Positions 1 through 64,000 of a stretch of DNA of 64,000 bases are shown here, in pieces. Below the pieces are notes generated by a model. It was not told the DNA's origin, did not search any database, and was given only the letters and a program-made list of their open reading frames with translations. The stretch's first letter is position 1. Every line of letters starts with the position of its first letter. A program made the position numbers and the translations under genes. Source of the stretch: Aquila chrysaetos chrysaetos (taxonomy: Eukaryota; Chordata; Aves; Accipitriformes; Accipitridae); the NCBI RefSeq assembly GCF_900496995.4, contig NC_044009.1, positions 42,741,505 through 42,805,504 of the forward strand. Direction: 5' to 3'.

Positions 1-596
1 GGAATGGACACCCTGATCTTACAGAAGTCATTTTGACCACTGGCATGCAGACAAAGACCTTGTTTAAAATGTAGGAAAAACTTATTTCATTATCTGAGGA
101 GCAGCTAAAAAATAATAACATAACCCTTAAGCTTAAAATCTCTGTTAGGAACCCAGCTGAAAAATAAATTCATAATCATTTTCAGATACTTATTTTAAAA
201 ATATTGATGATGTATTAATATAAGCTTGTGAGTTTAAAGCAATTCTTCTAAGTTCGCTGAGAGTTCAGACAAAATCAAAACAGGCAGAGACGCACGTCAT
301 CTCTGCTCTGTGCCACTGAACTGGAGCCCAAAGCAGTCGGGCCCCTTTCTGCTTCTTCTCAATCACTGTGACTCACAGCGTGCTCCAGAAAGAGATAATA
401 TTATTCCTAGAGAGAGACTGTATCTTCAGCGTCTGCTGAAAAGTCCCCTAACTAAATAAAAGAAATTGGAGCTGCTAATATTTATTCATAGTATTGAGCT
501 TCTTACATGCACAGAGATACACACACACACTCATTTCCACTGGAACAAAAAGTTTAAGCAAAATTCAGGCAACACATGCCACATAAAGAGCAGTAC
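1..596. other. HEG1 intron, left edge
   Basis: AT-rich sequence between the distal EGF exon and the next exon, which is off the window. No exon matching the human juxtamembrane segment was seen. A short CA run lies near 520-532. Nothing else is recognised. Confidence 0.6.
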
Positions 597-731
597 CTCT
601 GCAGGAGTGGTCCATCTTGTTGTATTTGAAGTACCCACTTTTGCATTGGCAGAGCGCGACTCCATCGAAGTCGGTGCATTCAGAAGTTTCCTTGTCGCAT
701 TCGGGGTCTTTCTGCTTGCACAAGCTGCCAA
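597..731 (-). CDS. HEG1: HEG1 distal EGF-like exon
   Basis: Forty-five codons, phase 1 at both ends, encode a six-cysteine EGF-like module. It starts [18 protein letters not shown], continues [15 protein letters not shown] and ends NKMDHSCR. This is nearly identical to human HEG1 just before its membrane segment. The acceptor is cttcccaacag and the donor GTACTG. The following exon (ACEDGY... in human) was not found in the 596 bases to the left and presumably lies outside the window. Confidence 0.95.
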
Positions 732-3700
732 CTGTTGGGAAGAGGCAGCCAATATCAGCCCAGTTCTCTCTGAACCCACCGTTGTGCACATTTGCTTTCC
801 CCAGGCATCACATTCAGCTCATGTGCTGCTTTAATCTCTTTTCTTTTTTTTTTAAATAATATTTGTTCCATTAGGAGACAGTCAACATTACACAATGTCA
901 GCATTTCTTACGTATCTACCATCATTCGTACAGGCAAATAGAGGGGGCAAGTAATAAATGCTTCAGCTTGGAGGCAGAAGGAGAAATGAAAAAGAAAAAC
1001 TTGGTTTGGCTCAAGCTGAAACACATTCACCCCCTGAGACAGTTCAACAGATCAATTTTTAAGTTCATAGCAAGCAAAACATTTTGCTCAGCCCAAAACA
1101 ATTTTTTTTCCATTTCAGTATTAAGCACTGCATTTCTTAATTTTTCAAACAAAGAATTTGTCCTTTCATTTACATTACTTTGAAGCAGTGTTTTACTTTA
1201 TAAAGTCAGATTTGTTACAATGAGTATTCAGCAAAACTGTGGGTAAATGATGATAATTGTGTCATCGAATTTACATTTTTGACTGGGAGGTCAGACTAAA
1301 TGGAATGAACAAATGAAAAGATATTCATGAGAAATAGGATTTTATGGAAAATATGTCACTCATTTGGCATTGACCTTTTATAAACCTCTCCCTGTTAGAT
1401 GCATCATCTTTTTTTTTTTTTGATCTGACATCTTTTCATTAAGTACTTACACAAGAACATAACTTGTTTCTTATTCTGCTTATTTCAGGTCAGAAATAGA
1501 CTTTACCAGAAGCACTGTATCAGAGGTAATATCAGGCTAGATATAATCTGAGTGGGTCTACCAAAATAATTTAATGCAATCCGTGGTGGAGTGTGGCTTT
1601 AAAATATGGCACGTTAAAATACAAGCACATGCTAAATTTCTCATCTTCATGTTTACTTTGCCAAAACGATCCGACTACACCCAGGCTAAGCACTGCCGCC
1701 CTTCATCCTCAAAGCCAAACCTCGAAGCCTCGAACCCCAAAGTCACAGAGCTCTGCATGCAGAAGTCTCCCTGCAGGAGCCCATCTTTCAAGGGTGCTCA
1801 CTCCCTGCGTCCTGCAGGTACCTCTCACGCCCAAATCTCCTCTATCACTCCCTTGGAAAGGGAGGACCAGGAGGTGCAGGGCACGGGGCCGCCACCACCG
1901 ACAGGGTCCACCTGGAGAAGGTCCTGCACAACACTGATGTACTTCTCCAGGTCTCTCTGTGCCACAACCACGTTCCCCTTCAGCAGGTAGAAGATCGGTA
2001 CAGAAATCAAAAGCTTTTAATTGTGAACCATTTTTACAACCTGCAACACTGAAATTGGGCAGGCAGGAGAGCGCAGGTCCCCGCGTAGCCTCCAGCAGCT
2101 CGAATCGACTTCACCGGGGGGTTTTGCCTCTTGGCTTTCATGCGGTTTCCCCGACCGTGCGGGTGGAATTAAGACTTATGGGGTTTTGATCTGGCCGGGG
2201 CCCGGTGTCACATCCCAGAGATGAAAGGCTGCCCTACAATGCCTCTAATCCTGTGCTGTGTGATGTTGTCACAGAGAGGCAGATTTCTCACACATGTGGT
2301 GAAGATAAGGCTTGATATCTGTATCCCTTTTGTACTGCGAGGCTCTTAAGATGACTGCCATTTAAATAAGATAAAAAAGATTCAGAGGGGTTTTTCCAAA
2401 CACCAAAATCTTTCTCCCCCTGTTATAAAAGAAGCCAAATAAAACATCCCTTTCCCCTCTCATCACAGTCCCTCCAGATATTTACCTCTGTGGAGCGGTT
2501 TCAGGCTGGAGATGAATTGGCAGGCTTCGGTGGGGGATTTGCAAGCTCGAATGTAGCTTTTCACACTGCTGACAATGTCGTAGAAAGTCACGTTGGATGC
2601 TAAAGAGAACGTGGATTGCACTGAAACATGCACAAAATTTGCCTCCCTAACAGAAAACAAAACAAAACAGCCCTGAGTACCACGGGTCAGTCTGATGTCA
2701 TCGTTAGCACCTTATACATAGGACTCTTATTAACGCAAGCGATGCTTATCACAGACACAATATTACATACATACTGAAACAGCCACGCATTGTAACAGAC
2801 CTTAAAAACAAGACAAACTTACACAGAGAGGTAAATTTGGGGCTGGAAGGGGTGCTGGTAGCTCACGTTGAAACCAGCCATAAATCCCTCCTTTTGTCAG
2901 CTCACAAGCCCGTCCCCAGGCCGCTCAGGCCCCGAGGAGGGTACCAGGAGAGCTGGGCAAGGTGGTCAGCCATTCCCCATGCCCTGCGCTGCCGCTGGGC
3001 CAGATTGAATCAAATCCAGCACTGACTCAAAATGGAGAACGTGGATCTGAAGTTGACCATCCCAAACAATCGAGTTTCTCATTCTTCCCCTGGTAGCCTT
3101 AGCCTTACCTGGTCGCCTTAACGGTGGAGTGGTGGTACCCTGGCAAGCCCGACAGCGATGCATTGAGCTGCAAGGAAGGAGAGAGCAGCTGTTAGTGTCC
3201 TGGGAGATGATGGAGGGAGGCAGCCCAGCGGGACGCAGCACGGGACGGCCCTCCTGGGTCACCAACACCATCCCCTGCGTTCGCCAGAGCTGCCTGCTGA
3301 GGCTGAGGGGGTTCTGAGCATCCCAGCAGTTCATCTGCTCAATAAGAAAGATGCGCCATCCTGTTGCTAGCAAGGGACGGCCAAAGTCACCATCACGCAG
3401 CCTTGGACAGGAACGACGACCCGGGGATTTTGACATGAGCATCTGCCTGGGGCCCCACTGTGCAATGACTGCAAAGGCCAAGGATGAGCCAGAAGCCAGT
3501 GGGGATAGAGCCCCGTGCGAGGCCGAGCTCAAAGCGGCACCCTTGGAGACTGCCGATCTTCCAAGGAGCTTCCCTCCCCCTGGATCCGCGCGGTTGTTTG
3601 TGTTCACTCCTCAGCACAAGCCGTGCAGGCAGCATCAAGGCGACTCACCGCAGCTCCCCCCTCCTTTGGCAGCATCTCCACATCACCTACTCCAAAAAGA

Positions 3701-6700
3701 GTTGGGATGAACAGCAGCCAGCCCAGGAACTGCTAACAGGACAAACTCATGCATGTAATGATCTCGCTAAAAAATGCATAGAGATGTACCTATCCCCAGC
3801 CCAGGGGTCTTTTTGGAGCAACTGATGGCACAGCATATAGGGAAGCCACCAGATCAGCCAGTGCTTGCTCTCAACTGACCGAGGGCCACATGGTTGTGAT
3901 AGCATGGCTGGGAAACTCCACCAAAAGGAAGGTATGTTTGGGTGGGTGCTGCTGCTGTGCTTCATCCCATAGGGTTTGGCTAAGAGCAAGGTGGCACCAC
4001 CTGCAGTCCAACCCACCCCAGCACCTGTGAGATTTACTGATGAACGGTGAAGCCCAGAGTTACTGTTTTAATGTTTGACCTTGGAGGAGCACTAATGCCC
4101 TTCTGAGGTCTGGAGAAGGTGATGCAGCCAGAAGACACTAGGAAAGGATGGAGGCTATAGAAGCGTGAACCCAGACACACCACTTCATGAAAAAGGCTTC
4201 AGGATTTTCTGGGCAGATGTGCTGTCTTAAGCCCCATAGGAGCCAGATCACTCTGCTGGTGTCTTGACAGCCAGGGCAGGGCAGGGGAGAGAAGCGTGCT
4301 GAGATTTAAAAGTGTACATGTCACCAGTCCTACTTACACCAGACCAGGATGGTTCAATGATTAAAAAGGCTAAATCCATGCTACAGAGTCTTGTGGCTTC
4401 CCATGACAACCGTAAGAGAAGCGAAGGGGACCTGTCCCATCAGCATTGCCAAAGTCCTGGCAATGACACTCACCATTGACAGGATTTCACCCTCGACGTG
4501 GACGAGCTCTGCATACTTCCCATGGGTAATATTAAGTTTCAGGGGGACCTGGCCGATAAATATTCTTACTAAAAAGGAGAATAAGACAACTTAGTGGGAA
4601 CATATGTCTCTGTGTCATGTGTAGCTATGGTTTCATCTGCCTTACACGAGAGATTGTTTGCATGGAAAACCCTTTCATGCAGCGAACAGAAAACTCACAT
4701 CTGAGAGTCACTGCCCCAATAAAGCAAAGTCCCATTCTTCAGATTTTTCCCAAGGGTTGCTGTGATGTTCCTACAGCCCCAGTCAGATTCCAGAGCTCAA
4801 TGCTGCTGAACAGCCAGCATTTCACGGCAGTGTTCATACATTTCATATAGAAACACAAACTAATTTAAAAGGACCCCCGAACACAGAGTGAGCTGGGTAA
4901 ACTTAGTTACAAGACAGTTCCAGGTACCAAAGCTATTTATAATAATTTGGGGTAAACGTGTCAAATCTCTTGCCCCTCCCTGCAATGGAAAGAAAGCAAA
5001 TCAGCAAGTCAAAATAAAGCACTGTAGAAAGGACATTTTCATTTTTCAAATTGTTGGACAGAATGAGCAATGACATTTGAAAAGAGGTCCAAAAGATGCA
5101 TTTTTCCGTGCTTAGATTCATATTTGATTCATGGCAGCAGAATGCAATAATCGGAGTTGTCCAGACTCGGAGAGATAATATCCCTAAATCTTGTATTAAG
5201 TGTCATGAGATACTCGGTGGAAATGAGAACTCAGAGCTCCAGTTTTATGTTCTGCCAGAAAAACAAATACAGTTGCAGATAACATTATAAAGCCTCCAAT
5301 TCTTTCCCATTTTTTCCCATCCACAGAGCCTATCTTCACCACAAATTTTATACCAGACAGTTCTAATGTAACAACTCTGGGTAAAAATAAGATGAGAATC
5401 ACCTTCACAGTATTTATATAAGCTGCCCGTATCCCAGTTCAAGGCATAATCAAAACAACTCTCTAAATTAGAAGCTGACACATTCCAACTTGAAGAAATG
5501 TTTCAAAACACCCTTCAGGGACACCTCACCCATGTTTCCTTAGCAAAATTTCCATGCTTCTAATCCTCACTGATTAAGGGTCAGAAGAAACTCTAGCAAA
5601 ACAAATTCCCCTTTACAATGGGACATTGTCAGTCCTTGAGATTGAGAGTCCTCTAATAGAAAGGAAGGGGTCAGAACCTGAGTTCCAACTAATAACTGTG
5701 CTGCATGAAAAATGCTAAAGGTACGAAACAAGACCTTGATCTTACAAAGACTTTCACGGCTGCTTAATTTTCTGCACATGGCTGATCCCACTGAAGCCAG
5801 GTTACACAATAGCCCCACTCACTTCTCCCAAGTCAAGCACCGTCGCCCGGGTTTGCAGGGCTGGGAGCTACGATAAGCTGCTGAATGCTTTTTGGGAGTT
5901 GTAAAACACATTAGGAACAGAAGGGGCACATCTGTCCTTACTAACAAGCCTGAGCCCCCCTCTCTGTGGCTGTGTTTTTAAGAAACCCTCAGCTATCACT
6001 GTGCCTGCTCCCCACGGCAGCCCAACACGACAGGCATTAGACATTGCACTTGTATAAACAGTAAAAGGCTCTTGTTAAAAGTGGTGGTTGGGAGGAACAT
6101 TAAGCTCCCAAAGTAGTCTGAGCCTAGGTTAATTTATTTTAGAAGATTACAGATAATTATTTCCATCTTTTTCTCCCCTGGTTTTTCACTTTTTTTTTCT
6201 TACCTAAATTGCACTTTCCTTTTTCCAGCTCATAGCCAAGAGGACACTGACAGATATAGGAGCCACGGGTGTTGTTGCAGGTGGCCAGTGCAGGACAAGG
6301 GTTGGAAAGACATTTATCCACATCTACAAAAGCAGAAAAAAACCCAGGCTAGAGTTACAGAATCACAAAAATCATCAACTGTTGGGCTAAAAAAGATCAG
6401 CTTGGCTCCTCTTCTGTGACCCCCTGAGCATTATCAGATGCTTCATTGCATCATTTGCACTTACTATTTAGCCTGTTCTTAATTATTCCGTTGGAGCTGA
6501 AAGAATAAATACAAACCACTTTCTTGTGAGTATTCATTCAAAAGCCCTTGGGACCCAGTGTCGATCCATGTTAATATGAACACCCAGCTTGTCTGCAGCA
6601 CTGCTTACCTGCAGATCTCAGGGTGCTTTTCAAAGACAAACAACCCTACGGTTATGGATGGAGAGACCGAAGAAGGGACCTCGACAGACAGAGCTAGACA

Positions 6701-9700
6701 CGGGAGCACAGGCTCCTTCACCAAACTCCTGCCCTTTTCATCCAAGCCCTGTTTCCGTGATCCAAAGCTAGTGCTTGAACACTGATGCAGTCTGTAGGTT
6801 GCCCAGTGATGGTGGAGGCACACCTGGCTGCCCTCACCTCCTTTACCGGGGTTGCAGCCTCCTCCGTGCCAGGCTGGGGATGGTCACAGCAGCGATACCT
6901 GTCTGTGCCAGCGCTCATAATGCACCTCCCGCTGCGTGAGCAAGGGCTTGGGAAGCAGACACCAACTGTGAAATACGGAGTATCAGGGGATTAATGACTG
7001 TAGTCTCAGATGCTTCAGAGATTAGCCAACTCAAACTGCAAATTCTGGAGAAGATAGCCAATATTTCCCTTTGAAAAAAACCCACGTCCTGGTCAAAAAT
7101 GATCCTCTCGCTGTGTGTATGACTCACAAGAGCACATATGCATGTCACACATGTGTGCAAGGGCAGACCGTAGGCAGGGCTGTGGACTTGTCGGCGACAA
7201 ATTGCTACAAGACAAGCAAGACAGCTTACACACCACTCGTACCTATTTTGCGGCTGCTGCCAAGCACTGCAGCAGAGGCAGGAGGGATGGGCTTTGTGGT
7301 TAAAGCAAAAAGCACGAGAGCCAAACCCGTGTGTGTATTTCTGACAGTGCCGCGATACCCTCTGGCATCACGCAGGCCCTGCAGACCAGACAGTCCTGAG
7401 CCGACCTCTGCGTCGGGACACGCACCATTTGACGCAATGTCCGTGTCTCGACTAGCCTGGCATAGCTACCTCAGCATCAGCGAGAAGGAGATTTTGCTGA
7501 TCTAAGCAGCCAGAAATGGGTGGGCATATTTTAAAACATTGGCTTTCGCTTTGCCATCCTTCAGTGTACAGCGGGGACAAGGGCAGCTTCTTCTCTCACG
7601 GCATTGAGTGCCCACATACAAAGCACCATGTCCAAGGCAGCAAAAGGATCTTTTGCCTTCTGGTAAATGGCAAAACTTGGTATTTAAAGGAAAGACTAAA
7701 TTGGCAAAAGTGTGAATCAGTTGGTAAAAGGGATATGTTACCTTAATTTTTCAATTAAAAAAAAAATCCATTCCCCTACAGTGAATTTTTTTGCATGAAG
7801 CCATAGCTATAATTAAAACCAATCAGCCTGAGGAATAACCTTTAAATACTTAATTACTGGATGAAATATATACTATTGCCAGTATTTCACCAAGATTAAC
7901 GCAATTAGCACACACAATATCCCACAGTGGCACAAGGGCCAGGCTCCTGAACTTTAAACACACAGTCGATTTCCATTCATATGAAACTTTGGTCAATGTA
8001 TTTACGTGAGAAGATACGGAGCCTGGCAGCGGTAATAAATGATTGTGACAACACACTCAGGAAAGCTACAGCATGTAGCCTACCAGGAAAAGCAACAGGC
8101 CCTTGAGTAGGAGGTTATTTAGTGAGGTGGGGAGAAAATGACCATAGGTCATTATAACAGAAGTTCCAACACAAATACCAAGTGCTGGCCAACGGCCTTT
8201 TCTCACAAATAAGATAGATATTGATCAATATTGATTGATATTGTCGACCGTTCAACAAATATAAAATGTATCCTATGTTTACCTGGAAGGCCAGTCAGCT
8301 TTGTTTTCTTAAAATTCTCAAATTTCAGCTTATCATTTCTATCAGAAATGTTCACCAAAATGCTCACCCTTTTCCAGCAGTTCAGCTTGATTGCTAAACC
8401 CTTAGCGTAAAAATACCAACACGGAGACTGAGTTCTTATCCTCAAATGCTGCTGACCACAGACTTGTCGTAGATACATACATAACCCTTCAAAGACCCTT
8501 AAAGTGGCACCCAGGTGTTCCTAGCCCCCTTGTCCCCAGCCCCACCACTGATGAGCACCATTAGACGTGTTACCTGTTGCCGGAGACGACATCCTCAGCC
8601 TGGCTGTGCTACTCAACAGAGGAACAGTGGTTGATTTGGTAGCAGCCAAAGTAGTTGCAATGCTGACAGTGGTCTCGCTGGTTGGAGGGACTTCAGAAGG
8701 ACTCGTAACAGGAATGTTTTCCTCGGTGACTTTACCAGGCCTTGCAGTGGTGGGATCCACAGCTTCTGTGCTTTCACCAGTGGTATGCACGTGCTTAGTG
8801 GCAGCTGGCGTTTGAGCTCTGTGGGCTTTCATGGTGCTAGCATCACCTGGGGTTGGCTGGCGACTGGCCAGCGTTGTCAGCACAGGAGGATTCACCGTGG
8901 TCAGTGCTACCGCAGGGACGGTGACACTGCGGTTTGTTGCACTTGGTGAGGCACTAAGGGGAGCACGCGTTGGCCCAGCCCGTGGGGCATCGCTGGCCGT
9001 GGTGAGCCGCGGCGTTGCCTTCCCAAAGCTGCCCCCCTGAGCAGTGGCAGCTCTCGGCAAGGCGGTCTCCGTTACCGTTGCGGGAACGGACGCGGACACG
9101 ATGTGTCCACCAAGCTGCTCTGTGGGTGCTGTAGGGAGAGGAGACCCAGTGGAGGTGAAGGCTGTGCTGTTTTGGGGCTGGTGCGTGACATTGAGCTTGT
9201 TGGAACCTCTGGGAGAGCTCCCAGCCACGGCGGCCGTGGAGGGCACCCGCCTGACCACAGTCGTAGCTACAGAGGTGCTGGCTTGATCACTGTCGTTGGA
9301 CTGCGAGACAGATGATGGTGACGAAAACAGAGGCAATAAAGATGCTAATGAATAAGATGGGGAAAGCAATGAGGAAGTGGGCAAGGAGGACGACAAAGCC
9401 TGCAGAGGGGGGGAAGATGCCATCACAGAGGACGAGAGTGGCTCAGATGATTCCGATGATGTAAACAGATAAGTTGGTGGTGGTGTTGATGACAGCGAGT
9501 GATGCAGTGATGACGGTGAGGAGGAGGCTGGAAATGCTGATGAAGATAGAGATGGTCTACCAGTGGTCAACAACTCAGAGTCAGTGTTGAAAAGAGTTGT
9601 ATTTTGTACGCTGCCTGCAGAAGCAGAAGTCAACGGTTTGGAAGAGTGTACCAGCAACGGCTCTGTAGATGGTTCAACAAAACTGCCATCGCTGGATACG

Positions 9701-12700
9701 TTGCTCCTCCTGTCCTGCACCACAGAAGATTTTGATGAATCAGAAGGGCTGGAAATTTCAGCAAAAAAGGTGGAACTTTCTGAGGAGTCAGCAGAGGTGC
9801 TGCTATTTGAGATAGACAGAAGGGTCCTTTCTCCTCCTCTGGTATATGTGGTTGAAATGTATGTGCCGTCCGTATGAGAAACCGAGGTCCTTTTCTCAGC
9901 ATCAACGCTACTGACTGGCTGATGACTACTTGAAAAGCCTGGAGTAAAAGGACAAAATATATTAGAAAGACAGAGTAATGTGAAAGTATTTTGATGTCAC
10001 ATTAAAATCACTTGCTAAATACATAAAATGTTCTTGTCAGTGAACTGGTCCATGCTCTTCTAAAAATTTAGAGCACCATCCAAGCATGGATATTGAATTA
10101 GGAGACTTCTGCACTCCTTAACTGATTCTAAAATGATGAACTCGGACAGACAAAAGGCTCCCGTGAAACTTGTAGTTTTCTAAAACACTGTTCTTCCAGT
10201 ATTGCTTTTCTAATGTGACTGAGCACTTATCGTTCCATGATATTTTGTGGCAAGCTAAGCAGGAAAAACCATCTGTTCCCTTTATCACTCAGAATTTTTG
10301 AAATTCATATCCTCTCCCTCTCATCCTCCATTCCCAACTAAAGAATATCCATCTTCTTCAGTCGATTTGTTTTTAGACACAGTGAACTTCATGCCTCTGC
10401 AGGATGAAATTATTACATTATGTTAATTTGCAGCTTATCATGAACTCATTGATTGAAAACTTTGCAGTCAGGAAATCCTAAATGAGTAGCACATCAGTCT
10501 GCAAAAAAATCAGATTATTTAGCATAAAAGGTGCAGTCAATCTTCTAATACGAATTTCAGGATGTGCAGCTATGTTCATCAATCTCTAAAAATAAAAAGT
10601 AGGGTATTGATAATTTGGTTTAATTCTAGAATTGACTTAGGTCATCATGAAACACTTCTGAAAGCATCACCCAAAAGAACCTGGTTAGGATGCAAAAAAA
10701 TAATGCGGCCATCAAAACAGAAGAGTTTCCCTGCTCAGGTTCATGGCTTCACTTCTGGAATGATTCCCCAGCTAGGTGGGGTCTGGCTTTGAGTCCTTTG
10801 ATGAAAACAGCCCCCTGAGTGAACCCGCAGGTGGCATCGCATGTATTAATGAACGAGAACTTTGTATACAACATAGATAAATGCAGGACAATGTGAACTT
10901 CCCCCTCCCAAAATGTACACCGGGAGACACTAACTTGTGAGATCATTTTGGAAAGAAGAGTAAGTAGGTATCTTGGAAGAACGTGTGAAGAGCGTCTCCG
11001 TCGCAAAGCCCGCGAAGCCCCCGCTGCTGGTGGAGGTGTTGGCTGTCCGGCTCTGCTCCACTGACGCAGGCTGAGCCGGCCCTGGAGAGCTGGTGGTTTC
11101 GGCATCGGAAACGGAGCTCTCCGTGCCGCCGGCCAGCGTGCCATCCGTCACCGAGTGCGGCGTCCTTTCTCCACCGCCAGCAGACGTGGATGAACTGTAC
11201 GCAGCATCAGTGATGGAGCTGGACATCCTTTCCCCAGCACTCGAGCTGCTTAGGGAGTGATGGCTGCTGCCCACGGCTGGAATAGGAGCAAAAAGCAGGC
11301 ATCTGATTTTATCATCTCAGAGCAGAGAGCACTTGTGAGTTTTACAATAATTCTGTTCGGAAATGCAGATTAATAAAATTGCACAGGTAAACACAGATTA
11401 AATACAGATTAAGTAGGTCTTATACATCTACCACCTTGAATGTGGATTTAACACACAAAGCCTACTCCAAAGAAACAGAACTGTCCAAATACAGAAGGAC
11501 AATTGGTACCATTACAGTCATAATGGCATATTTATGTTATTTATAATTATCACCCCAACCCAGGCGGGTAGTAGATGTGTCCTACAGCAGAAAGCTACTC
11601 ATCTCATTCCTGAGACTTTTTTGTTAAGCATCATCAGCTGCAGATATACAACACCAAGGAGCAGAATCACCATTGCTTATAAATCCTGCTCATGACACCT
11701 GCAACAGCTCTGACACGTGTTGGTGGTCATATCAACCCCACGGAAGAAGGGAAGGGAGAGGCAGTGGGTTTTTTCCTAATTCAAATGCCATCCCAGAGTT
11801 CAGAAAAACTCACTGGAAGGTTCACCAGCGGCTGAGAAGTAGGTGGAGGCCCTGGATGAAAGGGTGACCTTGGGCTCTGGGTACCCTGCTTGGCTGGAGG
11901 AGACGTGTCCCACTCCAGGCCATGCTGTGGAGGATGGGAAGGGGCCGGTGCGGGGCTCCCTGTCTGTGTCCGGGTGAGATGTGGGGCTTTCCGCTGCTGT
12001 GCTCCACGTGCCATGGTTAGCTGCAGCCTGAGATGTCCCCTCCTTCTGGCTGGAGAGTGTGGTTGAGATGTACATGGTCTCAGTAGGAGCACCAGAAACT
12101 CTTCTTCCCCTCTCTGGAATTGCAAAGAAAAGATATACATGGATATATACATAAAAATATATGTTTTGTATATTGATAATACCTTTGAGGTCTCTACAGG
12201 GACTAAAATATGAGTATTTCAATCCCCACAGCAGAGGTGGCACTTGGTGATCAACATCACTTATTTGCTAAGTGGGGTTCCCAGGCAATCTGTACTTTTC
12301 CCCTTTACACCAGAAAAATAAAACAGATTAGGGTGCATGGCATTTCCGAAGGAGAACAGTGGCAGGGAGGTAGGACCTGGTCTTGAACGTCCTGCAGAAA
12401 ATTCCCTTCGGCAGATCAGTGGGTTTCAAACCAGCTCTGTTGGGACCCTGGCAGCAGAGCTGAGGCTGAAACACACGATAACTGGGATAAAAGCGGCGGC
12501 GAAAGATCTACCGATCCCTTGCCACATCATGTGCCAGGCTCCCCCGGTTGGAGGGCTGAGGTCAAGGCTCCATAGCAGCCTTCACAGGTGGCCCAGAAGA
12601 GCTGCCTGGCCATCCAGTTCCCAAGAGGAGAAGAGCTGCCCCAAGTACCGTCCGGTGAATAACTGACCAACCATGCAGTGCTCAGACGCCCTTCACTAGA

Positions 12701-15700
12701 AACCAGGTTTACTAAAAAGGCAAATCTAGTTTAAAGCTAGAAAAGGGAAGGTGAGAGCTCGGGAGGGGGGCAAGGAGGAGGGGTGTCCTCCACAGCAAAC
12801 CAGAAAACCACAAGACCCACCTGAAGCACTTGGTGAAGGCGAAGGCACAGAAATGCTGGGAGAAAACGCAGGCACCGACTTCGTTGGAAGCTCACCGAGT
12901 CCTGCACCACTCTGCGAAGCATCGCTCTGCCTCGCAGGCTCTGTTGCCGATGAGGACGGCAGAAGGACCGTGTCCAAGGAGCTGGTGCAGGGTGGAGCGG
13001 GAGGGGAGCTCCCAGCCGTGCTGGATGCCGCGTGGGCATCTGACACGGGCACTGTGCTCCTCTCCCCACCGCTGGTGGCTATCGCTGAGCTGGGCGTACT
13101 GGTGCGAGGGGTGTCGGGCAGGCGTCCTCCTGTAGCTGAGGTCCCTTCTGCTGAGAAAGGGCAAAGCAAAATGGATTTATACACCCTAAGCTATAAACGG
13201 GTGGGCGTGCTCTCTTCCATCACGACCCTTAGGCTGACGGCACAGATACAACGTGGCAGATGATCCAAACCTGGAGAAAATGCTAACTGAAGAAGCAAGG
13301 CTTTCTTGTGCAAGGAGGGACTGCTCACAGGAGGACACCCTGCAGAGGGCACTAGGAACAAGTCATGGGAGTGCTGTTGGGTTTGCTTCTCCTCCACCCT
13401 GCTCCCGGTGCCGCAGCCCAGCCGCGGGCATCACGCACCCGTGGTGAGCGAGGTGGGGTTACAGCGGCACGGATACTCGAAACAAAGCATGGCAGGCTTG
13501 TATGGGATCAGTAAATACTGCATTTGCATCCCAGGGCGAGAGTAAGGAATGACTGGAGTTGCCTTCTGCTTGTATAAACACAGCCAGCGGGACAGTCTTG
13601 AAATTGTGCTGTCTCAGAAAACACACCAAAACTTGGGGCCAGACTGCTCTTGCAGTAAGGCTGGGTTTTTCTGGTGACTAAATGCAAAAAAACAGCTAAT
13701 GCATTTTTCTCTGGAAGTTGAAATTTTCTTCCATAATGCCCAGTGACATTCTGCAGCATCTTCTAGCATGCCCTCACTCCTCCATACAAAGCAGACATTT
13801 GAGGTCTACAGGTAGAAGCCCCACGGGGATGGGCAGAGCTCACCTGGGGAAGTGCTTTCCGAAGAAGATGGCGAGCCTGTGAGCAACAGGTCTGTGGACA
13901 ACATGGTGGCACCTCTGCCGCCACCACCCTGGGCTCCCAAAGAGCTCTCCTGCTCTGGAGATCTGACGTTTTCGGTACCAGTGGTGGAAATCTCTGTTGT
14001 TTGGGCCAGTCTGGTGCTGGCTGGCAGAGACCTTAATGTCCTCCCTCCACCCTTGGTGGCTGTCGTGGAAACAGAGGTACTAGTGGTAGGGAAATCGGTT
14101 CTTCTCTCTGTTGACAGGATGCTGAGTGACACATGGCTGCTTCCAGTAGCTAAGATGTGATAAAGAAACAATTTACATTTTTACACATGTGAAACTACAA
14201 ATAAACAGACGAGCTTTCTTGTAGTAGCAGCCAGAGGCAGCAAGTACATGCACAAGTAGAAAATATGAGAAGATGTCAATCCAGAGAAAATAGGAAATTT
14301 GCGAAGATGTGAATCCTTCCTACAGAAATTTGTCTTCTAAAAACCACGGTTTGATGCCAAGAAAAGTGCTGTTACATAGAAACTGCTGAACTACTAATGC
14401 TGTGCACTTGATTTCACCATTATGTGCCTAAGTGCACTCCATGCTGCTAGAACAAACAAATACCCTAACAACCCAGAAAAGTCTGGAAATCGGTTCAGAC
14501 AAGGCACAATGCTGATCAGTGTGAAGCTCTTAGAGAAGAAGTCTGAAGAAATGGGATCGGGGGATCAGACCCCCTCGGCACTGCAGCAGACCAAACAGCG
14601 GTATGAAGGACCTCAGAGAGCACATTCAAAGTTGCCTTAAATTTGTTGAGCTGGTTGGTTCAATTTCTGGGAAGCAGCATGGTCCAAGGGGTAGGACAGA
14701 GGGCAAGAACTGAAATCTGGTCCCTGGGACTGCAGGGACACAGTCTAATCCTTGCTTGCTTAGTTCTCTTGCCTATAAAATGGAGATAGCAACTGGAGAT
14801 AGTAAAAAAAGAATCGTGATTTGAAAGTTAATTATTTTTCTTGGCATAATGAAACTTTCCACACATCTGCCCTTTCTGTAAAAAGCCCAAACCACATTTT
14901 TTGGTCAAGCGAGAGCTGAAATATTTCAGACACAAAATCACACACATCCTTCCAAACAATATATCCTGCATAGCAGAGAAGAGTCAGGCAAGTGTAAGAT
15001 ACAGTAACAGTCCTCTTTTTACTCACAAGAAAAATGGTATTTCACTCCTAACTTGAGCTCACCTGGGGAAGGACCTTCCGAAGGAGAGTGTGCTAGTGAA
15101 GGGTCTGCCACCCGCTCAGTGAAATCTGTGATTTCTCTGGACCCAGGAACTCCGTAGGTGTCTCTCACAGAAGACACGGATGAGGATCGGATCGTGCCCA
15201 AGGTCCTGTACGTGTCACTACTGGACGTGGAGACTTCTGCTGCCCATCGGCTGGTGCCTGTGGCAGACCCTGGGGGCCTCCCGCCGCTGCCGGTGGCCGT
15301 GGCTGCAACGAAAGTGCTGGTGGGAGAGGAAGCAAGGGCGTTCTTCTCTGTTGTTGAGCTGTTAACTGGTCGGTCGCTGCTTCTGACACCTAAGATACAA
15401 TAAAACCGGGTTTGATTTATGCGTATTGAGCTATACCTTTGAGGGATTGTTTGTACAGCGTACATTTCTACACTGTTCGTTGAGAAGCTGAATAGACCAA
15501 GCTCTCAAGCTGGAAAAGGTGCTGCTCTGGGAAGAGGTGAATCCCTTATGTTCAAGCACATGTGGCTTACAAAAAGTCATGAAAATCTCAACTGAAACCC
15601 ATGTTTTTTAGCTGCAGGCTGTGCACAATACCCAATTTATGCATTTAAGCTGCCTTTGAGCCTGTTTAAATAAGGAGTATACACCTCTAACTTCAAACCA

Positions 15701-18700
15701 AACCTAGAGGATGAGCTAAACCAGGCCTGGTTTACATTTTCTAGTGACAGTCCAGAGAGCCAAGCTGCTGTCTTAGTGCTGGGCTGACGGCCGAGTCCCC
15801 CCCAGCATCGGGCACGCAGGGCCGGACACAGCCTCACCCATAAGATGCTCAGAAACACCGCGGTGCCCCAGCCTGGTGTTTGACCCAGCCTGATTTACCC
15901 CACATTTAGCAGGCGTGCCGCCCCAGGGCTCTCCCAAACCGCAGCGCTGGGGATGCCAATATTTCACCAGCTCACCAGGAGCAGGAGCTGCACTCACAGA
16001 GCAATGGGCTTAATTGTGAATTGATGGTGAATGGTGGGGCAGAGCTTATTTGGGACCACTCCAAGGGGACAGGGCGAGTCAGCACTGTCGTGGCTGTGGG
16101 GAGTCCCAAAATGCCGCCGCTCTTACAGACCAGCCTGCGTGGCAGACGCAGCACCAGGCGACGGCTGCAAATCGCCAGCAAACGTGTCTCTGGCAGGGAA
16201 AAAGTGCATGCACTTATTTCTAACCGATGGCTGCTTTTCCCAGCATGGGAGTTTCATTAGCAATGAGGACACTGATGTTTTTCACTTTTTCACCCAAAAG
16301 CTGAGATCCACTCCCACCCTTCCCACCAGCCCCGCTGCCAGCCCGATGCAGCCGGTAATAAAAATATCCATGTATCCAACAGTGACTGATGGCCATATCT
16401 AAAGAAAAACAGCGTGGGGATGCGGAATCTTGCTCAGCCCCAAAGCAGCCAACTTTCAGACTAACAAATTTACCTCTGAAAGTACTTTCGGAGGCAGAGA
16501 GGGAGCTTGTGAGCAAAGGCTCCCCGGGAGGCTCTGGGAGATCGGTGGCTTCCCGTGAGCCGTTAGGACGGCGTGTCCCGGTCCCCGAGGAAGAGAGGGT
16601 CCCCCGCAAAGAGCTGGTGGGGTCGGTGCTGGTGGCAGAGCCCCTCGTCACCCTGGCTGTGCGGCTGTTTGCGGGGGACCCCGGTGCCCCCGCTGCCACG
16701 CTGGGTACGTCAGCGCCGCGGGCGTCCGAGTGCAGCGTCGCCTCTTCTGCAGCAGGGATGCTCTTGGGTTCGTAATTGCTGCTAAAGGCTAAAAAAAGGA
16801 GAAAAGAAATATAAAACTGCATACACTGTGAATGAAAACAGCTGGGTAGGCTTCATCCCGCTATCAGTAGATGTACACAATGTATGTGTGAATATTCAAT
16901 ACGGAAATATTTAATACTGGGAAATCATTAAGACAGGGGAAAAAATGGTCTCTGTATAGGAACTCATGAAGTTATTGCTTGCAAAATTCAACTGAAAGTT
17001 TTCAAGGAAAATCTATCCTCCTCTTCCAACAAGAATAATATTTATCCATACTTTCATTTCTGTGAAATGTTTTTAAATGTACAGAATGTGCCAAATACAA
17101 TATTATTCCTCCTTTCTTTAAAATAAAAAGGATGTATTTTGTTTATAAAGAGTCTTTAAATAATGTTCTGAGTTATACAGCTAGCTATCGAAACTCACTC
17201 GTGGAAGCGCTTTCCAAAGCAGACGGTGAGCCTGTGAGTAACGGGTCTGTGGCATCTCTGCCACCACCACCCTGGGTTCCCAAAGACATCCCAGGGGACT
17301 GGGTCTGGTCTGAAGAGCTGGTGATTTCGGTACCAGAGGTGGAAATCTCTGCTGCATCGGCCAGCCTGGTACTGGCTGGCAGAGACCTTAACGTCCTCTC
17401 TCCACCCTTGGTGGCTGTTGTGGAAACAGAGGTGCCGGTGGTGGGGAAATCTGAAACTCTCCTCTCCGTGGCCGAGACGCTGGATGGATGGTAGCTGCTT
17501 CCAATGGCTACGGCACAATAAAAAAACCTGGATTTATACATATGAAATTATAAACAGATGGATCCATTTTCTTCCCAGATGCTTACAGCGCACATGCAGA
17601 TATTAAGCATAGGAAGTTTTCAATCTAGACAAAGTGCTCTTCTGGAAAGGCATGAATCCCTTCATCGCAGGAAGACCTTGCACAAAACCCGGGGCTCGCT
17701 GCCAGGACAGCACGGCTTCATGAGAGCCACGGCGGCTCGGCCAGCGGGAAACCACAGGGGACAAGGACTGCGGGGACTTGCCTTTAAACCCCACCTTTGC
17801 TCTAAGACTAGTGGAAATAGGCTCAGGCACTCTCAGTTATTTTTTTGTAGCTTGAACACGGCATCAAACAACGAAGGGGGGGAACCTGAGTGCGGCCACA
17901 TTCCCATATGAGCCTGCAGCTCACTACACATCCCAGGGCTTAACGGGACACAAGGAAAAATGCTTAAGGAAGCACAAAATAGGGTAAAACAACAAATCGT
18001 AGACTAACCGAGCTCACCCGTGGCAGTGCTCTCTGAAGCTGGGTGAGAAGGGGTGAGCCGGTGCTCTGCGGAGGACGCAGGGAAACGTTCCCACGCTGGG
18101 GCCACCGAGGAGGGTGCCAAGGCCAGGGACTGAGCCGCGGAGCCGGGCGCTGCCCTTCGGATACCGGACTTCGGGTTTTCTGCAGCCCCAGCTGCCGTGA
18201 CAGAGGGAAGGGATGTGTCAGTGTGAGAACCCAATGCTTTCAATAGTTCATGTGGAGTGGGGCAAAGTCTCCGTTTTCGAGAGCTCCAGAAATTAGCTGC
18301 TTGCAAAGCAAGCGAGGGGAAGCCGCAGAGCCCAGGAATCTCGGGGTTTTTGTCCTGTACAGGTTGTTGAAGCACAGGCATCTCACCCTGTCTAGCCGAG
18401 AGCAAACCCACCCGGCATGGCCGTGAGCGTGGGTTACCGACACAGCTCAGGTGGGACACACAGCTCAGGTGGGGCTGGGACCTTGCCTTTGCTCTGCAGC
18501 TGGCACTGAACCAGCCAAGATACTTCACAGCTGCAGATGCCCACCCTGCAGGAAACATGGTGATAAGGTCCAAAGATCCTTTTTTGGTTTTTTTAAGTGG
18601 AAAATGTTGGGGGTTTTTGGACCAACTGATTTTTTCCGTTGCTTTTTCCTTCTTTCAGCGGGGAATGTCAGCTAACCATCCAAATAATAACAGAGCGCAT

Positions 18701-21700
18701 GCAAAACACAGCATCTTCTCTGTTTCAAGAAAGGAAAAGCTATATAAAGGCTTCTTAAAGCTATAAAATAAATCCACGGGCCAGCAAAGCTCACCTCCAA
18801 AAGCGCTGTCTGTGGCAGGCGATGCTGTGAGCGAAGGGCTTGTGGAGTCTCCCGTGACATCCCTGGGGTGTAGCATGACATGATTTGCACCAGTCTGGGT
18901 ACTGGAAGCTTGGGGGGAGGACTGGGGCTTTCCAGAAGAGCCAGGGAAGGGGGTGCTGGGGAGGGGCTGCACCGTCCCCCCGCCGCTCCCCGAGGGGCCG
19001 GGTGAAGTGGCTGCAGTGCCCATGGGAGGGCTGCCAGGCGGCTTCGTGCCCACCCAGCCTCTCGCCAGTCGAGAGGGGCCGCCGGTGCCTGCAAGGCAAT
19101 GGGGGAAAGCAAATGAGAGCACAGAGATGGGCTGAGCTGCCCACCCAGCATCGTCCGCTGTCACCCTCCGCCTCCCCCTGCAGCCCACAGTTCCCTCGTC
19201 TGTCCTCTGCCTACAGCAACTTTGTGTTTGGGAGCTGCACCAAGTAATTCATAATTTTCAAGGCCAGGAGAAGCCACACGGATCCTTCTCTCCATCTTCG
19301 TGCACGAAGCGAGGCAGAAAACTGCCCTGAGCACATGGTGAGGATGGAGGGCCGGATCCAGCGCACAAATCTCTAGCAGTGCAGCGGAGCCAGGCTTAAC
19401 CGATGCCCGGTTTCTCTGGGGAACAGCATCCACCTTGTTCCCAGGCTGAACTGGGATGGCTTACCTGGGCGACGAGTCTCCGCAGATGAAGGTAGCAGCA
19501 CTGTCCTCGTTGCGTTGTCAAACCCCACCACATCCTGGGCCTCGCCGTGCCCGCCCAGCACCCTCTCAGCCAAATCCGTGCTGACGGCTGCCAAAACCAG
19601 CGGCGTCTTCTCGGCAGATGGAGGGGTGCTGGGAGAAGCCAAAGCCCTCTTGCCTCTCTCCCGGCTGCCTGCAGCACGGTGATGGCTTCCAGCAGCTAGA
19701 AAGCAACACAGAGAGGGTCATCTTCCCCCTGGACAAGTTAATTTGTCTCGGCTGGGGCAGCAGCAGCATCACCCGCAGTGGTACCCAGCCCCACCATATG
19801 CAATAGGTAGGGTCACTGCTGCATCCCCCGCGTTTCCTCTATTTAACGCAGAGCACACGGCAAGAGGGATTGCTGGGAACAGAGGGTTTCTGGCACAAAA
19901 AACTATCGGCATTTAAAAATTTGTCTTCATTTGTACATGGCAAAAGAAACCCAGATTTTTTTTAAAAAACATTAAAAATGCAGAAGGCACTAAGGAGGTT
20001 ACATCAGGACAGCCAGCAGCTGGCAGCCTGGGCATGCCAGCTCCACACTTTAGTCCCTAAGCAGAAAAAAATGAGGAATTAAAAAATTAAAGAAAACCTC
20101 TATGCTCATATCTCAGCAAGACACTTATTTCACCCAGGCATATTAAGATAAAAAATAAAGTGGGGACAGGGCAATCAGCCCAGCCTTGTCCTTCTGGTGT
20201 GGGAAACAGGTTTTGGTTTAGTGCATGCTTAAAAAAGTACACTGGTTTACTCATGACCACAGTCCCACCAAATGAGAAGATTATGAACAAGCCCAAAGGT
20301 AAGTGTTCACTTGCACGATTTCCACGTGAGGACCTCAGCTACAAATCATGACACGGCTGGTCAGATATTTTTAACTCAGGCACTTATAATCTAGGTTGGG
20401 TTTGTGATGGGGTTCAGCTCCTCCTGAGAGGAGGCATGGGGATGCCGGGGTCTCCGCTCTGCACGCAGCCTTCAAGCTCCGTGGATGGGCAGGACTCTCT
20501 GGAGTGCTGCTGGGTGGTGAATAATGACAACAGCCGCTCACGAGAATCACCTTCATTGTAATGTTAAAAAAGACCCAGCTTTCCTGGGACTGGATTTCTT
20601 CCAAAAATCTGAATTTCTAGCAGCAGGTGGGAATACTTCCTAACCCACCAGCTACGCTCGGTCCATGGGCTGGGTACGGCAAACAGGGACACTTGCATCA
20701 ATAAAACTCACCGGGAGGATGGCTGTGGGCAGGCAGGTGGGTCACTGTCCCAGCAGACAGGCTGTCCGGGGATCCTGCTCCTGGTGGGGTGACATCCCCA
20801 CCACCGGTGGGGGGACCAACGTGCCCCATGACCCCACTCGCCGCTGGCACCGCACCGTGCCTGGCAGGCAGCGATGCCCGCTCCCTGCTCCCAGCCAGCA
20901 TCGTCACCACCTCCACACTGTCCATGAGAGCACCAGAAGTCCTTATCTCCATGTCCGAACTTCTCCTCGCCTGATGGCTGCTTTCGACGACTGAAAGAAA
21001 AAACAAGAAAAAAATTAAAATCCCATCAGCACAGGACGTGCAGGCTTGGCTCATTGGAGTAACACTGAGGCCAAGCTCTGATCTCATTTACACTAGAGAA
21101 AATTTTGCATAATCAAAACACAGACATGAAATTTATTTTTGGATTCATACCAGTGGAAATTAGATCGGTCTGTGGGGCCAAATGCTGAAACCCACCTTTG
21201 TGCACAAGATTAATGCAATTCAGCACCCCCATGCTTTTTGTATGTTAGGAGAAATAATCTTTAAAGGAGCAAAAAGAAAGTCTTAAACAAATAACCAATG
21301 GAGATGATACATGCCGTGTGGAGTCCATGGGAGGAGTGTGTAGGTCTCCAGAGCTGATGGCCAGCTAGAGCCCAGCACAGCCCGTGTGCCCCATCCCGAG
21401 GGCGTGATGGGAGGGGGCTGGGCCCCACAGCTCTTCCCCTCTTTCCGCTCGGCCAGTGCTTGCTGGATGCCTCATCTCGAATCCTACCACCTCCAGAGAC
21501 CCGGCATGAAGCTGGCCGAGAACTGCAGGGCAAACAGGAGGGTTGGCACAACTCATCCAGCCACCACAAGGCACCGGGACAGAAGAGATCAATGTATGTT
21601 GTGGATTACGCTGGCCATCCAGGTCCTGAAGCACCACAAGGTGATGGACATTTTGGTGTATCTGACATTAATGTCTACCAGAACATGAGAAAAAAGATGG

Positions 21701-24700
21701 AGAAGTTTGTGCACCTGCAGGTCCATTTTCTGTGAGCAAACATGGCCGGAGCTCCTGCTCCAACCTAAAAGTGTTCGGTCTGCTCTCTTGCTCCTGCTGG
21801 AAGGCTGCTCCAAGTTCCCACCTCTCCCATTATCCAGAATAATTTTCTTTTTTCATTAGAAAATGAATAAACAAACACATTTATGGAATAAATGTTGGTT
21901 CCCAAGCCAGCATAACGCTTTAGCTTAGCTAGCTCTTCTCCTCCCTCCACTTGCTTCCCACTGTGCCGATGTATAACAGCAGCAATCTCATCTCCTCTTT
22001 GCACAAGTTTCTTCTGCATTTCTACCATCTGCTGTATCTCATGGACCCAAAAATGACTTCTCCCAGGGATGTCAATAGGCATTACATGCTTTACGGGATC
22101 TCCAAAAGCACACAGATGGCTATGTGCAGCTCTAGAATATAAACATGTTCCCAAATCAGGTCTTAAGACATTACTCAGTAGCCAACTTCTTGGCTCAATC
22201 ATTAACACCGACTGCCGGCAGCAGCAGCAGCAGGACTCGGTGCTGTAGCTTCAGCCTTGGGTCTGTCATCCAGCCTGATACTGCCTGGAGCAGAGCATCT
22301 AGTGACAGCTGCCGTAAGCAGTTCCAGTGAGATTTGCCGGGGGAATCGGGGTTTCCAGCCCGTGGTACCAGCCAGAGCCGTGCAAGGATTTCCCTGCACG
22401 TCGGTCCCATGAAAACCAGCAGCAACCATCCCTGCCCCATGTGAGAGCCACGAGGCTTGGCTGGCACTGCAGCCTCAGATGCTCTTCAAAGCCCACAACA
22501 AGTCAAAGTGAGTCCAAATCATGGCTGTGTCATCTGAAACAGCGAGATCCCAGTTTTGCCCATCTTCCTTATAACCAAAATGCAATCTCTGGGCTGGAAT
22601 AGCCCGACGCACGCTCCACTTGCTGAGTGGGCAGAATGGGAGCCTGGCTAGGGAAACTGCAATGTAGGGTCTGAAGTCTCTCAAGAAATTGAGAAAAATC
22701 AGATATTTGGGGAGGGGAACTCTCCCCACTTTGCAGCTCAGAGATCCACGAGATCTCTGGGACATGTCGTGCCTGTTGCGCACATGGCATCTCAAAATAG
22801 GGTTGTGGGTGATACACAGGCAGCAGCTAAAGGCACCGCTCAGTCTCTGCCCGAAAGATCTGATGTTGAAGGTTAAGCTTTGCACATCTCTCCTTGGCCT
22901 CCAAGCACTTTCTGTAAGAAAGCTGTGCCTCAGAGAAACACCCACGGGACACCTACTCCTCCTTGCCTTGAGTGTCTCCTTTGGGGTTGCTGTACCTGCC
23001 ACACCAGAGGTGGCAATTTCAGGAGTGGTCTCCTCTACCCACCTGCAATAGCTTCAGTGGGAACTCAACAAGAAAAAAGAGACACGTAGGTAGGACAGTC
23101 TGCATTTCATCCTGGCAGTCCGAGCACCACGAGGCCGAAGGAGCCAAGAGCCGCAGTGGAGCAGAGCCCCTTGGGTGCCTTTACTGAGAGCCCTAGCCGT
23201 GGCTGCGATGCCCACCTCGCCGAGCACACTGAGCAGCCACTGCCGTCTGGAGCCCACTGTGAGCCACCTCCTGTCCCATGGAACAAGCGGCTCCTTGTCC
23301 CCGTTTGGATGAGGGGATGCAAAGTCACAGGGGACGCTTGCTATGCTCATTTGCAAGCCAATACCCAGCCTGTAATTGTAAGCCGCAAGTCCATTTATAG
23401 CAGCCCCGATGCTGAAAAATCTGGGTGTGCTGGAGGGCGGCGCACTGAATTTCTCTCCGTTCCGCTCTTGCTAAAAGCTTTCAGCTGTGTAACCCATGCT
23501 TACTGTGCCCCAGCAGCCAGCTTTGCTACACAGAAAAAAGGCAAAGCAGCAGATGCTTAAAGAAACCCTTAGGGGATGAGTGTAGACAGGGAAATTTGCT
23601 TTCTCAGGTTGCCAAGTCATATGTCAACAAGGGCTCTGGCCAAGCACACTAAAATATATAGCGGGGCACTGCAGCAGGCATTTAATTGCCACTTCTTAAA
23701 AATAACCCTGGAAATGCCAGCAAAAACCCTCAGCTACGACCCTTGATTGAATGCAATCTGTTCAAAAGTAAAATACTGCTGTTTGCTTGTCTGGTTGTTG
23801 TTCGCCCTGCAAATCCACCTCGGAGTTTTCTCTATCCTCTTTTGGCTCTGCAGAGCGGCTGGGAATAAACCGAAGCAAAACCCTTCCCCTTATCATGGGC
23901 GCCAGCAAACCTGGCTTTGAGTGCAGCCAGGGAGTGGATGGGATGAATAAGAAGGTATTATTTACACAGGCTTTTTAGAGTCATCTGGCATTTTTACGTC
24001 TGCCCTGCAAGGTACACCAGGTCCTGGTGCAGGGAGGAAATACTCTCGCCAGCATGGGCTCAGCTCCCCAGTTTGGTGGGTGCAGAGCATGAGCTGGGCT
24101 GGAAAAGCTAACCCACAGCATGTAGTAAGGAAAGCTGAAAAAATCAGGCTGTTCAACAAAATAGACATGAAATCTCAGCTTATCACACAGCCGTCAAGCC
24201 TGCCAGAAGTGCAAGACCACCACAATCGTCTCCTCTGACTTGCCTGCAGAAGTTAGCCTTCAAAGATGACCCTTCACTGAAGCAGGTGGACCAGATGCAA
24301 GCTTCTTCCAAAAAAATACACTCAGGACCATCTGGCCTTCCCTGATGCATTAAAGGCTTAAAGCAGAGGGGCCCTTTAGCTCAGGTACCCATTTGTCACT
24401 AACAGTTTCGTCACATCCTAAGCTGCCAACTGCTTTCCGCTGTTTAACTCCACGTGACCACAGCTGTCAAGAGAAATATTTGACTTCCAGTGCAAAACCC
24501 TCCTGCCACCCGCTGGACCAGTGTTTTCCTTCCCAGTTAAAACTAGCAGTGATGCTCACCAGACAGGTCGAGGCTTGGAGTTACTTTTTCTTCGCAAGCA
24601 TAACAAGTCCACGGCTTGCTGGGAGCTGAGTTATAACGCGGCCAGGACAAACAGATCAAGTTCCAGCTGATTTCTCGAGGCTTTGGGTTTGCCCCTGGCA

Positions 24701-27700
24701 GCCCAGCTGGATGTCTACCTTGTGAGACTCCTGAAAAATCCTTTTTGGACCAGCGATTTTCTGTCTCCATCCCAGGGTGCAGCATGGGCATTGCCCTGGC
24801 CAGGAGGTGCCTGCTGCCAGGGCAACGTCATGGTGATGCTCAAGGCTCAACCATGGGACAGCACAACACCAAAAAGGACAATACTGCAAGTTTTCAGCAG
24901 CAGTTGTGATCGCTTATAGACATTTTAGGGCAGGGAATGAGGAGGCATGTACCCTGCTAACGCCAGAGGAGCAGGATCCCTGCAGACAGCATTTGGCAGG
25001 AGCATCACAGCCAGCCAAGGCACACCACGAGCTATCCCAGCCCCGCTGCCTTCCTGAAGAAGGGATTTTTCTCCTCAAAGGACAGAAAAATACTCCCTTG
25101 ACCTGGGAACGCAAATTTAGTCTGTGTTTGCATACAAGGAAAGCCAAAGGCAGTTGCTCGGCTGCCCAGAGCAGGCCTTCACCCCAGAGCAGTCCCTCCT
25201 CAGGAGGGTGGCGATTCCCTGGGGACCGATCCCGGTACGGCCGCCCATGCGGCAGCTGTTTTGCCAGGGCTACGGCCACCCCAGGAGCATCCCATGCTGA
25301 GCTGAGCACGCGTGAAGCTAAAGCAGGCTCCTCCCGAGGATAGGCAGCTATAATTATAAAGCCCACATCTGTTAACGTTGCATAATCTTAACATCATCCA
25401 AGGCTCGCGGAGGGAAAAAAAACTCATCTCAACTTAGAAAACTCCTTGCCAGCTGTAGGAAAAGGTTAGGAGGAAAGGCAGGCTGCGAAGCAGGAGAAGC
25501 GGGGAGCAAAGCCGGGGCTGCCGGCCCCGCAGCGGGTGGCACGGGGAGCTGCCGGTCCCCGCCGGGGCTGGGGCCGGGACCGGGCTCTGTGCTCTGTTTT
25601 GAACGGCTGCTGCGGATGTCGGGATCATGGGTGGAGGCCGGTTAGGAGCCAAGTGAGTTTGTGCGAACAAAAGCTACAGCCCTAAATCTGGACCGTCCAG
25701 GGCTCTCTGGGATTTTCAATTTCCTTCCTTGTTCTTGCCCTGAAAGAAGCAGTTCGAGGCAGGGGGGGAGCGGGGGGGGGGGGGGCTGAAATGGAGCTTA
25801 AAAAAAAATTTCATACTTGAAACGGGTCAGTTGAGCGTAAACACGCTGATAATATTGCTCAGGGAAGGTCCCTCGTGTGCACTAAGCACGGGAAGAATGC
25901 GAGAGGTTTTTAACCACATGCGGTCAACCCTTTTTTGCTAATTCTTTCAATATTAATAAAAGGAATTATGCAGGCTGGATGAAGAAAGGTGGCGAGAGAG
26001 GGTGGATGGGGAAGCGAAGAGGTGCAGGAGCCCTGCCAGCACCTCCCGCCCTGCTGCAGAGCTCGGTTTGGATGGGGTACCCTATAGATTCGTCCCCTGG
26101 CAGCGCCTTACTCTGGTCCTCATGCTCCTCATCCTCTCCCCACTGGGTCCCAGGCAGAGCAGGACAGCAATTCGCAGGACCTTAAATCATTTTAACCATA
26201 ATACGAAGGATTTATCGAGCCACCAAGGGTGACTAGAGCTTTAATACGTCAGCTCAAGAAAGGCGATGGGGGCTTAAGGCCAGAAGCAGGCCCTGCAAGC
26301 TCCGAGTGCCAAGGTCCAGGTAGTTAACACCTACCTGGCCGCTATGGGTGACGGGTGCCCACGGGGCTGGGGACAACAGCATTGTCCTCAGCCCCTCCTA
26401 TGCAAGGCCATGGCATTTTGCTTGCAGTGCTGCTTTATGAGACAAAAACACGCTGCACATCCACACCACCTCCTCTCCGGGACCTGTAAAACCAGGGAGG
26501 ATGCTAAAGCCCATCTTTACTTCCTATCCTTTTATTCATGATCCCAGAGCCTGATGCTCAGAGATGCCATAAGAAAAAAAAAAGGATCCAATTATTGCTC
26601 TTAAAAGCAGTACCCTAAAGCAGAGAAACAGGTACTCCACAATAAAAAGCACACAGAAACCTGTGGTCATTTCCAAAAGTGTGGGATGCATGCATACGGC
26701 CCGCCTGCAACTGGGGATAAAACCTACGCAGTGCAGGGACAGGATGTTGTCCTGCTTATCCAGTGGTTTCCAGCCTCTTAGTTTTGGTGTCCTAAACATT
26801 TCCCTGGGGAGGTGCAGGCTCCTGGATCACCGGCTGAAGCCTGTGAAACCCTGAGTATCTTACTCATCTTTCTTGGACAGTTTGGGTTCAATCCGCAGAT
26901 CTCTGGGACCGCATGGACCCACGCTGTCTGAAAACCACCAGCCCAGGGCGCAAAGCAGCGCCTTAAACCTCTTTTCATGAGCTTTTGTTTTTAAACAGCT
27001 TTTGGCAACTGAATTAAAAAAAGATTCCTGTTTTATTGTCGAGTCTTTGGAAAACATGTTCAAATACAAGTCCACTTCCAACAGGGATAAGCTGTCTCAT
27101 GACTACCCATACTCCTAAAAAAACCCACAGCCATGCTGAGGCTCCAGTAAAATCTCAGTCCATCCATCCCTACAGCCAGTGAAGAGGGGACCAAGCCTCC
27201 AGGCCCATAGAGGTGCCACAGGGCCCCGGGAGCCGTGTCCCTGCTGCCTTTCCTGAGCAGAAAGCCTGAATTAGCTGTATTTGCTTGCTTGCAGCCTCGT
27301 TTATTTTCTACTTCAGAAGTGTCCCCTCCGGCGTTAATGTGGGAAAAGCCCCTGCAGCCCCCCGGGGGTGTGAAGTCAGCTCTGCCACAGCACCAGCTGA
27401 CAGAGCCCGGGAGCACTTACCAGAGGGATTTCTTTCTCACTGTTTTCAGTAAACATTAATAAAAATAAGCCAGAAGAAATCTCATGAAGAGCACAGCTTT
27501 CTGAGCACTCACACCTCCTCTCTCCCACTGCCCTGCGATGCTGAAATGCCTCCAACCACCCTGCCTGCACCGCGGATCCCAAATGCTAAACCCCAGCACC
27601 ACCTAATTTGCTTCTAAAACCCTCCAGGCTTTTCCGTAACGTCCTGCAGAAATGTTATAGAAAATATCACCCACGCAGCACTTCTCCTTCCTCTTTCCAG

Positions 27701-30700
27701 GGTTTTTAAAGTCCCCTGGAAGCTTTGCTCGGCGGGAAGGCAGCGGTACCCTCGCCGGCGCTCACGAGGCCGGAGCAAAAGCCGTGCAGGGACCCAGCCC
27801 GGTGTCATTTTAACTTGCGCTCCCATCCGAGGGCAGTGCTGCTGGAGACTGTCAGACGGCTCGGGGAGGAAGTCTCCTGGCAGGGCTCCACCAAAGTGGA
27901 GTTGCTAGGTCACTGGAACAATAAAAAGGCAAGAAAAAACATCCTGGCTGCAAAAAAGAAAGGGGGGGGGAAAAAAAGGAAAAAAAGCCATGGCAGTGTG
28001 TACAGCGCTGGTTAAGTGGAAAGAAACAGGGCTGGAGACAGCAGGATGATGCTGTTGCTGGCTTTTGTAAGCCAGGTTTGCAACTGGTAAAAATCTCACA
28101 TGGGGCAATATTTCCAAGGAAGCTAGCCCGCTGCTGCTATGGAGAGATTGATTACCCTTTGCATGTTAACCAGGGCATCACAATCCATCGTATGACTTTC
28201 TCGCACCATCACATGCCCCCAGCAGCTGCCCACGTTCGTTTAAACTGGTAATATAAGAAAACTGCCTCCAAGCAGGGCTATATTTCAGCGATAAGAGGGT
28301 GAGAAGCCTCACAAGGTACAGAGTACTGTGCAGCCCCGGGGCTTGGGCTCCTCTGTAAGGAAAGGTGCTAGCAGCTTAGAAGCTGCAGGATGAAATTTTG
28401 CTTCCTGAAAAGTTTAATTTCAAAGCCAGAAGGGAGCATTAGCTCATGCTGTCTGACCTCATGTATAACCAAAGTCATTCCATGTAGGTTATTTACTCCC
28501 AATATAAGCTCAGTGACTTGTATTTGACTTAAATGGATTTTGCAGGGGAAAAAAACCAAACTACTGGTATTTGTGATTATTAGGGATTGCGCTTAAAACC
28601 ATGAGAACTATGGGCTGAAGCATAAACTTTTCTGCACAAAACCTCAATGCACATCAAAAAGCGATACCCGGCGGTGTGAAGCGTACGTGTGGCAGGAGCC
28701 GTCCACCTCAGGAGCTGAGGACTCTGGCCCTTTGCAGACCCAGGAGGAAACAAGGTGGTATTTTCATGTCAGACCCTGGAAACAAAACCACAGGTCCCTG
28801 CTCCAAAGCGATCTGAGCCCAGGAGCTGCTTCCTACAGCCAGGAGGGGACAATAAATACAGGCAAGATGGAGAAGGGAGTAGGAAAAGGAGTGCTGCCAC
28901 GTTGAGAGGCCACGCTGGGAGCTGCCACGGGTCCCTGGGGGCCAAGCGATGCTGCCCACGGCTGCAGGGTGGGCTTTGGTCCAGGTGTCTTGACCAGAGC
29001 CTTGCTCCAGCAATGCACTTAAGAAGAGCTCCCCAGGGAACTATTCTCCATGCTTAATGCTAAGCACGCACCAAAGAGCTTTGCTGGCTGGCGGCCACAC
29101 CAGGGATGATGACCAGCCTGGGAACTGAGCAACTTCTCAAGGACATGGTGGGGATGAGAAGGATGAAGGGCCCTCTCAGACGCAGGAGGATCACAAGGCC
29201 ACCAAGGGGTGGATGCAGTTTGGTGACACACAGATACAAGGCTCGCTGGATTCTTCCCTCCACGTAGACTAGCAAAATCCAACCCCATCCCAAGGGAAAA
29301 CTGATGGCAGCCCAAGCCTTACACCCAGCTCTCACCTCCCAGCTGAAGGTGGGATGCAGGGCATGGTGTCGTGGCAGTGAGAACCATGGGTGCTCTCGTG
29401 GCTCCTACTCTTCCAGCAAAGGACGGTGAGACGTGGGCAGAAAAAAGCAAACAGGCAAAAAAATAAAGCAGCTTAAAGAGAAATTAATCCCCAGAAGAGA
29501 TAAGGGCCCCCACCTCCCTTCCCCCATCTGCTGCGAAAGGATGATGATCTAAATCGCATTTCCTAGATGACACCGCACCGATCTGCCGCCGGAAGGAGCG
29601 GTGGCGGGGCTCCGGACGGTGCCGGACCTCCTTCTTCCAGGGACGAGCCAGGTCCTTCCCCGCTGGCCGGTCACCGCTGCCACCGCAGAGGAGCAGGGAG
29701 CCCCGGAGCCACTGGAGCAGGCGTTCCTCCCGCCGCCCCGTGCAGCTCTCCCACTGCCTCTGCAGCCACATGTTTCCTTTCTGAGAACCGGGGGGGAAGG
29801 GATTTACCATTTCCAGGGCCTTTCTGCCTGCGTTTCGGGGAGGCTGAAAACAAGACGCCTTCTTTCGGCTGCGTGTGGGTCTCTGCTCTGCAGCAGGCAG
29901 CCCCGTGGCCGAGCCCTGCGGCCAGCAGCGGAAAAGGGTGATGGAGAAGGGCAGGATTGGGCCGTCACCCTCCGAGCTGTCGCTGAGGACTCACAGGAGT
30001 CAGGGTCAGGTCACAGCCTACCTGGGTGCATAGGGGCACTGTGCGCTGACCAAGGCAGCGCAGAAGATCAAGAGGCCAGAAGTCTGCGCCCAAACCCCAT
30101 CTGCCCACACGCTGACCCATATTACCCAGCATAGAGCCACCTCACGCAGGCTGCCTTGGCATGCTCTTGCCATCAAGTGATCATCAACTTCGGTCTTAAC
30201 CCAGCATGTGACACGGCTTACCCAGCACTGTACGATCTCCAGGCGTACCAGCAATTTGCAGAACAGGATTATGAGGATGTCTCTCTGCACGGTACGGACC
30301 GTTCTCAGAGGCCACGAAATTGCTGGTACTCCCATTCCCCAGGTCAGAAGCCTCCTGGTCCCGATTTGGCTTTGTTCATGTATCATATTTGCTCCATGTC
30401 CCTCAGAAAAGACCATCTTCACGATTATTCTGCACTCTCTGATCAAGTTTCCCTCCTAAGAAACATCCTTTCAAAGGGCTTTTATCCGCAGGGTTGGCTG
30501 CCACTCTAATACTGCAGCCCCATTCTGTATTTGCTGAAAGAGCTGATAATGTCCTAAAAAGAATTAACATTTAGATGTTAGTCCTGTAACTGAATCCGAA
30601 TCAAACAATGATGACTGTTCAAATGCCTAAAGCTACTCAGCGGTATTTTCCTTTGAGCTCTTCCAAGCTTGTACCAGGGGTAAGGAGCTTTCTAAAGATG

Positions 30701-33700
30701 CCTTTGTGAGCACCAGCTACTGAAACCCTTCTCCTTGTCCCTCCAGACACAGATACAATTATGCCCAGCTCCGGCACAAAGATAAAGGCTGAATTACAAG
30801 AGCAGTATTATGCTCCACAATCAGGGTCCTTGATTCCAATTGACAAGGAAAGCAAATCATGCGCAGTTGGTTTGCTGATGTTTCCACTCCTGGAAATTCA
30901 TTCCCATCACAGGGGAAGAAATTAGTTCAACACACAGGGTTACCTTTTGCGCTACCTCCCCAGATTGTTAAATTACCTTAACTCGTCAGTTCATGAGATC
31001 TTAGAAGTTACGCAGGGTCAAACCTGGCCACCACTTGTATGGGATATCTTTCTTTGCAGAAGGTTTAACCACCAGCTGCTACAGTTTCCCTGATAAGAAA
31101 GTGTTTTCTTACCTATAATGGCACAGATGTAGTAGGACAGCTATTCAGAGAAGCTGTGCAACCTTTCTCTGGAGTAAATTCTTAAAAACATGTTAGATAA
31201 ACATCTTCTGGGGTGATCCTGCAAGGGGAGATGTCTTGAGGTCCCTTGGGAGATATCTTGAGATCCCTTCCAGACCTGCCTTTTGCTTTTATAGAGTGGT
31301 CAAAAAACCAAAGCAAACCAAAAACCCCTCAAATATCCAAACTCCAACCTCCACCCTTCAACTTACGCATACTCCTCCCCCGAAGACAGGTCCTGCTGCC
31401 CTGGGTGGGCTGCAGTACCCTCCTGCTAGGCTATCACAGAAGGTATCTTTCCAATAATACATTGAAGCCAAATCTTCAACTTAGTGTGATTCATCCCCGC
31501 TTCAGCGAAGTTCAACAGAGCGTGATGTTTCACGCCGGTCCTCAGGGCTTAGAGATTTTCCACAAGAGGAAGGGTGTTAACGCCAGCATCCTAACAAGCG
31601 GTGACGTGGATAATTGTGCTCTATAGGTCCAAATTCCTCTTGTCACTCCAGATGCAGAAGTGCCTTTTAGCGTGCTCTTCAGGGAAAAAAGAGCCCTCCT
31701 TTGCTACTGGCTAACCCAAAGGAGCCTGTCCATCAGCCCAAAACTCCTGCACAGAGTTTCTTCCATGGTCTGGAGATCCCTGAGGGAATCTGAGGGTGGT
31801 TCTGGTAGCAGAAATGACAACTATGTCTGCCTTGTTATAGAGGCGAGAGGTCAGACTGATTCCTGTAAAGGCCTTTAAAACCTCTGCCATCACACCACAC
31901 TGAAAAATGCTGAGAAAAACGCCCTGAATGTGTGTGTGCAACACGATGTCCTCTGGGAGATGCAGCCTGTGCCGCATCCCTGGGACAACCATTAACCCTT
32001 CCCGGTTAACAATTCATCTATCAGACCATTTAAGATGCTTCCTCAGCCCTTTCCCAGCTGATTTCATCCCAGAGCTAAATGAGCTCAGGGTTAAAAAGAA
32101 ACGGGTATTTTCTCCCAGCCTTGAGCTGCAAGATCCTTGTTGCCATCTAACCACTGTGCAAAAGGTCCCTCAAACATCTCCGTGTTTGCCTTGGCAAAAG
32201 AGCCACAAAGGTCACGGCGTTTCCAGAGGACTTTTTGCAAGCACTGTCTTGGGAACCCAAACTGGGGCGCTCACGCAGGGGGGCAAAGGGAAGGACCTGC
32301 AGGATTCGGTTGCATTGCAAGTGACACGGTCACCCTCAAACGGCTTAAACTGTCCACAGTCGAGATGCTGCAAAAGCAGTTTTAAAAGTGTTCCTAGCTT
32401 CACGTCCTTGCAAAGAATGAAAAGGCAGATGGAGCTTGCTTCTCCCAGCAGAGAGTCAATCTGCCAAGGTCAAGGCACTTGCACAAGGTATTCGGACAGC
32501 TGGACAGAAAACAACCGAGGTTGCACCCAATTTTCCTGCTGCATTGCCCTGCACCTCTTTGCGCACCCTCTCTTTGCCTAGCAAAGCGAGACAATTAAGA
32601 TGGTTGCGCTTCTCCTGCAGACACACAGGCAGAGACCTGCCAAGCAGGAGTGTCTGAAACGGCCCCTCCGTCTGGACTCAAAAGCCTCTGGAGATCAGCT
32701 TTGAGCTAGTGGTATTTTTAAATACAGCCAACCTGGACTTCTTGTGCGTCTCCTGGATTTGCAGCTCACATTTGCAAGGGGTTTTTTATCTACCACCTTG
32801 ACAGCCAGAAGCTCTTTTTCTCCCCCTCTAAGCAATTCTCCTGTAATGACAACTACAGGAGTTGGGGTTTTAAGGAAAGGCAGCCAAATCTTAGGAGCTC
32901 TCGACACAGATCCTGACTTTTGGCAGCAGCGCTCCTTCGCCCACAGCCGAGATGCTGACTGCAGCTTGGGAGATGCTTAAGTAACCAACTGCAAAACTAT
33001 TTATCAAATGGTTCAAAGTCAAGGGCACGGTGGATGCAGAAGCAGATATAACCCTCCTCAACAGCCCTGCCTGTGCAAAGGACAGGCAACGGGAAATACC
33101 TTCATCCAAAGCCATGGGACAGACTGGGGGGAGCAGCACGGGAGCAGGGACAGCTTGTAGGATATTTCCTATAGGCGCCCCGCTTATAGGAAATAGGTTG
33201 GATTTTGCATTTCAGGCCCTTTAAAAATGATATTTTTATATCATCTCATGCATTTTTTACTGGATTCTGAAGAGATGAAGCTCCTGAGACAGCTTTGTCT
33301 GTCCTCCTACTTTGAAACAAATTAGCCTGAAAGGCAGAGACCTCCAAGACAGCAAGTTCCTACAGACTTTATGAAGACCAGCACTTTGCTAGAGAAGACT
33401 CTAGTGAGTGTCTGACTTGGAGAGGTGCTGCACCCATACCAAGGAGAGTCCCCGTGGTTCGACCCATGCCCCAGCCGTGGGACCCATACACACTCAGCAC
33501 CCACAGAGCCCAAAATAAACCACGGCACACACTAACGCCACACACCCTGTGGCGAGCAGAAGAGAGCGAACCACACGTACTGCTCCCAGAGTAACTTTAT
33601 CACATGTCTCTCCCTTGCATGGGTTTGCCCAAACACTGACAGCTCTAAAAGTGAGCCTCTTTCTCCCCTGGTTTTACACAACCACGCTTTTGACCCCAGC

Positions 33701-36700
33701 ACCCCAGTGAGTGGAAACCTCGCATCATTTTACCTTCCTCCAGTTGATCCCTCCGTTCACCCTGGCTCTGCCTGCCCCTTCTCCAAGCTCTTCAGGACCA
33801 GGGGTGACCATCACCCCATTCAGCACCCAGCTGAGATAAAAAACAAATTAACAGCAAAGAAGAGATATGACCCAAGATCCTAAAATCTGTATTATAAACC
33901 TGACAACATTCGGGTCCTACAAGAGGTCCTCATTTTAAGCAGGAACTGGTTCTTATTCCCTTTTTCCCTTGTTCTCTCCTGAGCACTTCAGTAGACTGGG
34001 TCTCACAGCAGCGTTACTATAACACAGGCAACAGCTACACTAACAGCTTGGAGGAGCTGAAGTTTACAGAGCTTCCTTTACTCAAGGGGACTGCATTTTT
34101 CTAAGATTATATTATTACTTGGGCTGGTCGCTCAGTAATGCAACATCATTTCCCTTTTGGGTGGGAAAGTTCTCTCCTTGTCCTCGGACGCGAATGATTT
34201 CAGCCTGAAAGGATGAATGCGAACTCTGCATAATCAAAGAGCCATAAATGAACCGTGCCCCTTGCTGAAGCAGCAGGATGTTATGGTATAGCACCTGGGC
34301 ATTAAAAAAAAATATATGGTGATGGGTGTACATGCATCAGCCGTATGTACGCAGAAAAGGGTGAGAGGGAAGGGTGGCCAGATATCACAAAACCATTTTC
34401 TCCTGATAGGCACCCACAGTCTTCACTCTTTCCCTGAGCCTGTGCTCATAACCCTCTTGCGTCTGTTCTGGATGGATATCCCAGCAAATGAACCTCTAAT
34501 ATTTATGGAAACAGCAAATTACAATGCAAATGTCACAAAACTGCTCAGAGAAATAAAAATTTGAATTTATAAGCAGTTCTACTGCCACTGAAAATTGGGT
34601 TCTGCCTTTTACACTCAGCCGATCAGCAAAGAGAAAAAACATATTGTATGACCTACATCTTCAATCGAATGTAAATAACAAGGGCTGCGGTTGGGGTATT
34701 AAGGCCTCGTGACGAGCTTGCTCACGAGCTGCAGACTATGGATTTTGTATTGGACATTATGAGGGGAATATTATGAACAACCAACCTTTAATTCGCTTGG
34801 AGCACCTTCTGACCCTCTGGCTGGTCAAACTGCCCTGAAAGCTTCTTTGCGCCATTGCAACAGCAGAAAATCACCGCAACAGGTGTCAGGATCCGGCCAT
34901 GCCTCTTTCCAGAGGAGCTCCGTGCATGTCTGAGTGGATCAGCCCAGGAGTGAGCGGTGCTGTTCATCTGCCCAGAGACACCCTGACCCACCCAGACCCT
35001 CCTCACCCCCCCACACCTGAGAAACTCTCTTGAAGCTACGTGGAGAAGCAAAGCCAGGATCCAGAGGGTTTACACTGGCTGTCTATGATCCCTCCAGCTC
35101 CAGATCATGTCCCCAGGGTATTTAGGAGGTTGCAGCCCTGCCCTGAGCACCCCACCTCCCTCCTGCCTCCCCAGAGCAGCACAGACACAGGCAGAAAGAC
35201 AGCGGGTTTGTGCTGCAAAAAGGCAGCGGGCTCAGCCATAGCTGAGCCCTACCACTCCGTACCTATCCTTATTTTGGAAATGGTACGTAGCTACCGTTGA
35301 TGGGGAGCCCACAGCACCAGCCAATGGGTCCTTCCAGCAGCGACTCCAGAAGAGCCGCAGACTTCGGTGCTGCCTTAGTCTCTACACCACGGCACCGAAA
35401 CACTATTGCTACACTGATAGGTTTTATCGCCTTGGTTAATCTCGTTAACTGAAATAGTTCCTTATTTTGTGCTGCTTTTTATTAGCTTGGATGAATGCTT
35501 CATAAATAAAACCATCGCAACCAGACTGATGCTACTGAGCCCTCAGTCCACTTCTGCAGAGCCGTAAGAGCAGCGAGCAGGGCCAGCAGCAGCTCCCGCA
35601 GCAGCCGTGCACGGCCCCGGAGCCCGGGCTGGCCGGCGGCAGCACCCAAGCAGGCAGCCAGCACGCACCGACAGTCAGCCGGGCTTTGGTCTCCACTTTC
35701 ACCCAAGGGACAGCTCGGTGCCCGGTTTGGTAGCTAGCGGCACAGAGCAATCCCCTGGTCCTATTGCCCAGACACCTCCCAAAATCCCTTTTGCATGCAG
35801 GACTGCCTGAAACGCTGCGGGTTTGAAGAAGCGGCTTTACGTTTCGGATGCACAGGCACAGTCCCAGCCACGGCAGCATCCCTTCGAGTTTTGTACTACA
35901 ACCACACCAAGACTAACTGCCTTCCTAGCCTGGTACCGCACCCCCTCCGCCAAACGAGCGCAATCCTCTGCCGTCTCCGAGAGATGTGATGGTGATGGAG
36001 CCATTAGCCTCCACACGGCGCTCAGCTGCAGTGACCTGCCCCCTGTAGATGAAGAGGACAGGGAGGATGGAGCTTGGGAGCTCAATCATGGAGGGTTTCT
36101 GCCTGCCAGCCCAAAAATTGGGATCTGAAAGAGCAAGTGAAGGAAGCAAGTTGTCCCAGAAACCCCACGCTCCTCTAAACTCAGCAATATCTGCGGCTTT
36201 TGATACTGAAAGTAATATTCCCTGAGGAAAGCCCCCCTGCACCAGCAAGGCTGGCATCAGCCCCTGCAGACACGGCAGCAACCACCCGTCTCCCGCGTCC
36301 TCCCAGCCACAAGAGAAAATTAAAGCAAATTAAATTATCCCTCTGAAGCGGTGACGGCTGGTGCAGCAAAGCATGCTGCTAATGCCTGCTGAACGGGCAC
36401 AGGCTGGCTCTGGTGGTTTGCTACTGGGAAATTAAACTTTGCGGAGAGCCCAATAACAGGCTTTAGCTACAGCTATCCCTTTACCTGCTGTGCGCTGGCC
36501 GCAGCTTAGCAGCCGCATTCTCTGCGTATGGAGGTGTAAATCAATACGCATCTCTATGTGCTCCCTGCTAGTCGGGTTACACAATTATCTCTTGGACCAT
36601 ATTCATTTATCATTTAAATATCATGCAAAGTGCTTTTACAGACTGATGCAAACCCAGCCTGTCAGTGCATGACCCCTGTTACCTTCAGGGTCTTGGGATA

Positions 36701-39700
36701 GGGAACAGGCAGGGAAGCCAATCTCTTATCTCCCTCCTTTTCTGAAATGCTTTTTTTTTTTCCCTTCTCTTTTCTTTTTTGCTTTTAATTATGTACCCCA
36801 AAGGAGGAGAGCTAAATCTATACAACTCCAGGGACTTCACATTCGCGGCACACCAACCAAATCCAGTTACAGCTCACAGAGAGGAGCAGTGAAGATGCCC
36901 AAGAAAAGAAAACCCTGCAGCCTATGGGTTTTTTGATAGCAATGCAGAGGCACGGGAGGCGATCCTTCCTTGTCCCCATGCCGCAGAGGGAGGAAGCATC
37001 CTTCCTGCACCGCCGGCGGTCACCTGAAATCCTATCAAAGCTAAACAGCAGCATGTTAGTCCTCTCTGCATCGGCGTGACTGCACGGAGAGCCGGGCTTC
37101 TGCCCCCAGGAGCCACAAAATCCGTACTGTGAAATTTGAGGCAGGTTTTGAGGCAATACCACACTTTTGTGCAAACAGGCATCCTCATCATCTTCTTCCC
37201 TCACTCCTAAATTTTCTTCTTCTGCACACAGAAAGTTTCAAAGATAGAAAGTTTAAAAAAAAACAACATAAATAAATGCAGACTGTTCTGTCCCTCTCTT
37301 AGGGTTGGGAAGTTTCTCCTAGCAGCCAGCCTAAATCTCTGCTGCAAGCTAAGCTGATTGCTTCTCGGGTGATTTCACACCTTATTTCCAGGGCTCCCAC
37401 TAGGGAAGCTGCAAAGAAAGGCAGCAGCTGGCACAGGAGAGAGGGAGAAAGGACAGAAGGCCAGACACAGATGGCAGAAAAGCAGATCAACTTCTCAGGG
37501 CAAGCCCGTTGCCGGCAGCCCCGCGCTGTGCCGGGCGGCATGGCAGGGCACCCGTGTGGGTCAGAAGTAAAGGGAGAAGGAACATTGCAGAAACCGGGGG
37601 AGACCCCAGCCATACTGACTTTGTGGGGGGCTCGGTGCCACCTCCACTGTCCCCGTGGTGTCACTGCAATTATTCCCATTTTACAGATGGGAAACCTGAA
37701 ATAAGGAGACCTGCAGGAGGACAGAGCTTGTAACCGAACCTCCGCCCGACCCAGGCTGGCAGCAAACGGTGCCCTTCGGCTCGTCCGGTGCCCATGTAAA
37801 ACAGCTGCCGGGAGGAATTTCGCAGAGGGGTTTGATGATGCTTTAACTCTACTGTCACCAGGTTTCTCACTTCCTACTTCACCTATTTTTTCCTACGTTT
37901 CTGTGCCCTGATTCAGCCTGTACTTTAAACAACACGCGAAAGCCATCTGTCCTCGTATCTTCACCAGACAAGCCCACGGTGGGTTTGGCGGGGAGGGACG
38001 GCAGATGCGGTCCGAGGCGCAGACAGGCCAGGGAAGGCAGCTCCGCAGGGCAGCCGGGCTCTCGCCCCACTCCCTCACCCCACGCTTTGTGAGAGATTCA
38101 AAAGCCCCGTTTCTACACCCACTGCCTCACCATCTGCTCGCTAAGCCCTGCCTAAGAAAGGGCTTTTGCCGCCTAACCTCAGACTCATTTCAGACGGAGA
38201 TGTAATCTTCACTTCCACGTAGCGCCGGGGTGATGGGTTTACAAGAAACGTTTCCCGCCCCGCTTCAAGCAAGCGTTTTCAAAGGTGAAAAACATCTCAG
38301 AGGGCCAGGAGCGGCAGTGAGACAGACAACAGGGATTTCTCAAGTGTCTACAGCTCAACCTGAGAGTGATTCAGGAGATCCCATCAGCCTGCTCCCTTAA
38401 CACCAAACAATTCCCTTGACTGACAAGCATAGAGCTGTAGCTAACAGCGAGTGAATCGCGGCTGTCAGGACCCAGCATAATTCATGATGCCGTTTGCTAG
38501 GGAGCGAGCTACTGCCGGGCTATTCATCACTCCTTCACGATGCGTCCCCCGTTCCTTCTGGATGGGGTTGACATGATTCACGAGCACCTGTAGCTGTCGA
38601 GCACGGGCTGCACGGAGCAAAGCCTCTGCCGCTGAGCCAGGCGGCCAGACGCTGGTAGCCAGACAAATGGCTTTTCCAGCATATGGACAGATAGTTCGAG
38701 CTTTTCATACTCTTAACAAAGGAAATGCATTCCTCCGCTGACTCTCAGGAGTCATCAAGGTCACAGGAAAAGATGCCAGATCGAAAGCTGAGACGAAATT
38801 AAATAGTTTTTTCTGTCCACCGAGGAATTTGTGCAGCTCTCATCAAATAATAGGCGAGCACTTTGCTGGAAAGTTGCGGATTTTATCTTCACAAGGTTGA
38901 CAGCAGGTAAGACAGCATTATTCTCTCCCGGTTTGGAAGGCAAACTGACACTTGGAGTGGCACAAAGAAGTGGCTGAGCTGGCAACAGACCCAAATCTCC
39001 TTCATTTCAGTGCAGTATCCTAGTCACCAGGCTGCTCTCACACAAACACTGTTAGTTAGGAGTTTTCTAATCCGCTGCAGGGTACATTCCAGTCGATATC
39101 CCCAACTATATATCTGGTCTAGTGGGGATACCTCTTACAAAGGTACGCCTTGGGTTTGTGAACAAAACTAAAAAGTTATAGATGTAGTTTTGTCGCATTT
39201 CCTGAAATTGTATAGCTCCATGAAAGTAAACTTCACCCCAAGTACCAAAGCGTGATATTCTCTCCACTTCAGAAATTAAAAGATGAAATTTGACGGTCCA
39301 GCTCAGGTGGGTGATCAATCCTAAAACCTACTTAAAACCTACACAGGACTAATTTGACATACAGGATTTCTTTATACCACCTGCAGACACCCAGCACTTT
39401 CCAAACTCATCAAGAATTAGTCATCCTTAGAGCTGTGTGTCTTATTCGGCGAGGAAGCAAACCAGTTTACCGGGTCACACTTGAAATGAGCCCTGCTTGT
39501 TCTGGGAAAAATATGGTCTATCCTGTGCTGAAACCAAATTCAGTGTCACTTGTAAAGCACCAAACCAGTCATCGCTCCCGATAACGACGCTGTAGATGTG
39601 GCGTGCAAGGAAAAAACGCGACTTTATACGTGACTAATCTGACGGTCTGTAGGCGACGCAAAGAAAGAGGGTATTTATAGAGAGCTGACGGCATCTGTCC

Positions 39701-40430
39701 CCACACCTGGATGTGGGTCAGCACCTGAGGTGGAACGAGGGCATGTCTGGAGACAAGCGGTAGCCAACACAGACCCTGAAGACCACCTACGGGAGCCGCC
39801 GATTTCCCACCTGGGAAGCGTTTTGGCGGGTGGACGCGCATTGGCCGTGCCCCCGGTACCCACCAGAGCCTTCCTCAAGTTCCTCTGTGAAGTTTCCACC
39901 GCTCGCCTTCGAGTCCGTCCGCGCACCTACAAGCCGTCGACAGTTTCCCACCCGCCATTCCCATCCCAAACCTTCACCCCGTTTGAAGCACTTGCCGGTA
40001 CCGCGACGGGCCGGGCAAAATTAAAAACGGAGAGGGATTCGGGAGGGGAGGAGCGGGGTGGGGGGGGTTGCACTTCGCAGCCTGGGTGATGTCGGGATGC
40101 TCAGCAACCCTCGGTCGCGGTGCGGCGGAGAGGGCGCGGGGGTCCCACGCCGCGCGGGTCCCGCGCGGCGTGGGACCCCCGCGCCCTCTCCGCCGCACCG
40201 CGACCGCTGCCGGGACCAAATCCCATCCCCATCCCCACGGCGGAACGGGGGCACTCACCCGGGCTGCCGGCGTGTCCCGCGGCGGGAGGCGAGCAAGGGC
40301 GGCCGAGACGGCTTCGGGACGGAGGAGGAGGAGGAGGAGGAGGAGGAAGACGCCGTGGGGAAACGAGGGGCAGAGACCCGGCCGGCGGGACCAGCCCCAG
40401 CAGCAGCAGCAGGGTGCAAGCTGCCGGCAT
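597..40430 (-). CDS. HEG1: HEG1, mucin-like endothelial receptor (3'-partial, 18 exons visible)
   Basis: HEG1 is a type I membrane mucin-like receptor of endothelium and endocardium. Its cytoplasmic tail is known to bind KRIT1 (CCM1) and to stabilise cell junctions and heart growth. Visible in protein order are a signal peptide, a Pro-rich stretch, eleven small mucin-type exons, one large mucin exon, an EGF-like domain (DVDKC...CQC), a SEA-like region and a distal EGF-like domain. The last three match human HEG1 closely, for example [23 protein letters not shown] and NKMDHSC. Coding exons are listed separately; all join without a phase conflict. About 1,600 codons precede the EGF-like exon, against roughly 980 in human from memory, because the mucin stalk is expanded. 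The exons for the transmembrane segment and tail must lie left of position 1. The ordered neighbour SLC12A8 supports orthology. MUC13, a neighbour in human, was considered, but the EGF and SEA-like identities fit HEG1 far better. Confidence 0.93.
732..2485. other. HEG1 intron with one exon-like stretch
   Basis: Intron between the exons at 2,486 and 731, which join in phase as in human. It contains an unexplained exon-like open stretch on the minus strand at about 1,912-2,016. The rest is AT-rich and featureless to me. Confidence 0.6.
1912..2016 (-). other. Unassigned exon-like open stretch in HEG1 intron
   Basis: One frame reads [14 protein letters not shown] and then [18 protein letters not shown], helical and protein-like, ending at a CAG/GTGGAC donor. 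A second frame, phase 1 at the donor and starting after aaaag, is also open and Cys-containing. Neither matches human HEG1. It could be a species-specific alternative exon, a decayed gene fragment or chance. Confidence 0.25.
2486..2646 (-). CDS. HEG1: HEG1 SEA-like region, exon C
   Basis: The exon opens in phase 2 after ctgttag and ends in phase 1 before GTAAAT. It encodes [18 protein letters not shown], then [18 protein letters not shown] and SPTEACQF. It aligns with the human stretch [18 protein letters not shown] through SSAEVCQLL. Two cysteines are conserved, as is an NVT sequon. Confidence 0.93.
3109..3167 (-). CDS. HEG1: HEG1 SEA-like region, exon B (59 bp)
   Basis: This mini-exon was recognised by phase and homology. 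It opens in phase 0 after ttccttgcag and ends in phase 2 before GTAAGG. It encodes [19 protein letters not shown], matching human CFSALPSYIRSTVHAS. It supplies exactly the phase change needed between its neighbours at 4,474 and 2,646. It has an NAS sequon and lacks the human Cys. Confidence 0.82.
4474..4568 (-). CDS. HEG1: HEG1 SEA-like region, exon A
   Basis: The exon enters in phase 1 and leaves in phase 0, encoding [17 protein letters not shown] and then VEGEILSM. It aligns with human NLVRTFVTEFKLKR and the ENEITKTLNM helix. The boundaries are a tttttag acceptor and a GTGAGT donor. An NIT sequon is present. It lies directly after the EGF-like domain in the protein. Confidence 0.88.
4569..6203. 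other. HEG1 intron, no gene seen
   Basis: Intron between the EGF-like exon and SEA-like exon A. Several frames are open for 60-80 codons but none has protein-like content plus splice sites. No repeat family was recognised. Confidence 0.6.
6204..6323 (-). CDS. HEG1: HEG1 EGF-like exon (calcium-binding type)
   Basis: Forty codons with phase 1 ends form one complete EGF-like domain. It starts [16 protein letters not shown], continues [12 protein letters not shown] and ends [11 protein letters not shown]. Six cysteines are present in the expected spacing. The C-x-N-x4-Y-x-C-x-C pattern for Asn hydroxylation is intact. The calcium motif reads D-V-D-K-C where human has D-V-N-E-C. It matches the second human HEG1 EGF domain. 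The boundaries are a ttttgtag acceptor and a GTAAGA donor. Confidence 0.93.
6324..8573. other. HEG1 intron where the first EGF exon would be expected
   Basis: In human HEG1 a first EGF-like domain (NPCLHNGEC type) lies between the mucin stalk and the calcium-binding EGF. I searched this interval on the minus strand in all frames for the six-Cys pattern and did not find it. The flanking exons are phase-compatible without it. Confidence 0.55.
8574..9938 (-). CDS. HEG1: HEG1 large mucin exon (455 codons)
   Basis: A single 1,365-bp exon with phase 1 ends encodes a Ser/Thr/Pro-dominated stalk, the expected site of dense O-glycosylation. Its first part has [22 protein letters not shown] and [10 protein letters not shown], which match the small-unit pattern. 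The human exon reads TYLSSTFTKGERALLSI at this place. Downstream blocks such as [16 protein letters not shown] and [10 protein letters not shown] also align with the human stalk. It is therefore the ancestral large HEG1 exon. The donor (tGTAACA) is in phase to join directly to the EGF-like exon at 6,323. The opposite strand is open over long stretches because Ser/Thr codons read without stops in reverse; those frames are shadows. Confidence 0.92.
10935..11276 (-). CDS. HEG1: HEG1 mucin-repeat exon, unit 11 (114 codons)
   Basis: This is the longest of the small units, with phase 1 at both ends, a tattccag acceptor and a GTTAGT donor. It starts [16 protein letters not shown], has the core [14 protein letters not shown], and then a Ser/Thr-rich 3' half. 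It lies 996 bp upstream of the large mucin exon. Confidence 0.83.
11814..12113 (-). CDS. HEG1: HEG1 mucin-repeat exon, unit 10 (100 codons)
   Basis: The exon is phase 1 at both ends. The donor taken is GTGAGT at 11,808-11,813; a GTGAAC 12 bases earlier is also phase 1 and could be an alternative. It starts [18 protein letters not shown], closely resembling the first part of the large mucin exon ([16 protein letters not shown]), but it lacks the GSSHH segment. Confidence 0.78.
12821..13150 (-). CDS. HEG1: HEG1 mucin-repeat exon, unit 9 (110 codons)
   Basis: The exon is symmetric phase 1, with a ccctttctcag acceptor and a GTGGGT donor. A second cag three bases further in would give a one-codon-shorter form. 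It lacks the GSSHH start and begins [16 protein letters not shown]. It keeps [14 protein letters not shown] in the core position and ends [10 protein letters not shown]. The intron upstream carries the same ggatttata block as the unit 5 intron. Confidence 0.78.
13844..14149 (-). CDS. HEG1: HEG1 mucin-repeat exon, unit 8 (102 codons)
   Basis: This is the best preserved unit together with unit 5. It starts [16 protein letters not shown], has the core [14 protein letters not shown], then TEISTTGTE, and ends [15 protein letters not shown]. It is phase 1 at both ends with a catcttag acceptor and a GTGAGC donor. Its close match to unit 5 suggests a recent duplication or gene conversion. Human HEG1 has a related GGPRTLRSL motif once in its stalk, so the unit is ancestral. 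Confidence 0.87.
14750..14805 (-). mobile_element. MIR-like SINE relic
   Basis: cttgcctataaaatggagat preceded by ttagttct resembles the antisense MIR core (cagtttcctcatctgtaaaatgg). Short and diverged. Confidence 0.35.
15063..15389 (-). CDS. HEG1: HEG1 mucin-repeat exon, unit 7 (109 codons)
   Basis: The exon is symmetric phase 1, with a tatcttag acceptor and a GTGAGC donor. It starts [16 protein letters not shown], has [15 protein letters not shown] in the core position, and ends [11 protein letters not shown]. It contains the sequon NSS. The intron just upstream shares caataaaa and gaatccctt blocks with the unit 5 intron, so duplication included intron sequence. Confidence 0.8.
16474..16788 (-). 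CDS. HEG1: HEG1 mucin-repeat exon, unit 6 (105 codons)
   Basis: The exon is phase 1 at both ends, with a tttttttag acceptor and a GTAAAT donor. It starts [16 protein letters not shown], an evident relative of the [14 protein letters not shown] start, and ends [10 protein letters not shown]. The middle is Thr/Ser/Arg/Gly-rich and has lost the RTLRSL core. It is an intermediate, diverged copy. Confidence 0.75.
17199..17507 (-). CDS. HEG1: HEG1 mucin-repeat exon, unit 5 (103 codons)
   Basis: This is a well preserved unit with phase 1 at both ends and a GTGAGT donor. It starts [16 protein letters not shown], has the core [14 protein letters not shown], then AEISTSGTE, and ends [15 protein letters not shown]. 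It is strikingly similar to the exon at 13,844-14,149 at both protein and DNA level although two more diverged units lie between them. The flanking intron is also related to other units, including a shared ggatttata run just upstream. Confidence 0.85.
18018..18236 (-). CDS. HEG1: HEG1 mucin-repeat exon, unit 4 (73 codons)
   Basis: The acceptor at 18,237-18,238 was chosen because it is the one that gives a symmetric phase 1 exon and a start of [12 protein letters not shown], matching the [10 protein letters not shown] start of unit 8. The pyrimidine tract is modest, so the 5' boundary is less certain than the others. The exon ends [12 protein letters not shown] before a GTGAGC donor, again like the conserved unit end. 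Confidence 0.65.
18795..19088 (-). CDS. HEG1: HEG1 mucin-repeat exon, unit 3 (98 codons)
   Basis: A strong pyrimidine tract and cag acceptor precede the exon, and a GTGAGC donor follows. It is symmetric phase 1. The start [10 protein letters not shown] is diverged. The 3' half is typical mucin sequence ending [13 protein letters not shown], which parallels the SPSxSEST end of the other units. It is rich in Ser, Thr, Pro and Gly. Confidence 0.72.
19465..19695 (-). CDS. HEG1: HEG1 mucin-repeat exon, unit 2 (77 codons)
   Basis: The exon is phase 1 at both ends, with a gctttctag acceptor and a GTAAGC donor. It starts [14 protein letters not shown], clearly related to the GSSHH start of other units, and ends SSAETRRP. 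It is short and less Ser/Thr-rich than later units, which suggests an older, more diverged copy. One sequon-like NAT is present. Confidence 0.72.
20712..20990 (-). CDS. HEG1: HEG1 mucin-repeat exon, unit 1 (93 codons)
   Basis: The open frame has a ttctttcag acceptor and a GTGAGT donor, and both ends are phase 1. It begins [11 protein letters not shown] and contains [10 protein letters not shown], a weak form of the [11 protein letters not shown] core of the better preserved units. It is rich in Gly, Pro, Ser and Ala. It is the most 5' unit that keeps both splice sites and an open frame. Confidence 0.7.
22930..23275 (-). pseudogene. Possible decayed copy of a HEG1 mucin unit
   Basis: Minus-strand fragments read [14 protein letters not shown] (23.2 kb) and [14 protein letters not shown] (23.0 kb), in the same order as [13 protein letters not shown] and [10 protein letters not shown] in intact units. 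At DNA level accagaggtgg followed by aat-t-tc is shared with the unit at 17.3 kb. Stops and frameshifts separate the pieces. Divergence is high, so chance cannot be excluded. Confidence 0.3.
28390..28530 (+). mobile_element. Old CR1-like LINE fragment
   Basis: Contains ccagaagggagcattagctc and tgtctgacctcatgtataac, close to the amniote CR1-type phrase (agaagggacca... tctgacctcctgtataac). The flanks are diverged. Confidence 0.55.
34115..34294 (-). other. Unassigned exon-like ORF ending in a stop
   Basis: After a tttttttttaatgcccag acceptor the frame is open for 59 codons and then stops. It starts [18 protein letters not shown] and ends [12 protein letters not shown]. It looks like a terminal coding exon but has no recognised family, and no partner exon is established. 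It lies inside HEG1 intron 1 on the same strand. Confidence 0.25.
35925..36042 (-). other. Exon-like stretch with weak mucin-unit resemblance
   Basis: A strong acceptor (ctcttcatctacag) is followed by two open frames. One reads [18 protein letters not shown] and then LRSFGGG before a stop, faintly like the VSATERRV...LRSL pattern of the HEG1 units. The phase 1 frame, the one compatible with exon 1, reads [17 protein letters not shown]. No donor fits both phase and frame. Confidence 0.2.
37668..37745 (+). mobile_element. MIR-like SINE relic
   Basis: attcccattttacagatggg with aaacctgaaataagg matches the conserved MIR core and is followed by a plausible degraded tail. Confidence 0.55.
38910..39020 (+). 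mobile_element. MIR-like SINE relic
   Basis: cattattctctcccggtttg followed by gaaggcaaactgacac and a gctgagctgg-type block follows the order of a diverged MIR element. Confidence 0.4.
40112..40206. repeat. Perfect 47-bp inverted repeat with 1-base spacer
   Basis: Positions 40,112-40,158 are the exact reverse complement of 40,160-40,206, with a single t at 40,159 between them. It is almost entirely G and C and starts about 50 bp inside intron 1 from the exon 1 donor. Because of the symmetry, the same peptides appear in frames of both strands. It could be a genuine hairpin or a fold-back assembly artefact. Confidence 0.97.
40259..40430 (-). CDS. HEG1: HEG1 exon 1, signal peptide and Pro-rich start
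   Basis: The ATG at 40,430 opens a frame that starts [18 protein letters not shown], a typical cleavable signal peptide with a Leu core encoded by CAG/CTG repeats. A run of nine prolines follows, written as a GGA/TCC microsatellite. The frame is open further upstream but no in-frame ATG was found there (the codon at 40,523 is TTG), so this start was chosen. The exon ends at a consensus GTGAGT donor (40,253-40,258) in phase 1, matching the phase of every mucin exon downstream. Human HEG1 begins the same way, with a Leu-rich signal peptide and a Pro-rich segment. The assignment to HEG1 rather than to another gene rests on phase, position and composition. Confidence 0.8.
40321..40348 (+). repeat. 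GGA trinucleotide microsatellite in HEG1 exon 1
   Basis: About nine GGA copies; on the coding strand they are CCT/TCC-type repeats giving a polyproline run just after the signal peptide. Length variation here would stay in frame. Confidence 0.85.
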
Positions 40431-40451
40431 GGCGCTGGGGGTGGATTGGGG

Positions 40452-40495
40452 TGGGGGGGGGGGGGGGGAAGGGTAGGGGGGGGTGGGGGGGGGGT
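40452..40495 (+). repeat. G-rich homopolymer tract upstream of HEG1 ATG
   Basis: Runs of 5 to 17 G on the plus strand lie 22-65 bp upstream of the HEG1 start codon. On the mRNA side this is a C-rich 5' leader. The plus strand has G-quadruplex potential. Confidence 0.8.
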
Positions 40496-40798
40496 GGTTG
40501 TTCACATGCCCGGAGCGGGGCAATGAATAACCGAGTCGATAGCGATTTTTAATTAATTCACCGTGCCCCCCCCCCTCCCCGGGGCGGCGCAGAAGGCGGC
40601 CGCCCCGGTCTTAAAAGTGCGGGGTACCCATAGCGGAGGGGGGGCGAAGGGAGGGGGGGGGCGGCCAGCAGCGGCAGCAGCAGCCTGCGGCCAAGTGCCG
40701 GCGCCCGAAAGTAAAAGGGCAGGCGGCGGAGGCTCCTCCTCGAGCCTGACATCACCCAGCCGCGGCTCGGCTCGGCTCGGCACGGCCCGGCTCCGCAC

Positions 40799-40799
<1 letters not shown>

Positions 40800-40822
<23 letters not shown>
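40800..40822. repeat. Poly-C tract (23 C)
   Basis: An uninterrupted C run inside the CpG island; such tracts are prone to length error in assemblies. Confidence 0.9.
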
Positions 40823-40829
<7 letters not shown>

Positions 40830-40911
40830 CCCGGCCCGGCCCCGAGCGGCCGCCCCCTCCCGCCCCGCGCAGCCGTCGGGCCGCCCGCTCCCTCCCCCGG
40901 CTGTGCGAAGC

Positions 40912-40935
40912 GCTATTATTATTATTACTATTACT
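40912..40935. repeat. ATT/ACT trinucleotide repeat
   Basis: Short run of ATT with ACT interruptions at the edge of the CpG island. Confidence 0.7.
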
Positions 40936-41334
40936 AAAAATGATTTTTACTTTATTTTTCCCGACGCATCTCCCGGCCGAGCCGGGCGAGCCCCTTGCCC
41001 CCCCCCCCCCCCACCTACCGCGCTGAAAGGCAAACGGCGCGCAAAGTCCCGCGCCCCGCGCAGCGGCCCCCGGCGGGGTGCGACGGCCCCGCTGCCGGTA
41101 GTGGCACCCCGCCTCGCTGCCGGCAGTGCCACCCCTCCCGCTCCCGGCGCTCGTACGGCAGCGCTACCCTGCTTCGTTTCCCAGGCGCCATGGATGGAGG
41201 GGGTCAGGGGGAACAGGCCGAAAGAAGGCGGCTGCAATAAGGGCATCCCGCACGCCGTCCCGGCCTGCCCTGCCAGGGTCCCCAGGTCCGGTACGCTCCC
41301 GCGCTCGTTTTTGAGCTACAGGGGAACAAAGCCA

Positions 41335-41352
41335 GCGAGCGAGCGAGCGAGT
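41335..41352. repeat. GCGA tetranucleotide repeat
   Basis: Four to five copies of gcga/gagc at the upstream border of the CpG island. Confidence 0.7.
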
Positions 41353-42227
41353 CCGGTATCACGTCTCGGGCTGCGACCGATACAGCTTCTGAAGCAGATG
41401 AAAACCTGGCCGATTGTGCGCTGCTCTGCAAGATTGGAAAGTTTCTTTCCAGATGAGTGCGGTGAGCGTTAGATAGCCCCAAACTTAATTCCCACCGAGA
41501 TCAAGTCCTTGCCAAATAACTTCAAATCTTTTATTGGTTATAAAGCTAACCCACTCTCTTTTAAATGCCAGCAGCAGCGTTTGAGGCTGCAGCTTCTTTT
41601 CCCAGGCTGGGCTGTACGGGAGGCAAAGGATTTCCCTTTATTGTTCTGAAATTCCCTTCCATAACTTCATGCTCCTGGTTCTGTGAGACAGCACGCCGCG
41701 GAGCAGCAGGCTGGGCTTTGCCGAGGCTGCTGGCATCCCAACGCACCGAGTTTAGCTGAGCTCTCCTTCCCCGGGGAACAGAAACCTGTCCTGGGCAGCC
41801 TCTCCCCTCTGAGCCACCCCTGGGCCCTTTGCTTTTCCCTCGAGCTATTTCAGAATCAGGCTTGATTTCCACGAGCCAAGCAGAATCCAACATTTCAAAG
41901 GGGGGTGACAAGTGACAATACACCACCACATCCAGACAGCCTCGGATAAAACCCAGATCTGGTCCACAGCCCCCCGCTCCCCGTTTCTCACTTCACCAAA
42001 AGCAGAAGTCAATGGCTGACAAACACAAACTCTCCTGAAAGCCTCTTTCCACCCAAAAGGTGGCACTGATGAGCCCACAGCAGCATGTTAATGACCTTGG
42101 CTTTACCCAGACACAGGACTTGGTCTCCGGCGCTCCTTCACTTTTCTCTCAACGTGCGGGTGCTTTCTGCACCTTCCCATGCACCTTTGCAATGAAGCAC
42201 ACTTGGAAATGTTCACTCTGATGCTCG

Positions 42228-42340
42228 CATAATCATAGATGAAAGCCCTGGAAAAGGCAGCCCTTTGAGGCACCCCTCTATCAACCCATTCTCTATTCTA
42301 TTCCCTACAACTTTTGGCATCTTCTTGCTTCAAATTTGCT
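42228..42340 (+). mobile_element. Old CR1/L3-like LINE fragment
   Basis: Begins aatcatagatgaaagccctg and continues with cattccctacaacttttgg-like text. It resembles the diverged CR1-type elements common in birds, crocodiles and turtles. The match is by eye only. Confidence 0.4.
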
Positions 42341-43768
42341 TAAACTCAAGGAACAAGCCAAGCTAGTGTCAGTTTGGGAAGTACTACACGTTAGGAAATG
42401 AAGCACTAACAAATCGCGACAACACTTTAATTATACTGGTAAACATCCCAGTCCTGGCAAAGGGGGACATCTGAGTGACCCAGAAATCACAGGCAGTTAC
42501 CACCAAGGTACATGATCCACACAGGACATCTTTAGGCTCCTTCAGCCTATGTCAATATACTTATACATTCTTTATGGAATAGGTTGTGTAAAAAAATAGC
42601 TTCCTCACTGACAAGATGGAGACATCAATATGCAACTAAGTAATGTGCCATCATGGGCTTGAGTTAAAGTTCAGGTGAAGAGCTGTGAAGTATTTTGATA
42701 CTTCGGGAGATGGCGCAGGGAGCATAAAGCAGCAGCTCAAATACTTGAGCATTTCTTTATACATGAAATGCAGGGCTCCATTTTACTGATTCCTAAGATA
42801 ATAAGTAATATCAGTAATAATTACAATTCTTCAGAAAGTTTTGTTAGTCTCTGGAATGAAAGTCTTGCCAACAAGCAAATCTGACACTTTCCTACATCCT
42901 TTAACTGCGAGATATAGGTGAGGCAGCAGGGGCAGAGAAACCTCTCCGAGATCAATGATACTCCATCAGGGCTGCGTGGGGCAAATCAAAGCTAAACCCA
43001 GCCCCGACATGAAATGGATGCTCTCATGTCCACTCACTCTCAAGCCTGAGGGCCCTAACACCGAGGCTAGAGCTCTCATCCCTTTCCCCCCACCTTTCCC
43101 AAGGGACTTCCCCAATGTCTAAGCCATGTAGCAGCTCCCCGCTCTTACTGCATTCTCCCAAGCTGTAAATCCAACCAGCAGGAAGCACGGTATCAAATGC
43201 TTTTCCAAAAAAGTCTCAATAAATTATTCCTACAGGCGCATCAAGAGCAATAGCAGAAGCAGGCAAATGCAAAACGAACGCTGCTGAAAGGACCAGTGCC
43301 CATACTGAATGGCTCCATCTCCCCGCGTCCCTGTGGTGCATTCATAGCATGGCCCATGGAGCTGTGAGCAGTGAAGAACTGGATTAACCCCCTCTGCGGG
43401 GGGGGGGGGCAGCTAATGCACTCTCCCAAATTGCCATTACACCTGCCCAAGCTGCCGTAGTGCTGCATTTCTGAACCAAACAGGACATCGGTGACTGTCG
43501 GGGGGGTAACCACGAGGACCGTACACCCATACGCACAGCTAGCACCACGAAACGCCGGCCAAAGGGTCCCGCGCTGCCCTTGAAGCTCCTGCGTCCCAAC
43601 AGAGCTTAATATAGGTGAGAAAACACACCAGCAGGCGGGCCAGTGGGGCTGGGGATGGCCCGTTGCAGCCTCCGACGCACACAGCACCGGGGAGGCTGCT
43701 GCCTTCGCCCGTCCCAGCTGGGGCAAAAGCCCCACAGTGTGAACCCATGCGTTTAAACCAGTATTTAC

Positions 43769-43838
43769 CATCAGAAAATAATCTCGCTCCTCTCTCCGTC
43801 ACGGTTCCAGTCACAAGCAGCACATTATTCACAAGCAC
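43769..43838 (-). other. Unassigned exon-like stretch
   Basis: A tttcctttccag acceptor is followed by 23 open codons reading VLVNNVLLVTGTVTERGARL and a GTAAAT donor, phase 0 to phase 1. A second open piece near 43,990-44,060 ends in a GTAGAA donor and could precede it. No family is recognised and the gene, if any, is unknown. Confidence 0.25.
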
Positions 43839-45454
43839 CTGGAAAGGAAACACCGATATTCAGGCCACTTCAGACTTCCCAAATGCATTCCCTTCCCCCC
43901 GCAGGTGCCTAATTTGCCAAGGTTTAGTGGCTGTAAATTTAAGGCTACTGTGTTTTCCTGCCGTGTTATTTTTTTTCTACCTTCACCGCTTCGAAGGAAT
44001 ACCCCTGCACCAAAGAAGTCAATGTATGCCTGATATATCTGAGCTCCAGCTCCAAAAGCCACATGAAAACACATAGAAAAAAAAAATTCTGACTTTTTTT
44101 TTTTAAAATGGATTTTTTTTATCCATTGGGACCACAGACGGTAATATCATGGGGATACCGGCCCTGCCACCCACATGCCACATTAGACACCCTCCTGGGA
44201 GGCCGGGGAAGAAGCATCGGTGGTGGTGGGAAGAAGATGCGCTGCAGCAGGATGAAGGTGGCTGCGTGAAGCGTGAGAGCTCAGCGAAGGCCACCGGCGC
44301 TTGGCTTTTCCTCACATGGTCCCGGATTTGTTTATCCCCGTGGCACGACTGCACGCTCCGCTGCTGCATCCCGCTAATAATCGTTACAGGGCAGCTCCGG
44401 GCTGAGGGCTGCTCCCCTCCCTCCTTCAGAGCACAAAACTAATAGGAGATTTAAATGCATGAAATTGTGCCTGAGGAGTCGGATGGGCCAGGGAAACCCT
44501 GATGTAAAATAATGCCACCGCATCCTCCTGAAAGACACTGTGACCTCAAACGTCTCCCCGAATTATGTATAAAATACATTTAACACTTCCATCTGAAAGC
44601 AACCAGCACATTCAACACAAAAAGGAGTTAAAAACAAACAAAGAAACAAAAACCTCATCAACACAGGAAGCCTCTAACTATATAAAACATGATTGATATT
44701 ATACACTGATTAACTGAATCCCACCCATCACTTTGTTTTGGGGGAGGAAAAAAAAAAAGTTTGTTTTTATTTCACCTTGATTTCCACTCTCCAGATTGAG
44801 GGGCTGAAGACACATGACCAAATTTGCCCAGTTCTGCATTGTTTCGGTCTGAAATCACCAAAACCCACAGGAGTCTCTACAGAAGAGGCATCTCCGTAGC
44901 ACTTCGTCAGGATTACATTGACTGGTCCCTTCTCTCTGGTCCTGTAGGAGCCTTTCGCAGCCCCAGCCAATGTCATGAAACCCTGCAGCTCCCTTGAAAC
45001 TCAGCCCAGATCTGTCCAAAACTTGGATCAGGCTCATAAACCTCAGACAAGTTTTAAGCTGATGATGAATTAAGGTACAAAGTGAATGTTTTCTACTCCT
45101 GGAATTTGTTACTAAAAGTCCTGAGTTTCCGAAGCGGACAGATAGTTCCTAGCCGAGTAATTAATTACCTTCCCCATCTTCTCTCGATGCTGTAAGCCAT
45201 CCATTAATGGATCCCAATCATCCAAAAGGCACTTAGTACCTGACCATTTTTCTTGAAGTTTTGGGGGTGGTGGTATTTTATTGATTTATTTTTACAAGAA
45301 CTGCTTGCCTTGTACCTCCCTTGGAAGCAGCTTGTTCCAGATACTTGACATTTGGAGGTCAGGATGGATATGGGTCTTGTGATCTCTTCTCATCCCTCAG
45401 AGAAAAATGCACAACAAATTAAAATGACATTGCATTTTCAATCCTGCCACTGGA

Positions 45455-45503
45455 AATAAACCCTGTATTTTCCGGGGTAAAAAAAAAAAAAAAAAAAAAA
45501 AAA
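45455..45503 (+). repeat. AATAAA followed by A25 tract
   Basis: AATAAA at 45,455-45,460 lies 18 bases before an uninterrupted run of 25 A. The arrangement is typical of the 3' end of a retroposed transcript, but no source sequence was recognised upstream. Confidence 0.5.
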
Positions 45504-45563
45504 TCAGCCATTGAAAACTAGCTGAGAAGAAGCAATCCTAAATTTCTGATTTATTTCTTTTAG

Positions 45564-45715
45564 GACCCTTTTCAGCCAGCTCTGGTTTGGAGCGCATCAA
45601 GAAAAGAACGGCCATTTCAGAGCTGAGCAAAACACTGCACAGCAGTGCCCTCCAACTCCAGAAAGAAGCCCCTGCCAAAGTTCACGAGCAACATTTGGAT
45701 CTGACAAAGTTACAG
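45564..45715 (+). other. Unassigned plus-strand exon-like stretch
   Basis: A strong acceptor (ttatttcttttag) precedes 50 open codons in phase 1, ending at CAG/GTACGC in phase 0. The peptide includes LERIKKRTAISELSKTLH and QLQKEAPAKVHEQHLDLT, helical and charged with protein-like codon use. It lies on the strand opposite to HEG1 and SLC12A8. No partner exons were found and the product is unknown. Confidence 0.3.
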
Positions 45716-47080
45716 GTACGCTCCTTGACCGCTGCGTTTCTGGGAGCGCGCTCGTGCTTCCCTTTGCTCTCACACAAGGCGGGGGCAAATCCCCGGTATT
45801 GGGGGGAATGTGCATGAAAGTCACATGAAAAAAGCCACGAGGAGCAGCAGGCAGAAAGGGAAGGAGCCTCTCTCGTGCCACACAGGCTTTAAAGCTATTT
45901 ATTTCTAGCCTGCAGTTTGCTGCTAGGGCCTCTCATCCATAGCTTTTAAGGCTGTTACTGCTGAGGTCTCATCTCGTCTCAGGTTTAAGCGATGGTACGC
46001 CAAATCCAGGTCTCACCAACACACCACTGTGGAATATAAGCAAGTCCATTATATACCTTTCTTACACAGAGTTACCAAATTTATAGGCTGTCCACAAAGT
46101 TTTCTTTTATCCCAGTAATTGCCTTTTCTAATATTCACCAGGCAAGGGCAATAATTTAAATAACCTTGGTTTCCCACTAACCTAAATGTTAATCCTAGGC
46201 TGGCTCCTATGATTCAGAGAATCTCTTCCAAACTTGCAGGTGTTAAGTATGATGCTGCTTAAGAAGCTCTGCCTGTCTGAACCAGAGGTGCATGGGCGAG
46301 AGCGTACCAGCACATGGGGCACAGAGAGCCCCCCTGTGCCTCAATTTGGCCATGCACGGAAGCATCATTTCATTTTTTGTCATCATTCTTTGCTACTTCA
46401 ACACTGTGGTCACGACTATCTGCTATGACTAAGTGACCATGCAGGTGTGTGATTTTCTTGGCCACCATACATGACAAAGAGCATCCAAGGAAACTCAAAG
46501 CTGATCAAGAGAAAGCCAAGAGGGGAGAAAAAAAAGACAAGTTTGAGCTAAGCTATGGATTTAAGGAGCTTGGCTCTTCCCATGCAGACTCCTAATGGCA
46601 CACATAGGCAGATCCAGGGAGATGATGACAATTTATACCAACTGAGGAGCTGTCTCTCAATGCCAATATCACAATAAAACTTCACTTTTCTCCTGCCCAT
46701 TCTTAGTCTTGACTATTTGTGCTGCAGGTTTTTTGAGGCAGAAGATTCTGATTTCCAGACCCATTTAGTGCTGTGGGATCACAAACGCAGCATGAGCTTC
46801 CAGGCAATACTGCAAGGCAAGTAATAAAATATTTATCCTCCACTGCCTTCTGTGCTTGTATGCTCTGCAAAGGAAGCCATCAAAACTGGAGCCACCAATT
46901 TACAGGTGGAGTCTTCAAAAGGAACAAGACCGAGCTGTTATATCTCTCTCAAAAACAAATGTTTTCACACCCTGACCCATTGCAAAACATTTTCATTTCT
47001 TACATAATAATAAAAAAAAAAATCAAACTTCCAACTGGAAGGAAAAAAAATATAGATGATAACAAAGCTTACATGGCTTA

Positions 47081-47145
47081 GAATCATAGAATCCTAGAAT
47101 TGTTTAGGTTGGAAAAGACCTTTGAGATCATCGAGTCCAACTGTC
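47081..47145 (-). mobile_element. CR1 LINE 3' end, antisense
   Basis: Reads gaatcatagaatcctagaat and then ggttggaaaagacctttgag and atcatcgagtccaac on the plus strand. This is the reverse complement of the conserved avian CR1 3' terminus with its ATTCTATGATTC-type end. The element is 5'-truncated; how far the diverged body extends to the right is unclear. This is the clearest sign that the DNA is avian. Confidence 0.9.
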
Positions 47146-49301
47146 TTAGAAGACAGGAAGGCCTTTTCATGACATTAACCAAGCTGCAACCTATACAGGA
47201 CATACGATGGTCAGAGCTGGGTCCCAAACCCACCTTCAGGGAACCTGAAGCTTCATGAAAGCCTCAGCATCTGGAGTCACAGCCTAGCTCCTGGGGGGGT
47301 GAAAGCAGCACATTCCCACTCACAGCAGCAATCCCCACTCACCTTTCTTCCCTTCAACCACTAAACGTGAAGCTGGTAAATTCCTACACCTGATTTCACG
47401 CATTTTTTCAGAGTGCTACAGAAGCTACAGACATTTTTTGACAGGACACCCTGATCTTTGGCAATGCAACTATTCTTTCTTTCTCACTGGAAAAGCTTCC
47501 TTGACGTGCAAAGCCCTGCAAACCCGTACGGCCTGAACTCATCGAGTCTCCAACGCTACCGAGCCTGTGGGCTTATCAGTACTAAAACAAGGCTTTCCTC
47601 CACTCTTACCGTTAACTACATCAAAGCTAACACTCCAGGAAAGATCAGCACATCCCTTTTCAAGCATTTAACAGGGAAGTTGCTCTACTCATAACCTGTA
47701 ACACCAGCAAGGAAACCAGCCCTGTGTGATGCGTTCCTGCCTTGCAGCTACAAGAGGAGGAAAGGACCAAGTGCCCACACGTACTGGCTGGTGGAGGGAG
47801 CTGGTTCCTGCCGTGCTGGTGGTGCCAGTGGAGAAGGTGGCAGAGCTTCTCCAGCAGCAGTACATGAAGCCCGAAGACCAGAAACCCCCGGAATGACGTG
47901 TTCTGCAGAGCATCTCCTCCTCTGCCAGGCCACGATAGCAGCTATTGCCATCTGGCACTGATGCCAGCCCTGCCGCTGCCTTTTTCCAGAAATCCCAAGG
48001 CACGACCCATCCCTGCACCCCAGAGCCCTCTGGACATCCTCCCACCAGGCCCCTGCACAGCACGGTGCCTTTCTTCAGCAGCCAGCGGAGGCTTCGGCAG
48101 CGGGCAAACACAACCAAAATTGTTCCAGAGGATATTCAGATGCAAAGGGCTGCTGGAGCTAAAGGGGCAGGACGGTGGTGGCAGGGGAAGGGGACAGCTG
48201 CTGCTGCAGACTTAGCTGGCTGAAAGCAAAGCTGTGGGGCACCTTCCCAATACTGCTAGACCAAGGGAGAAGCTGCTTGTACTTCTGGCCCATCACACCC
48301 CAGTTTTGGGGACGAGCAGGGACTGCGGTGCCAGGGAGGCAAACGCTCGCCACCACCAAGTCATCCAGCTTCAACCAGCACAGCTCCTCGGTGAGGTACA
48401 CAGCCAAGGAACCTTCCCCATCCTCCCTCTTTGGACCTCCTGACTGCTGGCTTATTTTACGAAGGGAACTAAATTGTTTAGGAGCTAACAAAGAAGTTAA
48501 CCCAGGAATTTCTGCCCATTAATCACTTCATGCCATGCTCTGGGGTTTTCTTTTGTTCAAGCTACAGAGAAATGCAGGGCTGGGCAATCCCCATCTCGGG
48601 AGGGAAGACACCCCGCAATATTTTGATGCGATGGGACTTTATGAAATACAAGATTTTACAGTAACAGCATTATGGTTGTGTATCAAACTGTAACAGGGGA
48701 TAACACAGCACCATGCGGCTTGCCAGCAGTGGATCAGCACCGTGGAGTGTGTGAAGTCTGCACAACAGCAGTAGCTGCCAAGATCAAGGATGCTGCAAGC
48801 ACAGGGAGGGCTCTCTGGAGCCACTGGTCCCAGGAAACCCAGGGGAAGCTTCAGCACAGAGACACATCCCCACAACAGATTCGGACTCTTCGGAAACCAA
48901 AGGCAAAAGGCAATGGAAGGAAGGAGCCCTGGAAGGAGCATGTCCAATACAGAATGACTGACTGGAGGTTGGCTCGGAGCTGGCCACACAAGCATAACTT
49001 CCCTCTTGCCTCTATTGAGATAATTAAGATAACTTGGTAAAAGACCTGAGACCTTGAAAAATGAATACGCTTTCTGCAGTGCGCCAGGATTGCTCTTTTC
49101 TTCATCTCAGCAGAAAGCCTCCTTTGCTTCCCTTTGTAAGAAAACTGGAAGAGCCAAAGCTGCAGCTGGCCAGACCACGAGATGGGACAGAGGGTCCCCC
49201 CACAACTTGGTAATGCCAGGGCACCAAGCGCTGGCAAGCGGAACGGTGCTCAAAGGTGTGCCCACGGCAAGCACGGAGAGGAGTTCCTTGTGTCTCAAGC
49301 T

Positions 49302-49307
49302 TTTATT
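49302..49307 (-). terminator. SLC12A8: Candidate poly(A) signal of SLC12A8
   Basis: AATAAA on the minus strand (gtgcaataaaagc) about 1.2 kb downstream of the stop codon. It would give a 3' UTR of about 1.2 kb. Other weaker signals cannot be excluded. Confidence 0.4.
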
Positions 49308-50524
49308 GCACAGAAGGAGAAATAAATAGTCTAAAGGCTGAAACAATCAGAGATAAAAGGAAGGGAAAGGCAGTGATTTCCCCATCCCTGTAGCATCAGA
49401 ACTGATTTGCGGTGCTGGGGCTTGCCTCGACCCAGAGCTCTCCCTCGTGCCTCTGCGGGTCTCTGCCAGGACTGCTGCCTGCAGGCAGGACAGTGCTCCA
49501 CAGAGGGGTTTTTCCCTGGGGAGCAGAAGCGACGGTGATGGGGGTGTCCATGTAAGACCTCACCCCACGCCACAGCCACTGCCCACCAACCCCAAGGTCT
49601 GCGTGGGAAATCCTGCAGCACCCCTGGCTGAACCTCCTGCATCCCAAATCATGGCAGTGGGAGAAATGGCTCCTTGTGGGAGGTCACTATGGGATGGGCT
49701 TTATGCAAAATAAGCAAAAATGAGGCTAAACATATTTTGTTAAGGCACTTCTGAATCATCTGTCCCTTCAGCCAGGAGATGCTCTGTTTGGACCCAGCTA
49801 TGTTGTCAGGTCCCAGGTGTCACGTCAGAAAGGATGTGGGAAATCACTGTGAACAGCTTCTAAGACATCATTTCACAGTTTTACAGTAGAGGTCATTACA
49901 CTGCATTACTGCATTTAAATGTGCGATTCCAGTTGTGAATATATTTCATAATCTTCTTGCACTTGCCACTGATTCTGGCCTATTGTCTAATGCCTTAAAG
50001 TACTTTCTAAAACCTTGGTAATTGAAATGCTGAGGTAGAAAATTACTGTATTACAAGCAGGCAAATTCATGCCGAGAGAAGTGAATTGACCTGGAAGGTC
50101 GCATCCATCTGTGGCACAGCTGGGAGCGGGGCGCTGGCTCCTGCTGCCGAGGTCACCGCTCCCAGGCACAAAGCATCCCTAGTCACCCAGAGGACATTTG
50201 AAATGGGGTGTTGTAAGCTTTTATAGCGCCAACGGTCTTTAGAGCTCAATAACGCTTGTAATTGAATTCTTTGAAAAGATTATATTGTCCTCACTAACTC
50301 ATTACTTCCCTGGACTGGCCCTTTCATTTGCGTTTTTTCCCCCATTTTGGGTAAGACTTGAAACTCAGCAATGTTGTAGTTTGCATAAACAAACAAGCCT
50401 CGAATATATAAATAACTATTCACATCCTTTTCGCATATATTCAAGTATTTCACAAGGCACTGTGGCAGCCATCAGCATTTCTAAATGCTTTTTGAAGTGA
50501 TGGCTTGATTTTTTTGTGTGTCCT

Positions 50525-50690
50525 TTACTGGAATTGATTCCCAAACTCCTCTCTGCTGATAAGCGAGGACTGGTGATAGCGGTCCCGTGAGGCAAAGTCT
50601 GCGTTCTCCTCGGTGAGCTGCGTGGTCTCCATGCCAACTGTTGCAAAGGACGGTGTCACCACAATCTGCTCCTTGGGAGATGGCCTTCTC
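50525..50690 (-). CDS. SLC12A8: SLC12A8 last exon with stop codon
   Basis: After ctgtttgcag the frame (phase 2) encodes [18 protein letters not shown] and then [20 protein letters not shown] and [12 protein letters not shown], ending in TAA at 50,525-50,527. The tail matches human EMTQLTQENADFATRDRYHH. Only the last residues (human MPHY) differ. Confidence 0.95.
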
Positions 50691-53600
50691 CTGCAAACAG
50701 AAAAGCAGAGGCACCTGCATCGCCCCTTGTTCGCCATCCATTAGCAGCCGTGCTCTTGGCTGCGCAAACAAGACAGGGTGCTTCGAGAAGAGGCTAAATC
50801 CTTCTTGGCACCCTTAGGAGGCATAGAGGTAATCTGAAAGCGTTTTTCTTAGAAGGTGCACAAAAAATACACTCCCTTCCCCCAGACAACACTGGAAAAT
50901 ATGCATTTTCTTAACAAATAAGTTTCCTCTTTGGACGTTGGCTATGGCAAGCACTTTCCACACCGTGCAGGAGAAGGAGCGTGAGCCATTTCTAATGAAA
51001 AATACCCTTCTTAGAGTTTCCTAAGCTTTAGTGTACAATTATTTTTGTAACTCTCTTAAACGAAAGAGATTTTCCTGTAATCCCTTTATCCTAGAGGCTG
51101 ATTTTAAGAAAACCTTAATGCACATCTGCAAATCAAAACTGTAAGAGCTTATAACACCAACTCAGACCTCACTGAGCACCTAAGAGCCTTAGAGGTGTCA
51201 AAGATCCTTGGTTGCCTCCAACTCTCTTGCAGTCTAATAGGATTTCTTCTTGACCTCCAATTCATTAAAATACCTGGCCTGGATTTCAAGGAAACAAAGC
51301 TTAGGAAAAACTTGTAAATTACTTCAATAAAATGCAATTTTTTGCACTGTAGCAACGGTGGGCTTCAAAATGACCCACCCGACCCCCAAGCAGAGCCAAA
51401 ACTGTCTTTGTGCCACCACGAGCAGGAGCCCTAGCATTAGGTTAAGGCAACCAAGCTGGCTGGCTGACCCAGAGATCGCACTCTTTTAGGAGAGAGAAAT
51501 AGGATCAGTTTCTGCCTTGGGCACTCACCAGCTCCCCACTCAGCCCTCCTCGGCACGGTCTTTGCTCATCAATTGCACTGATCGAAGCACTAAGGACTCT
51601 GCCGGTCTGGTAACCTAAGAGAGGCCCGTCACCCCCAGCTTCTCTCCCAAGCCACCTCTGCTACCAAAAAGGCATGTGGCCATGTTATAGGGACTGTGGG
51701 CGGAGGCAGGAGCTGGCAAGATAGGCATAAACATGAGCCAATGTGTTTAAATGCCTGGACTTTCATTTCTTTTAAAGGAGCCACCAAATTTGCACATATA
51801 ACGCATGGCAGCTCGCGTTGTGCAGTCCTTACTACGGTGTTCAACCACCGCAATGAAAAAGCAACCCAACAGATTGAGAACCTCAAATCCCATTGCATTG
51901 CACAGAGGCAGAGATGGTCACAACCTGCTATGGGAAACCCAAACATGATGGCATTAATAATTAATAGGATCAAAACAGATTAACAAAACTAGTTAACAAC
52001 CAACCAACCAAAACCCTTAAGGTCTTCTGGGAAGGAAAAGCCCGAGACAACGCTACTGCAGTCCCATGCAAACTCAATACTGAACGGTTCCTTCACCGAA
52101 GACCTTGTTTATTGTATTTGCCCCGTAGCTATTGCAGCTTCCCCCCAAATTTCCTCTTTGAAACTCGAGCACAGCTGCCACGCATGCCTGTTCCACCACT
52201 ACCGTAGTAATTCACTTTCACTGGATGGTGGGTGGAAGAGATGGAGTCTCCCATTTCTCATTTCCTACCAGATTTTCCAGTTCAATCTGAGCCATAAAGG
52301 TTGAGCACAGACCTTTGCCGTAAGATAAAGCTTCAGGCACCAAGATACGGTTATCAGCTTGACATGTCCACGCACAAGGCAGAGGACACTCCTGCTCCCC
52401 CACTTACATGGCCAGCCATATGCCAGGCTAACGGGAGCAAACAGTTATTTTTAGCATTAAGTAAGAATAACTTTGAGCATGCTAGAAGGGCCAGACAGAC
52501 TGCTTAAGGTAATAAGCAAGTCAATTCTTCCACCCCTCTCTGTGCACATTCGTGGGTCACGGGAACAACGAGCACCGCGTCGGTCACTGCCAAGTGACTG
52601 GTACCAACCTGCACGAGGTGATCAAAACCGACTTAATCCAGCCAAAGAAACTGAAATTCGCTGCTGCTCCTACAGAGAAAAGGTATGAGAAGTCAGTACG
52701 CTGCTAATTCTCTCATAATAGCATTACACCATTGAATTTTTGCATAAAATCTCAAACCAACATGCTTGTTATTAGCCTTCAGTACCCAAAGATTTCGCGA
52801 TGGTGAGAACACTCCTGCAGTCTTCCCACACGCTGTGGCCTTTAAACGCTTGTCAAGAAATGAACCCAAATTTCCCATGGAGAACAGCGATCCTTTCCCA
52901 GACCAACAGCTTGTTAAACCCCAGTAAAGCCATGAGCAAAGTACAAACACCCACTCCAGTACCTTTTCCTCCCTGGACTGCAAAGATCATTCCCACTGCA
53001 GGGATGTGGAGGCAGGAGAAGCTATTCAGCCAACCTCAGCCAAGGTGGCTGCAGTCTCACCATTCATTCCCTTTTGTCTGACCCCATGGAGAGCTGGCTT
53101 AGCTTATTACACCAACACTATTTTTTTCTGATTTCTCTGTAGAGTTAGTTTCCTGCACTGGCTCACTGCAGGGGCAGAGAAGTGCTGGAGCTGGCAGCAA
53201 AAGCAGCAGGAGAAGTTTGTGGTGAGGGACAGGGATGAGAACAGAGACCCGGCAGCGCCTGCTGGATTTGGCTTAGGCTGCTGGGGAGGAAGAGAGAGGA
53301 GAAGGGACATGTCGAAATCCCAGAGCAGTTCTGCTCCCAAGGTCTTCATCTAGTCCGTAATCCAGAGCGTCTCTCAAGCCAGTGTCTCCCAACCTTTCTA
53401 GACAGAAGGATCATTCGGTCCTTTGGAGAACAAACTCACAGATCATCGGATGCCATGCGACCACAAAATAACGTTTGCTCACAGCCAAATAAAAATCAGG
53501 CTGAACGTGGAGTGTTCCATTTCTAACTTTTTCTTTGCCGTGCATTGTTTTACTGTATGCATGAGAATGCACGTGCAAAAGAAACCAAGAAAAAAAAAGT

Positions 53601-56600
53601 CTAGTCATGCTGCTGTTTCTCAGATCACCTTCCCAAATCCTCTACACACTGACTGAGAAATTCTTTTTAAAGTAATTTCTAAATATTTCAAAAGCAGATA
53701 ACAGAGATATAATATAGTGAACATACAAAGGCAAAGAAAACTCCAAAGCCTGAAAACATTGCTTGTGTTTAGTTTAATATTTGAGGGCCGTAAAAAACTT
53801 TGTTAAAACTTAGATATATTTCAAAAGATACAAATTAGCAAGTACTATCACTATCCCCAATATCAGCTCTTTTCTACTATCCCATAAAGATACATAGAAA
53901 AGAAGTCACTTAAGAGTAGGAAGAGAAGAATTGTTGAGCAATGTTTTGATGGTTACGGAGTGACAACTAGTTTTTGGTTTCTCATTGTCTGGGTTTCTGA
54001 AACCTAGTACCTACTTACCTAGCGTCTAATAATCTTTCATCTAAATAAACCCAGGTAGCTCTTTCTGCATTGCCTAAAAGACATACGAACTGAGACTCTT
54101 TTGACTTTTCTCATCTCGGGCAAAAAATTGCACATCCATGTGTGCAGGTATGCATACATGCACGCACCTACGTATGGATGTATGCACCTACGTATGGATG
54201 TATGCATAAGTACGCGAGTACGCGCACACTGTGTGCGTATCACCCTCTCCCTACAGAGACACAGACCAATGCAAACCCCTCCTGCGGCTGTGCCAAGGAG
54301 CTGTAGGCTCTCATGAGCTGCTTTCTGAATGTGCTTCACTGTTTAATTTTGAACTTGTTTAAGCCGATCACATGCACAGACCTTTCTAATGCCCTCTGCC
54401 TAAAAGTATTTTCCCAGATTACTTTCCCAACATATTCAACCTGTTTAGTTCTGGAATCAAAAGGCTCTCTTGTTCCACAGTTATAAATGCTGAGATTTAA
54501 TGAGATACTCATCATAATTCCCATTTTCCTTAAAGTTTTCTCAGGTGGGTTTAGATTGATTAATTAAGTTTATTAAAACCTATTTATGGCAGATTTTTCT
54601 CATTGCTGCGATACATTTACAATCCACCACCCCTGTTAAGTCTTAGTATTAGTATCTGGTTTTGCCGTTTAAAGTACAATGTAATAAAGCAATAAGCACA
54701 ATGTTCAAACTATCAAACCAATGCTAGTGACAGTTAGAATCCAAAATAAAATTAAAGAGTCGGAGAGAAAATGTATTAAAACTAGCAATGAAACAAAACC
54801 TCATCATTCATGGTGTCACCTGCATATTAAATACAAGAGTCTCAATTCCTAATTAAGATAAATTAAAGCTTAATGAATTTTTAAGCAGATTTAATAATAC
54901 AGAAAAAAAACTCACCAAGGGGGAGTCCTGGGCTCACTTGGCTGATGTAGAAATACAGAATAACGGCTGCACCCAGGCTGACAAGCGTGTAGATCCACTG
55001 AATGACAAACATTATGACGAGGGACACGATCGCCTGTTGGAAAGACATGGTTTGGGGTTACCCCAGAGTCTGTAAGATAATACGAAGATGACAATGTGAC
55101 GGTTCTTTTTCTGCAAAGCCCAGCAGCTTCGTTGACCTCCCGCTCTGGCCCTGTGGGAGAGCTGGCAGCGCAGTGCCTGGGGAGGACTGCTCACCTTCAG
55201 ACACAGCCTGACACCGGGTCAGCAGTTTGCTCCTCGACCTGGCAAGATGAGCATGTACTGCAACTCTAATGGAAACTCTTTAATAACAGAGGCAGTGCTG
55301 GGGCTTTCAAGTTGTTACAAAAGCATGAGTAAACGCTCTTTTTTTTTTTTGCCAGAAATGCTGCATCTTGGTTTTAAATGCATGCAAAACCAGTGCTTTG
55401 ATGGCATCTCCATGCTTTGTCTTTCTCAGGGTCTTCTTGGGAGCATTGTGTAAAAGAGACATGCACAGTCAGGACCCAGGATGCAGCCCCTCGGAATTAT
55501 CCTGGTGAGTGTTTCCTTTCAGGAGTCTCCCTCCTAACGATGTCCAGGGATGGGGACACAACAGAGGCTCTCCTTGCACAAGACCTCTGCTGCACAGCCC
55601 AGGTCCTGCCCCTGGAAGGAACGATCCCAGCTGCAACCACGTGGGTGGATGGATGCTCCTGGGCATCTTTGGCTGAGGCCAGCGGTGCTGCAGGACCCCT
55701 GGGGAACCATGTCATCTCCTGCCTGCAAAACACTCCACGGTGCGCGGCTGTTGGCCACACACAGACCATTTCCACCCAGCGTTATCTGAAAAGATTTGGG
55801 ACTGGCACGGCTGAGGTTTCTTGGTAATGAGGTTCCCATGTTACAGGGAGCTTCGTTTGGTCTCACTGTTAAAAGGCGGGACAGCAGAGGTCTACAGCGT
55901 CATCTTCAGCAGCATGGAGGCAGCTTTCAGTGAGCTACCCTGAGGCAGCGTGGGCCTCGGGTCTCTGCTTGGGCTACTCCAAGAGGAGCATCCCGAGGCT
56001 CACCAGCTCAGGAGGTAGATTTGGCTCAAGGGGCGTATGAACGGGGGCAGGGGTAGCATCTTCACGGGTGAGGTTAGGAACAGCAAGGGGCAGCATGCAA
56101 AGAAAGAGCTAAATGAGTCCAGACTGACACAATCGGTGAAGCTCAGAGAGAAGGCAGAGGGGAAAGGAGCCAGGATGAATAAATGCGTCTGATTTTTGCT
56201 TCTGTGATTTTATTTTGCATCGTTGATCCCTTCTCAGCTCTGCTGCAACCTCCTCCCCAGTCTGATTATTGACAGGAAACCAAATCTGCTTTAATGAACA
56301 CGTCAGTCATCTCCGCAAGCAAACTCCCTCGCGAAGGCAGAGCGCTGACCGCTCCGCGATGACACGCGCTTGGGAGCCACGTTAGTTACCGAGCCCAGAG
56401 ACAGCATCAGTGCGCAACCTCCTAAAGACGTCATCGCTAGAGGAGCCTCCACATCCATCCCGCCCCTGGTGCTGCAGTCCAGGGGGAGACCTCGCCAGGA
56501 GCTGGCTGCTGGCAGCAGCAGTGAATTTGAAAAGTAGGTGTCAAACTCCATCTGAGGATTAAACTAAAAGGGTTCACTGTGTTGTTCGAGCGGGTTTGTT

Positions 56601-59600
56601 ACATTTTACACGCATCTATGAAATTCCCATCCATCCAGCAAAACGATATGGGTCATCTATTATGCATATCTGACCCTTTCCCTGTCATCTGCCCCAAAAT
56701 CCATCTTCCCAAGATGAATTTAAGCATCTTAAACTCCTCAGTGGCTTGAGACAGAAGCTATTTGAAAGTTATTTATTCTTTAAAGTAACGTGCTGGAGGA
56801 ATGCTCCACTTTCCTCCCTCAAAAGATGGAATTTCACAGCCAGGCTGCTGGTATCAGGAGGTCAGCACTACTGAAACCCCACCCCGAGCTTGCAGAAACT
56901 GGCTCATAAATAAAAGCAACACAGCTTTGAAGCTGATGTCTCACTCCAACCCCTGGCAAGAAAAAGCAGGCTAGCAGACAGTGAAAAGAGGGACACTGAT
57001 TTTTTTCCCAGCCAGCCATGCATCTCTAAAGTCCTAAGATGCCAGACTTTGAATTTGTATCATTTTGGTTTGGGTTGGGGTTTGGGTTTTTGCTGTTGTT
57101 GTTTTAATTAATATGTCATCTGGCTTCCTCTGAATTTGAATGGCTGGATGCATGGTACCTTGAGTACTTAATTCAGGTGACCTGGAATACTAGAAACAAA
57201 AGCCATTTTAAAGTACTGGAGCGTATCTACACTGCACCAAGTGAGGAATTTCCTTCTGTTTTTTACGATCACAAACCAGTGCTCAAAATAAAAGAAAATT
57301 ACTTACACCAGCAAAGGAAACCCAGTGGTTGCAGAATTTGGAGTAGAAGGATTCTGGTATTTGCTGAATTCCCAGCTCTGGATTTTTTTGCTTTATAGAT
57401 GAATCTACAGGGGAAAAAAAAAAAAGAAAGAAAAAAAAAAAAAAGAAGAGACATTAGACAGGAGTTAAAGTGGATTTTTTTTCTCCTACTCTACATTACC
57501 ACACTCCAAAAAACCAAAGCAGAAATTCTAGCTAACAGCGGGGTATGGCAGAGTTAAACCAAAACCTCTAAAATGAAAACAAAAAAGAAGTGCAAGAAAA
57601 AAACCAAGTTGCCAACTCTGGTGCTGAGTCCATTTGAAGGCCACATCTGCCTATCTCTGCCTCAGTTTCTCTATTTGCAAAAGAAGAGAAATAAAGCTTT
57701 TCTCCATTGGAAGGGTTTACGAAGCTTAACTGACTAACGCTGATAAAACACTACAGCACTGAGACGACAAACTCCGAGCAAACACATGGTATCAAAAACC
57801 CATATCACCAACAAAACAAATTCAGACTCTTAGCTGTGGATGTGGCATTACGGACTCCACCTGCGGCATGGGGACCACTGCATTTTGATAGCCTGTGTTT
57901 TAGACTTGCATGGCTCCATCCCTCCTACCCTGCACCAGGATGAAGTAAATGCCAAGATATACTCAAAACCTTTTTAATGTACAGCGCTAAGAGTGCATGT
58001 GTAGAATAACGAGTACACCATAAACAACCCTACACTAAATATAGTCCTGCCTGTTTTCCTGTGATTAATCTTCCATAGGAAATTGCATTGGAACTTCTCC
58101 TGTGATGCACTGCGATGAACTCTACCCTCACCTGATATTATTGCTATGAATCACTGAATGACAGCCCCGTATAAAGCTAGTTTCATGCCTGCCTTCAGGA
58201 AAGCACCGGGAGGACCGAGGTTATAAACCATTCCCCCGTGAGCATGGAGATGTCCATCTCCTACAGCCCTTACCTTCTCCCCTCTGGCCGGGGAGCGCCG
58301 GCACCTCGCTGCAGAGCTGCTCCCCCTGCTCCAGCAGCCCGGGTGTCTGCTGGGCGTCCACAGCGGGTGACGAGCACGGACCCGCGTCACGCCGACAGCC
58401 CAGCTCAGCCAGGTCCTGCCGGCTCTCGCTGTGGGGCTCCGCGGTCTCATCCCAGCTGCCCTGAGCCATGGGAGCATCGTGGTGGAGATCCAGGAGAAAG
58501 CTGTCTTGTAACGTCTGCTTGGCTGGCTTCTTTGCCTTCTTTTGTTTGACCTTTTGGGTTAAATTCTCGGCTCCTTTTTTGCAAGTACCTCGCTCACTAC
58601 GAAATGGTTTAAAAAGCTGGTCCATGTCTTTTGTGAATTCCAGCAAGGTGCCATTTGATCTGCTTTGAATTACTCCATCTGCTGCACGGCTGGAGGGCTT
58701 GTTGAAAATTAAAGGCTGGGAAGAGTGAGCAGGTCTAGTGTTTTCCATCTGGGTCTCGCCAGGTTTCTGTTGAACGTTGTAGCTCAAGGAGACCGAGAAA
58801 TAGGAGTAGTCTACAGCAATATATGTCAACATGAAGTTGATGGTGACTATGGGAGCAAGAACGTTCACTTGCCCAATGAAGACAAAAGCCATGGTGATGA
58901 CACTTGTTAAGCAAATCGCAGCCACTGGAGTCTTGTTGGGTCCTTTCTAGTTCATAAATAAATCAAACTTACATTTAAATTAATAACCATGAGCCTCACC
59001 GTGAGGATTCCCCGCTTGCTCAGCTGTCATGGGTGGTTACCTGGGCTGTCTGCAGTACCCCCTTAGTCATGAAATACACGCATCCATGTGCAAGCAGAGG
59101 CTCACTGGCTTAATATATTAAAGAACAGGCTGGAAGCCAAAAGTTGCTGAGCTCCCACCTCACCTCTGAGCCTTACTCAAGCTCTGTCTTCGGAAAATTC
59201 ATCCACTCTCACTCTCTATCTCCACGGTCATTAAAGCAGCAATAAACCTTCAGAGAGATTTGTGGGGCTTACGGGAAGCCTGGCAATAAAACGTGTTAAT
59301 TAGAGTTAACTGTTCATCTCTAATTTCTCTACAGCATTCTGCATCACTGCCTACCCAAAAGGCTCCCGCACGCTGCTGTTGGAAAGGCTTCGGCTGCCGG
59401 ACACAGTCAAGGAAGCTCTGCCTGCATGGAGCAGTGCCACCTTCACATCAGCAGCTTCTGGCCTTGCCCTGACACAAGGCTGAGCTAAATCCATGGTCTG
59501 CCGAGCCTCTGCACTTGGGGTTTCCCTCCTTTCATCCACCCAAGCTGCGGCAGGAGGAAAGCAGCAGAGAGGATAGGCAGCCGAGGGTGCTGGAGGGTGG

Positions 59601-61523
59601 GAGTCAGCCGCCAGCGATGCCGGGCACGTGTCGGGAAGGCAGGCAGCCAGGAGAAGCATCGCCTGCTCTTCTCCTTTGGGGTGGAGTGAAGGCAGGGAGA
59701 GGAGGAGAAAAAGAGAGACAAAGCAAAGGGCATCAGGGGTGGAAAGACTTGAACCATCAGCTCATGAACTTTAATCCCAGGTCTAACATGCCCTTCCTTG
59801 GATCAGGCACTGTCTTACCATTTCGGTACCCAAGAAGCCTATGCAGGCTGCGTGAAGACCTCGCTGGAAAATGTCTTACAAGATATCTTACAAAATATCT
59901 TAGGTTTTCACTTATTGCATGTGCTTCTTTAATAAACACACAGCTCAAATGGAAACTATTTCTATTTCCTCCACTCTTATTTATTAATAGAAAAGGGGAC
60001 CAGTTCTGGACCTTACGCCTTTTCACAATGAAATAGAAATACATCTTGGGGACAAAGGAACACGGTTCTCAGAAAGTATCTTCGGTATCAGAAAGACGTA
60101 CTGAGATGGGAACAGTTGGGACGATCTCAGGATACCTCTGGCTTGAGTTTAACTCTACAGAAAACAATCGTGCTTCCCATCAGCTGGGCTTATGGTGACT
60201 ACACCACTTTCTTCAACCTTGCAAAAGAAGTACTGATGTGGAACAGATTGGTAAGGGCAAACTAAATTTATTAACTCTTCATAAACCAAATCTAGACAGT
60301 TTTCAAGGTGGAAGAGAGAAGGAAGATAGAAAAGTGATCTGCCTTTGATTTCTCACCTCTTTTTGAGCCCTTCCCATCATGGCACTCTGCCTGGACAGAG
60401 TTCAGAGCAGAAAATTTGACAAAAAGACAGAAAACTATCGGAGAAGAGAGGGAACTTTGCAGTCAACTTTGCTAAATCACTGAGAATTTCACAAGGGTTG
60501 CCAAGTGGAGAACAGCCTGTTCCGGGATCACCTGACAACTGCCTTCAGGAGCTGGAAGTTTTTGCTGTTGTTATTGCTCCTGCTTCCCCTATAATTATTA
60601 CTATTTATTATTATTATTGCTACTATTATAACTTTAATTTTAGAAAATTACTTTGAGAAACAGAAAACAGGATAGAAAATGCTTATACTTATAAAACATT
60701 TAAATATTTAAAAACATTCATAAATACCAATATTGTAAAATATTTTTCTGTATTTACAAGCTGCTCTGAAGGAGCAAAACATTGTAAGGTTTTCCCAGCC
60801 ACCTGGTACAGACAGATGGGTACTGCAAGTTATTGCGAGTGAGAGAATTATTTACTCCCTGTTTAAAGGAAGGGAAAGCCATAAAAAATAGTTTGCTCTG
60901 AGTGTATAGCCCAAGACTACAGAGTCATTAGTGACTGGTACTTTGACTCAGCAGAACGACTCATGTGAATGAGGATTATTTGTATGGACAAGGAAAAAGC
61001 CTCTTGTCATATTCAAAGCAAGGCTTTGTTTCAAAGCATATCTAGAGCTTAGCAGCAGTGAGCGAGATGTAGGGGAAGGAGGGCTCCTCCTGCGCGGTGC
61101 CGAGCCCCATGGGAGGGCTCAAGGCAGAGGCTGTGCAGCACAGGGGACAGGCAGGGAAAGGACCACAGGCAGCTGGGCTCTTGGTTTTTTAATAAAACCA
61201 CCAATTTCCTGGCTTTTCTGCCTATGCATAGGGTACCAGATCCCGAGCCTTCCCCTCCTTGCATTTCATACATCCCCCATCTCACACTACAGATGCATCG
61301 AAATCCTGGCTTCTTATATCACCGATCTTCCTTCAGGTGAAGGTCTGACAGCAATTTCAGAGAAAGGATGACTAACCCCACGTCCGAGGAAGCCGAGCAT
61401 GGGGATCACGTTCTCCTGGGCGATGCACTGCAGGATCCTGGGTGCTCCGTAAAGCCCTCCCATGCAGGAGGCCAGGGATGAGATGTACAGCCCTAGCAAA
61501 AACAAGAAACCCACCAAGGATAC
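50525..61523 (-). CDS. SLC12A8: SLC12A8, cation-chloride cotransporter family member (last six exons)
   Basis: SLC12A8 (CCC9) is a divergent SLC12-family multi-pass transporter. Published roles include nicotinamide mononucleotide uptake, which is debated, and polyamine or amino-acid transport. Six exons join without phase conflict and cover the C-terminal half: 61,377-61,523, 58,274-58,946, 57,307-57,404, 54,916-55,033, 52,609-52,669 and 50,525-50,690. Membrane segments near [31 protein letters not shown] and [15 protein letters not shown] match human nearly word for word. The cytoplasmic loop keeps [14 protein letters not shown] and [12 protein letters not shown]. The tail keeps [18 protein letters not shown]. 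Earlier exons must lie right of the window; none was recognised between 61,524 and 64,000. The stop is about 10 kb from the HEG1 start, both on the minus strand as in human. Confidence 0.95.
52609..52669 (-). CDS. SLC12A8: SLC12A8 mini-exon (61 bp)
   Basis: The exon runs from phase 1 to phase 2, with a ttctctgtag acceptor and a GTTGGT donor. It encodes [19 protein letters not shown], matching human SASNFSFFRWMRSLLLPSC. It supplies the phase change needed between its neighbours. Confidence 0.88.
54130..54240. repeat. Alternating purine-pyrimidine tract with 20-bp tandem pair
   Basis: Runs of gtatgcatacatgcacgc type alternate purine and pyrimidine. Within it cacctacgtatggatgtatg occurs twice in tandem near 54,165-54,204. 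It ends in acgcgcacactgtgtgcgt, itself partly self-complementary. Confidence 0.7.
54916..55033 (-). CDS. SLC12A8: SLC12A8 exon, C-terminal membrane hairpin
   Basis: The exon is 118 bp, phase 0 to phase 1, acceptor tttccaacag and donor GTGAGT. It encodes [20 protein letters not shown] and then [19 protein letters not shown], clearly orthologous to the human VGSLLIMFVIQWVYTLV block. Confidence 0.95.
55034..57306. other. SLC12A8 intron, no gene seen
   Basis: Frames of 80-136 codons near 55.4-55.9 kb lack protein-like content or splice sites. No repeat was recognised. Confidence 0.55.
57307..57404 (-). CDS. SLC12A8: SLC12A8 exon, end of loop
   Basis: The exon is 98 bp, phase 1 to phase 0, after a very long pyrimidine tract (the A-rich plus-strand block at 57,410-57,460) and before GTAAGT. 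It encodes [20 protein letters not shown] and then [12 protein letters not shown], matching human SFYTHMCNPWVSLLG. Confidence 0.85.
57635..57690 (-). mobile_element. MIR-like SINE relic in SLC12A8 intron
   Basis: ctgcctcagtttctctattt followed by gcaaaag matches the antisense MIR core by eye. Confidence 0.45.
58274..58946 (-). CDS. SLC12A8: SLC12A8 exon, membrane segments and long cytoplasmic loop
   Basis: A 673-bp exon, phase 0 to phase 1, starts [19 protein letters not shown]. It spans two membrane segments ([19 protein letters not shown] and the following [10 protein letters not shown]). It then enters a hydrophilic loop of about 160 residues. Conserved islands in the loop are [15 protein letters not shown] and [15 protein letters not shown]; the remainder ([12 protein letters not shown] and similar) is poorly conserved. 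The donor is GTAAGG. Confidence 0.94.
60596..60640. repeat. TTA-rich microsatellite
   Basis: Interrupted TTA/ATT trinucleotide run in an SLC12A8 intron. Confidence 0.6.
60845..60945 (+). mobile_element. MIR-like SINE relic in SLC12A8 intron
   Basis: ttactccctgtttaaaggaa with gggaaagcc, then tagcccaagactacagag, follows the MIR order of core and tail with many changes. Confidence 0.35.
61377..61523 (-). CDS. SLC12A8: SLC12A8 exon, transmembrane block
   Basis: Forty-nine codons, phase 0 at both ends, acceptor cttcctccag and donor GTTAGT. It encodes [20 protein letters not shown] and then [18 protein letters not shown], almost identical to human SLC12A8. The end GFLGRG continues in phase to [12 protein letters not shown] of the next exon. 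Confidence 0.95.
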
Positions 61524-64000
61524 CTGGAGGAAGCGGAGAGAACACAAAGTTGATTATATTGTTCTTTAAAGACCCCCGAGCAGTCTTAAATACAGGTATT
61601 TAAAGAGATCACATACATTTTGTAACATTGCTAAATGAACAGAGCGAGCCCTGGGAAAGCAGCAATTTAACTGGTCTGTGGTATAAAGTGCAAGCAATTA
61701 ATACAGGAAAATTATCCCATAAAAGTAATTTAATACTGAACATCCTGTACCGACAGAGCCATTTGACAAGCTCATATCCAAGAAATTCTTTGTCACTTGG
61801 AGCAATTGTGGCAAAGCAGGAGCTATTAGATTCCCCTTAAGTAACTGGAAGTGAGTTTATTTCAGGAGAGATCACTTATATACAGAGCACATCATACAGG
61901 AAAAGCTGCCCAGGCTTCCAACCATCCAAAACAGGAAGACAAACCCCTGCGTCCCAGAGGGGAAAACCAATCCTGAAAGAAAATCCACAGTAAAACCAAA
62001 TCAAAATTGCCACTTAAACAAATGGCATCTCAAAAAATACGCTCCAAAGGATACAATACAATAACCTTATTTTCCTGACTTCAGTGAGAAAAGAATTTCC
62101 TTTGGCCAACATGAAACTTAAAAAAATCTTTAAAGCCACAGTGCTAACAAGGCTGGGTTTATTACCAGTTTCTAGCAAGCACCCTTTCAAACGGGGAGCA
62201 TCTCCTGCAGGCGTGGAGGGAAAGGAGGGCAGCTCATGGTCTAGCACACAGAAGCGAGGACCGGGGCCCCCCTGTGCATGTCCCCACTCTCAAGAGCTGC
62301 AAGCACAGGCAGCATATCTGAAAAAAACCCACCCAAATACACAAAACCCCACAATATGAATGCTGTGCAAGAAAGCTTTGAAATGGGAGCGCTCCTGGTA
62401 CCATGGTGGAAGGACACGGGCAGACACAGCCAAGGAGACTAAGGTCTAGGGTCACCTGAGCCATCCCCAAGTCCTGCAAGACCACATGAGCCTGAGAGCC
62501 AGCAGCCAGCCACAGAGAAAGGCAAGGCATGGGGGGGTGACACCAGCACAAAGGCCAGGCAGGGAGAAAACCCCCAAATTTTGGTCCAGATCTGTCCTGC
62601 CCATACTCCACTGAAGCGAGCTGCTGAGGTGCCCACAGACATCCGTGGCAGGGACGGCACTGCATGCAGGTCCCCCGCGTCCTTCGCTCTCACCCCTCCT
62701 CTTGTGGAAAACGAGGTCTAAAAGAACACGGGTCCTCCCAGCTTCTGCCCCTGTTGACGTCAGGTGGCACATGCTTTATTAGAAGGAATTACAAAAATTT
62801 ACATGGCTAAAGATGGTTCAAGTTACATCTGCCTTTTCCTCATCTATGAAATCCACATGCAGCAGAAAGGAGATTGGGTAAAAAGCCATAAAATGCTTGC
62901 TGTTTGGGGAAGGCATGTAAAATTAATGTCATGGTCCAGAACCGTACAAACCTCCTACCACAACGTTTCTTCTCTCCATGAAAATCCACTTGGCCTTGTA
63001 AATTTTATCTCGTGGGACAGAAGAAACTTGAGAGAAAGATGAGCAGATATTCACTTCCATTAGACCAATGGACAGACACTCGATGGGGAACCTTCCCTTC
63101 CCTCTCCTCTAATCCTGCCCTGCTCTGAGAAATACTTGGAAGAAGCAATCAGTTGTGCCAGACATCGTATATTATTTTAGCTGCCAAAAATCCTTGCATT
63201 TAAATGTACTACTTGACATTCAACTCAGGGTTAGAGGGGAAGAGTCCTTTTCAATGAGGCTGATGAAAGGGTTTGCTGGGGGTTTTGAGCACAGAGAGTG
63301 TGAATACTGTCTAAGAAATTGGCACTTTGAGCTCATTAGAAGTGAAATTACTGCGCCTCATTTTTACATTTAAAAAGCCAAACAAGTATTGCAAGGGAGA
63401 AAAGCAGCCAAGCAGTCAGTCACCTGTGAGTGACAGAAAGGGAGAGTTTGGATGTGTAATGATCTCTCCCCCCTCCATCTCTCCAAACAAAGTCATTAAA
63501 ATCTAAAGCAGCTTGTAATAACTCAAAGAAGCAACATGAATATTGGGATTGCACCACTCTTTTGTTCCATAGTAGGGAAAAGAAAACTGAATTTGCTTTT
63601 GGGGGGGGTTGTTTGTTCGTTTGTTTATATTTAACATTATTAAATATCTTCATATTCTTTACTGGGAGATTTTTCATTCCCCTCCCCCCCCCCCCCCAAG
63701 GGTTCTGAAGTTAAAACACAGCTTTAATGATCTCTTTCTCTTCAGCTGATTCAGTTAAAGCTAATTCTTTTAGTTACTGTACTTTTCACCCACTAAGTCA
63801 ATGACACACAAAGACGTTGCCTTAAAGAAGGTAGGCTCATTCTTTTCATCCCGAAACAAAGATGATTTTTTACCTTAGCAGGAAGTGGCAGGAGCCCCAC
63901 CAATAATTTGGAGTTTATTTGGGGGGCTGGAGGAAGTCTACAGCTACAATTACTTAGAAGGAAAACAAAGCCAGGGTTTCAAGTTGATATTTTAGATTCA
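61524..64000. other. SLC12A8 intron, right edge
   Basis: No upstream SLC12A8 exon was recognised. The human exon preceding EKVSLMGFL would be expected further right. A C-run lies near 63,684-63,700 and a G-run near 63,601-63,608. Confidence 0.55.

What the first reader, a model, noticed from the sequence alone, without database searches (positions are those of the whole stretch)
10935..20990. Tandem exon duplication built a long modular mucin stalk in HEG1
Eleven small exons, all phase 1 at both ends and all multiples of three, share a common start, core and end. From memory, human HEG1 encodes its stalk mainly in large exons with only one or two such motifs. The array adds about 1,080 codons and allows copy-number or splicing variation without frame loss. 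I know of no description of such an array in HEG1.
Basis: partly seen in the sequence, partly recalled or inferred. Interest (0 to 1): 0.85.

Follow-up and report, generated by a model that had tools for sequence, protein, structure and literature searches.

The report
Ancient duplicated-exon array in HEG1 stalk
A heart and blood-vessel surface protein of birds, HEG1, carries a long stalk built from eleven in-frame exons, most of them recognisable copies of one unit; the array is real, but it is old (crocodiles, turtles and lizards have it too) and probably just lengthens a sugar-coated spacer.

Summary
Eleven exons at 10935-20990, minus strand, are all phase 1-1 and multiples of three (3207 nt, 1069 codons). 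The gene model gives 1771 residues without a stop, 94.7% identical to Haliaeetus albicilla HEG1 with 2 gap columns. Against a profile from turtle and alligator modules only, 9 of 11 exons beat all 2000 shuffles; E4 is marginal, E2 unrecognisable. Introns upstream of E5/E8 and E5/E7 are also homologous, so this is exon duplication, not chance Ser/Thr richness.

The reading needs correcting. The array is no bird novelty: 3 of 3 crocodilian and 3 of 6 scanned turtle entries show 12 modules, squamates 2 to 12. Human HEG1 is published with five Ser/Thr-rich exons (2-6) before the large one, exon 6 being alternatively spliced. Two human papers say HEG1 lacks tandem repeats; in sauropsids it has them.

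New here: E5 and E8 keep exchanging sequence in birds, apparently by gene conversion (93 of 93; among 28 exon pairs the next best reaches 16 of 104). The role as an adjustable, disordered, glycosylated spacer is inferred.

The parts
40259..40430 (-). HEG1 exon 1, coding part (signal peptide), ends in phase 1
   Evidence: tblastn with the Falco HEG1 N terminus, 94.7% over 57 residues; frame check
20712..20990 (-). Module exon E1 (279 nt, phase 1-1); module 1, position conserved in alligator
   Evidence: 0 of 2000 shuffles; z 9.9 to alligator module 1
19465..19695 (-). Exon E2 (231 nt, phase 1-1); no significant module similarity, assigned by position and phase
   Evidence: 356 of 2000 shuffles reach it; probability 1
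18795..19088 (-). Exon E3 (294 nt, phase 1-1); partial module (3' part), modest support
   Evidence: 0 of 2000; probability 33
18018..18191 (-). Exon E4 (174 nt, phase 1-1); short, weak module similarity; skipped in an annotated crane isoform
   Evidence: 3 of 2000; probability 18; P0010 lacks it
17199..17507 (-). Module exon E5 (309 nt, phase 1-1); conversion partner of E8
16474..16788 (-). Module exon E6 (315 nt, phase 1-1), diverged
   Evidence: probability 91.9
15063..15389 (-). Module exon E7 (327 nt, phase 1-1); upstream intron homologous to that of E5
   Evidence: z 10.1
13844..14149 (-). Module exon E8 (306 nt, phase 1-1); conversion partner of E5
   Evidence: 147 nt at 86%; z 12.4
12821..13150 (-). 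Module exon E9 (330 nt, phase 1-1), diverged
   Evidence: probability 94.1
11814..12113 (-). Module exon E10 (300 nt, phase 1-1); best match is alligator module 10
10935..11276 (-). Module exon E11 (342 nt, phase 1-1); by position the counterpart of alternatively spliced human exon 6 (inferred)
8574..9938 (-). Large Ser/Thr-rich exon (1365 nt, phase 1-1) that begins with a twelfth, best-conserved module; matches human exon 7 in size
   Evidence: (140.5 bits)
6204..6323 (-). Calcium-binding-type EGF exon
6889..6969 (-). Remnant of the EGF1 exon that turtles, mammals, most squamates here and gavial keep; absent from every bird entry retrieved
   Evidence: tblastn E 1.1e-5, 27 residues at 37-41%; 0 of 232 bird entries carry EGF1
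4474..4568 (-). SEA-like region, exon 1 of 3
3109..3167 (-). SEA-like region, exon 2 of 3
2486..2646 (-). SEA-like region, exon 3 of 3
597..731 (-). Last EGF-like exon inside the window; transmembrane and cytoplasmic exons lie beyond position 1

Best explanation
Shown: the segment is the mucin-like stalk of an accipitrid bird's HEG1, coded by eleven consecutive phase 1-1 exons followed by a large exon that starts with a twelfth module. Well supported: the exons descend from one roughly 100-114-residue unit by tandem exon duplication before birds arose, because crocodilians, turtles and squamates carry the same units, the flanking modules (1, 10, 11, 12) keep their positions between eagle and alligator, and some introns are homologous. 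Since then bird copies have decayed unevenly while E5 and E8 have been re-homogenised by gene conversion from about codon 20 onward. Inferred: the modules are disordered, O-glycosylated spacer units that hold the EGF and SEA-like domains away from the membrane-bound base of the glycocalyx, and because each exon is phase 1-1, skipping or duplicating one changes stalk length in steps of about 60-110 residues without touching the KRIT1-binding tail.
For: Gene model without stops, 94.7% to an annotated HEG1. 9 of 11 exons recognised by an outgroup-only profile; 8 of 11 by profile-profile comparison. Twelve modules in 3 of 3 crocodilian entries and 3 of 6 turtle entries scanned, up to 12 in squamates. 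Positional best matches for 5 of 12 eagle and 6 of 12 alligator modules. Upstream intron homology E5-E8 z 12.4, E5-E7 z 10.1. Conversion signature E5/E8 in 93 of 93 bird entries tested, with 28 exon pairs as control. Same-species isoforms differ by internal stalk blocks in 22 of 23 pairs. No predicted structure over the module and stalk part of a turtle HEG1, residues 1-671 all pLDDT under 50 and coil. Human HEG1 is heavily O-glycosylated and its exon 6 is alternatively spliced by RT-PCR.
Against: E2 is not recognisable as a module and E4 hardly; their place in the array rests on phase and position. Middle modules do not match one-to-one between eagle and alligator (7 of 12 off-diagonal), so equal copy number (11) may be partly coincidence. 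Only 3 of 66 upstream and 1 of 66 downstream intron pairs reach z 5. The isoforms are database predictions; I saw no RNA reads from any bird. Spacer function and any link between length and signalling are untested. A low-confidence structure model also results from a thin alignment.
Confidence: 0.78

Rival explanations
1. The similarity is only shared composition: independent Ser/Thr-rich exons that look alike because they are low-complexity.
For: E2 and E4 are at or near chance; E1-E4 show little similarity to the other exons inside the gene; one control slice of non-module stalk scored 12.7 bits.
Against: Composition-preserving shuffles never reach the scores of 9 of 11 exons; non-coding upstream flanks of E5-E8 and E5-E7 are homologous; positional orthology with alligator.
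Confidence: 0.07
2. A recent, lineage-specific (bird or raptor) expansion that built a new long stalk.
For: E5 and E8 are 86% identical over 147 nt, which by itself looks recent.
Against: Crocodilians, turtles and squamates have arrays of similar size; the E5/E8 likeness is confined to the part after about residue 20 and recurs separately in palaeognath, galloanserine and neoavian entries, which is conversion of old copies.
Confidence: 0.04
3. Mammals lost modules rather than sauropsids gaining them: a long array is the amniote state and the human five-exon stalk is a remnant.
For: Opossum and pika entries still show 3 recognisable modules including the one in the large exon (both entries look N-terminally incomplete); human exon 6 and exons 2-5 have module size on average.
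Against: I have no amphibian or fish array to set the direction; squamate counts vary (2-12).
Confidence: 0.4
4. The eleven exons are mutually exclusive or tissue-specific cassettes, so that no single mRNA carries them all.
For: Same-species isoforms lack E2, E4, E5, E8, E9 or runs of them; E4 was found in 43 and E2 in 95 of 121 bird entries.
Against: P0001 and many other bird entries carry all eleven; E6 was found in 120 and E11 in 119 of 121.
Confidence: 0.08

Closest known systems
Human HEG1 (PMC5374711, section 7 and passages read; PMC6155162, passages read)
   Same: Same gene by sequence of the conserved C-terminal part; same exon plan: proline-rich exon 1, small Ser/Thr-rich exons, a large exon of 455-456 codons, EGF, a three-exon 'unknown region', EGF; a small Ser/Thr exon (6) is skipped in frame.
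   Different: Five small Ser/Thr exons (2-6) against eleven here; EGF1 (human exon 8) is only a remnant here; the human papers state that there are no tandem repeats.
Transmembrane mucins such as MUC13 and MUC16 (recalled, apart from the structure hits)
   Same: Long Ser/Thr-rich stalk of repeated units before EGF and SEA-like domains, one membrane span; human HEG1 lies next to MUC13.
   Different: Repeats here are separate exons with diverged copies, not a minisatellite inside one exon; HEG1 has a conserved tail that binds KRIT1; SEA identity only suggestive.
Tandem exon duplication with symmetric phase (general mechanism, recalled)
   Same: Phase 1-1 exons, in-frame skipping, intron homology between some copies.
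   Different: Unusual here: conversion between two non-adjacent copies that spares the first ~20 codons.

Membership tests
HEG1 | Full-length match to named HEG1 proteins across exons | tested here: met
   1771 residues, 94.7% to P0001, 2 gap columns
HEG1 | EGF-type domains around a conserved juxtamembrane region | tested here: met
   194-residue query finds 430 proteins, of which the 120 listed are bird HEG1 entries by name or as unnamed proteins; EGF1 itself is lost
HEG1 | Neighbour SLC12A8 | tested here: inconclusive
   An amino-acid-permease exon (PF00324, E 2.8e-6) lies at 61317-61553 on the same strand; the other candidate (58224-58946) had no Pfam match. The name SLC12A8 is inferred from the human map
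HEG1 | Transmembrane span and KRIT1-binding tail | not testable with these tools
   These exons lie beyond window position 1; present in P0001
Tandemly duplicated exon array | Copies similar beyond composition | tested here: met
   9 of 11 exons against shuffles; E4 marginal, E2 not
Tandemly duplicated exon array | Symmetric phase in every copy | tested here: met
   11 of 11 phase 1-1
Tandemly duplicated exon array | Homologous flanking introns | tested here: met
   For E5-E8 and E5-E7 clearly, E4-E6 and E1-E8 weakly; not for the other pairs
Transmembrane mucin | Ser/Thr/Pro-rich repeated stalk | tested here: met
   Mean S+T 31%, S+T+P 41% over E1-E11; repeated units
Transmembrane mucin | SEA domain | tested here: inconclusive
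Transmembrane mucin | Dense O-glycosylation | not testable with these tools
   Reported for human HEG1

The most novel reading that the evidence does not exclude
Sauropsid HEG1 is a flow-sensing receptor whose reach is set by counting exon modules: splicing picks how many disordered glycosylated units separate the EGF/SEA-like head from the rest of the glycocalyx, and gene conversion keeps chosen modules (E5/E8) exchangeable, so stalk length is a regulated and evolving variable.
Probability: 0.15. Interest if true: 0.65.

Novelty: new member of a known kind. Interest (0 to 1): 0.45.

Why it matters
HEG1 is needed for heart and vessel integrity and is described as flow-sensitive. Its ectodomain is usually treated as a featureless, repeat-free mucin stretch. 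If the stalk is a modular array of skippable units, the effect of stalk length on HEG1 signalling can be tested by exon removal, and the sauropsid genes give a natural series of lengths. The E5/E8 exchange is a clean case for studying conversion between exons of one gene.

Tried and rejected
MUC13 instead of HEG1: I first suspected it because of the EGF-SEA-EGF order; rejected by the HEG1 matches.

Upstream intron 1 (20991-40258) searched for further coding exons with N-terminal parts of turtle, crocodile, falcon and rhea HEG1: apart from exon 1 and one hit of the rhea query to E2 (E 3e-5), only low-complexity matches.

First module scan failed because of an invalid option and its null table is void; repeated. 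The first count of EGF1 by pattern missed many entries and was replaced. Whole-exon comparison of E5 and E8 against eagle shows paralogues closer than orthologues in only 7 of 95; the signal appears when the first 20 residues are set apart. In one search, 93 bird entries with both exons over 85 residues were used, of 121 bird entries mapped; rhea served as reference and kiwi was left out. These entries are related, so 93 of 93 stands for a few events, not 93. In one search the pair E9-E10 gave 16 of 104 and two further pairs 1 each; I take E9-E10 as overlap in mapping, unchecked.

Of 860 and 493 and 430 proteins found, only the best 120 of each search are listed, so squamates and mammals are thinly sampled and no amphibian or fish was seen. 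In one search, 30 of 285 proteins were scanned; one turtle and one alligator entry supplied the profile, so their counts are by construction. Turtle P0270 gave 15 hits, some of them split, P0246 11 and P0268 8.

Direct PDB sequence search with the SEA-like region: 0 matches. Pfam on the EGF/SEA-like region: matches below the curated cut-offs only.

The genome search was asked eight times and never answered, so the rest of the genome was not examined.
Full report
What is there. The gene runs on the minus strand. Scoring splice sites with recalled, approximate matrices gives eleven exons between 10935 and 20990: E1 20712-20990, E2 19465-19695, E3 18795-19088, E4 18018-18191, E5 17199-17507, E6 16474-16788, E7 15063-15389, E8 13844-14149, E9 12821-13150, E10 11814-12113, E11 10935-11276. 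Each is a multiple of three and phase 1 at both ends; together 3207 nt, 1069 codons. They are followed by a large exon, 8574-9938 (1365 nt, also phase 1-1), an EGF exon, three exons of a conserved region and a further EGF exon. With exon 1 (40259-40430) the chain reads 1771 residues without a stop and is 94.7% identical, with 2 gap columns, to HEG1 isoform X3 of Haliaeetus albicilla (P0001). The window is therefore from a close relative of that eagle, and the automatic annotation of a second genome uses the same exon borders.

Is the repetition more than chance? I cut 24 modules from a painted-turtle and an alligator HEG1 (start motifs chosen by eye) and made a profile without any window sequence. 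Nine of the eleven exons score above all of 2000 shuffles of their own letters; E4 is reached by 3 of 2000, E2 by 356 of 2000; the start of the large exon scores highest (140.5 bits). Three slices from the rest of the large exon, a negative control of similar composition, scored 12.7, 2.8 and 2.2 bits, against 18.0 for E3 and 8.3 for E4. Profiles of each exon across birds against the module profile give probabilities of 91.9 to 99.7 for E1 and E5-E11, and 33, 18 and 1 for E3, E4 and E2. So the array is real, but three of its members are partial or decayed, and for E2 the assignment rests on phase and position.

Duplication, not convergence. Intron sequence 26-225 nt upstream of the exon is homologous for E5-E8 (z 12.4) and E5-E7 (z 10.1), and weakly for E4-E6 (5.4); downstream only E1-E8 reaches 5.6. 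The other 63 of 66 and 65 of 66 pairs do not reach z 5.

Age. The same units fill the HEG1 stalk of other sauropsids. At 12 bits or more, including the module in the large exon, I count 12 in 3 of 3 crocodilian entries; 12, 11, 12, 12, 8 and 15 (some split) in six turtle entries; 2 to 12 in ten squamate entries, some of them incomplete; 7 to 10 in nine bird entries, where copies have decayed; and 3 in each of two mammals that look N-terminally incomplete (30 of 285 retrieved proteins scanned). Eagle modules 1, 5, 10, 11 and 12 find the alligator module of the same number as best match, the other 7 of 12 do not; alligator against turtle gives 6 of 12 on the diagonal. The ends of the array are thus old and fixed, the middle has been reshuffled. 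Eleven small modules in eagle, alligator and painted turtle suggest, but do not prove, a conserved number.

Human comparison. The published human gene has Ser/Thr-rich exons 2-5 (residues 107-530) and 6 (531-630), exon 7 (631-1086), EGF exons 8 and 9, an 'unknown region' in exons 10-12 and EGF exon 13; transcripts with and without exon 6 were both found in mesothelioma lines by RT-PCR (PMC5374711, section 7 and passages). A second paper places exon ends near residues 304 and 529, so exons 2-6 average about 100 residues (PMC6155162, passages). Both papers say that HEG1 has no tandem repeats.

Exchange between E5 and E8. Over 147 nt these two exons are 86% identical. In birds the first 20 residues of E5 and E8 follow the species tree: they are less like each other than like their counterparts in rhea in 92 of 93 entries. 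The rest of the exon does the opposite: E5 and E8 of one species are more alike (median 65%) than either is to its counterpart in rhea (56% and 55%) in 93 of 93. Rhea and kiwi show it most strongly, 93% and 92% within species against 57-63% to the eagle counterparts. Because neither rhea exon is closer to its neognath counterpart than the neognath pair is to itself, one event in the rhea line cannot explain it; at least two separate homogenisations are needed. The entries are related, so the count stands for few events. Of 28 exon pairs tested the same way only E5-E8 behaves so throughout; E9-E10 reaches 16 of 104, two pairs 1 each, the rest 0. A whole-exon comparison to eagle alone shows it in only 7 of 95.

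Isoforms. In 22 of 23 same-species pairs of database entries that I picked, the difference includes an internal stalk block of 63 to 228 residues; in birds these blocks coincide with E2, E4, E5, E8, E9 or E8+E9, in most turtles they are 114 or 228 residues, one or two modules. Some pairs also differ by partial blocks of 26-75 residues, and one of 23 differs only in the tail. These are predicted isoforms; I saw no reads.

How it probably works. A turtle HEG1 with two small modules is predicted without any secondary structure over its stalk, residues 1-671, as expected for a mucin-like spacer. Mean S+T is 31% in E1-E11 against 40% and 38% in turtle and alligator modules, and N-glycosylation sequons fall from 30 and 31 (12 modules each) to 4 (11 exons), so the bird stalk has become less glycosylated on asparagine (prediction only). 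I infer that the modules set reach and density of a glycosylated spacer and that phase 1-1 borders let length change without harm. That HEG1 acts with KRIT1 and Rap1 at junctions is from PMC7729028 (passages); flow sensitivity is from PMC13066811 (passages) and the title of PMC5794256.

Verdict. Real, correctly located, correctly named; older and more widespread than thought; three of eleven copies weak; mechanism inferred. The E5/E8 exchange and the correction of the 'no tandem repeats' statement are the parts that a specialist would want.

Noticed in passing
6851-6969 (minus): Decayed EGF1 exon: a stretch matching turtle and gavial EGF1 (E 1.1e-5), with a short weak continuation in another frame (E 0.22); EGF1 is absent from 232 of 232 bird HEG1 entries.
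   Followed up: partly
2486-4568 (minus, three exons): HEG1's 'unknown region' between EGF domains is predicted as a SEA-like alpha-beta domain; support is suggestive only.
   Followed up: partly
13844-14149 and 17199-17507: E5 and E8 evolve together in birds after about residue 20, apparently by gene conversion.
   Followed up: yes
10935-20990: Bird modules carry 4 N-glycosylation sequons in eleven exons, turtle and alligator modules 30 and 31 in twelve.
   Followed up: no
61317-61553 (minus): Exon of an amino-acid-permease family gene, by human gene order probably SLC12A8.
   Followed up: partly
P0282 and P0283 against P0271: Alligator and saltwater crocodile entries lack EGF1 while the gavial entry has it; isoform choice or loss not resolved.
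   Followed up: no
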